Assembly: GCF_001646655.1 (NCBI RefSeq)
Contig: NZ_LPZN01000010.1
Coordinates: 1-51,580 of the forward strand
Reading direction: 5' to 3'
From: Rhodococcus gordoniae
Lineage (GTDB): Bacteria; Actinomycetota; Actinomycetes; Mycobacteriales; Mycobacteriaceae
Length of the DNA stretch: 51,580 nucleotides
Shown piece by piece: positions 1 through 51,580 of this stretch. Below the pieces are notes generated by a model, which saw only the letters and a program-made list of their open reading frames with translations, was not told the DNA's origin and did not search any database. Both the position numbers and the translations under genes were made by a program. Every line of letters begins with the position of its first letter. Within the stretch, counting starts at the first letter, position 1.

Positions 1-21
1 GACACCGCCGAACACCCGTTA

Positions 22-58
22 CCGAAGACCCCCGACATTGTTGGGGGTCTTCGGCTTT
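22..58 (+). terminator. Intrinsic terminator of a gene upstream of the window
   Basis: A perfect 12-bp stem (22-33 paired with 43-54) with a 9-nt loop is followed by a short CTTT. It probably ends a transcript whose gene lies left of the window. The next gene starts at 131. Confidence 0.75.
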
Positions 59-130
59 GAGGAGGGGATCCGCTTTCGCGGGTCCCCTTTTTCTCGTAGG
101 GACTGCGTTCCGCGGCATACGCTTCGGTAC

Positions 131-700
131 ATGGGTCGAAACGAGCCGGTGCGAAGTGTCTTCGGCGATTTCGAGCTGACCATGAACGAGTTGCGGGTGG
201 TGACGCAGTACGTGGCGGAGAGTGCGCAGGACGTGCTTCCGGTCTTCGAAGAAGCCGTTCCCCAGGACCGACGTCCTCGTGCTGCTCTCGATGCGGCCTG
301 GGAATTCGTCGGCGGTGCGAGACGGACGAGACTTCAGCGCGTCACTGCGTCGGATGCACACCGGGCAGCGAAGCAAGCGTCCACCGAATCGGTCTCTCTG
401 GCCGCCCGCTGTGCCGGCGACGCCGCCGCAGCCGCCTATCTGCACCCGATCGCGAGAGCCACCCAGGTCGGACACATTCTGCGGGCTGCTGCGAGTGCTG
501 CACGCATAGCCGAGCTCCGAGCAGATGGTGACCCGGCAGTCGGGAGCGCGATGATCGAGCAGGCACGCCGACGCGCGACCCCGGTACTGGTCGACGTACT
601 TTCGCGCTACCCGCTCGCGTCGACGTCGAGGACTCGCGTCGGGCACCTCATGAGGACCCTGGATCTCTCTTTGCGCAACGGGGGACCGCAGCAGCCGTAA
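131..700 (+). CDS. Imm-5-like putative immunity protein
   Basis: A 189-residue helical protein. From memory it matches an actinobacterial family annotated as putative immunity protein (Imm-5-like domain), often misnamed exonuclease SbcC. Recognisable family stretches are MNELRVVTQYVAESAQ near the N-terminus, RPRAALDAAWEF, DAHRAAK, DAAAAAYLHPIARATQVGHI and the C-terminal RRRATPVLVDVLSRYP. No signal peptide or membrane segment is visible. ATG 131 is chosen because the family begins a few residues before the ELTMNELR motif; ATG 182 is an alternative. No toxin gene is adjacent, so it is an orphan. The immunity role is inferred from the family name and is not shown by the sequence. Confidence 0.7.
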   Translation: MGRNEPVRSVFGDFELTMNELRVVTQYVAESAQDVLPVFEEAVPQDRRPRAALDAAWEFVGGARRTRLQRVTASDAHRAAKQASTESVSLAARCAGDAAAAAYLHPIARATQVGHILRAAASAARIAELRADGDPAVGSAMIEQARRRATPVLVDVLSRYPLASTSRTRVGHLMRTLDLSLRNGGPQQP

Positions 701-862
701 CTGGGCCCTCCACAATCCAGGTTGTAGTCGTGGCCTGACGCCGCCGGTTTCCGGCAAGGATCTGGCGAGGTAGTCGGTGAGGTCGCGGAATCCGAGAGCG
801 GAACCGCGAAGGTGGTCGAGCTGTCCGTTGATCGTGGCTTGTGAGGCGGTCGACCCCAGGAC
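701..862 (-). pseudogene. 3'-terminal remnant of an ISL3-type transposase
   Basis: Translating 835 down to 698 on the minus strand gives TINGQLDHLRGSALGFRDLT, then DYLARSLPETGGVRPRLQPG. This closely resembles the C-terminal end of actinobacterial ISL3-family transposases (typically INGRLEHLRGSALGFRNLTNYIARSLLETGG). The catalytic DDE part is absent: the frame runs directly into the 3' end of the aldo/keto reductase gene. The usual stop after the final proline-rich residues is lost, and the frame continues into the end of the immunity gene. This is the scar of an insertion sequence that has been almost completely deleted. Assignment to ISL3 rests on recall of the family C-terminus. Confidence 0.65.
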
Positions 863-864
863 AT

Positions 865-1737
865 TCAGCGGCTGACGTCGTCCAGTTCGGTCAGGTCCTC
901 ATGAGAGAGGGAGCGTCCCGCACCGGCGATGTTCTGGCGCAGGTGTGCCGTCGATGACGTGCCGGGGATGAGCAGGATGTTCGGTGATCGGTGCAGCAGC
1001 CAGGCCAGAGCGACGGACATCTGTGTCGCCTCCAGTCGAGCGGCGACCGCCGAGAGCGCCGAGGACTGAAGCGGTGTGAAGCCCCCGAGGGGGAAGAAGG
1101 GCACGTACGCGACGCCGTCGGTAGCGAGCCGGTCGATGAGCTTGTCGTCATGGCGGTGGGCGAGGTTGTACATGTTCTGCACGCACACGATCGGCGCGAT
1201 GCTCTGTGCTTCGGCGACCTGCTCCTCGGTGGCGTTGCTGATCCCGAGGTGGCGGATCAGGCCCTGCTGCTGGAGTTCGACGAGCGTCTCGAATGCCTCG
1301 GCGAGCGAGCCGGGTCGGGGACCTTCGGCGTTGCCGAGTCGGAGGTCGACCAGGTCGAGTACGTCGAGGCGGAGGGACTCGAGGTTGTCGTGGACCTGGC
1401 GGCGCAGATCTTCGGGCCGGCGGGCTGTAGGCCATCCGCCCTGTTCGTCGCGGGTCGCGCCCACCTTGGTCACGATGTGCAGCGACTCGGGATAGGGGTG
1501 CAGTGCCTCGCGGATCAACTCGTTGGTGACGTGCGGCCCGTAGGCGTCGCTGGTGTCGATGTGTGTGATGCCGAGGGCGACCGCTTCGCGCAGCACGGCC
1601 AGGGCACCCTCGCGATCGGCGGGCGGCCCCATGACCCCTGGCCCGGCCAGTTGCATGGCACCGTAGCCGAACCGGGTGACGGTCAGGTCACCCAGAGTCC
1701 AGGTGCCGCCGGGAAGAGAGGGGGAGGGTGTGCTCAT
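865..1737 (-). CDS. Aldo/keto reductase
   Basis: A 290-residue NAD(P)H-dependent (beta/alpha)8-barrel oxidoreductase of the aldo/keto reductase superfamily. Tetrad positions are D61 and Y66 (in DTSDAYGPH) and K91 (IVTKVG). The position normally held by histidine is arginine, R133 in DLVDLRLGN, as in a subclade of putative reductases. The C-terminal HLRQNIAGAG corresponds to the cofactor-binding RxxxN region. The start at 1737 (MSTPSPSLPGG) is chosen over an upstream in-frame start because the extra residues do not look like protein. It is transcribed divergently from an HxlR-type regulator at 1871, which probably controls it. The substrate is unknown. Confidence 0.85.
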   Translation of the reverse strand: MSTPSPSLPGGTWTLGDLTVTRFGYGAMQLAGPGVMGPPADREGALAVLREAVALGITHIDTSDAYGPHVTNELIREALHPYPESLHIVTKVGATRDEQGGWPTARRPEDLRRQVHDNLESLRLDVLDLVDLRLGNAEGPRPGSLAEAFETLVELQQQGLIRHLGISNATEEQVAEAQSIAPIVCVQNMYNLAHRHDDKLIDRLATDGVAYVPFFPLGGFTPLQSSALSAVAARLEATQMSVALAWLLHRSPNILLIPGTSSTAHLRQNIAGAGRSLSHEDLTELDDVSR

Positions 1738-1806
1738 CCTGTTGCCTTTCGTCGTGCACTCGGGGGGGTGGCGCCTGTTGCCTCCCTGTATCAGCATTGG
1801 GGAGAA

Positions 1807-1839
1807 ACTTCCTGTCGGGAAGTAGGCACTCGGGAGTGC
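1807..1839. promoter_or_regulatory. Two adjacent palindromes, candidate HxlR operators
   Basis: ACTTCC-N5-GGAAGT lies at 1807-1823 and GCACTC-GG-GAGTGC at 1826-1839, both perfect inverted repeats in the AKR/HxlR divergent promoter region. HxlR proteins bind short inverted repeats, often with ACTT/AAGT half-sites, so the first is the better operator candidate. Confidence 0.5.
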
Positions 1840-1870
1840 GTAACCCATCCATCGGTGAGAGGTGCGATCA

Positions 1871-2317
1871 GTGACGACGATGAAGGCGGCCCAGAAGAGG
1901 GCTCAGGCCAAGATGGAGTACAACGCGTTCCTGGCAGGGTGCCCCAGCCGGCAACTGCTCGACCGAATCTCGGACAAGTGGGTCGTCCTGATCCTGTGTG
2001 CGCTGGGCGGCGACAACAGCCCCGGCCGGCCCGGTGCAGCACACGAAGACGCTCCGAAGGCGATGCGTTACTCCGAGATCTCTCGTCTTCTGGCCGGGGT
2101 CAGCCAGAAGATGCTGACCCAGACGCTCCGCTCGCTGGAGCACGATGGTCTGCTCACCCGTACCGTGACGCCAACCGTCCCTGTCACCGTCTCCTACGAG
2201 CTGACCGACCTCGGCCTCTCGCTCCACCACATGACCCGCGGGCTCAGAAACTGGGCGCAGACACACATGGCCGAGGTTCTCGCGAACCGCGAGAACTACG
2301 ACGCTCGCACCCCCTGA
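1871..2317 (+). CDS. HxlR-family transcriptional regulator
   Basis: A 148-residue winged helix-turn-helix protein of the HxlR (DUF24) family. It has the N-terminal cysteine typical of many members (C in AGCPSRQLLDRISDKW), the KWVVLIL helix, the recognition region FSEISRLL-like RYSEISRLLAGVSQKML, and the wing TVSYELTDLGLSL. It is slightly long because of an insertion after LILCAL. GTG 1871 is chosen because GAGAGG at 1857-1862 sits 8 nt upstream; GTG 1862 and ATG 1880 are alternatives. It likely represses the divergent aldo/keto reductase in response to electrophile or aldehyde stress sensed by the cysteine. That link is inferred from position and family. Confidence 0.85.
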   Translation: MTTMKAAQKRAQAKMEYNAFLAGCPSRQLLDRISDKWVVLILCALGGDNSPGRPGAAHEDAPKAMRYSEISRLLAGVSQKMLTQTLRSLEHDGLLTRTVTPTVPVTVSYELTDLGLSLHHMTRGLRNWAQTHMAEVLANRENYDARTP

Positions 2318-2407
2318 CGGCTCACATCCAATCGTCCGACAGCTCTACATTCTCGGCCTACGCCCGCAACTGCGAAGAGCCCGTAACGGTCCGGCGAGCG
2401 AGCCGAC

Positions 2408-3760
2408 CTATCCGGGTGAGGGGGCCGGTGGAAGCGATGTCGTGCTCAACCAGGCCTCCCACAGCGACCGGAGCGAGGTCTCCGAGAAACGCGCGGCGAG
2501 ATCCTTGAACTGTGCCGTCGTCACATTGCCGTGTCGATGTTCCGCGGTCCACGTCCGCAGGAGGTCGAAGAAGTGCTCGTCGCCGAGGTGCACCCGCAGG
2601 GCGTGCAAGGTGAGGGCTCCGCGCTTGTAGATGCGGTCGTCGAACATGTCCTTCGGGCCCGGATCCTCGAGGAGGATGTCCTGAGGTTTGCGGGCCAGCC
2701 CTCTGTGGGCGTCGAGAGCATGCGCGTGCGCGGACCTGCCGCCGGAGTTCTCAGACCACAACCATTCCGCGTAGCAGGCGAATCCCTCGTGGAGCCAGAT
2801 GTCGCACCAGCGGTACAGGGTGAGACTGTTGCCGAACCACTGGTGCGCCAATTCGTGTGCGACGAGCCGCTCTTCGCGGCCCGTGCCGTCGCAGAAGTTT
2901 GCGCCGAAGGTCGACAGTCCCTGAGCCTCGATGGGGATCTCGAGGTCGTCGTCGGTGACCAGTGCGGTGTAGTGCGCGAACGGATACGGGCCGAACAGGC
3001 GCGTGAAGACCTCGAGCATCTCGGTCTGGCGCGCGAAATCACGGTCGAACGACGCGCGCAGGCGAGGTGGATGGATCCCGTACTGCGGCACCGGATCCGA
3101 CGCCAGTGTGCGTACCTCGTAATGGCCGGTCTGCACTGTGGCCAGATAGGTCGCCATCGGTTCGGGTTGCTCGTAGACCCAGGTGGTGCGACTGGCCTTG
3201 GTGGTCTTGTGCACGAGCGTTCCGTTCGCGACCGCGACGAACGGAGCGTCGGTGGTGACGGAGATTCGGTAGGTGGCCTTCGAACCGGGATGGTCGTCGC
3301 AGGGGAACCAGGTGGGCGCACCGTTCGGCTGGCTCGCGACGAGCGACCCCTCGTCGAGTTCCTCCCAGCCGACCTCACCCCACATGGTCCGCAACGGGGC
3401 GGGGGTACCCGAGTACTGCACGCCGAAGACGAGCACGGACCCGGCGGGGAGTTTCTCGGCCGGGGTGACGGTGAGCTTGCCGTCGCGGTGGACGAACTTG
3501 GCGGGTCGTCGCCCGTTGACGGTCACCTTGGCGACGCGCATCGTCTGCGCAAGATCGAGCGAGTACTTGGCGCGCACATCCGTCGTCGTGGCGATGATCT
3601 TCGCCCGGCCGTCCAACCTGTTGGACACGACCTTGTAGGTCAGATCCAGCTCGTAGCGCGAGACGCGGAAACCGCGGTTCCCGCTCTCGGGCAGGTAGGG
3701 ATCGAGGGGACGATCGGCGGCGACGGGCGCGACGGGCTTGGCGGCCTTGATGGGTTTCAC
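2408..3760 (-). CDS. M1-family zinc metallopeptidase (aminopeptidase)
   Basis: A 450-residue M1 peptidase. The zinc signature is HELAHQWFGN followed by the downstream glutamate in WLHEGFACYAEW. The N-terminal beta domain and gluzincin domain are present, but there is no long C-terminal helical domain, so it is a short M1 form. No signal peptide is obvious. The GTG start at 3760 overlaps the TGA of the upstream Pls-like synthetase (GTGA, 3757-3760), implying translational coupling. Upstream residues in the same frame are arginine-rich and non-protein-like. Zinc aminopeptidases that degrade epsilon-poly-lysine are known in poly-lysine producers. A role in trimming or detoxifying the partner's product is therefore a reasonable inference, not a demonstrated one. 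Confidence 0.88.
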   Translation of the reverse strand: MKPIKAAKPVAPVAADRPLDPYLPESGNRGFRVSRYELDLTYKVVSNRLDGRAKIIATTTDVRAKYSLDLAQTMRVAKVTVNGRRPAKFVHRDGKLTVTPAEKLPAGSVLVFGVQYSGTPAPLRTMWGEVGWEELDEGSLVASQPNGAPTWFPCDDHPGSKATYRISVTTDAPFVAVANGTLVHKTTKASRTTWVYEQPEPMATYLATVQTGHYEVRTLASDPVPQYGIHPPRLRASFDRDFARQTEMLEVFTRLFGPYPFAHYTALVTDDDLEIPIEAQGLSTFGANFCDGTGREERLVAHELAHQWFGNSLTLYRWCDIWLHEGFACYAEWLWSENSGGRSAHAHALDAHRGLARKPQDILLEDPGPKDMFDDRIYKRGALTLHALRVHLGDEHFFDLLRTWTAEHRHGNVTTAQFKDLAARFSETSLRSLWEAWLSTTSLPPAPSPG

Positions 3761-6700
3761 CGCGGTGCCCAGCTGTTCGGTGTGGTCCACGGCGCGATGG
3801 GGTTGCCCTGCCAGCGGGTGGACTGCGGGACGACGTCGCCGCGCATCACCAGCGAGGCCGGTCCGACGGTGGCACCGTCGCCGATGCCCGAGGCAGGCAA
3901 CGCGACGCATTGGGGGCCGAGCGTGGCGCCGGCGCCGAGGGTCACGGTGTCCATGGACATGATCCGATCATGGAACAGGTGGGTCTGTACAACGCAACCG
4001 CGTTCGACGGTCGCGCCGTCGCCCAGGGACACCAGGTCGGCCTCGGGCAACCAGTAGCTCTCGCACCACACCCCGCGGCCGATCTTCGATCCCAGTGCCC
4101 GCAACCACAGGTTCATCACGGCGGTGCCGGTCGCGGCCCGTGCGAACCACGGTGCCGCGACGGTCTCGACGAAGGTGTCGGAGACCTCGTTGCGCCACAC
4201 GAACGAACTCCACAACGGATGCTCCACACGCCCGATCCGTCCCACCACGAGCCATTTCGCGGCGACCGTCACCAGGCACGCCACGGCTCCGGCGCTCATG
4301 AGCACGATGCCACCGAGCAGTGCCGCGACGGCGTATCCCCAGTGCACGGCGAGAGTGTTCAGGGCGAACAGCACACCGAGGCCGATGCCGTAGGTGACGA
4401 TCATGGGCACGAGCCGGAAGGTCTCCACGGCGCCGCGCGCGACCTTCAGTTTCAGCGGGGGTTCGAAGGTGCGGCTCGTGTCGCTGTCGCCGCTCGCGCG
4501 CCGCAGGCGAACCGGGGGACTGCCCAGCCACGACGATCCGGACTTCGCCTTCTCCGGAGCCGCGGAGAGCACCGCGACGAGTCCGTGCTTCGGTACCCGC
4601 CGTCCCGGTGCCGCCATGCCCGAGTTGCCGAGGAAGGCGCGCTTCCCGACCTTCGCGTGCGAGATGTACAGCCAGCCGCCGCCGAGTTCGTAGGAGGCGA
4701 CCATCGTGTCGTCGGCGAGGAACGCACCGTCGGCGACCTTGGTGAACTTGGGAACCATCAGCACGGTCGACGCCTCGACGTCCTTGCCGATGTCGGCGCC
4801 GAGCAGCCGGAGCCAGATCGGGGTCAGCATCGACGCGTAGAGCGGGAAGAGGAAGGTGCGCGACGAATCCATGAGGCGCTCGGTGAACCACACCTGCCAG
4901 CCCACGCGGCTGCGCACCGGATGCCAGCCTTCCGTCATGCCGATCGCGAGCAGGCGCACCGAGAGCAGGGTGAGCAGGGCGAAGACGAACATCGTCAGCA
5001 GTGCCGCGACGGGGAGCATCGCCAGGGAATGCACCACGGCGTCGGAGACGGTGGGGGTGTCGTGCACCCACCACACGAGCAGCGCGACGCCCGCGGCGAT
5101 CGACACGATGGGCAGGCCGCCGAGCAGGATCGACGACAGGGCGTAGACCGGAACCCATCTGTTACCCCGCGGCGGTGTCCCGGCGGGCCAGGGCCGGTCG
5201 GCCTTGCCGACCTTGCGCGCAGGCGATCCTGCCCAGCTCTGCCCGGCCTTCACTCGGCCGAACACGGCCGATCCTGCTTCCACCTCCGCGTTCTTACCGA
5301 TACGCGCACCCGGGGCGAGGAACGACCGGGCGCCGACAGTGGCACCGGCACCGATCCTGATACTCCCGATGTGGACGACGTCGCCGTCCACCCAGTAGCC
5401 GCCGAGATCCACTTCCGGCTCGACGGAACATCCGTCGCCGAGCTCGAGGAGACCGGTGACCGGCGGAAGGCTGTGCAGGTCGACGCCACGTCCGACCTTC
5501 GCTCCCAGGGCACGCGCGTACTGCCGCATCCAGGGAGCACTGGAGATGTTCGTCGCGTTCACGGCCTCGGACAACCGCAGGGCCGTCCACAGCCTGAGGT
5601 GGACACCGCCTCCGCGGGGGTAGCTCCCCGCCTTCACACCGCGCAGCAGCAGACGTGAACCGGCGACGGAGATCGCCATACGCCCGACGGGAGAAAGGAA
5701 CAGCAGGACACCGAGCGCGACCCACCACCACGACAGGGTGACGGTCCACGGCACGTCGACGACGAGCGCGATGACGTTGTTCAGTATCGCCAGCCAGGTC
5801 ACCCACTGCAGTCCGGTGAGGGTGGTGAGGACGCCGGTCGCCGCGATCTGGGCGAACTGGGCGAGGCGGGGCACCGGGGTGACCTCTCGTGGTGCCGCAG
5901 CTTCCGTCGGTGCGAGTTCGTCGAGATGGACCGCGAGCGATCCGAGCCGGGGATGGTCGTACAGCTCCGCGACCGTCATCTCCGGATACCTGCTGCGCAG
6001 CGCCGTCACGAGCTGTGCCGCTGCGAGGGAGCCACCGCCGAGTTCGAAGAAGTCGTCGTCGACGCCCTCGATCCGGGCACCGAGGATGTCGGTCCACAAT
6101 TCGGCGACCCATTCGGCGGTGGGATCGAGTCCGAGCGCCTCCACCGAGTCGGCGTCGGCGCCCGGCAGCGGCCACGGCAGGGCGTTGCGGTCGACCTTGC
6201 CGGATGTGCGGGTGGGGAGTTCGTCGACGAGCGCGAGTCGCGGAACGAGCGCGGCGGGGAGTTGCTCGGACAGCAGGTCGTGGGCGGACGCGATGTCGAA
6301 GTCCGGATCGGTGGAGGCGATGTACCCCACGAGGATCGGGTGTCCCGCAGCGGTCCTGCGCACCGCGCACGCACCGCCGGCCACGCCGGGCAGGTTCTGC
6401 AGCGCGTTGTCGACCTCGCCGAGTTCGATGCGGCGGCCACCGATCTTGACCTGGTCGTCGGCGCGCCCCTGGAACAGCAGTCCCTCGCGGTCGAGGGTGA
6501 CGAGATCGCCGCTGCGATAGGCGCGCTCCCAGCCGAGTGTGGGCATCGGAGCGTACTTCTCGGCATCCTTCGCCGGATCGAGATAGCGCGCGAGGCCGAC
6601 ACCGCCGATGACGAGTTCGCCGGTCGCGCCCTCCTCGACGGGGTTGCCGTCGGCGTCCACCACGGCGAGATCCCAGCCGTCGAGCGGCAGCCCGATGCGG

Positions 6701-7662
6701 ACCGGTCCGGTGCCGTCCATCAGCGAGGCGCAGGCGACGACTGTGGCCTCGGTGGGGCCGTAGGTGTTCCACACCTCCCGTCCCGGAACGGCGAGACGCT
6801 CCACGAGATCGGGTGGGCAGGCCTCACCGCCGAAGATGAGCAGGCGCACCGCCTCGAGTGCTTCGGCCGGCCACATCGCCGCGAGCGTGGGCACGGTGGA
6901 GACGACGGTGATGTTGCGCGAGACGAGCCACGGTCCGAGATCCATGCCGGAGCGGACGAGCGCGCGGGGGGCCGGAACCAGGCAGGCGCCGTGCCGCCAG
7001 GCGAGCCACATCTCCTCGCACGATGCGTCGAAGGCCACCGACAGGCCGGCCAGGACCCGGTCGCCGGGGCCGAGTGGCGCTGCCCGGCAGAACATCCGTG
7101 CTTCCGCGTCGACGAAGGCCGCCGCATTGCGGTGCGTGACGGCGACACCCTTCGGTGTCCCGGTCGAACCCGAGGTGAAGATGATCCACGCATCGTCGTC
7201 GAGGTTCGGCCCCCGCACGGCCGGGCTGCCCGGCGGGACGGCCGTACCCGGCCCGATGCCCTCGTCGGTGACGATGGCGGTGACCTGTGCTTCCGAGAAC
7301 ACGAGTTCGGCGCGCTCGTCGGGGTCGTCCGCGTCGACGGGCACGTATGCGGCGCCCGCAGCGAGAATCGAGAGAATCGTCACATACAGATCGGTGCGCC
7401 CGGACGTCATGCGCACGCCGACCCTGTCGCCGGCACCGACACCCGCGTCGTTCAACGCGTAGGCGCCGGCGATCACCGCCTCGACGAGTTCGGCGTATTC
7501 GAGGACGGTGGTGCCGTCGTCGAGGGCAGGGGCGTCCGGATGTGCCTCGGCGGTGCTCCGCAGCAGGTCGACGAGGGTGCGTGCAGGCGGAGCGTGCGAC
7601 GCGCGGAGGAATTCGTCCGGAATGGGGGACCGGCCGACGGGGATCGAGGATATGGCTGGCAA
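3757..7662 (-). CDS. Pls/PosA-type membrane non-ribosomal peptide synthetase
   Basis: A 1301-residue single-module NRPS with the layout of epsilon-poly-L-lysine synthetase. The adenylation domain spans roughly 25-510, with A3 FTSGSTGTPKG at 162, A4 FDASCEEMW with D212, and A10 SGKVDR with K489. A carrier domain has phosphopantetheine serine S545 in LGGGS. Three membrane-helix pairs follow (about 610-670, 834-905, 1083-1133), each ahead of a soluble hexapeptide-repeat-like domain (about 715-820, 940-1040, 1190-1295). Aligned by eye to GrsA, the specificity residues read D-A-E-S-I-G-T-V-V-K, close to the lysine code of bacitracin synthetase. There is no thioesterase or canonical condensation domain. 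The TTG start follows a GAAGGA ribosome-binding site. The gene is coupled to the M1 peptidase. The family is solid; the lysine product is predicted. Confidence 0.88.
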   Translation of the reverse strand: MPAISSIPVGRSPIPDEFLRASHAPPARTLVDLLRSTAEAHPDAPALDDGTTVLEYAELVEAVIAGAYALNDAGVGAGDRVGVRMTSGRTDLYVTILSILAAGAAYVPVDADDPDERAELVFSEAQVTAIVTDEGIGPGTAVPPGSPAVRGPNLDDDAWIIFTSGSTGTPKGVAVTHRNAAAFVDAEARMFCRAAPLGPGDRVLAGLSVAFDASCEEMWLAWRHGACLVPAPRALVRSGMDLGPWLVSRNITVVSTVPTLAAMWPAEALEAVRLLIFGGEACPPDLVERLAVPGREVWNTYGPTEATVVACASLMDGTGPVRIGLPLDGWDLAVVDADGNPVEEGATGELVIGGVGLARYLDPAKDAEKYAPMPTLGWERAYRSGDLVTLDREGLLFQGRADDQVKIGGRRIELGEVDNALQNLPGVAGGACAVRRTAAGHPILVGYIASTDPDFDIASAHDLLSEQLPAALVPRLALVDELPTRTSGKVDRNALPWPLPGADADSVEALGLDPTAEWVAELWTDILGARIEGVDDDFFELGGGSLAAAQLVTALRSRYPEMTVAELYDHPRLGSLAVHLDELAPTEAAAPREVTPVPRLAQFAQIAATGVLTTLTGLQWVTWLAILNNVIALVVDVPWTVTLSWWWVALGVLLFLSPVGRMAISVAGSRLLLRGVKAGSYPRGGGVHLRLWTALRLSEAVNATNISSAPWMRQYARALGAKVGRGVDLHSLPPVTGLLELGDGCSVEPEVDLGGYWVDGDVVHIGSIRIGAGATVGARSFLAPGARIGKNAEVEAGSAVFGRVKAGQSWAGSPARKVGKADRPWPAGTPPRGNRWVPVYALSSILLGGLPIVSIAAGVALLVWWVHDTPTVSDAVVHSLAMLPVAALLTMFVFALLTLLSVRLLAIGMTEGWHPVRSRVGWQVWFTERLMDSSRTFLFPLYASMLTPIWLRLLGADIGKDVEASTVLMVPKFTKVADGAFLADDTMVASYELGGGWLYISHAKVGKRAFLGNSGMAAPGRRVPKHGLVAVLSAAPEKAKSGSSWLGSPPVRLRRASGDSDTSRTFEPPLKLKVARGAVETFRLVPMIVTYGIGLGVLFALNTLAVHWGYAVAALLGGIVLMSAGAVACLVTVAAKWLVVGRIGRVEHPLWSSFVWRNEVSDTFVETVAAPWFARAATGTAVMNLWLRALGSKIGRGVWCESYWLPEADLVSLGDGATVERGCVVQTHLFHDRIMSMDTVTLGAGATLGPQCVALPASGIGDGATVGPASLVMRGDVVPQSTRWQGNPIAPWTTPNSWAPR

Positions 7663-7769
7663 CTCCGCGGGTCCTTCTGCTCGATGGATCCTCCGGTTAT
7701 CTCACGTCCGGGTGGACAACAGGTGAACGTTCGGTGCGCGGAACGTGTGTCGGCATCGTGCGATACGGG

Positions 7770-7798
7770 TTGACACGGCTCGATCGTCCTGTCATTGT
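7770..7798 (+). promoter_or_regulatory. Promoter of the SAM-IV riboswitch transcript
   Basis: A perfect -35 TTGACA (7770-7775) and a -10-like CATTGT (7793-7798) are separated by 17 bp. Transcription would begin about 7805, at the 5' edge of the riboswitch. Confidence 0.6.
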
Positions 7799-7806
7799 CT
7801 TCGCCA

Positions 7807-7925
7807 GGTCATGAGTACCAGCGTCAAGCCCCGGCTCGCTGGTCGGCAACCCTCCAACCGCGGTGGGGTGCTCCGGGTGACGACCGGGCCGTGAATCCAC
7901 CACCGGACACGGCAAGCGCGGACTC
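7807..7925 (+). ncRNA. SAM-IV riboswitch
   Basis: The stretch beginning GGTCATGAGTACCAGCGTC, with core segments GGTCGGCAACCCTCCAACC and GCGGTGGGGTGCTCCGGGTG, matches the SAM-IV (actinobacterial S-adenosylmethionine) aptamer, including the conserved core and the P1 partner GACGACC. The pseudoknot arm CACGGCAAGCGCGG follows near 7906-7921. SAM-IV elements regulate sulfur-metabolism genes in actinomycetes. Here the element precedes a cysteine-desulfurase-like gene starting 70 nt downstream. The 3' boundary is approximate. Confidence 0.85.
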
Positions 7926-7966
7926 CGCCGGCGACGAGAACTCTCCGTCGTAGGCGTCACCGGCGG

Positions 7967-7987
7967 GTCCCTGAGTACACGAGGGAT
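7967..7987 (+). promoter_or_regulatory. Shine-Dalgarno-sequestering hairpin below the riboswitch
   Basis: GTCCCT (7967-7972) can pair with AGGGAT (7982-7987), which contains the ribosome-binding site of the gene starting at 7993. This would give the SAM-IV element a translational output. The alternative pairing with the aptamer was not modelled. Confidence 0.5.
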
Positions 7988-7992
7988 TTGTC

Positions 7993-9306
7993 ATGACTGT
8001 TGTAGCCTCCACCACCTGCATTGCTCCGTTCGCCACCGTGTCCGGCTGTGACTCGCAGGTTCCGCTCGTCCAGGGTGGCACCTGCACCTACGCGAACTTC
8101 GACTACGCGGCGAGCGCACCGGCACTGTCCGCCGTCACCGACCGCCTCACGGAACTGCTGCCCTTCTACGCGAGCGTGCACCGCGGTGCCGGATACGCCT
8201 CGCGGATCAGCACCACCGCCTACGAGGACGCTCGCACCTCCGTGTCGCGCTTCGTCGGCGCGGACGACGACCAGGTCGTCGTCTTCACGCGCAACACCAC
8301 CGATTCGCTGAACCTGCTTGCGAGTGCCGTGCCCGGCGATGTCGTCGTGCTCGACATCGAACACCACGCGAATCTGCTGCCGTGGAAGAACTCCCGCATC
8401 GTCGAGGCGGCAGATACCGTCTCGGAGACGGTGTGGCGCCTCGCAGTCGAACTCCAGCGCGCCCCCGCGGCCCTGCTCGCCGTCACCGGTGCCTCCAACG
8501 TCACCGGCGAGGTGCTGCCCATCGCAGAGCTCGCCGAACTCGCCCACGCCTCCGGCGCGCGGATCCTCGTCGACGGCGCGCAGCTCGTGCCCCACCGCCG
8601 CGTCGACCTCGCGTCGCTCGGCGTGGACTACCTCGCGTTCTCCGGTCACAAGCTGTACGCGCCGTTCGGTGCGGGAGCGCTCGTCGGCCGACGCGACTGG
8701 CTCGACGCCGCCGAGCCGTACCTCGCCGGAGGCGGTGCGGTGCGCGAGGTACGCCTCGACCACACCGAATGGGCCTGCGCCCCTGCGCGTCACGAGGCCG
8801 GCACCCCCAACGTGCTCGGTGTCGCCGCTCTCGCCGCCGCATGCGATGCGCTCGCCGGTTTCGACTCCGACGCGGTCACCCGCCACGAGGAGGCCCTGTG
8901 CTCCCTGCTCGTCGACGGCCTGGACGCCATCGGCGGAGTGGAAGTGCTTCGGCTGTGGGACGATTCGGCCGACAGCGTCGGAATCGTCACTTTCACGATC
9001 GAGGGCTACGAGCCCGGTCACGTCGCGTCCTATCTGTCCGCAGAGCACGGCATCGGCGTCCGTGACGGACGTTTCTGCGCCCACCCGCTGCTCGCGCGGG
9101 TCGGTCGCGCCGGCGGTGCCGTCCGGGCGTCGCTCGGGCTCGGCAGCTCGTCCGATGACGTCGAACGGCTCCTCGGGGCGCTGCGTTCGCTGGTCGAGAA
9201 CGGACCGTCGTGGGTGCATGCGAAGACCGACGGCGTGTGGAACCCCTCGCCGGAGACGCGGCCCGGCCTCGGAGCGGCCGACGCCGACGCATCTCCGTGC
9301 GTCTAG
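7993..9306 (+). CDS. Class V aminotransferase, cysteine-desulfurase-like
   Basis: A 437-residue PLP-dependent enzyme of the aminotransferase class V (SufS/CsdA-like) fold. The PLP lysine is K220 in SGHKLYAPFGAG. RNTTDSLNL, EHHANLLPW and DGAQLVPHRRVD are the conserved cofactor and active-site segments. C362 in RDGRFCAHPLL aligns with the catalytic cysteine loop of group II cysteine desulfurases, so sulfur mobilisation from cysteine (or a C-S lyase reaction) is likely. No suf or isc genes are nearby. Expression should respond to S-adenosylmethionine through the upstream SAM-IV element. ATG 7993 follows GAGGGA at a good distance. The real substrate (cysteine, cystathionine or a selenium compound) cannot be decided from sequence. 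Confidence 0.85.
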   Translation: MTVVASTTCIAPFATVSGCDSQVPLVQGGTCTYANFDYAASAPALSAVTDRLTELLPFYASVHRGAGYASRISTTAYEDARTSVSRFVGADDDQVVVFTRNTTDSLNLLASAVPGDVVVLDIEHHANLLPWKNSRIVEAADTVSETVWRLAVELQRAPAALLAVTGASNVTGEVLPIAELAELAHASGARILVDGAQLVPHRRVDLASLGVDYLAFSGHKLYAPFGAGALVGRRDWLDAAEPYLAGGGAVREVRLDHTEWACAPARHEAGTPNVLGVAALAAACDALAGFDSDAVTRHEEALCSLLVDGLDAIGGVEVLRLWDDSADSVGIVTFTIEGYEPGHVASYLSAEHGIGVRDGRFCAHPLLARVGRAGGAVRASLGLGSSSDDVERLLGALRSLVENGPSWVHAKTDGVWNPSPETRPGLGAADADASPCV

Positions 9307-9309
9307 CGG

Positions 9310-9338
9310 TCGACAATTCCCCACAGGGTCAGTAGGGT
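9310..9338 (+). promoter_or_regulatory. Leaderless promoter of the first cysteine leader peptide
   Basis: TCGACA (9310-9315), 17 bp, then TAGGGT (9333-9338), then 7 nt to ATG 9346. The predicted transcript starts at or next to the A of the start codon. Confidence 0.65.
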
Positions 9339-9345
9339 AATTCGC

Positions 9346-9435
9346 ATGGAACGGACGAGGGCGATCGCCGCGGCACGCTGGTGCCGTCGCCATGTCGACC
9401 TCTGCCGTACGGCATCGGGAATCTGTTCGGACTGA
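9346..9435 (+). CDS. Cysteine-type attenuation leader peptide (29 residues)
   Basis: The 29-residue product ends RRHVDLCRTASGICSD. It matches the conserved actinobacterial putative leader peptide with the RRHVDLCR motif that precedes sulfur-assimilation genes and is thought to sense cysteine availability by attenuation. It contains three cysteines and appears to be translated from a leaderless transcript. It stops 79 nt before the flavoprotein-like gene at 9515, the presumed target. The region in between presumably holds the alternative RNA structures, which were not modelled. Confidence 0.85.
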   Translation: MERTRAIAAARWCRRHVDLCRTASGICSD

Positions 9436-9514
9436 AGGTCTTCTCCCTCGAAGTCTTCCGGCTCACAGGCCGATTTCTCCGTGCCGCTCCGCGGCCCGTA
9501 CCGAGAGGCATCCC

Positions 9515-10147
9515 ATGCCCGTCGCATCCACCGTCACCCCTGTATCCGCAGATCCGGCCACCGCAGACCCGGCCGTCGTCGAGTCCGCCACCATCCGGGC
9601 GTTGCGTATCGCCGTCGAGCTCGCCGGTCACTCCGGACCCGACTATTGGGCCGACCTGACCCTGGGGCGTGCCGGCGATCCGCCGCTCGACCTCAGCGCC
9701 GATGCACCCAACGTCGTGCGGGTGCGTGCCGCCGACCTGCGTGAGGCCGGAAAGCTGCGCGACCGCATCCGTGCGGAGGCCGCCGAGGAGGGCCGCGAGC
9801 CCGATTCGGTCACCGTGCTCGTCGACGTCGAGGTCGTCCTCGCGTCCGATGCCCGCACCGCCCGTACCCGACGCACCCGTCCGGAAGCCACCCGCGGGGA
9901 GGCCGACACGTTGTCGTACGTCGGAACGCCGCACGGTCTCGCCGGGCTGATCGCCGACATCCACGCCGTGCAGGTCGCCGACGGCGTCACGTTGATCCCG
10001 CTCGCCGCGCCGTTCACCGTCGAGTATCTCGTCGACGGAACGCTGCCGTGGTTGGCGTCGCGCGGCCTCATCGAGGTCTCGCCGACCGTCGTCGAGGTCC
10101 TGCGCCGGTTCGGCGAGGGCGCCCAGGAATCCGTGCGCGCTTCCTGA
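9515..10147 (+). CDS. Half-length luciferase-type flavin monooxygenase-like protein
   Basis: A 210-residue protein. Its second half resembles the C-terminal part of NtaA/SnaA/DszA-type FMN-dependent monooxygenases: REPDSVTVLVDVEVVLASDA, then GTPHGLAGLIADIHAVQVAD and the closing LPWLASRGL. Full family members are 350-450 residues. The N-terminal half of the barrel, with most FMN contacts, is missing, yet the frame is intact with its own ribosome-binding site (GAGAGG) and ATG. It may be a partner or regulatory subunit of a two-component desulfurising oxygenase, or a degenerate relative. Position behind a cysteine leader peptide and next to a SAM-IV-controlled gene supports a sulfur-metabolism role. 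Function is otherwise unknown. Confidence 0.75.
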   Translation: MPVASTVTPVSADPATADPAVVESATIRALRIAVELAGHSGPDYWADLTLGRAGDPPLDLSADAPNVVRVRAADLREAGKLRDRIRAEAAEEGREPDSVTVLVDVEVVLASDARTARTRRTRPEATRGEADTLSYVGTPHGLAGLIADIHAVQVADGVTLIPLAAPFTVEYLVDGTLPWLASRGLIEVSPTVVEVLRRFGEGAQESVRAS

Positions 10148-10160
10148 CTCGAGTTCGTAT

Positions 10161-10204
10161 CGCGAAGGAGGGGCCGGGGTTTCGACTCCTGCCCCTCCTT
10201 CGCG
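10161..10204. terminator. Bidirectional terminator hairpin
   Basis: A perfect 14-bp stem (10161-10174 with 10191-10204) lies between the convergent genes ending at 10147 and 10210 and could stop transcription from both sides. Confidence 0.75.
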
Positions 10205-10209
10205 TGCGT

Positions 10210-10740
10210 TCACGCAGTGCGGCGATCGAGCGCTTCGACCACGTGCACGCGCGGATCGGGATCGAACCGGTAACCGGACCCGCGGACAGTCGTGATGATG
10301 GTGCCGAAACGTCCCAGCTTGGAACGGATCCGGGAGACGTGGACGTCGACACTGCGGTTGCCCCGGTCGGTGTCGAAGTCGTCGTTCTCGGAGTATCCGG
10401 CGCCGAGTGGCCGTAGCGCCGCGCGGGGCACCGCGACGCGGGGCCGGCGAACCAGATGGGCCAGGATCTCGAATTCGCTGTGGCTCAACTCGACTCGCTG
10501 ATTGTCGAGCACCAGCCCGCGGGCCGGCAGGTCGATCACCAGTGGGGTCGGGCCGGGGCTGAGGAGGGTGTGGGTGCGCGCACCCGGGAGTAGATCGAGG
10601 GCGGTCTCCCGTAGTGCGTCGGCGAGAGCTGCGAGATCACCCGCCGATCCGGCGTTCGTGTCCGAGATCTGCACGATGAGAACGAGTTCAGGTGAATCGA
10701 CCGAGCCGTCGGCCGGGTTCTCGATGGAGGACGTGGTCAT
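10210..10740 (-). CDS. Winged-helix (OmpR/PhoB C-terminal type) transcriptional regulator
   Basis: A 176-residue protein with a C-terminal Trans_reg_C winged helix: VELSHSEFEILAHLVRRPRV, then RSVDVHVSRIRSKLG and the wing TTVRGSGYRF. The N-terminal 70 residues are not a receiver domain; no DD or K phosphorylation pocket is visible. It is therefore not a classical response regulator, and resembles GlnR-like or orphan wHTH proteins. It lies 92 nt downstream of the second cysteine leader peptide on the same strand, so its level probably rises when cysteine is scarce. This makes it a candidate regulator of sulfur genes, an inference from context. The ATG start is unambiguous. Confidence 0.85.
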   Translation of the reverse strand: MTTSSIENPADGSVDSPELVLIVQISDTNAGSAGDLAALADALRETALDLLPGARTHTLLSPGPTPLVIDLPARGLVLDNQRVELSHSEFEILAHLVRRPRVAVPRAALRPLGAGYSENDDFDTDRGNRSVDVHVSRIRSKLGRFGTIITTVRGSGYRFDPDPRVHVVEALDRRTA

Positions 10741-10832
10741 GGAAGGGCTCCGCTGGTCGGAAGGTGAACGGTGCCGGGCGGGCAGTGGCCCGCAGCTGCG
10801 CGGCGCCGGAAAGAGAAGGGATGGTGCGGATC

Positions 10833-10904
10833 TCAGGCCGCACAGAGGCACGAGCGGGTACGGCACAGGTCGACATGCCTGCGGCTCCACGCTCGGACTG
10901 TCAC
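10833..10904 (-). CDS. Cysteine-type attenuation leader peptide (23 residues)
   Basis: The short frame starts at GTG 10904 and reads MTVRAWSRRHVDLCRTRSCL, ending CAA. It carries the same RRHVDLCR motif as the leader at 9346 and has three cysteines in the last ten residues. A TACACT hexamer lies 7 nt upstream, so the transcript is probably leaderless. The target is the winged-helix regulator beginning at 10740. Confidence 0.82.
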   Translation of the reverse strand: MTVRAWSRRHVDLCRTRSCLCAA

Positions 10905-10911
10905 GACGGAG

Positions 10912-10917
10912 AGTGTA
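10912..10917 (-). promoter_or_regulatory. Leaderless -10 (TACACT) of the second cysteine leader
   Basis: The minus-strand TACACT is separated by 7 nt from GTG 10904. No convincing -35 was found. Confidence 0.5.
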
Positions 10918-10957
10918 CCCGGGTGGAGGTGCCGACGGTACCGCTGGGTGGACGGTC

Positions 10958-11431
10958 TCAGTCGACGTCGACGTCGATCGCCGCGGTGATGCGCATGAGC
11001 TCCGCATAGACGGTCCGGAACAGTGTGTTCGGGCATCCACCCGACGCCCACAGATCCGGGTGGAGCTGCAGCGCTCGGTCGATGTAGGTGGGCAGGTTCG
11101 TGGGGTGGCCGAGCGGCGCGACACCACCGAGCGGCTGGCCGGTGACCTCCGTGACCAGGTCGGGGGAGGCCGGCACGAGCTCGCCGCCGAGCCGCTCGCC
11201 GGTCCGCTCGACCGACACGCGATGCGCCCCGGACACCAGCAGCAGGATCGGGTCGTCGTCGAGCAGGAAGACGAGCGACTTCACGATCGCGCCCACCTCC
11301 ACGCCCACCGCGGCGGCGGCCTGCTCGGCGGTGTGCACGGTCTCCGGCTGCTGGACGATCAGACCGTGATGGCCGCGGGCGATGAGCGTGTCCGAGACGC
11401 GGTGGGCATTCGGATGCAGCGACCTGGTCAT
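10958..11431 (-). CDS. YbaK/ProX-type aminoacyl-tRNA deacylase
   Basis: A 157-residue protein of the YbaK/EbsC family, which hydrolyses mischarged tRNA such as Cys-tRNA(Pro) or Ala-tRNA(Pro). Family signs are AEQAAAAVGVEVGAIVKSLV with the conserved lysine, the SGAHRVSVERTGERLGG stretch and the loop GGVAPLGHPTNLPTYID (the GGxxPxG motif). It is the length of a single-domain member. ATG 11431 is preceded by TACTCT and 6 nt, indicating a leaderless start. It is divergent from the crotonase gene. The exact tRNA specificity cannot be read. Confidence 0.85.
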   Translation of the reverse strand: MTRSLHPNAHRVSDTLIARGHHGLIVQQPETVHTAEQAAAAVGVEVGAIVKSLVFLLDDDPILLLVSGAHRVSVERTGERLGGELVPASPDLVTEVTGQPLGGVAPLGHPTNLPTYIDRALQLHPDLWASGGCPNTLFRTVYAELMRITAAIDVDVD

Positions 11432-11437
11432 GCACCA

Positions 11438-11443
11438 AGAGTA
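11438..11443 (-). promoter_or_regulatory. Leaderless -10 (TACTCT) of the deacylase gene
   Basis: TACTCT on the minus strand lies 6 nt before ATG 11431. Confidence 0.55.
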
Positions 11444-11533
11444 GGAAAATCGGCGCCCGGTGGGCACGGTTCGGAGGATGCGTCGTCGTCGCGTCGTGAA
11501 GTGGGGGACGGTGCATTCCGAGGGCGCAGAAGT

Positions 11534-11539
11534 TACCGT
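11534..11539 (+). promoter_or_regulatory. Leaderless -10 (TACCGT) of the crotonase gene
   Basis: TACCGT lies 6 nt before ATG 11546, and there is no ribosome-binding site. Confidence 0.55.
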
Positions 11540-11545
11540 TGGGTA

Positions 11546-12376
11546 ATGACCGATCACTCTCCCTGGAAAGCGTTCACCGTCGAGTGCGAGGACCACGTCG
11601 CACGGGTCACGCTCATCGGCCCCGGCAAGGGCAACGCCATGGGCCCCGACTTCTGGGCGGAACTGCCCGTCCTTTTCGGTGAGCTCGATGCCGACCCCGA
11701 CGTCCGCGCCGTCGTCCTCGCCGGTTCCGGCCGGAACTTCTCCTACGGGCTCGACCTCGTCGCCATGGGCGGCAGTCTCGGCGCCGTCGTCTCCGGCAAG
11801 GCGCTCGCGAAGCCGCGCACGGACTTCCACGCGATGATCAAGAACATGCAGGCGGCCGTCACGGCCGTCGCCGACTGCCGCAAGCCGGTCGTCGCCGCGG
11901 TCCAGGGCTGGTGCATCGGCGGAGCGGTCGACCTCATCTCCGCCGCCGACATCCGCTACGCGAGCGCCGACGCGAAGTTCAGCGTCCGCGAGGTCAAGGT
12001 CGGAATGGTCGCCGACGTCGGCACCCTCGCCCGGCTCCCGCTCATCATCGGCGACGGTCACGTCCGCGAACTCGCGCTGACCGGCAAGGACATCGACGCC
12101 GCCCGCGCCGAGAAGATCGGACTCGTCAACGACGTCTACGACGACGCGGACGCCGTGCTCGCCGCGGCTCACGCGACCGCCGCGGAAATCGCCGCGAACC
12201 CGCCGCTCGTGGTTCAGGGCATCAAGAACGTTCTCGACCACACCCGCTCGCCGCAGGTCGACGACAGCCTCCGCTACGTCGCGGCGTGGAACGCGGCGTT
12301 CCTGCCGTCGGAGGACCTCACCGAGGCGATCACCGCCGTCTTCGAGAAGCGACCGCCGCAGTTCACGGGGGAGTAG
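11546..12376 (+). CDS. Crotonase / enoyl-CoA hydratase family protein
   Basis: A 276-residue crotonase-fold protein. The oxyanion-hole segments are AVVLAGSGRNFSYGLDL and VVAAVQGWCIGGAVDLISA. The second acidic position of the isomerase subgroup appears in KFSVREVKVGMVADVGTLAR, where D in ADVGTL matches dienoyl-CoA isomerase-like members. The C-terminal trimerisation helix region is present. It is likely a delta(3,5)-delta(2,4)-dienoyl-CoA isomerase-type or EchA21-like enzyme in fatty-acid beta-oxidation. The start is leaderless. It ends against the convergent ppa gene with a shared terminator. Confidence 0.85.
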   Translation: MTDHSPWKAFTVECEDHVARVTLIGPGKGNAMGPDFWAELPVLFGELDADPDVRAVVLAGSGRNFSYGLDLVAMGGSLGAVVSGKALAKPRTDFHAMIKNMQAAVTAVADCRKPVVAAVQGWCIGGAVDLISAADIRYASADAKFSVREVKVGMVADVGTLARLPLIIGDGHVRELALTGKDIDAARAEKIGLVNDVYDDADAVLAAAHATAAEIAANPPLVVQGIKNVLDHTRSPQVDDSLRYVAAWNAAFLPSEDLTEAITAVFEKRPPQFTGE

Positions 12377-12389
12377 GCCCCTCCTACGA

Positions 12390-12426
12390 CAGATCCCCCG
12401 GACGATCCGATCGTCCGGGGGATCTG
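12390..12426. terminator. Bidirectional terminator between crotonase and ppa
   Basis: A perfect 16-bp stem (12390-12405 with 12411-12426) with a 5-nt loop between convergent genes. Confidence 0.85.
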
Positions 12427-12442
12427 CGTTGCAGGCTCGGTG

Positions 12443-12934
12443 TCAGTGCCCGCCGTTGTTCTTCAGACGCTCGACCGACGCGGTCACCTCGGCCTCGGCC
12501 TCGGCGCGACCGACCCAGTCGGCGGCCTCGACGTGCTTGCCCGGCTCGAGGTCCTTGTAGTGGACGAAGAAGTGCTTGATCGCGTCGAGCTCGAACTGCG
12601 AGACGTCGCTGATGTCCTGGACGTGATCCCAGCGCGGGTCGCCGGCCGGGACGGCCAGGATCTTGTCGTCGCCCCCGGCCTCGTCGACCATCTTGAACAT
12701 GCCGATCGGGCGGGCGTCGACCAGAACGCCGGGGAACACCGACTCGGGCAGCAGCACCATGCAGTCGAGCGGATCGCCGTCCTCACCGAGGGTGTTCTCG
12801 ATGTAGCCGTAGTCGGCGGGGTAGCCGAACGAGGTGTACAGGTAACGATCGAGCTTGACGCGTCCGGTCTCGTGATCGACCTCGTACTTGTTCCGCTGTC
12901 CCTTGGGGATCTCGATGGTGACCTCGAACTCCAC
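12443..12934 (-). CDS. ppa: Inorganic pyrophosphatase
   Basis: A 163-residue family I soluble pyrophosphatase, which hydrolyses PPi to drive biosynthetic reactions in the cytosol. Signature segments are [29 protein letters not shown], the metal-binding [10 protein letters not shown] (D-x-D-P-x-D) and [10 protein letters not shown]. The GTG at 12934 is chosen over in-frame upstream codons because mycobacterial Ppa starts at the equivalent of [10 protein letters not shown] and has about 162 residues. GTGAGG lies just upstream as a ribosome-binding site. It is divergent from dacB. Confidence 0.95.
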
Positions 12935-13132
12935 GCCTTGCCTCACTTCGTCGGTATTTTCCGGCGGATACGACATCCGTATCTGCGGTGATGGTCCGCA
13001 GAGAGGATAACGGTCGCGGCGCTAGGCTGGAGGTGCAGGTACCGGGGCCCCGAGTGCGTCACAACAGTGTGCGGCCGGCAGCGGGAAGTGCGGGTAGCTG
13101 GTCGACCAGTGTGTGCAGGATGCAGCGGAGGC

Positions 13133-14539
13133 GTGTTGACGGGGCAGGGCGGCAACAAGAAGCAGGGTTCACTGGCAACCAGGCGACGGCGGAACATGAA
13201 GATCCTGTTCGGGATCTGGGGAGCGGGTTTCCTCGCTCTGGTCGTCGGTGGAGCCTTCGCGATCTACGACGTGCGGACGTCCGCCGGCGCGGTCGTACTT
13301 CCCGCACCGGCACCGGTGGTCGCGACCCCCGCGGTCGCCGCGGTCTCACCCGACGCTCCGACGCCCGACCCGACTTCGCTGGCGTCGGCACTCGACCGGG
13401 CCGTGAACGACCCGGGGCTCGGTGATTTCGCCGGATCGATCAGCGACCCCACGACCGGCACGGTGCTGTGGTCGAAGGATCCCGACCGCGCCTTGATCCC
13501 GGCCTCCACGACGAAGATTCTCACCGCTGCGGCTGCCATGCTCGTGCTGCCGTCCGATCATCGGATCACCACGCGCGTCGTCGAAGGTTCGAAGCCGGGA
13601 GAGATCGTCCTGATCGCCGGGGGCGACCCCACCCTGTCGGCACTGCCGCCCGGCGAGGAGAGCTTCTATCCGGGTGGTCCTCGCATCGCCGACCTCGCCG
13701 AACAGATCCGCCGCGGCGGCACGACCGTCGAGACCGTCCTCGTCGACACGAGCCTGTACAGCGGGGATCCGCTCGCGCCGGGCTGGTTTCCCCAGGACGT
13801 CGGCGACGGTTACGTCGCACCCATCGAACCGGTGATGCTCGACGGCGGCCGGTTGCGCCCGCTCGAAGACGAATCGTCTCGCAGCGCTACGCCCGCCCTG
13901 GACGCCGGTCGTGCACTGGCGACGGCGCTCGGTGCCGACCCCGCGCGGGTAGCGCTCGGATCCGCCTCACCCGGTGCGGCGCCCATGGCGTCGGTCCAGT
14001 CGGCGCCACTCACTGTGCGTCTCGGTCAGATGCTGCGCCGATCCGACAACGTCCTCGCGGAGACCATCGGACGGGAGGTCGCCGTCGCGACGGGCAACGA
14101 GCACTCGTTCGAGGGCACCACGAAGGCGGTGACCGGTACCCTGCAGCAAGCGGGTCTGGACGTCACCGGTGTGACGTTGCGCGACGTCAGCGGACTCTCG
14201 GTCGAGAACCGGATCCCCGCTCGTACGCTCGATCGCGTGATCTCCGAGGCGGCCGGACCGAACAGGACGGAGCTGCGGCCCATGCTCGACTATCTTCCCG
14301 TCGCCGGAGCGACCGGCACGCTCGCCGACCGCTACGGCACCACGACCCGTGCCGGGGCCGGCTGGGTGCGGGCGAAGACCGGCACTCTGACCGAGGTCAA
14401 CGGACTCACCGGGTACGTCGTCGACTCCGACGGTCGTGTGCTGTCGTTCGCTCTGCTCTCCAACGGCAGGTCGCCGGGCGAGGCCCGGCCCGCCCTCGAC
14501 GCCGTGGCGTCGGTGCTTCGCGAGTGCGGCTGCCGATGA
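13133..14539 (+). CDS. dacB: D-alanyl-D-alanine carboxypeptidase/endopeptidase (peptidase S13)
   Basis: A 468-residue penicillin-binding protein of class C (PBP4/DacB) that trims peptidoglycan stem peptides outside the membrane. The active-site motifs are SxxK at S125-K128 (ASTTKIL), SxN at S304-N306 (RRSDNVLAE) and KTG at K415 (AKTGTLTEVNGLTGY). An N-terminal signal anchor (FGIWGAGFLALVVGGAFAIY) follows an arginine run. The GTG start at 13133 has GGAGG just upstream but with short spacing; TTG 13136 and ATG 13196 are alternatives. It is the first gene of a dacB-zincin-tilS-hpt unit; its stop overlaps the next start (ATGA, 14536-14539). A candidate -10 TAGGCT lies at 13023. Confidence 0.92.
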   Translation: MLTGQGGNKKQGSLATRRRRNMKILFGIWGAGFLALVVGGAFAIYDVRTSAGAVVLPAPAPVVATPAVAAVSPDAPTPDPTSLASALDRAVNDPGLGDFAGSISDPTTGTVLWSKDPDRALIPASTTKILTAAAAMLVLPSDHRITTRVVEGSKPGEIVLIAGGDPTLSALPPGEESFYPGGPRIADLAEQIRRGGTTVETVLVDTSLYSGDPLAPGWFPQDVGDGYVAPIEPVMLDGGRLRPLEDESSRSATPALDAGRALATALGADPARVALGSASPGAAPMASVQSAPLTVRLGQMLRRSDNVLAETIGREVAVATGNEHSFEGTTKAVTGTLQQAGLDVTGVTLRDVSGLSVENRIPARTLDRVISEAAGPNRTELRPMLDYLPVAGATGTLADRYGTTTRAGAGWVRAKTGTLTEVNGLTGYVVDSDGRVLSFALLSNGRSPGEARPALDAVASVLRECGCR

Positions 14540-15582
14540 CCGGCAAGGAGCGGGCTCTCGGCGACGCGATCGACTGGTCGTTCGCGGCCGGGGTCGGCGT
14601 GCGCCTCACCCGCTCCGAACCTGCCATGTCGCAGTACACGCGCGACGCGGTGCAGGACGAACTGTTCTCGGCTGCCGCACGTGCCGAGGGCCCCGTGCGC
14701 GAGCACACGCGACTCGACGACGGAACCGAGCCGCCGCCGGCGCGGGTCGTCGACCGGCCCGGATGGGTGCGCGCGGCCGCGGCGTCCATGGCCGACCTCA
14801 CTGCGGCGCCGGGTGCGGGTCCGGGTGGCAGCCGACGCTGGGTGGGCAAACCGGCGGGCGCGCAGGCGGGTGCCATGCTGGCGTACCTGTCCTCGGCGGT
14901 GCTCGGACAATACGATCCGTTCTCCCGCTCGTTGCTGCTCGTCGCGCCCAATGTCGTCGCGGTCGAACGTGTCCTGAAGGTGCCGCCCACCGATTTCCGG
15001 CTGTGGGTGTGCCTGCACGAGGTGACCCACCGCGTGCAGTTCTCGCAGGCACCGTGGATGGCGGAACTGATGCGTGATGCTGCCGCCGATCTCGCCACCG
15101 CCGTCGAGGAACCGATGGGCGACGTCGCGACCCGCGTGGTGTCGGCGGTGAAGGATCTGCGCACTCCGGGCGAGAAGCCCATGTCGGAGCGGGGGATGCT
15201 CGGCGTCGTGCGTGCTCTGCAGGCACAATCGCAACGCGAATCGTTCGATCGGATCCTCGCGCTGGGAACTCTCCTCGAAGGTCACGCCGACCATGTGATG
15301 GACGGTGTCGGCCCGGCCGTGGTCCCGTCGGTCGCACGGATCCGGCGGGCGTTCGACAACCGCCGGCACCGCAACAGCAGCCCTGTCCATCGCCTGATCC
15401 GGCTCGTCCTCGGCATGGACGCCAAGATGGCGCAGTACGTGCACGGCAAGAAGTTCGTCGACGCCGTCGTCGCGAAGGTCGGCATGGACGACTTCAACGC
15501 GGTGTGGTCCGGACCGGATGCCCTGCCCACCCTGGCGGAGATCGACCACCCCGACGCGTGGATCGCGCGGGTGCTGGGCTGA
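14536..15582 (+). CDS. Zinc-dependent metalloprotease-like protein (Zincin_2/DUF2342)
   Basis: A 348-residue protein of the actinobacterial DUF2342/Zincin_2 family (Rv3626c-like). The putative zinc motif HEVTH is at 161-165 (CLHEVTHRVQF), and the downstream GHADHVMDGVG may give the third ligand. The C-terminal half is helical (KMAQYVHGKKFVDAVV). No signal peptide is visible, so the protein is cytosolic unless it follows the cell-wall gene dacB functionally. The start overlaps the dacB stop by ATGA. Proteolytic activity has not been established for the family to my knowledge. Confidence 0.88.
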   Translation: MTGKERALGDAIDWSFAAGVGVRLTRSEPAMSQYTRDAVQDELFSAAARAEGPVREHTRLDDGTEPPPARVVDRPGWVRAAAASMADLTAAPGAGPGGSRRWVGKPAGAQAGAMLAYLSSAVLGQYDPFSRSLLLVAPNVVAVERVLKVPPTDFRLWVCLHEVTHRVQFSQAPWMAELMRDAAADLATAVEEPMGDVATRVVSAVKDLRTPGEKPMSERGMLGVVRALQAQSQRESFDRILALGTLLEGHADHVMDGVGPAVVPSVARIRRAFDNRRHRNSSPVHRLIRLVLGMDAKMAQYVHGKKFVDAVVAKVGMDDFNAVWSGPDALPTLAEIDHPDAWIARVLG

Positions 15583-15584
15583 TC

Positions 15585-16607
15585 GTGGCATCCCCGTCGG
15601 CCGATCGCCCGCTGCTGCCCGAGACCCCGGCGATCCACGAAGTGCGACTCGCAGTGCGGGCCTGGCTGGGCGCGCACCCCGTCGGCGAGGTGACCGTCGC
15701 GCTGTCCGGCGGAGCCGATTCCGCAGCCCTGACCGCCGCCGCCGTGGCGGAAGCGGACGCGGTGCACGCCGTCGTCGTCGACCATCGCCTGCAGTCCGGC
15801 TCCGAGGTCGTCGCTGCCCGCGCCGCGGAGTTCGCCCGGGCCCGCGGCTGCGCGACCGTCACGGTGGCCGCCGTGGACGTCACCGGCGGGGGAGGACTCG
15901 AGGCCGCCGCGCGTGCGGCCCGTTACCGGGCGCTCGACGAGCACCGCGACGAACGGCCGGTGCTGCTCGGGCACACCCTCGACGACCAGGCCGAGACGGT
16001 GTTGCTCGGCCTCGGCCGCGGCTCGGGACTGCGTTCGATCCGGGGCATGGCGTCCTACGAGCCGCCGTGGGGCAGACCGCTGCTCGGCGTGCGCCGCAGC
16101 ACGACCCGCCGGGCGTGCGACGAACTCGGCTACCGCCCGTACGAGGATCCGCACAACACGGACGACCGGTTCACGCGCGTGCGATTGCGCCGCGAGGTCC
16201 TGCCGCTGCTCGAGGACGTGCTCGGTGGGGGCGTCGCCGAAGCTCTCGCGCGCACGGCCGGGCAACTGCAGGACGACGGCCACGCCCTCGATGTCCGGGC
16301 AGTGGAACTGCTCACGGCGGCGCGCCACGACGACGACCTGCTCGACACCGCTGTGCTCGCCGCGGCTCCCGCCGCAGTACGGCGGCGCGCACTCCGGTCG
16401 TGGCTGATCGATCACACCGCCACACCGAACGAGACGATGCTGCGGGCGGTCGACGACCTGGTAGTGGCGTGGCGTGGGCAGGGGCCGGTGGCGGTCGGGC
16501 GGGGCCCGCAGCCGGGGACGAGGTTGGTGGTGTCGCGTCGGCGTGGCACGCTTGCCGTGGAGTACGTCGACCGGGCGAAGCCCCGGGCGACCGGCAGCAG
16601 AAGGTAG
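15585..16607 (+). CDS. tilS: tRNA(Ile)-lysidine synthetase
   Basis: A 340-residue PP-loop ATPase that converts C34 of the tRNA-Ile(CAU) anticodon to lysidine, making the tRNA read AUA. The PP-loop is ALSGGADSAAL near the N-terminus. GHTLDDQAETVLLGLGRGSG and YEDPHNTDDRFTRVRLR are diagnostic of TilS. The C-terminal substrate-binding domain is short, as in mycobacterial homologues. GTG 15585 begins 2 nt after the upstream stop. It sits in the conserved dacB-zincin-tilS-hpt order. Confidence 0.93.
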   Translation: MASPSADRPLLPETPAIHEVRLAVRAWLGAHPVGEVTVALSGGADSAALTAAAVAEADAVHAVVVDHRLQSGSEVVAARAAEFARARGCATVTVAAVDVTGGGGLEAAARAARYRALDEHRDERPVLLGHTLDDQAETVLLGLGRGSGLRSIRGMASYEPPWGRPLLGVRRSTTRRACDELGYRPYEDPHNTDDRFTRVRLRREVLPLLEDVLGGGVAEALARTAGQLQDDGHALDVRAVELLTAARHDDDLLDTAVLAAAPAAVRRRALRSWLIDHTATPNETMLRAVDDLVVAWRGQGPVAVGRGPQPGTRLVVSRRRGTLAVEYVDRAKPRATGSRR

Positions 16608-16619
16608 GGAAGGACCCCG

Positions 16620-17174
16620 GTGTACGAGAACGACATAGCGTCGGTGCTGATCTCCGAGGAACAGATCAAGGAGCGGACCGCAGAACTGGCGCAGTCGATC
16701 GCCGAGCGTTACCCCGTGGGTGCGCCCGAAGGTGATCTGCTGCTCATCGGGGTGCTCAAGGGCGCCATCTTCTTCATGACCGACTTCGCGCGCGCTCTGC
16801 CGATCCCGACGCAGATGGAGTTCATGGCCGTCAGCTCGTACGGGTCGTCGACGTCGTCCTCGGGTGTGGTGCGCATCCTCAAGGACCTCGACAAGGACAT
16901 CGCCGGTCGCCACGTTCTCATCGTGGAGGACATCATCGACTCGGGCCTGACGCTGTCGTGGCTGCTCAAGAACCTGTCGTCGCGCAACCCCGCGTCGCTC
17001 GAGGTCGTCACGCTGCTGCGCAAGCCGGAAGCCGTCAAGATCGACGTCGAGGTCAAGGACGTCGGATTCGACATCCCGGACGAGTTCGTCGTCGGCTACG
17101 GCCTCGACTACGACGAGCGCTACCGCGACCTGCCCTACATCGGCACGCTGGATCCCAAGGTCTACAGCAGCTGA
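16620..17174 (+). CDS. hpt: Hypoxanthine phosphoribosyltransferase
   Basis: A 184-residue type I phosphoribosyltransferase salvaging hypoxanthine and guanine to IMP and GMP. The PRPP-binding motif is [32 protein letters not shown] and [10 protein letters not shown] (the flexible catalytic loop) are conserved. The GTG start follows AAGGA. The tilS-hpt-ftsH linkage is conserved across bacteria. Confidence 0.95.
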
Positions 17175-17304
17175 CCTCCGGTCGAGCCGGGGCGTGAGGT
17201 CCCCGGCCCGGGGAACTCCGGTTCCGTCCCGATCGTTGTCGAGTACGACGTCTTCCCGGTATCGGCTCCGGTCGGTGCCGGGGCGACTGCTCGTTGCAAC
17301 GCGG

Positions 17305-17310
17305 TAACCT
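17305..17310 (+). promoter_or_regulatory. Candidate ftsH -10 (TAACCT)
   Basis: TAACCT lies in the 254-nt gap before ftsH and would give a leader of about 110 nt. No good -35 is present. The rest of the gap shows no gene. Confidence 0.35.
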
Positions 17311-17428
17311 TGCGTTGCCTGGTCAGTGACCGTCGCGGCGCATGGCGGCCACACCGGGCGCGAAGCGCCGCGACTGCGAGACCCCGACGAACTCGATCGA
17401 AAGGACCGGCCGCTCGGGCCGAACCTGT

Positions 17429-19963
17429 ATGAACCGCAAGACAGTGTTCCGTAATCTGGCGATCGTCGCCGGCATCCTGCTGGTGATCTACGCCTTCAGT
17501 TACTTCGGCGACGACACGCGCGGTTTCACTCGGGTGGACACGTCCGTCGCGGTGGCGCAACTCCAATCGCAGAACGTCGGTGAAGCACGCATCGACGACC
17601 GCGAGCAGCAGGTGCGGTTGTGGCTCGAGAGCGGCAACGACGCGACCGAGGGCAGCACCGAGATCATCGCGAAGTACCCCGCGTCGGCGTCCGAGCAGAT
17701 CTTCGACCTGGTCTCCGCGTCGGGCGCGCAGAAGTACGACACGAACGTCACCCAGGAGAGCTGGCTGACGTCGATCCTTCTGTTCGTCCTGCCGATGATC
17801 ATCCTGCTCGGCGTGTTCTTCTTCGTGATGAGCCGCATGCAGGGTGGTGGTCGCGGCGGCATGATGGGCTTCGGCAAGTCGAAGGCCAAGCAGCTCACGA
17901 AGGACATGCCCAAGACGACCTTCGCCGATGTCGCCGGCGCCGACGAGGCCGTCGAGGAGCTCTACGAGATCAAGGACTTCCTGCAGAACCCGTCGCGCTA
18001 CCAGGCGCTCGGCGCGAAGATCCCGAAGGGCGTGCTGCTCTACGGCCCTCCCGGCACCGGTAAGACCCTCCTCGCCCGCGCGGTCGCCGGTGAGGCGGGC
18101 GTCCCGTTCTTCACGATCTCCGGTTCGGACTTCGTCGAGATGTTCGTCGGTGTCGGTGCCTCGCGTGTGCGCGACCTGTTCGAGCAGGCCAAGCAGAATG
18201 CTCCGTGCATCATCTTCGTCGACGAGATCGACGCCGTGGGCCGTCAGCGCGGCGCCGGCCTCGGCGGCGGTCACGACGAGCGCGAGCAGACCCTCAACCA
18301 GCTCCTCGTCGAGATGGACGGCTTCGGCGACCGCTCCGGCATCATCGTGATGGCCGCGACGAACCGACCCGACATCCTCGACCCGGCGCTGCTGCGTCCC
18401 GGCCGCTTCGACCGTCAGATCCCGGTCACGAATCCCGACCTCGCCGGTCGCCGGGCGATCCTCGCCGTGCACTCGAAGGGCAAGCCGATCGATCCCCACG
18501 CGGATCTCGGGGCGCTCGCCAAGCGCACGGTGGGTATGTCCGGTGCCGACCTCGCGAACGTCGTCAACGAGGCCGCGCTGCTCACTGCCCGCGAGAACGG
18601 CACGGTGATCACCGAGGCGCTCCTCGAGGAGTCGGTCGATCGCGTCATCGGCGGTCCCCGCCGCAAGAGCCGCATCATCAGCGAGCACGAGAAGAAGATC
18701 ACGGCCTACCACGAGGGCGGCCACACCCTCGCCGCCTGGGCGATGCCCGACATCGAGCCCGTCTACAAGGTCACCATCCTCGCCCGCGGTCGCACCGGCG
18801 GGCACGCGATGACGGTGCCCGAGGACGACAAGGGCCTGATGACGCGTTCGGAGATGATCGCGCGCCTGGTCATGGCCATGGGTGGTCGTGCGGCCGAGGA
18901 ACTCGTCTTCCGCGAGCCCACCACCGGTGCCTCGTCCGATATCGACCAGGCCACGAAGATCGCGCGGGCGATGGTCACCGAATACGGCATGAGCGCGAAG
19001 CTCGGCGCGGTCCGCTACGGCCAGGAGCAGGGCGATCCCTTCCTCGGCCGGTCGATGGGCGTGCAGTCCGACTACTCGCACGAGGTGGCACGCGAGATCG
19101 ACGAGGAGGTCCGCAACCTCATCGAGGCCGCCCACACCGAGGCGTGGGCGATCCTCAACGAGTACCGCGACGCTCTCGACCTGCTGGCGGGCGAACTGCT
19201 CGAGCACGAGACGCTGACGCGTAAGGATCTCGATCGGATCCTGGCCGACGTGAAGAAGCGTCCGCGGATCACGACCTTCAACGATTTCGGGGATCGGGTC
19301 CCGTCCGACAAGCCGCCGATCAAGACGCCTGCCGAACTCGCGGCCGAGCGTGGCGAGCCGTGGCCGCCGGAACCGCCGTCGCTGACGAAGCCGGCGCATG
19401 CGCATCCGCAGTATCCCGGTCAGGGTGAGGTGCCCGCCGCCGGTGGCTACCAGCCGGGCGGGCAGCCGCAGTACCAGCCGACGCAGCCCGTGCAGCAGGC
19501 GAACGGGTACCCCCGACCGCAGCCGGTCCCGGCCTCCGAACCGCTTCCCGGTTTCCAGCCGCCCGCTCCGTACCCGGGTGGTCCGCGGCATGCGACCCGG
19601 CCCGATTACGGTGCCCCCGCCGGATGGTCGGCCCCCGGCTGGCCGCCGCGTGAGCAGGCCCAGCAGGAACCGCAGGGTCTCGGGCATCCTCAGGAGCCGC
19701 AGGGTTACGGGCAGCCGCAGGAGCCGCAGGGTTACGGGCAGCCGCAGGAGCCGCAGGGTTACGGACAGCCGCAGGAATCCCAGGGTTACGGGCGTCCGCA
19801 GGAGCCGCAGGATCCCGAGCGCCGGTCCGAATCCGCCGACAACGGTGCGGGAGATCCGCACCGTGGTGAGAGCCACGTGGGAGACTCGCAACCGCGCGAT
19901 GGTTACGGCACTCCCGAGCCTCCTCCCACCCAGCGGTGGGAAGGCCCGGCCGGCCGGCACTGA
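17429..19963 (+). CDS. ftsH: ATP-dependent membrane zinc metalloprotease FtsH
   Basis: An 844-residue membrane-anchored AAA+ protease for quality control of membrane and short-lived cytosolic proteins. Two N-terminal membrane helices ([17 protein letters not shown] and [20 protein letters not shown]) flank a short periplasmic domain. The AAA module has Walker A GPPGTGKT at about 206 and Walker [12 protein letters not shown]. The protease domain has HEGGH at 428-432. The last 200 residues are a disordered proline/glutamine/glycine-rich tail with a tandem repeat, longer than in most FtsH proteins (about 650 residues) but typical of mycobacteria and rhodococci. ATG 17429 is chosen because the first membrane helix follows at once. 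The folate operon starts 85 nt downstream. Confidence 0.97.
19691..19810 (+). repeat. 27-bp tandem repeat encoding the FtsH tail
   Basis: Four full 27-bp units (19691, 19718, 19745, 19772) plus a 12-bp partial encode the nonapeptide QEPQGYGQP. Units 1 and 2 are identical, unit 3 has one change and unit 4 is diverged. In-frame unit gain or loss would vary tail length between strains. Confidence 0.9.
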
Positions 19964-20048
19964 TCCGTGCCGGCGAGCCGGTACCGGGCGTGCATCGGGC
20001 CGGTCGGGTCCGATGGAGACGAGTGAGTGAAGAGTGGAGGGCGAGCGG

Positions 20049-20699
20049 GTGTCGGTGAACCACCTGAAGTCGGATACGGGTTCCGACCCGGAGGATGTGA
20101 CGACTCACGCGTTGAGCGTGGACGCGGGACGCACATTCGACCAGGCCCGAGCCGAAGCGGCCGTGCGCGAACTGCTGATCGCAGTGGGTGAGGATCCGGA
20201 TCGTGAGGGTCTGCGCGACACCCCCGCCCGTGTGGCCCGCGCCTACCGGGAGGTGTTCGGAGGACTGTTCACGGATCCGGACGAGGTCCTCGACACGACC
20301 TTCGACGAAGGTCATCAGGAACTCGTCCTCGTGCGCGACATCCCGATGTACTCGACGTGCGAGCACCACCTCGTGTCGTTCCACGGGGTCGCCCACGTGG
20401 GGTACATCCCGGGTCCGACGGGCCGCGTGACGGGGTTGTCGAAGCTGGCGCGTGTCGTGGACCTCTACGCCAAGCGGCCGCAGGTCCAGGAACGCCTGAC
20501 CAGTCAGGTCGCCGATGCGATGATGCGCAAGTTGCAGCCGCGCGGCGTGATCGTCGTGGTCGAGGCCGAGCATCTGTGCATGGCCATGCGCGGCATCCGC
20601 AAGCCCGGGGCGAGCACCACCACCTCCGCTGTGCGCGGCTTGTTCCAGACCAGTTCGGCGTCGCGTGCCGAGGCCCTGGACCTGATTCTGCGCCGGTGA
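20049..20699 (+). CDS. folE: GTP cyclohydrolase I
   Basis: A 216-residue enzyme making 7,8-dihydroneopterin triphosphate from GTP, the first step of folate synthesis. The zinc ligands are in [12 protein letters not shown] and [11 protein letters not shown]. The QxxQERLT-type segment [13 protein letters not shown] is also present. The GTG at 20049 is chosen because GGAGGG (20036-20041) lies 7 nt upstream; GTG 20034 and 20055 are in frame. It is first in a chain of overlapping genes: its stop shares GTGA with folP. Confidence 0.95.
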
Positions 20700-21553
20700 C
20701 CGTCTTCCCTGCCGAACAGTGGCCCGTCGTGATGGGCGTACTGAACGTCACCAGTGATTCCTTCTCCGACGGAGGTCGTTACCTGGATCGCGAGACCGCG
20801 ATAGCCCATGGTTTCGAGCTGCGCGAACTCGGTGTCGACATCGTCGATGTGGGTGGCGAGTCCACCCGGCCCGGTGCGGTGCGTGTCGACCCCGAGGTCG
20901 AGGCGTCCCGCGTGGCGCCGGTGATCGCGGCCCTGTCGGAAGCAGGCATCCCCACGAGCGTCGACACGATGCGTGCCTCGGTCGCCGAGGCTGCCATCGA
21001 GGCCGGGGTGACGATGATCAACGACGTCTCGGGTGGGCGTGCCGACGCCGACATGGCCAGGGTGGTCGCCGAGTCCGGAATTCCGTGGATCCTCATGCAC
21101 TGGCGTCCTCTCGGCGAGTTCGTCCATGCCGGTGGCTCGACGCAGTACGACGACGTCGTCCGCGAAGTCCGCGACGAGCTGCTCACGCAGGTCGACATCG
21201 CGGTGGCCGCCGGAGTCGACTCCGACAGGATCGTGCTCGATCCGGGTCTGGGGTTCGTGAAGGAACCCGACCACAACTGGCAATTGCTCCACCGTCTGCC
21301 CGAGCTCACCGATCTGGGATTCCCGGTGCTGATCGGGGCGTCCCGGAAGCGTTTCCTCGGATCGTTGCTCGCAGCGCCCGACGGCACGATCCGGCCCCCC
21401 GCGGGCCGCGAGGTCGCCACGGCAGTCGTCTCCGCGCTCGCCGCGACCCACGGCGCGTGGGGTGTACGCGTCCACGACGTGCAGGCATCCCGCGACGCGC
21501 TCGCGGTGGTGCGTGCCTGGCAGCGCGGAAGCGCGGAGGGAGTGCACGCGTGA
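20696..21553 (+). CDS. folP: Dihydropteroate synthase
   Basis: A 285-residue TIM-barrel enzyme condensing p-aminobenzoate with dihydropterin pyrophosphate; it is the sulfonamide target. Signatures are [45 protein letters not shown] and the pyrophosphate/pABA site [12 protein letters not shown] 20696 overlaps the folE stop. Its own stop overlaps the folB start. Confidence 0.95.
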
Positions 21554-21933
21554 GCGACCGCATCGAACTACGGGGACTGACCGTCCGCGGCAACCACGGC
21601 GTCTTCGAACACGAGAAGCGGGACGGCCAGGACTTCGTCGTCGACATCGTCGTGTGGCTCGATCTCGCGCCGGCCGCGGCGTCCGACGATCTCACCGACA
21701 CGTTGCACTACGGCGAGCTCGCCGAGCGTGCCGCGGCGATCATCGCGGGTCCGGGCCGCGATCTCATCGAGACGGTCGCGGGCGAGATCGCCGGCGAGGT
21801 CCTCACCGACCCGCGTGTCACCCGGGTCGAGGTCACGCTCCACAAGCCGTCGGCGCCGATCCCGTTGACCTTCGGCGATGTCGCCGTCGTGATCGACCGC
21901 TCCCGAGGTGACGGGGCCGGGGGCGCGTCGTGA
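21550..21933 (+). CDS. folB: Dihydroneopterin aldolase
   Basis: A 127-residue enzyme converting dihydroneopterin to 6-hydroxymethyl-dihydropterin. Family segments are [20 protein letters not shown] (catalytic region with the conserved glutamate), TLHYGELA, the pterin-binding [10 protein letters not shown], and [10 protein letters not shown] with the catalytic lysine. GTG 21550 overlaps the folP stop. Confidence 0.95.
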
Positions 21934-22472
21934 GTCGTGCCGTGCTGTCCATCGGGTCGAACGTCGGCGACCGGCTCGCGCACCTGCGGTCGGTCGTCGA
22001 CGCGCTCGGTGAGCGCCTCGTCGCCGTCTCGGCGGTGTACTCGACGGCACCGTGGGGCGGTGTCGAGCAGGAGGACTTCCTCAACGCGGTCGTCGTCGCG
22101 GAGGACGCCGGGTTCGGTCCGCACGACTGGCTGCGGTTCGGCCGCGAACTCGAAGAAGCCGCCGAACGCGTGCGGGTGCAGCGTTGGGGGCCGCGCAGCC
22201 TCGACGTCGACGTCGTGAGCTGCGACAACGGCGACGGTGAGGTGCGCAGCGACGATCCGGACCTGATCCTGCCTCACCCGCGCGCGCACCAGCGGGCGTT
22301 CGTGCTCGTCCCGTGGCTCGACGTCGAACCCGAGGCCGTGCTCACCGCCGACGGCCGACGGGCGGGCATCGGCGAGTGGCTGGGCGAACTCGACGACGCC
22401 GAACGAGAAGGCGTGCATCGCACCGATCTGCCGCTGACCGGGCCGACGACCCAGGGACGCAGCGAGTGCTGA
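21930..22472 (+). CDS. folK: 6-hydroxymethyl-dihydropterin pyrophosphokinase
   Basis: A 180-residue HPPK that phosphorylates the pterin before folP acts. Signatures are [42 protein letters not shown] (the metal-binding DxD) and [13 protein letters not shown]. The GTG start overlaps the folB stop. The 3' end overlaps the next gene by 7 nt. Confidence 0.95.
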
Positions 22473-22942
22473 AACAGACCAGGATCCGCGACCTGCTGGC
22501 GCTGGCCGCGCTGGCGGCGGTCGCCGCGTGGTTGCTCGTCCGCACGATGTACGGCTCGTTACCGCCCATCCCGGTCTACGCGGGAGCCTCGCTGTATCCG
22601 GTCGCGGTGATCGAAGTGATCCTGGCGTTCATGATCCGTTCGCGGGTGGGCAAGCACGAGATCGGTGAGGGACCGGGTCGGTTGCATCCCATCACCGCGG
22701 CCCGCGCGGTCGCGCTCGCCAAGGCGTCCGCGCTGGTGGGTGCCGCGAGTGCCGGGGTATGGATCGGGTTCCTGCTGTATCTCGTGCCGCAGCGCGGTGT
22801 CGTGCAGGCGGCCACCGACGACACGTCGGGTGTGCTGGTCGGAGCCGTCGCCGGCGTCGCGCTGGCGGCCGCCGCACTGTGGCTCGAATACTGTTGCCGG
22901 ACACCGGAAGACCCCGACGAGCCGAACGAACCGGCTGTCTGA
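22466..22942 (+). CDS. DUF3180 membrane protein
   Basis: A 158-residue integral membrane protein of the DUF3180 family (Rv3605c-like) with four predicted helices: LLALAALAAVAAWLLV, YPVAVIEVILAFMI, ASALVGAASAGVWIGFLLYL and VLVGAVAGVALAAAALWLEY. It always sits after folK in the Mycobacteriales and is translationally coupled here (GTG 22466 inside folK). Function is unknown; the folate context may be coincidental. Confidence 0.85.
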   Translation: MLKQTRIRDLLALAALAAVAAWLLVRTMYGSLPPIPVYAGASLYPVAVIEVILAFMIRSRVGKHEIGEGPGRLHPITAARAVALAKASALVGAASAGVWIGFLLYLVPQRGVVQAATDDTSGVLVGAVAGVALAAAALWLEYCCRTPEDPDEPNEPAV

Positions 22943-23003
22943 CCTCGGGTTTCGCGGTGGGGCAGGGCGTGTCGTCCGGCTCCGATCGGTGGACCCGGCC
23001 AAG

Positions 23004-23009
23004 TACCCT
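23004..23009 (+). promoter_or_regulatory. Leaderless -10 (TACCCT) of the DUF6779 gene
   Basis: TACCCT lies 7 nt before ATG 23017, favouring that start over ATG 23011. Confidence 0.5.
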
Positions 23010-23016
23010 GATGGTC

Positions 23017-24021
23017 ATGGCAACCTCGGCGCGAGCAGACAGAAATCGCCGTCCGTGGCGCAGCACCGGCTCGATGATCGTGGCCGGTCTGCTCGCTCTG
23101 GCGATGATCGCCTCGCTGCTGTTGATCTTCACAGAGAGTGTGCAGTTGCTGCGCGTCGCGGTGGTCGTCGCCCTGTGGGCCGCCACCGTCGGCGCCATCG
23201 CCATGAACAAGTATCGCCGGGAATCGGCACTCGACCGGGCGAAGGCCGACGACCTGAAGACGGTGTACGAACTGCAGTTGCAACGGGAGATCGCGGCGCG
23301 GCGCGAATACGAGCTGACCGTCGAGGAGAAGGTCCGCGCCGATCTGAAGCTCGACGCCGGCGAGATGGCGGCCCTGCGCACCGAACTGGCCACCCTGCGT
23401 CGCACCCTCGAGATGTTGTTCGACGGCCGGTTGCCCGACGATGTCGTCGCCCTCGAAGGCCAGGCGGAGAAGCTGCGCGAACTGAGCGAGGCCGCGCGGG
23501 TGTCCGCGCCTCGTCCGTCCGGGCCGGCCTTCGCGTCTCCCGACGACGAACCGCTGACCGCGGAGACCGAATCGGTCGAGGCGGCCCTGCGCGACGCGGT
23601 GAAGACGTCCGGGAAGGCGCCGGAGAAGAGCGACGCCGGCACGCCTGCGACCGGGGAACCGGCTGCCAGGAGGAAGGACGAAGGTCCGGCGAGCGAGAAG
23701 TCGGTGAGCGAGAAAGCAGACACCGACGAACAGCGCGAGGCCCAGAAGCCGGCCGAGCAGAAGCCGGGGAAGCACGAGTCCGAGAAAGCCGGAGCGGAGA
23801 GCAACGATGCCGCGGAGCGCAAGGACCCGTCGGAGCAGAAGGACCCCGCGGATCAGAAGGACACCACCGCGCAGGACGGAGCAGCGGACACAGCCGACGA
23901 CGATGACGACTCCGACGACGAATCGTCGGGACGTCGTTCCCGACGCCGCCGGGGCGACAGCGCCCACGGCGAGGGCCGGACGGTCGCGGAAATCCTCGCG
24001 TCGTTGTCGAGCGAACGCTGA
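23017..24021 (+). CDS. DUF6779-type membrane protein with a charged tail
   Basis: A 334-residue protein (Rv3604c-like). Two membrane helices (about 20-37 and 44-63) are followed by a predicted coiled coil (about 64-150, rich in E, L and R heptads). A long low-complexity region of E, K, A, D and Q follows, and finally a conserved-looking basic terminus SRRRRGDSAHGEGRTVAEIL. The tail is probably disordered and cytosolic. Family function is unknown. The start is leaderless, so it can be expressed separately from the folate operon. Confidence 0.8.
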   Translation: MATSARADRNRRPWRSTGSMIVAGLLALAMIASLLLIFTESVQLLRVAVVVALWAATVGAIAMNKYRRESALDRAKADDLKTVYELQLQREIAARREYELTVEEKVRADLKLDAGEMAALRTELATLRRTLEMLFDGRLPDDVVALEGQAEKLRELSEAARVSAPRPSGPAFASPDDEPLTAETESVEAALRDAVKTSGKAPEKSDAGTPATGEPAARRKDEGPASEKSVSEKADTDEQREAQKPAEQKPGKHESEKAGAESNDAAERKDPSEQKDPADQKDTTAQDGAADTADDDDDSDDESSGRRSRRRRGDSAHGEGRTVAEILASLSSER

Positions 24022-24119
24022 TCCTCGGACGGCTCGTCCGTCACGCCGTACCCGCCGACCTCGTTCGATGAGGCGCAGATCACTCGACCCGACCGTGGCG
24101 GGCCCCGGAAAGCGCGCGC

Positions 24120-24125
24120 TATTGT
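24120..24125 (+). promoter_or_regulatory. Candidate -10 (TATTGT) of the pantothenate operon
   Basis: TATTGT lies in the 159-nt gap before the DUF2520 gene and predicts a leader of about 50 nt that includes a GAGAGG ribosome-binding site. Confidence 0.45.
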
Positions 24126-24180
24126 CGATCGGAACGTCCGGTACCCGCTGAGCGGGACTGGAACGAACGAGAGGACTCCC

Positions 24181-25116
24181 GTGAATTCCTTCGGGATCAC
24201 CAACGCACCTGCGCCTGCGCGCCTGTCGGTAGGAATTGTGTCCGCCGGCCGGGTCGGTACCGCATTCGGCGCGGCGTTCGAACGGGTCGGTCATGTCGTC
24301 GTGGCCTGCTCGGCGGTCTCCGACATCTCCAGGCACCGCGCCGCCACCCGTCTGCCCGAGTCGCAGATCCTGCCGGTCGACGAGGTCGCCGGTCGCTGCA
24401 ACCTCCTCCTTCTCGCCGTTCCCGACACCGAACTCTCGTCGCTGGTCGGGGGCCTGGCGGCCACCGGTTCGGTCGCTGCCGGCACGATCGTGGCCCACGT
24501 CTCGGGCGCTCATGGCACCGCGATCCTCGAGCCGCTGACCGAGCAGGGCGCCGTACCCCTCGCGATCCATCCCGCGATGACCTTCACCGGTCACGACGAG
24601 GACATCGACCGGCTCTCGTCCGCGTGCTTCGGCATCACGGCCGCCGACGAGGTCGGCTACGCCATCGCCCAGTCCCTGGTCCTCGAGATCGGCGGTGAGC
24701 CGGTGCGCGTCCCCGAATCCATGCGGACGACCTACCACGCGGCCCTCGCGCACGGCAGCAACCACCTGGTCACGCTGGTCGCCGACGCCGTCGAGGCACT
24801 GCGCAGCGCCCTGCAGGGTGAGGAGTTGCTCGGCCAGCAACTCGTCGACGATGCTCCCGGTGGAGTCGCCGAACGGGTCCTGCAGCCGTTGCTCTCGGCG
24901 GCGCTCGACAATGTGCTGCGGCGCGGACCCTCGGCTCTCACCGGACCGGTCGCGCGTGGTGACGCCGACGCCGTCGCCGCACATCTGCGCGCGCTCGAGG
25001 CCGTCGATCCGCAGATCGCAGCGGGTTATCGGGCGATGTCGTTGCGGTCGGCGCAACGGACCGGCTCGAAGCCGGAACTCATGGCAATTCTCGAAGGAGC
25101 TGAATACGGTGAGTGA
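24181..25116 (+). CDS. Rossmann-fold/DUF2520 protein, possible ketopantoate reductase
   Basis: A 311-residue protein (Rv3603c-like). The N-terminal NAD(P)-binding motif is [14 protein letters not shown] with the DxxE-like continuation. [17 protein letters not shown] is the second Rossmann half. The C-terminal helical DUF2520 domain (about 190-311) resembles the dimerisation domain of 6-phosphogluconate dehydrogenase and ketopantoate-reductase superfamily enzymes. It overlaps panC by 8 nt and leads a panC-panD-coaX series, so a ketopantoate-reductase-like step is a reasonable inference. The reaction is not proven by sequence. Confidence 0.85.
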
Positions 25117-26047
25117 AGCAGGACAGCGTGGATACGTGCGAGGTGAACTGAGCGTTCACCACGATCCCGCGGGCCTGACCAAGGTCACCCGGGCTCTGCG
25201 CGGCGTCGGCCGCACCGTCGCACTCGTACCGACGATGGGTGCGCTGCACACCGGTCACCTCGAACTCGTGCGCCAGGCAAAGCTCACCGGCGCCGTCGTG
25301 GTGGTGTCGATCTTCGTCAACCCGCTGCAGTTCGGGAAGGGGGAGGACCTCGATGCCTACCCCCGCACCCTCGACGCCGACCTCGAGTTGCTCCGCGAAG
25401 CCGGGGTCGAACTCGCGTTCGTCCCGTCGGCCTCCGCGATGTACCCGCACGGCCCGCGCACCACGATCCATCCCGGTCCGCTCGGATCGGAACTCGAAGG
25501 TGTTTCGCGCCCCGGCCATTTCGCCGGGATGCTGACGGTCGTCGCGAAGCTGTTCAACATCGTCGGCCCCAACGCCGCGTACTTCGGCGAGAAGGACTAT
25601 CAGCAGATCACCTTGATCCGTCAGATGGTCGCCGACCTCGATCTCGACATCCGCATCGTCGGTGTTCCCACCGTGCGCGAGCAGGACGGACTCGCACTGT
25701 CCTCGCGCAACCGCTATCTCGACGCCGAACAGCGCGAGATCGCGACCACGCTGTCGGCGGCCCTCGTCGCCGGCGCGCACGCCGCGGCGGGTGGAGCCGA
25801 GGCGATCCTGTCCACGGCGCGCGAGGTGCTCTCACAGAGCCCGCAGATCGAGGTGGATTATCTCGAGGTGCGCGGTGCCGATCTCGGGCCCGCGCCCGAA
25901 CGAGGCGACGGCCGGCTGCTCGTCGCCGCGCGACTCGGCACCACCCGCCTCATCGACAACGTCGGGGTCGCCGTCGGTACCGGTTTCCTCGAGCGCGCCA
26001 CCGGCCCGGTGGATCCCGAGGCCGAAGACAACCTGACGACCCGCTGA
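25109..26047 (+). CDS. panC: Pantothenate synthetase
   Basis: A 312-residue ATP-dependent ligase joining pantoate and beta-alanine. The nucleotidylyl-transferase motifs are [17 protein letters not shown] (HIGH-like) and LSSRNRYL (KMSKS-like). FVNPLQFG and YFGEKDYQQ complete the active site. GTG 25109 is preceded by GAAGGA and overlaps the upstream gene. panD follows 44 nt downstream. Confidence 0.95.
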
Positions 26048-26091
26048 CCCACCGATCGAATTCGGAAACGAGAAAGAAACCGAGGACGAGC

Positions 26092-26529
26092 ATGTTCCGC
26101 ACCATGATGAAGTCGAAGATCCACCGCGCCACGGTCACCCACGCGGATCTGCACTATGTCGGTTCGGTGACCGTCGACCAGGATCTGATGGACGCCGCGG
26201 ATCTGCTCGAAGGTGAGCAGGTCTGCATCGTCGACATCGACAACGGGGCCCGGCTCGAGACGTACGTCATCGCCGGTGAACGTGGTTCGGGCATCATCGG
26301 GATCAACGGGGCCGCAGCGCGTCTCGTGAGCCCCGGCGATCTCGTCATCCTCATCGCCTACGGGGTGATGAACGAGCAGGAGTGCAAGGACTACAGCCCG
26401 CGCGTGGTGTTCGTCGACGCCGACAACCGTCAGGTCGAGCTCGGAAACGACCCCGCCCACGCTCCCGAGGGCTCGGGTCTGATCACGCCTCGGATGCTGT
26501 CGACTCTCGACTCCCCGTCCCTGGTCTAG
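26092..26529 (+). CDS. panD: Aspartate 1-decarboxylase
   Basis: A 145-residue pyruvoyl enzyme making beta-alanine for pantothenate. The self-cleavage site is G24-S25 (YVGSVT), generating the pyruvoyl group on S25. K9 and H11 ([14 protein letters not shown]) and INGAAARL are conserved. The C-terminal tail is disordered, as in mycobacteria, where it interacts with CoA/pyrazinoate and Clp protease. Confidence 0.95.
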
Positions 26530-26531
26530 AG

Positions 26532-27365
26532 GTGCTCCTCACCGTCGACGTCCGCAACACCAATGTCGTCCTGGGGGTGTTCGCGGGCAGCGGGTCGAAC
26601 GCGCGCCTGCTGCGCGACTGGCGCGTCCGTACCGATCCCAGGATGACCGCGGACGAGATCGCCCTGCTGTTCCGCGGTCTGCTCGGGGAATCCGCCGAGC
26701 AGGTCACCGGGGTCGCGGCGCTGTCGACCGTGCCGTCGGTGTTGCGCGAGCTGCGCGTCATGCTCGACCGCTACTGGTCGTCGGTGCCACACGTCGTGGT
26801 GGAGCCGGGTGTGCGGACGGGAGTGCCTCTGCTGGTAGACAATCCGAAGGAGGTCGGCGCCGACCGCATCGTCAACAGCCTGGCGGCCTACCACTTCTAC
26901 GGATCTCCGTGCATCGTCGTGGATTTCGGAACCTCCACGTGCGTCGACGTCGTGTCGGGCAAGGGTGAGTTCCTCGGCGGCTCCATCGCTCCGGGTGTGG
27001 AGATCTCGATGGATGCGCTGGCGTCCCGGTCTGCGGCGCTGCGCAAGGTCGAATTGCTCCGTCCCCGAGGCGTTCTGGGTAAGAACACCGTCGAGTGCAT
27101 GCAGTCCGGGGCCGTCTTCGGGTTCGCCGGCATGGTCGACGGCATCGTACGGCGGATCTGCGCGGAGGTTCCCGGTTTCGACGGCGACGACGTGGCCGTG
27201 ATCTGCACCGGCGACAGTGCGCCGCTGATCATGCCGGAGTCACGCACTCTCGAGCACCACGAACCGGATCTGACCCTCGAAGGGTTGCGTCTGGTGTACG
27301 AACGGAACCAGGTGAGACGAGCGGCACGCGGAACTGCGGGTTCCGCCGAGCGTCATTCTGTGTAA
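26532..27365 (+). CDS. coaX: Type III pantothenate kinase
   Basis: A 277-residue ASKHA-fold kinase performing the first step of CoA synthesis from pantothenate. Motifs are [16 protein letters not shown] (phosphate 1, with R in place of the usual G as in mycobacteria), [25 protein letters not shown] and [18 protein letters not shown] 26532 starts 2 nt after panD, so the genes are co-transcribed. Mycobacterial CoaX is usually secondary to CoaA, so this copy may be silent or auxiliary. Confidence 0.93.
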
Positions 27366-27376
27366 AGATGGTTTCC

Positions 27377-27418
27377 GTGATCCGTTGCATGAGCACCCAG
27401 GAGTGTTGTCGAGGCTGA
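27377..27418 (+). CDS. Candidate poly-cysteine leader peptide upstream of a rhodanese
   Basis: A 13-residue frame reading MIRCMSTQECCRG starts at GTG 27377 and ends 40 nt before a rhodanese-like gene. Three of 13 residues are cysteine, two of them adjacent and next to the stop. An AAAGAT/TAAAGA hexamer lies about 7-8 nt upstream, suggesting a leaderless start. ATG 27368 in the same frame would give 16 residues. Leaderless poly-cysteine short frames acting as cysteine-responsive attenuators are described in mycobacteria. Assignment here is inference from composition and position. Confidence 0.6.
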   Translation: MIRCMSTQECCRG

Positions 27419-27458
27419 CCGCCACCTCGACCGATAACACATTCCTGGGAGTTTTCTC

Positions 27459-27911
27459 ATGCGCGTTGCGCTTCTTTCCGCCTCTTCTGTTTCCACCGCT
27501 GCTCCGGTCGCCTTCCACCGACTGGCCGTCGAGCGCACGTACCCCACCGAACTGGCCGCGGCGGTCGCTCGCGGCGCCGTCGTCGTCGACATCCGCTCGC
27601 ACGCCGAACGTGCCGCTCAGGGAACACTTCCCGGCGCGCTGGCCATCTCCGCCGATCTCGTCGCCGAGCGGCTCGATCCGAGTGGGTCGGGCCGGCTCGC
27701 ACTCGCCGTCGATCGCGACGTCGAATGGATCCTCGTCTCGTCCGACGGTGCGAGTTCGCACGGCGTGGTCGCCGGGCTGCACGCGCAGGGGCTGAGGCGG
27801 GTCACTCATCTCGTCGGTGGCTACGACGCCATCCGCGCCGCCCGCCTGGTCGGGGCGGTGGCAGAGGCCCAGCACGTCGCTCAGGACGTGGCACGGGTCA
27901 CCGCGCACTGA
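27459..27911 (+). CDS. Rhodanese-like sulfurtransferase-domain protein
   Basis: A 150-residue single rhodanese-like domain: [20 protein letters not shown] (the DIR motif), [14 protein letters not shown] and [12 protein letters not shown]. The usual active-site cysteine loop (CxxGxR) is replaced by [11 protein letters not shown], with no cysteine, so it is probably a catalytically inactive or binding member. It follows a cysteine-rich leader frame, which ties it to sulfur status. The next gene, lysS, has its own promoter. Confidence 0.8.
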
Positions 27912-27950
27912 AAGCGCGCATCTGCAGGAAGAACGACCCCGGGTGTCCGA

Positions 27951-27956
27951 TAGTCT
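27951..27956 (+). promoter_or_regulatory. Leaderless -10 (TAGTCT) of lysS
   Basis: TAGTCT lies 8 nt before GTG 27965. Confidence 0.6.
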
Positions 27957-27964
27957 GGTTACCC

Positions 27965-29476
27965 GTGAGTGATGCCACCGTTCAGCAGCCCGACGACACC
28001 CCCGAGCAGATGCGGGTCCGCCGCGAGAAGCGCGAACGGCTCCTGGCACAGGGTTCCGAGGCCTATCCCGTAACGATCGCGCGCACCCATACGCTCGCGG
28101 AGATCCGCGCCGAATATCCCGACCTCGAACCCGACACCGCCACCGGCACCGTCGTCGGCGTCGCCGGACGCGTGATGTTCTCGCGCAACACCGGCAAACT
28201 GTGCTTCGCGACGCTCCAGGAGGGCGACGGCACCCAGCTGCAGGTCATGCTGAGTCTCGCGGGTGTCGGCGAGGACGCGCTCGCCGGCTGGAAGTCCGAT
28301 GTGGACCTCGGCGACATCGTGTTCGTGCACGGTGAGGTCATCAGCTCCCGTCGCGGCGAGCTCAGCGTCATGGCCGACTCGTGGACGATGGCGTCGAAGG
28401 CGCTGCGTCCGCTGCCGGTCGCGCACAAGGAGATGAACGAAGAGGCACGGGTGCGTCAGCGCTACGTCGACCTCATCGTGCGTCCCGAGGCGCGCCGCAA
28501 CGCGCGCATGCGTGTCGCGGTGGTGCGCGAACTGCGCAACGCGCTCGAGCGTCGCGGATTTCTCGAAGTCGAGACTCCCATGCTGCAGACCCTGCACGGC
28601 GGTGCTGCGGCGCGCCCCTTCGTGACGCACTCGAACGCGCTCGACATCGACCTGTTCCTGCGCATCGCCCCGGAACTGTTCCTCAAGCGGTGTGTGGTCG
28701 GCGGTATCGAGAAGGTCTTCGAGATCAACCGCAATTTCCGCAACGAAGGTGCCGACTCGACGCACTCGCCGGAATTCTCGATGCTCGAGACGTACGAGGC
28801 CTACGGCACCTACGACGATTCGGCGCGGATGATCCGCGAAATCATCCAGGAGGTCGCGTTCGCGGTCTTCGGGAGCCACGTCGTGATGCTCGCCGACGGC
28901 ACCGAATACGACCTCGGGGGTGAATGGAAAACCCTCGAAATGTATCCCTCGCTGTCCGAGGCGATCGGTTCGGACGTGACCCCCGACACCACAGTCGAGG
29001 AATTGACCGCGCTCGCAGGTCGCGTGGGTCTCGAGATTCCCGAGGGCAAGGGCTGGGGTCACGGCAAGCTCGTCGAGGAACTGTGGGAGCACATGTGCGG
29101 CGACCAGCTGCACGAGCCGACATTCGTGCGTGATTTCCCCGTGGAGACCTCGCCGTTGACGCGCGATCACCGCGACGTGCGCGGCGTCACCGAGAAATGG
29201 GATCTGTACGTCCGCGGTTTCGAACTCGCCACGGGTTACTCGGAACTCGTCGATCCGGTGATTCAGCGCGAGCGTTTCGTCGATCAGGCGCGCCTGGCCT
29301 CGGAAGGGGACGACGAGGCGATGGTGCTCGACGAGGATTTCCTCGCCGCGATGGAACAGGGAATGCCGCCGACCACCGGTACCGGAATGGGAATCGATCG
29401 CCTCCTCATGGCACTTACCGGTCTGGGAATCCGTGAAACAATCCTCTTCCCGATTGTCCGACCGAACACCCGCTGA
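27965..29476 (+). CDS. lysS: Lysyl-tRNA synthetase, class II
   Basis: A 503-residue class IIb synthetase. The N-terminal OB-fold anticodon domain includes [20 protein letters not shown]. Motif 2 is [11 protein letters not shown] and motif 3 is [16 protein letters not shown] 27965 is supported by the leaderless promoter and by the normal LysRS N-terminus that follows. The lysS-lsr2-clpC order is conserved in mycobacteria. Confidence 0.96.
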
Positions 29477-29496
29477 TCGGATTTCGCCACTCCATA

Positions 29497-29524
29497 TTGC
29501 GATGCGTTAATCGGCGGGTAGTGT
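29497..29524 (+). promoter_or_regulatory. lsr2 promoter
   Basis: TTGCGA (29497-29502), a 16-bp spacer and TAGTGT (29519-29524) form a sigma-A-like promoter with a leader of about 40 nt that contains GAGAGGA before ATG 29572. Confidence 0.55.
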
Positions 29525-29571
29525 GGTGCCCGTCCCGCGGGGGGAATCGCATGCGAGAGGATTTACACCAC

Positions 29572-29931
29572 ATGGCGAAGAAAGTCACTGTCACCCTGAT
29601 CGACGATGTGGATCAGGAATCGGCGGCGGACGAATCGGTTGAGTTCGGACTCGACGGAGTGACGTACGAGATCGACCTTTCCGAGGACAATGCGGCACGG
29701 TTGCGCGAGCAGTTGGAATTCTGGATCGAACACGCTCGTAAGGTCGGCGGCCGCAAGCGGAGCAAAGTTGCGGTCGGTGCTGCTCCGGCCGCACGCAAGA
29801 GCGCATCCGGAAGTGCGGGTCGCGAGCAGACGGCTGCGATCCGGGAATGGGCACGGAACAACGATCTGCCGGTCTCCGCGCGTGGCCGTATCTCGGCGGA
29901 GATCGTCGAGGCGTACAACAAGGCACACTGA
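29572..29931 (+). CDS. lsr2: Nucleoid-associated protein Lsr2
   Basis: A 119-residue H-NS-like DNA-bridging protein that silences AT-rich foreign DNA. The N-terminal dimerisation domain is AKKVTVTLIDDVDQESAADE to LEFWIEHARKVGG. A basic linker follows. The C-terminal DNA-binding domain (REWARNNDLPVSARGRISAE) carries the RGR AT-hook-like minor-groove motif. ATG 29572 is the family start. It has its own promoter and terminator. Confidence 0.96.
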   Translation: MAKKVTVTLIDDVDQESAADESVEFGLDGVTYEIDLSEDNAARLREQLEFWIEHARKVGGRKRSKVAVGAAPAARKSASGSAGREQTAAIREWARNNDLPVSARGRISAEIVEAYNKAH

Positions 29932-29945
29932 CGACATCGTCGTCC

Positions 29946-29979
29946 GTGGGGCGTCGTCCATCCGTGGACGGCGCCCCAC
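29946..29979 (+). terminator. lsr2 terminator
   Basis: A 15-bp stem with one G-U pair (29946-29960 with 29965-29979) and a 4-nt loop follows lsr2. Confidence 0.7.
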
Positions 29980-30069
29980 AGTCGTCTGGAAGGTGGGTTC
30001 GCTTGTGGCTCAGTGGCCTCCGCCACACCGATTCCCCATGGAGCCCGCTGGGACGATACGGTCGGGGAG

Positions 30070-30075
30070 TAGCAT
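30070..30075 (+). promoter_or_regulatory. Leaderless -10 (TAGCAT) of the PLD-family gene
   Basis: TAGCAT lies 6 nt before ATG 30082. Confidence 0.55.
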
Positions 30076-30081
30076 CCGCTC

Positions 30082-31512
30082 ATGGCCGAGACCGTGCTCG
30101 AACAGGGTTCCACCTGCTGGCGAATCGCGCGAGCGGAGAGGCTGACCTGTATCGTCGACGCAGCCGACTATTTCCGTCACGCCAAGTCGGCGATGCTCGG
30201 AGCGAAAAAGCGCATCATGCTGATCGGATGGGATTTCGACACCCGAATCAAGTTCGAACCGGACGGTCCGACTCTCGAGGGACCGAACAAACTCGGTGAA
30301 TTCCTCGAATGGCTCCCCGAACGGCGGCCCGATCTCGATATTTATCTGCTCAAGTGGAACATCGGCGCGTTCAGCGCCCTGGCGCGGGGAATGACTCCGG
30401 TGTTCGTGCTCGACTGGCTCACCGACCCGCGGTTGCACTTCGAAATAGACGGAGCGCATCCCGTGGGCGCCGCCCATCATCAGAAAATTCTCGTGGTCGA
30501 CGACAGTATCGCTTTCTGCGGTGGTATCGATATGACCGTCGACCGCTGGGACACCCCTGATCACCCGGACCGCAGCAAATACCGGCGGGAGCCGAGCGGA
30601 AAACGTTACGGGCCCTGGCACGACGTGACCACCGCCGTCGACGGTGGGGCCGCACGGGCTCTCGGCGACCAGGCCCGCGCCCGGTGGAAGGCGGCCACGG
30701 GGGAGGAACTCGATCCGGTGCCGGACCCGGAACCGATCTGGCCCGACGACCTCGAACCGACCCTGCGGGGCGTCGACGTGGGCATCGCCCGCACGCTGCC
30801 CACCTACGGCGGGAAGGAAGGCGTCCACGAGATCGAATCGCTGTACCTGTCGGTGATCGAGAAGACCCGGCACACCCTCTACCTCGAGAGTCAGTATCTG
30901 GCCTCGCGCAGGATCGCGGACGCGCTCGCGGAGCGACTGCAGGAACCGGACGGGCCCGAGATCGTGGCGGTGATCCCGCGCAACGCCGAGGGCTGGCTCG
31001 AACGCAAGGCGATGGACGGTGCCCGCCGTGCCCTGCTGCACATGCTGTGGGAGGCCGACGTGCACGGCCGCTTCGCCGCCTACTATCCCGTCACGGCCGG
31101 CGGGGAGCCGATCTACGTCCACGCGAAGGTCGTCGTGATGGACGAGAGGCTGCTGCGGATCGGGTCGTCGAATCTGAACAACCGTTCGATGGGATTCGAC
31201 ACCGAATGCGACCTGGCGATCGAGTCCGCCGAACCCGGGGACGCGGTCGGCCGCGCCGCCGTCGAGCTGCGCAACATCCTGGTGGCGGAGCATCTGAACG
31301 TCGACCCGAAGGTGATCGCCGAGGCCACGGAGGAGGGTGGATCGCTCATCTCCACCATCGAACGGTTGCGGGGGCCGGGACGTTCGCTGCGGCCGTTCGA
31401 ACCGGGTACGGTGTCGGACGAGGACAGTGTCCTCGCCGAAAGTGCTCTGGCCGATCCCGAACGTGCCTCGGGGAGCCTCGGACGCAGGATCGAGCGATTC
31501 TTCGCCCGTTGA
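30082..31512 (+). CDS. Phospholipase D-family protein with two HKD motifs
   Basis: A 476-residue PLD-superfamily enzyme. HKD motif 1 is H133-K135 in HHQKILVVDDSIAFCGG and motif 2 is H347-K349 in VHAKVVVMDERLLRIGSSNL, so the active site is complete. No signal peptide or membrane segment is visible. The sequence most resembles actinobacterial phospholipase D/cardiolipin-synthase-like proteins. It may be a phosphatidyltransferase or phosphodiesterase acting on lipids or nucleic acid; which one cannot be told. It stands alone between lsr2 and clpC with a leaderless start. Confidence 0.85.
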   Translation: MAETVLEQGSTCWRIARAERLTCIVDAADYFRHAKSAMLGAKKRIMLIGWDFDTRIKFEPDGPTLEGPNKLGEFLEWLPERRPDLDIYLLKWNIGAFSALARGMTPVFVLDWLTDPRLHFEIDGAHPVGAAHHQKILVVDDSIAFCGGIDMTVDRWDTPDHPDRSKYRREPSGKRYGPWHDVTTAVDGGAARALGDQARARWKAATGEELDPVPDPEPIWPDDLEPTLRGVDVGIARTLPTYGGKEGVHEIESLYLSVIEKTRHTLYLESQYLASRRIADALAERLQEPDGPEIVAVIPRNAEGWLERKAMDGARRALLHMLWEADVHGRFAAYYPVTAGGEPIYVHAKVVVMDERLLRIGSSNLNNRSMGFDTECDLAIESAEPGDAVGRAAVELRNILVAEHLNVDPKVIAEATEEGGSLISTIERLRGPGRSLRPFEPGTVSDEDSVLAESALADPERASGSLGRRIERFFAR

Positions 31513-31526
31513 TCCCCCACTGCCGC

Positions 31527-31544
31527 TGTTCGCTTGTGGCGTAC
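31527..31544 (+). promoter_or_regulatory. Candidate ClgR-binding site upstream of clpC
   Basis: TGTTCGCTTGTGGCGTAC matches the corynebacterial ClgR consensus WNNWCGCYNANRGCGWWS at every specified position but one. ClgR activates clp genes in actinobacteria, and the site lies in the 269-nt leader region of clpC. A TAGAGT -10-like hexamer is at 31649-31654. The consensus is from memory. Confidence 0.5.
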
Positions 31545-31781
31545 AGCTTGCGGAAACGTATCCGCCACGTGCAGCGTTGACTTCTGAAACCGGGTTTTCT
31601 CGCCGCCTTCCGAAGGGTAGAGGGAAAGCGAGTCGATACCACGACCACTAGAGTGTGGAGTGGGAGCTTGGAACCTCGAAACGGTTCCGACGAACGACTC
31701 GAGTGCCGGAGCTAAGAGCGGCAGCAGGGTGCGGGACGATCGGCGTACCGGACCGGCGGCCGGAGAGTGTGAGGGAGTGCG

Positions 31782-34325
<2,544 letters not shown>

Positions 34326-34334
34326 CCGCTCGAC

Positions 34335-34378
34335 GCCTGTGAATGCAGGCACGTGTTGCAGCCTGTGAATGCAGGCAC
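34335..34378 (+). repeat. Pair of identical 18-bp repeats after clpC
   Basis: GCCTGTGAATGCAGGCAC occurs at 34335-34352 and again at 34361-34378. Each copy has a GCCTG-N6-CAGGC inverted repeat, so two tandem small hairpins can form between the clpC stop and its terminator. Role unknown. Confidence 0.8.
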
Positions 34379-34387
34379 CTGCTGTAC

Positions 34388-34425
34388 CGAGAGGGGCGGC
34401 ACCCGAGAGGGTGTCGCCCCTCTCG
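34388..34425 (+). terminator. clpC terminator
   Basis: A 17-bp stem with a single G-U pair and a GAGA tetraloop (34388-34404 with 34409-34425). Confidence 0.8.
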
Positions 34426-34505
34426 TCGTCCGACGCACTTGACCTCCAGTCGGCTCGAGGTTGCACGGTGGGGTGGTGAACGGACGACGACCAGGAGGTA
34501 TCGCG

Positions 34506-35150
34506 ATGCGGCAAATACTGCCCGATCTGTGGGAGACGCAGGAGGACAACCCCTTCCCAGGGTTGAGGACGCACGCCTATCTGTGGACCGGGAAGAACAA
34601 CGTGCTCTTCTACTCGGTTGCCGGTGAGGCCGATTTCGACGCACTGGACCGCCTCGGCGGGATCACCGACCAGTACCTGTCCCACCAGGACGAGGCCGGC
34701 CCGATGCTGGGCAGGATCGCCGAGCGCTTCGGGTCGAGACTCCACGCGGCGGCGGCGGAGGCCGACGTGGTCGGCCGGCACGCCCGCATCGACGTCCCGC
34801 TGACGGAACGTCACGTGGACGACAACGGGTTGGAGATCGTCCCGACGCCCGGGCACACGGTGGGCAGCATCTGCTATGTGGTGCCCGGCGCGGACGGGAC
34901 CCGCTACCTGTTCACCGGCGACACGCTGTACTGCGGTGCTTCGGGGAAGTGGCAGGCCGGTTACATCGAGGGGATGAGCGACGCCCGTGCGCTCGCCGAC
35001 AGTCTGCGCCTGCTGGCGACGACGGAACCCGATGTGGTGATCTCGAGTGCGTTCGCGGGGGAGTCGGGCGTGCACCGGGTCGACCCCCGGGAGTGGCCCG
35101 CCCACATCGACCAGGCTCTGACGGGGTTGTCTGCCGCGGTGCAGGGCTGA
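34506..35150 (+). CDS. Metallo-beta-lactamase-fold protein with a degenerate metal site
   Basis: A 214-residue MBL-fold protein. The usual THxHxDH metal loop is replaced by S59-H60-Q-D62-E63 (YLSHQDEAGP). PGHTVGS and TGDTLYCG retain the later histidine and aspartate. The terminal strand histidine also appears lost (ISSAFAGESG). It could bind a single metal or none. A strong AGGAGGT ribosome-binding site precedes ATG 34506. Its substrate is unknown; it is monocistronic and convergent with the TetR gene. Confidence 0.8.
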   Translation: MRQILPDLWETQEDNPFPGLRTHAYLWTGKNNVLFYSVAGEADFDALDRLGGITDQYLSHQDEAGPMLGRIAERFGSRLHAAAAEADVVGRHARIDVPLTERHVDDNGLEIVPTPGHTVGSICYVVPGADGTRYLFTGDTLYCGASGKWQAGYIEGMSDARALADSLRLLATTEPDVVISSAFAGESGVHRVDPREWPAHIDQALTGLSAAVQG

Positions 35151-35187
35151 GCAGAGATCTTCTTTCCGGACGATCTGCCCGGCCGGC

Positions 35188-35814
35188 TCATCTGCCGATG
35201 GCCGGCATGTGCGCGGCGAGTGTCGACAGGGTGCCGGCGACGATCTCGGTGAGTTCGTCGGGCCGGATGTCGAGGCCACCGTCGAGCCATTCGCGAACGA
35301 GTTCGACGGCGCCGGCCACGACGACCACCGCGCACAGTTCGGCTCGACGGGAGCCGAGGCGCGTTCCCACCGCGTCGCTCTGCTCGACGAGTTCGTCGGC
35401 GGCAGCGCGGATGAACGCACTCTTCCGTTCGGCGAGCGGGGGCGCGTCCGAAATGAGGAAACGGCCCTGCTGGGGATCGAGTTCGACGGCACCGACGATC
35501 GCCCCGACCGCGGCGCGTGCCTTGGCGTGCAGGTCGTCGGGGGCCGACGCGATCGCGTCGACGGCACCTTCGAGGAGGGCGGCACCGAGTTCGTCGTAGG
35601 CGGTGGTGGCGAGGTCGTTCATGTCGGTGAAGCTCTCGTAGAAGAAGCGCGGACCGACTCCGGCGGTGGCCGCGACCTTCCGTACCGTCGCCGCCGACCA
35701 TCCTTCGTCGGCGACCACGTCGATCACTGCCTTCCGGAGGCGTGTGCGGCGTTCGGCGCGTCGATCGGCCGGGGCGACGCCACGATATGCGCGGGCGGCT
35801 TCGGGCTCGGACAC
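35188..35814 (-). CDS. TetR-family transcriptional regulator
   Basis: A 208-residue regulator. The N-terminal helix-turn-helix is RKAVIDVVADEGWSAATVRK followed by AATAGVGPRFFYESFTD, and an all-helical ligand domain follows. GTG 35814 gives a normal TetR N-terminus; upstream in-frame codons add an unlikely basic segment. It is divergent from the OsmC-family gene, its most likely target. The ligand is unknown. Confidence 0.88.
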   Translation of the reverse strand: MSEPEAARAYRGVAPADRRAERRTRLRKAVIDVVADEGWSAATVRKVAATAGVGPRFFYESFTDMNDLATTAYDELGAALLEGAVDAIASAPDDLHAKARAAVGAIVGAVELDPQQGRFLISDAPPLAERKSAFIRAAADELVEQSDAVGTRLGSRRAELCAVVVVAGAVELVREWLDGGLDIRPDELTEIVAGTLSTLAAHMPAIGR

Positions 35815-35993
35815 ATCGTCGAGTGTGGCACAACCACGACGACCCGAAGCCGATCCTGAAGGAGGGCGGCCCTCGTCTGGCGATCGGCCTGATCCGGACA
35901 TCGGGAACGCTCTGTCGCGAACGACCCTCGCCGTCCCGGCGATTCTGCAAGTGTGGTTTCCGGAGTGCTGCCCCACACGAAGAAGGAGAAGTC

Positions 35994-36434
35994 ATGCCCA
36001 CACGTACCGCACGGACCGCGTGGAACGGAGATCTGCAGAAGGGCTCCGGACAGGTGGAACTCACCAGTTCGGGCCGCGGCACGTTCGACGTGTCCTTCCC
36101 GAAACGCTCGGCCGAGAACGCGGACGGCACCACCAGCCCCGAGGAACTCATCGCCGCTGCGCACTCGTCGTGCTACGCGATGCAGTTGTCCGCGCTGATC
36201 GCGGAAGCGGGCGGCACACCGCAGAGCCTCGAGGTCACCGCCGACGTCTCACTGGGACCGGACCCGGCAGGCGGGTTCCGGCTCACCGGGATCACGCTGA
36301 AGGTGCGGGGCGAGGTCGACGGCCTCGACGCCGACGGCTTCGCCAAGGCCGCAGAGGGCGCCAAGGCCGGGTGCCCTGTGAGCAAGGCACTCACAGGCGT
36401 CGACATCTCCCTCGACGCTGCTCTCGAAGGCTGA
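35994..36434 (+). CDS. OsmC-family peroxiredoxin-like protein
   Basis: A 146-residue OsmC/Ohr-fold thiol peroxidase that reduces organic hydroperoxides. The two active-site cysteines are C60 (AAHSSCYAMQL) and C127 (AGCPVSKAL), and the TSPEELIAAAHSSC block is diagnostic of OsmC. AGAAGGAGAA gives a good ribosome-binding site before ATG 35994. The 180-nt divergent region with the TetR gene should hold the operators. Confidence 0.92.
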   Translation: MPTRTARTAWNGDLQKGSGQVELTSSGRGTFDVSFPKRSAENADGTTSPEELIAAAHSSCYAMQLSALIAEAGGTPQSLEVTADVSLGPDPAGGFRLTGITLKVRGEVDGLDADGFAKAAEGAKAGCPVSKALTGVDISLDAALEG

Positions 36435-36506
36435 CGGGGCGGAGGAACGGAGCACGGTCGGCCCGGCCCGGGAACAGAGCATGTCAGGGCCGGGTTGTAC
36501 CCGGAT

Positions 36507-37193
36507 ATGAGCATGCCCGAGGTACTTCTTCCCTCCGCCCATATCGAGATCTGGTCCGACATCGCCTGCCCCTGGTGTTATATCGGCAAGCGGCGCTTCG
36601 CGGAGGCGCTCGAGTCGTTCGACGACCGCGACCGGATCGAGATCACCTGGAGGTCGTACCAGCTCTCGCCCGACACACCGGTCGGGCGACGGGTCCCCGA
36701 GGTCGAGGCGCTCGTCGCGATGAAGGGGATGCCTGCCGAGCAGGTCCGGCAGATGTTCGCCCAAGTCTCGGACACCGCTGCCGACGTGGGACTCGAGATC
36801 GACTTCGACAACGTCGTCGCTGCCAACACCTTCGATGCGCACCGGCTCGCGCATCTGGCCGGCGACAAGCGTGACGAGGTCCTCGAGGCGTTGTTCCGTG
36901 CGCATTTCGTCGACGGCGAGGTGGTCGACGATGTGGATGTCCTCGTGAAGGTCGCCACCGAGGTCGGGCTCGATCCGGAGTCGACGCGCGCGGCCCTCGA
37001 CGGCGACGATCCCGCCGGTGAGGCCGCGGCCGACGCCGTGACCGCCGATCTCTTCGACGCGCGACGGATCGGCGTGCAAGGGGTGCCGTTCTTCGTGGCC
37101 AACCGCGCCGTCGCGGTGTCGGGTGCGCAGCCGGTGGACGTCTTCCGTCAGTTCCTGCGCAAGGCCGTCGACGATGTGACGGTCACGCTGTGA
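36507..37193 (+). CDS. DsbA-family oxidoreductase (FrnE-like)
   Basis: A 228-residue thioredoxin-fold protein with an inserted helical domain. The redox motif is C21-P-W-C24 (SDIACPWCYIGKRRF), and the cis-proline loop is GVQGVPFFV. The FrnE-type members are cytosolic disulfide isomerases linked to oxidative stress; no signal peptide is visible here. ATG 36507 and ATG 36513 are both possible starts. It overlaps the convergent DUF1990 gene by 11 bp. Confidence 0.88.
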   Translation: MSMPEVLLPSAHIEIWSDIACPWCYIGKRRFAEALESFDDRDRIEITWRSYQLSPDTPVGRRVPEVEALVAMKGMPAEQVRQMFAQVSDTAADVGLEIDFDNVVAANTFDAHRLAHLAGDKRDEVLEALFRAHFVDGEVVDDVDVLVKVATEVGLDPESTRAALDGDDPAGEAAADAVTADLFDARRIGVQGVPFFVANRAVAVSGAQPVDVFRQFLRKAVDDVTVTL

Positions 37194-37713
37194 GTGCCGC
37201 GAGATAACGGCGCGCGATGCGCCGCTGGAGCATGTGCCCGACCGGCCCGGCCAGGCGGGTGTACCAGCGGGCGGGGCGGGAGAAGGCGATCACCGTGCCC
37301 CTGACCCGTCCGTCGGCGGTGCGCTCGACGACGAAGGTCTCCTCGCCGCTCTCCGGGTGCCCGTCGAGCGTGCCGTAGGTGAAGCCTCGTTGCCGGCCCG
37401 TGTCGAACACTTCGATCACACGGCACGGCGCGGTCGCCCGTACCGGTCCGAGGCCGAACCCGAGCCGCACGTCGAGTCCGGCTGCTGCGGCGGGGGTGTC
37501 CGCCGGCACATGAATTCCGGCGCCGCGGTGCATGTCCCATGAGAGCAACCGGGCAGCAGCGACCTCGAACACGGTGTCGCCGCTGCCCGGTTCGCTCTCG
37601 ACTCTCAGATGCCGATAACCGGAGGGAAGCGGCGCCTCACCTCGGAAGGCCCGCAGGCTCGCCCCCACCTCCGGATAGGTGAGCTCGCGCCCGAACTCGC
37701 CGGACGCGGACAT
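37183..37713 (-). CDS. DUF1990 family protein
   Basis: A 176-residue protein of the DUF1990 family, with LTYPEVGAS near the start, LGFGLGPVRATAPCRVIEVF in the middle and FTYGTLDGHPESGEETFVVE. It is predicted to be a SRPBCC/START-like beta fold; no membrane segment is visible. It begins 1 nt after the mhuD stop, so it is co-transcribed with heme degradation. Function is unknown; ligand binding is a guess. Confidence 0.8.
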   Translation of the reverse strand: MSASGEFGRELTYPEVGASLRAFRGEAPLPSGYRHLRVESEPGSGDTVFEVAAARLLSWDMHRGAGIHVPADTPAAAAGLDVRLGFGLGPVRATAPCRVIEVFDTGRQRGFTYGTLDGHPESGEETFVVERTADGRVRGTVIAFSRPARWYTRLAGPVGHMLQRRIARRYLAALTA

Positions 37714-37714
37714 C

Positions 37715-38020
37715 TCAGGACTTCTTGACGTCGAGGACGACCTCGAACTCGAGCAGCGACGCGCCGCTCGCGACGGGGTTCCTCGCCTCACCGGCGTGAG
37801 CGGCACGTGCGCCGCCGTCCCGCCACGCAGCGAAGTCCTCTTCGGTCTCCCACTGCGTCACGACGAAGTACCGGTTCTCGCCGGCGGTGGGGCGGAGCAG
37901 CTGGAAACCCAGGAATCCGGGGGAGTTGTCGACGGTGTGCGCGCGATTGGCGAACCGCTTCTCCAGTTCGGGGCCTGCGCCTTCGGGAACCTCGATTGCG
38001 TTGATCTTCACGACTGCCAT
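37715..38020 (-). CDS. mhuD: Heme-degrading monooxygenase MhuD
   Basis: A 101-residue antibiotic-monooxygenase-fold dimeric protein that degrades heme and releases iron. It is nearly identical along its length to M. tuberculosis MhuD (Rv3592). The functional residues N7, W66 and H75 (heme ligand) are all present at the same numbers: VVKINAIEVP, FAAWRDGG and AAHAG. The ATG start is leaderless (TAGGCT then 7 nt). It is divergent from an alpha/beta hydrolase and leads a two-gene unit with the DUF1990 gene. Confidence 0.93.
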   Translation of the reverse strand: MAVVKINAIEVPEGAGPELEKRFANRAHTVDNSPGFLGFQLLRPTAGENRYFVVTQWETEEDFAAWRDGGARAAHAGEARNPVASGASLLEFEVVLDVKKS

Positions 38021-38027
38021 GCGCGAG

Positions 38028-38045
38028 AGCCTACTCCGCTAACTT
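38028..38045. promoter_or_regulatory. Back-to-back leaderless promoters of mhuD and the hydrolase
   Basis: The minus-strand TAGGCT (38028-38033) lies 7 nt from the mhuD ATG. The plus-strand TAACTT (38040-38045) lies 8 nt from GTG 38054. The two -10 elements are only 6 bp apart, so the two start sites compete for the same DNA. Confidence 0.5.
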
Positions 38046-38053
38046 GGTCGATT

Positions 38054-38809
38054 GTGTTGCACGACGAGGGCGGAACCGGACGACCCATCCTGCTGTTGCA
38101 CGGCCTGATGGGCAGCGCGCGGACGTGGCGTCGCCACGTGCCGTGGCTGCGCGAACACGGGCACGTCCACACCTTCGACGCTGCCGGCCACGGGCGCTCC
38201 GCTCCCGACGACCTCACCACCGAGGCATTCGTCGCCGATCTCGACGCCCATCTGCACGGGATCACCGAACCGCTCGTCGTGATCGGGCACTCGATGGGCG
38301 CCCTGCACGCGTGGTGCTTCGCCGCTGCTCGTCCCGAACGTGTGACCGCGCTGGTGCTCGAGGACATGGCCCCCGACTTCCGGGGCCGCACCGCCGCGAA
38401 CTGGGCGGCGATGGTCGAACAGTGGCCGCAACCGTTCCCCACGGAGGAGGCGGTGCTCGACCGTTTCGGTCCCGTCGCGGGGCGTTATTTCCTCGATTCG
38501 TTCGTCCGGCGCGAGGACGGCTGGTATCTGCACGGCGACGTCGCGACCTTCCGCGACATCTCGGAGGAATGGGGGTCGCGGCACTTCTGGGACGAGTGGA
38601 ACTCGATCCGGGTGCCCGCGCTGCTGCTCGAGGGCGAGTTCACCATCACCCCGGAGGGGCAGATGCGGCAGATGGCGACGCGCCCCGGCACCGAGTACGT
38701 CCTCGTCGAGGGCGCGGGGCACCTCGTGCACGACGACCGGCCCGGCGAGTTCCGTGCCGCCGTGGAGCGCTTCCTGACGACGCAGTCGCTGTCGGGCAGT
38801 CGACTCTAG
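38054..38809 (+). CDS. Alpha/beta hydrolase
   Basis: A 251-residue alpha/beta-hydrolase-fold protein (Rv3591c-like). The oxyanion motif is LLLHGLMGSARTW. The nucleophile elbow is GHSMGALHAW with the catalytic serine, and the catalytic histidine is in GAGHLVHDDRP. The GTG start is leaderless. Substrate unknown. Its stop overlaps the convergent mutY stop by 4 bp. Confidence 0.88.
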   Translation: MLHDEGGTGRPILLLHGLMGSARTWRRHVPWLREHGHVHTFDAAGHGRSAPDDLTTEAFVADLDAHLHGITEPLVVIGHSMGALHAWCFAAARPERVTALVLEDMAPDFRGRTAANWAAMVEQWPQPFPTEEAVLDRFGPVAGRYFLDSFVRREDGWYLHGDVATFRDISEEWGSRHFWDEWNSIRVPALLLEGEFTITPEGQMRQMATRPGTEYVLVEGAGHLVHDDRPGEFRAAVERFLTTQSLSGSRL

Positions 38810-39690
38810 GACACCGACCCCTCGCCGGCGAGCGCGAACCGGCCGTCGTCGGTCTGCTCGACGAGACCGTCCACCAGCAACGAATGCAGGGCGCGGTCGC
38901 GCTGACCCGGATCCGAGGTCCACACGCTGTCGAGGACGGGACGCTCCACCGGGACGCTGCTCTCGCGCAGCACCGCCATCAACCGGCCGCGCACCTGCCG
39001 ATCCGTGCCGGCGAACTTCTGCGCCTTCCTGGGCGGCCCGTCGTGCGCGGGTCGCCCGGCCTGCACCCAGGCGCAGTCGGGCAGCGGGCAGCGCCCGCAG
39101 TCGGGGGTGCGGGCGGTGCACACGGTCGCGCCGAGTTCCATCAGCGCCGCGGAGAAGGTCGCCGCACGAGCACGCTGACTCGGGAGGAGCACCTCGACGT
39201 CGGCGAGATCCCGTGTGGTCGACGGGTTCCCCGGCTCTGCCCGACCGTGGACGGCCCGGGCGACGACACGCCGCACGTTCGTGTCCACCACCGGCACACG
39301 CTGCCCGTACGCGAAGCATGCCACCGCCCGCGCGGTGTAGGCGCCGACGCCGGGCAGGCTCAGCAGGACATCGACGTCCTCGGGAACCCGATCGTCGTGT
39401 TCGGCGGCGAGCACGCCGGCGCACTCGTGCAGACGCAGCGCGCGGCGCGGATAGCCGAGTGTGCCCCACGCCCGCAGGACCTCCGCCTGGCTCGAGGCGG
39501 CCATCGACGACGGCACGGGCCAGCGTCGCACCCACTCCTCCCAGATCGGTGCCACCCGGGCCACCGGCGTCTGTTGCAGCATCACCTCGGACATGAGGAT
39601 CTGCCAGCCCGTCACCCCGTCGCGGCGCCACGGAAGGTCGCGGGCCCCGGCGGCATACCAGCGCAGCAACGACGATGCATCCACGGACAT
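38806..39690 (-). CDS. mutY: A/G-specific adenine DNA glycosylase
   Basis: A 294-residue HhH-GPD glycosylase that removes adenine mispaired with 8-oxoguanine. The catalytic region is SEVMLQQTPVARV, the HhH is LPGVGAYTARAVACFAYG with D in VVDTNVRRV, and the 4Fe-4S cluster motif is VCTARTPDCGRCPLPDCAW. ATG 39690 (MSVDASSLLRWY) is the family start. It is short at the C-terminus compared with E. coli MutY, as in mycobacteria. Confidence 0.93.
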   Translation of the reverse strand: MSVDASSLLRWYAAGARDLPWRRDGVTGWQILMSEVMLQQTPVARVAPIWEEWVRRWPVPSSMAASSQAEVLRAWGTLGYPRRALRLHECAGVLAAEHDDRVPEDVDVLLSLPGVGAYTARAVACFAYGQRVPVVDTNVRRVVARAVHGRAEPGNPSTTRDLADVEVLLPSQRARAATFSAALMELGATVCTARTPDCGRCPLPDCAWVQAGRPAHDGPPRKAQKFAGTDRQVRGRLMAVLRESSVPVERPVLDSVWTSDPGQRDRALHSLLVDGLVEQTDDGRFALAGEGSVS

Positions 39691-39782
39691 CTCGGGTCTC
39701 CTCCGATCACAAGGTGGGGGTGGGGATCCGCAACGGAGATGTCGGACGAAATCGGACATGCGCGCAGGTGAATAATGTACGC

Positions 39783-40412
39783 ATGCCGAATTCCAATCCC
39801 ATCTCAGCCTGGAAAGCCCTGACCGAGGGTAATCATCGCTTCGTCAGTGGCACCCCGCTGCACCCGAGCCAGGGGATCGACCGTCGCGCCGAACTCGTCA
39901 ACGGTCAGCATCCCACCGCCGTGCTGTTCGGTTGCGGAGACTCCCGCGTAGCAGCAGAGATCATCTTCGACCAGGGACTCGGTGACATGTTCGTGGTCCG
40001 CACCGCGGGCCACGTCATCGACAGCTCCGTGCTCGGTTCCATCGAGTACGCCGTCGACATCCTGAACGTTCCGCTCATCGTCATCCTCGGGCACGACAGC
40101 TGCGGTGCCGTCGCAGCGACCATCGATGCTCTCGACAAGGGCACGGTCCCCGGCGGCCACATCCGCAGCCTCGTCGAGCGCGTCGCCCCGTCGATCCTCA
40201 TGGGCCGGGCCGAGGGCCTGGACAGCGTCGACGAACTCGAAGGCCGGCACGTCGTCGAGACGGGCAAGTTGCTCACGGATCGTTCGCGGATCATCGCCGA
40301 GCGCGTCGAGGACGGCCGCTGCGCCATCGTCGGCGTCACCTACAAGCTCGACGACGGTCGCGTGAGCCTGCGGGGACATATCGGCGACATCGGCGAGGTC
40401 TCCGACAACTGA
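39783..40412 (+). CDS. canB: Beta-class carbonic anhydrase
   Basis: A 209-residue zinc enzyme interconverting CO2 and bicarbonate. The zinc ligands are C51, H104 and C107, with D53-R55 as the catalytic dyad (FGCGDSRV and LGHDSCGAV). It is homologous to Rv3588c. The upstream AATAATGT stretch at 39771-39778 is a plausible -10 with little or no leader before ATG 39783. It is divergent from mutY. Confidence 0.95.
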   Translation: MPNSNPISAWKALTEGNHRFVSGTPLHPSQGIDRRAELVNGQHPTAVLFGCGDSRVAAEIIFDQGLGDMFVVRTAGHVIDSSVLGSIEYAVDILNVPLIVILGHDSCGAVAATIDALDKGTVPGGHIRSLVERVAPSILMGRAEGLDSVDELEGRHVVETGKLLTDRSRIIAERVEDGRCAIVGVTYKLDDGRVSLRGHIGDIGEVSDN

Positions 40413-40440
40413 GACGGCGCGGACCCGCCGGCGGCAGCGA

Positions 40441-40457
40441 TGTGACCGCAGGTCACA
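40441..40457. promoter_or_regulatory. Perfect inverted repeat TGTGACC-N3-GGTCACA
   Basis: A 7+3+7 palindrome lies between canB and the next gene, 45 nt before the latter's -10. It resembles a CRP/GlxR site but has 7 rather than 6 central bases. It may be an operator for another dimeric regulator. Confidence 0.4.
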
Positions 40458-40485
40458 GCGACACGCCGACGGTGGTGTAGCCGAG

Positions 40486-40515
40486 CGCCCCCCACGGCAC
40501 ATACCGTGGGGGGCG
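40486..40515. terminator. Hairpin overlapping the next promoter
   Basis: A perfect 12-bp GC-rich stem (40486-40497 with 40504-40515) and 6-nt loop follow canB. It contains the -10 TACCGT (40502-40507) and ends on the first base of GTG 40515. It may be the canB terminator, a control element of the next gene, or both. Confidence 0.5.
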
Positions 40516-41252
40516 TGCTTGAACCGACCGGTCCTCTGCCCCCCGAGATCTACTGGCGACGACGTGTTCTCGCGATCGGTGTCTCGGTGGTCGTGCTGGC
40601 CCTGGTCATCTGGCTCGTAGTGGCGTTGACCGGCGGCGACGATCCCGATCCGAATCCCGAGCCCGTGGCGGCGGAAGTGACGACCTCCGCCACGACCACG
40701 GCGGCCGACGCGTCCGCCGAGGCGGCGTCCGCGAGCACCACGCGAAGTGGTGGAGGATCGGGTTCGTCCGGCTCGCGCGGCCCCGAGAGTTCGGCCGCGG
40801 CGAACACGGGCGAGCGTGATTCGTCCACGACCACCTCCGCCGCACCGGTTCCGTCGGGGCAGTGCTCCGATCAGTCGCTCGCCGTGCGGGTGACGGCCGA
40901 CGAGCCGAACTACCGGGTCGGCTCCGAGCCCGACTTCACGATCGTCATCACCAACATCGGGACCTCGCAGTGCGAACGCGACCTCGGTGCCGGTCTGCAG
41001 CAGGTGCTCGTCTACAGCCTCGACGGTAACGAGCGGCTCTGGGCGAACACCGACTGCTTCCCCGAATCGACCGCCGACATCCGGTCGCTCGCCCCGGGCG
41101 ACCAGGCGGCCTATTCCGTCAAGTGGTCGGCGACGACCTCCGAACCCGGCTGTACGGCACCGCGCGAACCGGTCGGTCCCGGTGCCTACACCGTGGTGGG
41201 GCAGCTCGGCGGCCTGCGTAGCGCGCCCGAACCGTTCAACATCACGCCCTGA
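40515..41252 (+). CDS. Secreted/anchored protein of unknown function (Rv3587c-like)
   Basis: A 245-residue protein. One N-terminal membrane helix (VLAIGVSVVVLALVIWLVVAL) is followed by a low-complexity A/S/T/G/E linker (about 45-115). A compact extracellular beta domain follows with cysteines in SGQCSDQSL, SQCERDLG, ADTDCFP-like NTDCFPES and EPGCTAPR, consistent with two disulfides. The GTG at 40515 is chosen because TACCGT ends 7 nt upstream; GTG 40506 is an alternative. The homologue Rv3587c is a conserved membrane protein of unknown role. The C-terminal fold resembles DUF4232-type domains. Confidence 0.8.
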   Translation: MLEPTGPLPPEIYWRRRVLAIGVSVVVLALVIWLVVALTGGDDPDPNPEPVAAEVTTSATTTAADASAEAASASTTRSGGGSGSSGSRGPESSAAANTGERDSSTTTSAAPVPSGQCSDQSLAVRVTADEPNYRVGSEPDFTIVITNIGTSQCERDLGAGLQQVLVYSLDGNERLWANTDCFPESTADIRSLAPGDQAAYSVKWSATTSEPGCTAPREPVGPGAYTVVGQLGGLRSAPEPFNITP

Positions 41253-41267
41253 GCAGACGAGTGCCGT

Positions 41268-42350
41268 TCAGTCGTAGTGGTTGATGGCGGCTTCGGCCAG
41301 CCGCGACAGTCCTTCCCGGATGTACCGGGCCCAGAGGGCGCCGACACCGTCGACCGCCTGGAGATCGGCAGCGGTGGCGGCGAGCAGCCCCTGCAGGGTG
41401 CCGAATGCCCCCACGAGGCGGTTGATCTGCCCGGTCTGCAGGCGCGGCACCCGATGGAGCACGCGATAACCGCGAGGACTCATCGAGGTGTCGAGGGCCT
41501 CGATGGTGCCCGAATATCCGAAGGCGCGGGCAAGGGTCGTCAGATCGAGCAGGTCGACGTCGGTCAGGCGCGCGAGACGCTCGAGCGCCTGATCGACCTC
41601 CTGCGGAGAAGGAACATGATCGCCGGCCAGGTAGTCGCGCACGATGAGCTGACGGGCGAGCTGGTTGTCGCCGACGAGTTCTTCGAGTTGGAGGGCCAGC
41701 TGGCGACCGTCGGTACCGAGTTCGAGCACGTCCTGCTCGATCTCCACGGACAGACGGTGCATCATTTCGAGTCGTTGGGCCACGGTGAGCGCGTCGCGCA
41801 GCGTGACGATGTCCTCGATCTCGACCACGGACAACTGCCGGGTCACCTCGTCGAGGCGGGCCTTGTAGCGCTCGAGTGTCGCGACGGCCTGGTTGGCCCG
41901 GGACAGGATGGTCGCGGAGTCGTTGATGACGTGGCGACGACCGTCGACGTACACGCTGACGATGCTCATCGACTGGCTGACCGAGACCACCGGATAGCCG
42001 GTCTGGATCGCGGTGCGTTCGGCGGCGCGATGCCGGGTGCCGGACTCCACGGTGGGGATACTCGGATCGGGCACGAGCTGGACGTTGGCGCGCACGATGC
42101 GCGAGCCGTCGGTGGACACGACCACCGCCCCGTCCATCTTCGACAATTCCCGCAGCCGGGTGGGGGCGAATTCGACGTCGAGCTCGAATCCGCCGTCGCA
42201 CAGCTCGGCGACCTTCTCGTCGAAACCGAGGACGATCAGTCCGCCCGTCCGACCACGGAGGATCCGTTCGAGACCGTCGCGTAGCGCAGTGCCGGGCGCC
42301 AGGCGAGCGATGGTGTCGCTCAGCGTCGAGGCCGGCGCCGACTCGGTCAT
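41268..42350 (-). CDS. disA: Diadenylate cyclase and DNA-scanning protein DisA
   Basis: A 360-residue octameric protein synthesising c-di-AMP from two ATP. The DAC-domain signatures are DGA at 73-75 (KMDGAVVVS) and G104-T-R-H-R108 ([12 protein letters not shown]). The C-terminal HhH DNA-binding domain is [23 protein letters not shown] precedes the ATG. In mycobacteria it follows radA directly; here dinB and a thioesterase lie between them. Confidence 0.96.
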
Positions 42351-42433
42351 CTGGACATCCCTTCCGTGTGCGGTCTGCGGTCGTCGTCGTCACACTGCGC
42401 GGACTCCCGGATCGGCGCTCCCGACCGCGCAAC

Positions 42434-42439
42434 TACATT
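42434..42439 (+). promoter_or_regulatory. Leaderless -10 (TACATT) of the thioesterase gene
   Basis: TACATT lies 8 nt before ATG 42448. Confidence 0.5.
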
Positions 42440-42447
42440 ACTTGCTT

Positions 42448-43011
42448 ATGCGCAGCACCTGGACTTTGCCCGACGACCTCGTCGTTCCCGAGTTACCGGA
42501 AGATCATCCCGGCCCTGGGGTCTCCGTACCGCAGCACTGGAGTAAATGCTTCGGTTGCGGCGACGACCAGCCGTCGGGTCTCGCGATGGACTTCACGCTC
42601 GGTGAGGGCCTCGACGTGCTCGGCCGGCTCGACGTCGCCACGCGTTATCAGGGCGGACCGGGGTTCATCCACGGCGGCATCCTGATGACGGCCTTCGACG
42701 AGGTGCAGGGAATGGCGTGCAACGCCGCCCTGCGGACCGCCGTCGTCACCGGGCATTTCGAGACGGATTTCGCCCGCCCGATCCCGTTGGGTTCGGTCCT
42801 CGAGTTCCGTGCCCGCGTCGACGGCACGGTGCGGCGCAAGGTCTACACCAGCGCGGAGGCACGCATCGTCGACGGACCGCTGGCCGACCCGGATGTCGTG
42901 GTGGCGTCGTCGGTCGGGCTGTTCGTCGTCGTCGGTCACGAGCATTTCGCGAAGGGGCGTGACTACGCCGACGGCATCCCGCAGAGCGAGCACGACATCT
43001 CGGCGGTCTAG
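42448..43011 (+). CDS. PaaI-type hot-dog thioesterase
   Basis: A 187-residue hot-dog-fold acyl-CoA thioesterase-like protein. The motif GFIHGGILMTAFDEVQG carries the HGG and the catalytic acidic residue, and the N-terminus has WSKCFGCGDDQPSG, a common cysteine-rich substrate loop of this subgroup. It sits on the strand opposite disA and dinB; its stop overlaps the dinB stop by 4 bp. Substrate unknown. Confidence 0.86.
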   Translation: MRSTWTLPDDLVVPELPEDHPGPGVSVPQHWSKCFGCGDDQPSGLAMDFTLGEGLDVLGRLDVATRYQGGPGFIHGGILMTAFDEVQGMACNAALRTAVVTGHFETDFARPIPLGSVLEFRARVDGTVRRKVYTSAEARIVDGPLADPDVVVASSVGLFVVVGHEHFAKGRDYADGIPQSEHDISAV

Positions 43012-44267
43012 GAGGCCGGTTCGCCGGGGCCGTCGGGAAGCAACGGAACCCCGGGACGGTGATCGCGCCCGAGCAGAGTGGCCGAGGTGACCGCGCCGGC
43101 ACCGTAGCGAGAGTGCAGGTCGTCGAGGACGGCATCGAGCGCGTGCCGGTCGACGGCACGATGGGTCCGCGCATCGCCGGTACCGGTCTCCGCGTCGATC
43201 GGCTCGTCGAACAATAGCTCGAGCTGTTCGACGCCCTCGCCGGCGAGATTCGTCACCGCGATACCGATCAGGGTGAGACCGCGCTCGGCGATGAGCGGCC
43301 GGGTCCGGTCGAGCAGGTCGCGTGCTGTGGCCGACAGGATGTCGGTGCGGGCGGTGGCCCCGGGAAGGGTGTGAGAGCGCGTCGCGCGGGTGTAGTCGGC
43401 GAACCGCATCCGTAGGACGACCGTGCGCCCGAGACGTCCGGATCGGCGCATCCGCCGGCATACCCGGTCGACGAGCAACTGCAGCGTCTCCTCCACCGAC
43501 TCCATGCTGTGCGGTCCGCGACCCAGCGCGTGCTGCGCGCCCATCGAACTGCGCCGCCGGTGACGGACCGGACGCGGATCGTGACCGATCGCGAGGGCGT
43601 GCAGGTGGCGACCCGCCGCGCGTCCGAGCAGCGAAACCAGATCGGACTCGGAACGGGAGGCGACGTCGGCCACGGTCCTCAGTCCGTGCGCGTGCAGCTT
43701 CGCCGCGGTGACCTTGCCGACGCCCCACAACCGCTCCACCGGCAACGGGTGGAGGAACTCCGGTTCGGCATGCGGAGGGACGAGGAGCAGGCCGTCGGGT
43801 TTGGCCACTCCGCTCGCGACCTTCGCGAGGAACTTGGTGCGTGCGACACCGACGGTGATCGGCAGGCCCACCTCCTCGGCGACCGTGCGGCGCAGGCGCG
43901 CGGCGATGTCGACGGGGCTGCCCGCGATGCGCCCCAGGCCGGAGACGTCGAGGAACGCCTCGTCGATCGAGATTCCCTCCACGAGGGGCGTCGTGCGGTC
44001 GAAGATCGCGAACACGTCGCGGGAGGCCTGCGCATAGGCCTCCATGCGGGGAGGCACCGAGATCACTCCCGGACACAGCGCGCGAGCGGCCCGGCCGGAC
44101 ATCGCGGTGACGATGCCGTGGGCCTTGGCCTCGTAGCTTGCCGCGAGCACGACGCCCCCGCCGACGACGATCGGTTTGCCGCGAAGCCACGGATCGTCGC
44201 GCTGCTCCACCGACGCGTAGAACGCGTCGAGGTCGGCGTGCAGCACCGTCGCGTCGGACACGAACAC
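43008..44267 (-). CDS. dinB: DNA polymerase IV
   Basis: A 419-residue Y-family lesion-bypass polymerase. The catalytic residues are in LHADLDAFYASVEQ and SIDEAFLDVSG, and the thumb HhH is LWGVGKVTAAKLHAHG. A clamp-binding motif QLELLF is near the C-terminus (VEQLELLFDEP). The start at 44267 is GTG. It lies 40 nt downstream of radA on the same strand, so co-transcription is likely. It lies in the interval where M. tuberculosis has radA and disA adjacent. Confidence 0.92.
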   Translation of the reverse strand: MFVSDATVLHADLDAFYASVEQRDDPWLRGKPIVVGGGVVLAASYEAKAHGIVTAMSGRAARALCPGVISVPPRMEAYAQASRDVFAIFDRTTPLVEGISIDEAFLDVSGLGRIAGSPVDIAARLRRTVAEEVGLPITVGVARTKFLAKVASGVAKPDGLLLVPPHAEPEFLHPLPVERLWGVGKVTAAKLHAHGLRTVADVASRSESDLVSLLGRAAGRHLHALAIGHDPRPVRHRRRSSMGAQHALGRGPHSMESVEETLQLLVDRVCRRMRRSGRLGRTVVLRMRFADYTRATRSHTLPGATARTDILSATARDLLDRTRPLIAERGLTLIGIAVTNLAGEGVEQLELLFDEPIDAETGTGDARTHRAVDRHALDAVLDDLHSRYGAGAVTSATLLGRDHRPGVPLLPDGPGEPAS

Positions 44268-44307
44268 ATGTTCGCACCGGTCGCCGACACGGCAGCGGAA
44301 ACGCGAG

Positions 44308-45699
44308 TCAGCGCGTGAGCGTCGACAGCGCCTGCGCCACGTTCGACACCTCGAACTTCTTCATGCCCTTCGGTACACCTTCGACATCGCGCGGAACGAC
44401 TCCGCGGTCGAAGCCGAGCCGGTTCGCCTCCGCGAGACGACGGCCCGCGCCTGCGACACGACGGACCTCGCCGGCGAGACCGACTTCGCCGAGCAGCACG
44501 GTGCCGGCGGGTACGGGCTGGTCGCGCACGGCCGAGGCGACGGCGAGCGCGAGCGCGAGGTCGGCGGACGGATCGGTGATCCGCATGCCACCGACGGTGG
44601 AGGCGTAGACATCGCAGTTGCCGAGGCGGCCGAGACCGCAGCGACGCTCGAGCACCGCGAGCACCATCGCGACCCGCGCGGAGTCGAGGCCGCTCACGGC
44701 ACGTCGCGGAGACGGATTGTGGGTGGGCACCACGAGAGCCTGGACCTCACCGAGGAGGGGGCGCTTGCCGTCCATCGTCACCGTGACCGCCGTGCCGGGC
44801 ACGGCCTCGTCGCGGTGCTGCAGGAACAATCCGGACGGGTCGCTCACGCCGACGATCCCGTCCTCGGCGAGTTCGAAGCACCCCACTTCGTCGGCGGCCC
44901 CGAAGCGGTTCTTCACCCCGCGCACCATGCGCAGCGTGGAGTGCTTGTCGCCCTCGAAGTGCAGCACCACGTCGACGAGGTGCTCGAGGGAACGCGGACC
45001 GGCCACCGCGCCGTCCTTGGTGACGTGACCGATGAGCAGCACCGGGATGCCGCTGGACTTCGCGAGGGAGGTCAAGGCGCTGGTGACCGCGCGCACCTGT
45101 GTGACACCGCCGGTGACGCCGTCGACGTCGGCGGCGAGCATCGTCTGTACGGAGTCGACCACGAGCAGCGTGGGCCCGACCTGCTCGACGTGCCCGAAGA
45201 TCGTCGCGAGGTCGTTCTCGGCGGCGAGATAGACCCGGTCGTGCACGGCACCGGTGCGGTCGGCGCGCAACCGCACCTGACCGGCCGATTCCTCGCCGGT
45301 GACGTAGAGAGCCCGATCGGACTCGCCGCGCAGCGCCCACCGGTGTACCACCTCGAGGAGCAACGTGGACTTGCCGACGCCGGGTTCGCCGGCGAGGAGG
45401 ACGACGGAACCGGGGACGACGCCGCCGCCGAGGACGCGGTCGAGCTCCGGGATACCCGTGGATTTCGCGTGCGTCGCCTTGCCGTCGATCTGTGACAGGG
45501 GAGTGGCCGGAGTGCTCGGCAACACGGCGGCGGCACCGGCGCGGGCGAGCGAGGTGCCGGCTCGTGCGGCGACCGCGACGGGCTGGACGGGTGCTTCGTC
45601 CATCGACCCCCACGTGCCGCATTCGGGGCAGCGTCCGACCCACTTCGCGACGGTGTGCGAGCAGTCGGAACAGCGGTAGAGGGTCTTGGTCTTTGCCAC
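44308..45699 (-). CDS. radA: DNA repair protein RadA
   Basis: A 463-residue RecA-like branch-migration factor of recombination repair. The N-terminal zinc finger is [19 protein letters not shown]. Walker A is GEPGVGKST, the RadA-specific motif is [14 protein letters not shown], and the C-terminal domain is Lon-like. The GTG start at 45699 is leaderless (TATTCT then 6 nt). Confidence 0.95.
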
Positions 45700-45705
45700 G
45701 GCCGG

Positions 45706-45711
45706 AGAATA
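45706..45711 (-). promoter_or_regulatory. Leaderless -10 (TATTCT) of radA
   Basis: TATTCT on the minus strand lies 6 nt before GTG 45699. Confidence 0.6.
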
Positions 45712-45742
45712 GACGGTCGGACCGACATCGGGCGGATACGGA

Positions 45743-45775
45743 AGGGCCCGGCCGAGCTGTGCTCGACCGGGCCCT
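45743..45775 (-). terminator. lpqE terminator
   Basis: A 15-bp stem with one mismatch (45743-45757 with 45761-45775) lies between lpqE and radA, insulating radA from read-through. Confidence 0.7.
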
Positions 45776-45789
45776 CTCGTAAGGAATTC

Positions 45790-46422
45790 CTAGTGTGCTT
45801 CGCCCACGATCGGCGAGAGTTCCGACTCGTCGCGGGGAAGCTCCGGTCCGGCGTCGACCGGCACGGACAGGGTCACGTCGCCGGCCTCGGCGAAGGTGAA
45901 GGTGACGGGGATCGTCAGGCCCGGACGGACACCCTCGGAGAGGTTCACGAGCTCGACGCTGTTGACGACGCCGGCCGGAGCGGGGGAGGGGGTCTCCTCG
46001 GTGCTGTTCGGACGCGGCGACTCGTCGACCTCCTCGACGAGGGCGGCGTTCGCCTCGGAGACGCCGGCGACCACGGAGGACTGCGGAGGGACCTCGATGG
46101 GAGTGCCTGTGACCGAAGCCGCGAAATCGGTGGAGATACCGGTGAGGTTGTCGCCCACGTACGGGTCGAGGTTGACGATCGTGAAGCCGAGCTGGGCGGT
46201 GCCGCCGGCCTCGATGCTGTACTCCTCGGAGTTCGGGTAGATCACGTGCACGTTGCGCAGCGCGAGGCTGCCGGCGTCCACGTTGGAACCGTTGATGGCC
46301 GCGACCTGCGTCGAGGTCTGGGTGATCTGACCGGCGCTGCACGCGGACATCGTGAGCGCCGCTCCCGCGGCAAGGGCGAGAGCGGTCACGACTCGACGAG
46401 TCGGCGCTTTGAGAGCAGTCAC
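45790..46422 (-). CDS. lpqE: Lipoprotein LpqE
   Basis: A 210-residue exported lipoprotein. The signal peptide has arginines, a hydrophobic ALALAAGAALTM core and lipobox cysteine C28 (LTMSAC). The mature part is a beta-rich domain ending in VTFTFAEAGDVTLSVPV, with a proline/serine-rich insert (DESPRPNSTEETPSPAPA). GTG 46422 follows GAGGA. A -10 TACTCT is at 46462-46467 on the same strand. Homologous to Rv3584; function unknown. Confidence 0.88.
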   Translation of the reverse strand: MTALKAPTRRVVTALALAAGAALTMSACSAGQITQTSTQVAAINGSNVDAGSLALRNVHVIYPNSEEYSIEAGGTAQLGFTIVNLDPYVGDNLTGISTDFAASVTGTPIEVPPQSSVVAGVSEANAALVEEVDESPRPNSTEETPSPAPAGVVNSVELVNLSEGVRPGLTIPVTFTFAEAGDVTLSVPVDAGPELPRDESELSPIVGEAH

Positions 46423-46662
46423 GGGTTCCTCCACTCGAGTAAGGCTCGCAATCCACTAGGCAGAGTAGTAGTTCCCGTGTGCGCTGTGTACGTCGGGGCC
46501 GGATCTCGTGCGGATTCCCGTCCGGGCGGCGATATCGACCGGCGCCGATCGGAGGGTGTGTCGGACGTCACCCGATACACGGAACAGACTGCCTGTCAAG
46601 CCCTGCGCTCAACGCTCGATGCCCCTGACCTGCACCGTTGACGCGAGGGCGATGTGGTCACG

Positions 46663-47187
<525 letters not shown>

Positions 47188-47214
47188 TCGGCGCGAGACA
47201 TCGGCAAACTGCAC

Positions 47215-47922
47215 ATGAACGATCGCAACGGGCCGGTCGTCGGAATCCTTCCGGCGGCCGGCCGTGGTGTCCGCCTGGGTGAACCACTGCCCAAGGCGTT
47301 CGTGGAACTCGACGGCCGCACCATGCTCGACCGCTCGGTCGAGGCGATGTTCGCCTCGGCGGTGGTCGATCGTGTCGTGATCGTCGCGCCACCCGAACTG
47401 GCCGCGACGCCCGCGGCCCGGCTGGTCGGTGAGGCGTTCGCCGACCGGGTGAGCGTGGTGGCGGGTGGTGCCGAACGCGCCGACTCGGTGCGTGCCGGTC
47501 TCTCGGCGGCATCGGGAGCACGGTTCGTCCTCGTCCACGATGCCGCGCGTGCGCTCACCCCGGCCGATCTGTTCGTCCGGGTCGTGGACGCGCTGCGGGC
47601 GGGCAGCGACGCGGTGATCCCCGTCCTGCCCGTCGTCGACACCGTCAAGAGTGTGGACGCCGAGGGCGCTGTCACCGGCACCCCCGACCGCTCGACCCTC
47701 CGCGCGGTACAGACCCCGCAGGGATTCGACGTCGCGCTGCTCGAGCGGGCGAACCGCGACGCTGCCGACGCCACGGACGACGCGGGACTCGTCGAGCGGT
47801 CGGGCCAACGCGTCACCACCGTCGCGGGCGATCCGCTCGCTTTCAAGATCACCACCCCGCTGGACCTGGTGCTGGCACGTGCCGTGCTCGCGTCCGGCGT
47901 CCGCACCGAGAAGGAGATGTGA
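47215..47922 (+). CDS. ispD: 2-C-methyl-D-erythritol 4-phosphate cytidylyltransferase
   Basis: A 235-residue MEP-pathway enzyme. The CTP-binding loop is [29 protein letters not shown] and [10 protein letters not shown] are conserved. The last codons overlap the ispF start (GTGA, 47919-47922). Confidence 0.95.
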
Positions 47923-48373
47923 GCATCGTGCGTGTCGGTATCGGAACGGACGTGCATCCCGTGGAGCCCGGTCGGCCCTGCCGGTTGGCCGGTCTGCTGT
48001 TCGAGGACGCCGACGGCTGCGCGGGCCACTCGGACGGTGACGTCGCCGCGCACGCCCTGTGCGATGCCGTGCTCTCGGCCGCCGGTCTCGGCGACCTCGG
48101 AGCCGTCTTCGGTACGGGGCGACCCGAGATGGCCGGTGCCTCCGGCGTCGCGATGCCGGCTGGGTGGTGGGCAACGCCGCCGTTCAGGTGATCGGGAACC
48201 GCCCGAAGGTCGGGCCGCGACGCGAGGAGGCGCAGGCGGTGCTGTCCGCGGCGCTCGGCGGTCCGGTCTCCGTGTCGGCAACCACGACGGACGGACTCGG
48301 CCTCACCGGCCGGGGGGAAGGTGTGGCCGCGGTTGCGACCGCACTGGTCCTGGCGCAGCAGGACGAGCGGTAG
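47919..48373 (+). pseudogene. ispF: ispF broken by an internal deletion and frameshift
   Basis: The first part (47919-48153) reads as Isp[35 protein letters not shown] and [13 protein letters not shown]. After SGVAM the frame goes into [11 protein letters not shown] and stops at 48191. From about 48154 the rest of IspF continues in the next frame: [17 protein letters not shown], then [18 protein letters not shown] to the normal C-terminus and stop at 48373. Against homologues, about 10-11 residues of the helix after ADML are missing, equal to a loss of roughly 31-34 nt. As written the gene cannot make 2C-methyl-D-erythritol 2,4-cyclodiphosphate synthase. The enzyme is normally essential, so either another copy exists or this is a sequence error. 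Confidence 0.88.
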
Positions 48374-48376
48374 GAT
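48371..48376 (+). promoter_or_regulatory. Leaderless -10 (TAGGAT) of cysS
   Basis: TAGGAT overlaps the ispF stop codon and lies 8 nt before GTG 48385. Confidence 0.55.
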
Positions 48377-48384
48377 CGACGGTC

Positions 48385-49778
<1,394 letters not shown>

Positions 49779-49779
<1 letters not shown>

Positions 49780-50747
49780 TGGCAGGCAATTCCCAGCGTC
49801 GCGGCGCTATTCGTAAGGGCGGCACGAAGAAGGGCCAGGTCGTCGGGTCCGGCGGGCAGCGGCGTCGCGGCCTCGAAGCGCGCGGTGCCACCCCGAAGGC
49901 CGAGGACCGGCCCTACCACCCCGCCGCGCGGCGTGCCCGGGCCGCGGCCAAGGCCGCAGATCCTCGCGGCGGCGGTCGTCGCCCCGCAGCAGGTCGCAAG
50001 GCCGAGGACGGCCCGGAGATGGTGCTGGGCCGCAACCCGGTCGTCGAGTGCCTGCGTGCCGGTGTCCCCGCGACCGCTCTGTACGTCGCCCTCGGCGCGG
50101 AGTCCGACGAGCGGCTCAAGGAAGCCGTGCAACGCTCGGCCGAGATGGGCATCTCGATCCTCGAGGTCTCGCGTTCCGAACTCGACCGCCTGTCGGCCAA
50201 CGGGATGCATCAGGGCATCGGTCTCCAGGTGCCGCCGTACCGCTACGCGCATCCCGACGACCTGCTCGCCCGCGCCGCGGAGAATCACGAGCGGCCGCTG
50301 CTCGTGGCCCTCGACAACATCTCCGATCCGCGCAATCTCGGTGCCGTGATCCGGTCGGTCGCGGCCTTCGGCGGGCACGGTGTGGTGATCCCGCAGCGCC
50401 GCTCGGCGTCGGTGACCGCGGTGGCGTGGCGCACGAGTGCCGGAGCCGCAGCGCGGCTGCCCGTCGCGCGTGCCACCAACCTCACGCGCACTCTCAAGGA
50501 CTGGCAGTCCCGGGGTGTCCGCGTCGTCGGTCTCGATGCGGGTGGCGACACCAACCTCGACGATTTCGACGGCACCGATCCCGTGGTCGTGGTCGTGGGT
50601 TCCGAAGGCAAGGGACTCTCGCGCCTGGTGCGCGAGACCTGCGACGCGGTGCTGTCGATCCCGATGGCCGGCGACGTCGAGTCGCTCAACGCCTCCGTCG
50701 CCGCGGGTGTGGTGCTCGCCGACATCGCGCGGCAGCGCCGGGTCTGA
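49779..50747 (+). CDS. rlmB: 23S rRNA 2'-O-methyltransferase (SpoU/TrmH family)
   Basis: A 322-residue SPOUT methyltransferase, most likely modifying G2251 of 23S rRNA. A basic, disordered N-terminal extension (about 1-75) precedes the L30e-like substrate-binding domain ([15 protein letters not shown]). The knot-forming motifs are [30 protein letters not shown] and [18 protein letters not shown] 49779 overlaps the cysS TGA by one base. Homologous to Rv3579c. Confidence 0.93.
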
Positions 50748-50806
50748 CCGACTACGCGGCAGCGCCGGGCCTGGCCGAGTCGGCCGGCTCTACCGCCACG
50801 AGGGCC

Positions 50807-50812
50807 TAGTCT
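50807..50812 (+). promoter_or_regulatory. Leaderless -10 (TAGTCT) of the esterase gene
   Basis: TAGTCT lies 6 nt before GTG 50819. Confidence 0.5.
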
Positions 50813-50818
50813 GTCCTC

Positions 50819-51580
50819 GTGGCCGCCTCTCTGCCGTTCCGCACGACGGTGTTCGCGTTCCTCGAACGCTTCACCGGCAAGTCCATCGCCGACGCCCGCG
50901 TCGACGAGATTCCCGCACGCCGTGCTGCGCGCGCGAAACTGCTGGCGTCTCCGGTCGGCCGGTTGATCTCGGGCCGGCCGCATCCCGGCGTGCGGATCGA
51001 GGACAGGTGGGTCGATCTCGAGCACGACGCGATCGACGACCTCGAAGCCGAGGACTCGCCGGTCCGGACCCGTCTGAGGATCTATCGACCCTCCGCACGT
51101 GTGAGCGGCCCGCTGCCGGTCGTTCTGCTGTTCCACGGTGGGGGGTGGGTGCTCGGCAATCCGGAGCAGAACGAATGGTGGGCGAGTCACACGGCCGCGC
51201 GGACCCCGTGCGTGGTGGTGTCGGTGGATTACCGGCTCGCCCCCGAACATCCGTATCCCGCGGCGGTACTGGACTGCTGGGCCGCGTTCCGGTGGGTCGT
51301 CGCGCACGCTGCGGAGTTCGACGGTGATCCGTCCCGCGTCGTGGTCGCGGGCGACAGCGCCGGCGGCAATCTCGCCGCCGTCGTCGCCGATGTGGCCGGG
51401 CGGTCGGACGGTCCGCTGCCGGTCGGCCAGGTGCTGATCTATCCGGCGACGGAGATGGAGGAGGAGTTCCCGTCGGAGCGGCAGTTCGCGAACGCTCCGG
51501 TGCTCACCTCCCGCGGCATGCGGGCGTTCGTGCGTCTCTATCTCGCCGGAGCCGACCCGTATGCGCCGACCGCGGCACCG
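50819..51580 (+). CDS. HSL-type alpha/beta hydrolase (esterase), cut by window end
   Basis: At least 254 residues, with the 3' end outside the window. It belongs to the hormone-sensitive lipase/GDXG family: oxyanion HGGGWVLGN, VVSVDYRLAPEHPYPAA, and the nucleophile motif GDSAGGNLAA. The N-terminal cap (about 1-80) is present. The catalytic Asp and His would lie beyond 51580. The GTG start is leaderless. Substrate unknown, probably short- to medium-chain esters. Confidence 0.88.
   Translation, partial: MAASLPFRTTVFAFLERFTGKSIADARVDEIPARRAARAKLLASPVGRLISGRPHPGVRIEDRWVDLEHDAIDDLEAEDSPVRTRLRIYRPSARVSGPLPVVLLFHGGGWVLGNPEQNEWWASHTAARTPCVVVSVDYRLAPEHPYPAAVLDCWAAFRWVVAHAAEFDGDPSRVVVAGDSAGGNLAAVVADVAGRSDGPLPVGQVLIYPATEMEEEFPSERQFANAPVLTSRGMRAFVRLYLAGADPYAPTAAP

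Follow-up and report, generated by a model that had tools for sequence, protein, structure and literature searches.

The stretch of DNA analyzed here (termed the window; 51,580 nucleotides in length) carries on its reverse strand a synthetase gene and a peptidase gene that, judging from sequence comparison and with a probability of roughly nine in ten (0.92), represent an orthologue of the actinobacterial pls-pldII operon, whose products would make and hydrolyze epsilon-poly-L-lysine (epsilon-PL). The synthetase and peptidase constitute a real observation, none of which is due to chance, and the pair is an instance of an already known kind of system, not a new operon. The features discussed below are located in Table 1.

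Table 1. Features of the synthetase-peptidase gene pair, in window coordinates.
Feature	Position	Strand	Basis
M1 metallopeptidase, PldII-like, 450 aa	2408..3760	-	PF01433, PF17900; GTG start
GTGA overlap	3757..3760	-	peptidase GTG start over synthetase TGA stop (sequence)
Pls/PosA-family epsilon-poly-L-lysine synthetase (probable)	3757..7662	-	1301 aa; TIGR02353 739 bits; 7wew A-domain match E 2.4e-195; pocket equal to that of 7wew
Pls/PosA terminal domain	3796..5850	-	TIGR02353 in own genome, hydropathy, profile matches; six predicted membrane helices plus C1, C2 and C3
C3 motif QTHLFHDR, candidate bond-forming site	3964..3987	-	residues 1226-1233; motif kept in 10/10 aligned members
Carrier (T) domain	5926..6114	-	residues 517-579; PF00550 E 2.8e-12; GGGS phosphopantetheine site
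Adenylation (A) domain	6157..7632	-	residues 11-502 (extent of 7wew alignment); pocket DAESIGTVVK

In the synthetase, A and T domains precede three C-terminal units (termed C1, C2 and C3), each of which is predicted to comprise a membrane-helix pair and a beta-helix. This arrangement--A and T domains followed by three repeats of a helix pair and a soluble domain, 1301 residues in all--had been proposed in a first-pass annotation of the window and is borne out by the reading frame, by Pfam, by the NCBIfam Pls/PosA model TIGR02353 and by hydropathy. Pfam places AMP-binding at residues 35-359, PP-binding at residues 517-579 (within which GGGSLAA occurs at residue 542) and Hexapep at residues 768-800; at an E-value threshold of 0.001 it detects no condensation or thioesterase domain and, beyond the domains named, only Hexapep_2, which falls below its own cut-off. 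TIGR02353 covers residues 605-1289 and scores 739.2 bits, far above its cut-off of 423.1. The predicted start codon is TTG, with AGAAGGA located 9 nt 5' of it; a scan of positions 1900-8200 for promoters and terminators, which says little for such an organism, found neither. Among the nearest relatives the best is R. zopfii, at 85%.

The substrate pocket provides the most direct link to a characterized enzyme. By sequence, the best solved structure for the synthetase is 7wew, the A domain of the Streptomyces albulus epsilon-PL synthetase, with which 319 of 488 residues (65%) are identical and all ten pocket residues are shared. The latter correspond to synthetase residues 212, 213, 216, 255, 276, 278, 300, 308, 309 and 489, which stand at the NRPS code positions (defined in PheA numbering). 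The code D-A-E-S-I-G-T-V-V-K, previously read by eye, was exact: the alignment to 7wew returns the same ten residues, and their identity to the 7wew pocket rules out that the code was a chance reading. The same pocket is common to all 80 of the related loci that were fetched.

The C-terminal half of the synthetase contains three hydrophobic clusters (residues 617-669, 836-912 and 1081-1144), each broad enough for a helix pair as judged by hydropathy, which involves no topology model; a further hydrophobic stretch above the same threshold (residues 91-111) lies within the A domain. A terminal-domain profile was built from 38 sequences, the window's plus those of 37 out of 79 usable loci. It hits beta-helix acyltransferases and gamma-carbonic anhydrases, in C1 (best E 1.4e-6) and in C3 (best E 5.5e-5); among the best 60 of 98 matches none falls within C2. 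Computed models of PosA likewise contain three left-handed beta-helices over six membrane helices, for which, according to their authors, experimental support is still needed (PMC10522769). Because the PosA region has been modeled in this way, the predicted beta-helix is a trait of the Pls/PosA family and no departure from it. The tandem domains, whose dissimilarity to those of Pls would have spoken against the first-pass annotation, are alike by sequence.

Of the three units, C3 alone carries the sequence QTHLFHDR, all eight residues of which are invariant in the 38 aligned sequences and three of which (H1228, H1231 and D1232) are kept in at least 78 of 81 sequences. In the form QTHLF[H/E]DR the motif occurs in 10 of 10 aligned family members, including those from Streptomyces, Kitasatospora and Acinetobacter and a divergent Rhodococcus enzyme; both an Acinetobacter baumannii homologue (32% identical) and the divergent Rhodococcus plasmid enzyme (33%) have QTHLFEDR. 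The signature of C1 is absent from both of these divergent enzymes, and that of C2 is partly kept in them (F-x-A-D in both, GGW in one). The ten aligned sequences thereby suggest that C3 may form the isopeptide bond; within it, H1228 would be the best candidate for a catalytic residue because the second histidine is a glutamate in the two divergent enzymes. A literature search did not find the string QTHLF, which shows only that this string is unprinted in the collection searched.

The peptidase contains HELAH at residue 302 and IEAQG at residue 277; the M1 zinc site, HExxH-18-E, is present in all 81 peptidases compared (those of the window, of Kitasatospora and of 79 loci). Among solved structures, the putative zinc metalloproteases 6a8z and 6iff match the peptidase best (E about 1e-48). 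In the list of open reading frames its frame runs upstream to position 3910, inside the synthetase, and the likely start is the coupled GTG at position 3760. Both the GTGA overlap and the M1 domains agree with the first-pass annotation, in which this overlap joined the synthetase to an aminopeptidase, and the overlap points to translational coupling of the two genes. Neither a strongly hydrophobic segment (best 19-residue mean 1.1) nor an obvious signal is seen in the peptidase, whereas PldII of S. albulus is reported to occur outside the membrane (PMC9223678), a discrepancy that leaves some doubt about where the window's enzyme would act.

The same gene order recurs among relatives. Of 80 related loci, 79 have an M1 peptidase 3' of pls, the exception (L070) being one in which the contig ends with the synthetase gene. 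In 73 of these 79 loci the peptidase alignment begins at most 150 bases past the pls stop, or before it; in 55 of the 79, the pls stop is overlapped by a start codon. The six loci outside the 73, in which 0.6 to 2.1 kb separates synthetase and peptidase, are L022, L023, L024, L030, L031 and L062, from Tsukamurella, Williamsia and a contig labeled Acidobacteriaceae; by eye, the intervening open frames in L023 (+ strand) and L031 (- strand) look like membrane proteins. A Kitasatospora relative has an annotated Pls followed by an M1 metallopeptidase that is 51% identical to the window's, and a Streptomyces relative has an M1 frame directly downstream that is 40% identical. At one locus (L086, positions 478-5724, - strand, in genome G037) synthetase and peptidase form a single frame of 1748 residues with a short linker, which is either a natural fusion or an assembly error; in a congener (G007) they occupy separate frames. 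A literature search that paired peptidase M1 with poly-l-lysine synthetase by those names found nothing; the literature name is PldII.

In the mechanism proposed here, the A domain would activate L-lysine with ATP, as the identity of its pocket suggests, and the T domain would hold the lysine as a thioester. The membrane-bound domain with its three beta-helices would then repeatedly link the epsilon-amine of one lysine to the carboxyl of another--with the condensing site probably housed in the C3 beta-helix, sole carrier of the conserved motif--and the epsilon-PL product would exit the cell, both linkage and export being known for Pls. The coupled M1 peptidase would hydrolyze the polymer, as is reported for S. 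albulus PldII, probably for self-protection or turnover. The first-pass annotation had envisaged a membrane synthetase for a lysine-like homopolymer or isopeptide with its own processing peptidase: the lysine homopolymer and the coupled peptidase are supported by the family model, the pocket and the overlap. As to processing, the degradation of the polymer by PldII makes maturation a less likely purpose than self-protection or turnover.

The closest described parallel is S. albulus, in which pldII sits behind pls with translational coupling between the two, and PldII is described as the major epsilon-PL degrading enzyme (PMC9223678). The two systems are alike in the A-domain pocket and in the coupled downstream peptidase gene; the direct comparison covers the A domain only, PldII being compared by description. 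Whether PldII sets chain length is contested even in S. albulus: strains in which PLD and pldII were inactivated still made 25-35-mers (earlier work cited in PMC9223678), and the repression strains of PMC9223678 made longer chains. A pls-peptidase operon has also been reported from Corynebacterium variabile (PMC8117764), a different genus from the window's, with the same architecture by description; its Pls is 51% identical to Streptomyces Pls, and the pockets of its group are reported to be identical or highly similar. That Pls made epsilon-PL of 26-35 residues when expressed in S. coelicolor; in the same source, no epsilon-PL was detectable from C. variabile itself or from C. glutamicum expressing its gene, and the operon may therefore be silent or make something else. 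With the S. albulus coupling and the C. variabile operon already in print, the peptidase coupling is not as remarkable as it first appeared.

Within the same bacterial group as the window there are predicted epsilon-PL synthetases, which, as here, are predictions only: an NAPAA epsilon-PL cluster in all five R. erythropolis strains compared (PMC10819586), nfa3790 of N. farcinica (PMC4035055) and Rhodococcus Pls homologues among the matches of PMC8117764. More distantly, PosA of A. baumannii, which makes delta-poly-L-ornithine, belongs to the same family; the A. baumannii homologue shares the C3 motif, but is only about 32% identical, has another pocket and has no M1 match within 4 kb. Two Rhodococcus plasmid loci were also seen. 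On plasmid pROB01 of R. opacus B4 (L096, positions 3980-7858) there is a Pls that is 72% identical and has the same pocket, but the 4 kb to each side of it contain no M1 match; behind the gene for the divergent plasmid Pls/PosA enzyme (L098, positions 3947-10025) come a BPL-N-domain gene and a heparan-alpha-glucosaminide N-acetyltransferase-domain gene.

The window's GTDB family comprises Rhodococcus, Nocardia and mycobacteria, among others. In a survey of 151 genomes of this family, a synthetase was counted if it scored over the model cut-off and a peptidase at E 1e-30; synthetase matches below the cut-off were ignored because 13 of 14 control genomes match the model at a loose threshold (one of the 14 is over the cut-off). 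By these measures the synthetase is present in 137 genomes and absent from 14, and the peptidase is present in 138: 137 genomes have both, 13 have neither, one has the peptidase only (G026) and none has the synthetase only (Fisher p 7e-18, a statistic that ignores shared ancestry). Of the 137, 128 have one synthetase copy over the cut-off; the other nine have a second copy that also passes it but scores lower. The absences are spread over six genera (g3, g4, g5, g12, g14 and g29), and two of the 13 genomes that lack both genes are incomplete assemblies (81 and 85%). G026 retains the peptidase (L088, positions 2746-4065), on a contig that also bears ppa about 4 kb off; the 8 kb that were read contain no match to pls.

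The starts of the two genes lie at most 6.5 kb apart in 122 of the 137 genomes. Among the remaining 15, the separation is 10.7 kb in two and more than 600 kb, within a single contig, in five; in the other eight the genes fall on separate contigs, which is no proof of distance in a draft assembly. Nine of these 15 fall in a single genus with small genomes (g3); the peptidase matches found there reach only 46-50% identity and may be paralogues. A sample drawn from the whole class gave a match at E 1e-200 in 33 of 197 genomes, of which 11 are from the same family and 22 from others; the two samples used different criteria and allow no exact comparison. A literature search on family-wide conservation found none by title; partial statements exist (on five R. 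erythropolis strains and on Nocardia Pls homologues).

The start of the synthetase gene lies about 5 kb from the housekeeping gene ppa. The surroundings are of a housekeeping kind: positions 12443-20699 of the window encode a pyrophosphatase (ppa), D-Ala-D-Ala carboxypeptidase, TilS, a phosphoribosyltransferase, FtsH and GTP cyclohydrolase I (folE). Across the family, ppa is within 40 kb of the synthetase in 82 of the 137 genomes. These neighbors weakly argue against a recently acquired island. ARAGORN detects no tRNA in the window. Divergent from the synthetase is a class-V aminotransferase gene (positions 7993-9306), with a match in 24 of 80 related loci.

The existence within the Pls/PosA family of enzymes for polymers of other diamino acids lends some credence to the idea that the window's enzyme activates ornithine, diaminobutyrate or beta-lysine and makes a different cationic isopeptide. 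This is very unlikely, however, given that its ten pocket residues all equal those of S. albulus Pls, whereas the pockets of the A. baumannii homologue (DMEHNGTVSK, which fits the pocket described for PosA) and of the divergent Rhodococcus enzyme (DFEYLGTVTK) differ, and that Pls has an alanine where PosA has Met218 (PMC10522769). Scarcely credible is the suggestion, made in the first-pass annotation, that having hexapeptide beta-helices as soluble domains sets the chemistry apart from that of Pls: matches to beta-helix proteins do exist for C1 and C3, but the published PosA model has the same beta-helices (PMC10522769), and TIGR02353, which defines both Pls and PosA, spans the whole terminal region.

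A further alternative is compatible, as to mechanism, with the pls-pldII reading and concerns what the polymer is for: the same chemistry might yield a lysine isopeptide that serves in the envelope, in stress physiology or as a lysine store, that the peptidase recycles and that is not mainly a secreted antimicrobial. The presence of pls in 137 of 151 family genomes, usually as a single copy, its frequent proximity to ppa and the C. variabile culture in which no polymer was detected (PMC8117764) speak for such a role. It is nevertheless doubtful, inasmuch as retention within one family can be plain inheritance--and class-wide only 33 of 197 genomes match, 22 of them from other families--and 14 of the 151 family genomes live without pls.

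The biological significance of such polycations has been called unclear (PMC9606270). As an orthologue of pls-pldII, the pair described here is a plain one, at best one more source of epsilon-PL genes; what is added is the count of downstream peptidases, the near-perfect co-occurrence across the family and the motif confined to C3. More speculatively, pls-pldII could be an ancestral core module of the window's family with a general physiological role, such as an envelope-bound polycation or a lysine store turned over by the peptidase, of which the antimicrobial use in Streptomyces would be a specialization; the near-perfect co-occurrence, even where the genes lie apart, might then mark a make-and-break cycle. 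Because one large family retains the synthetase near-universally and pairs it with a hydrolase, the significance of such polycations can be tested by simple gene removals.
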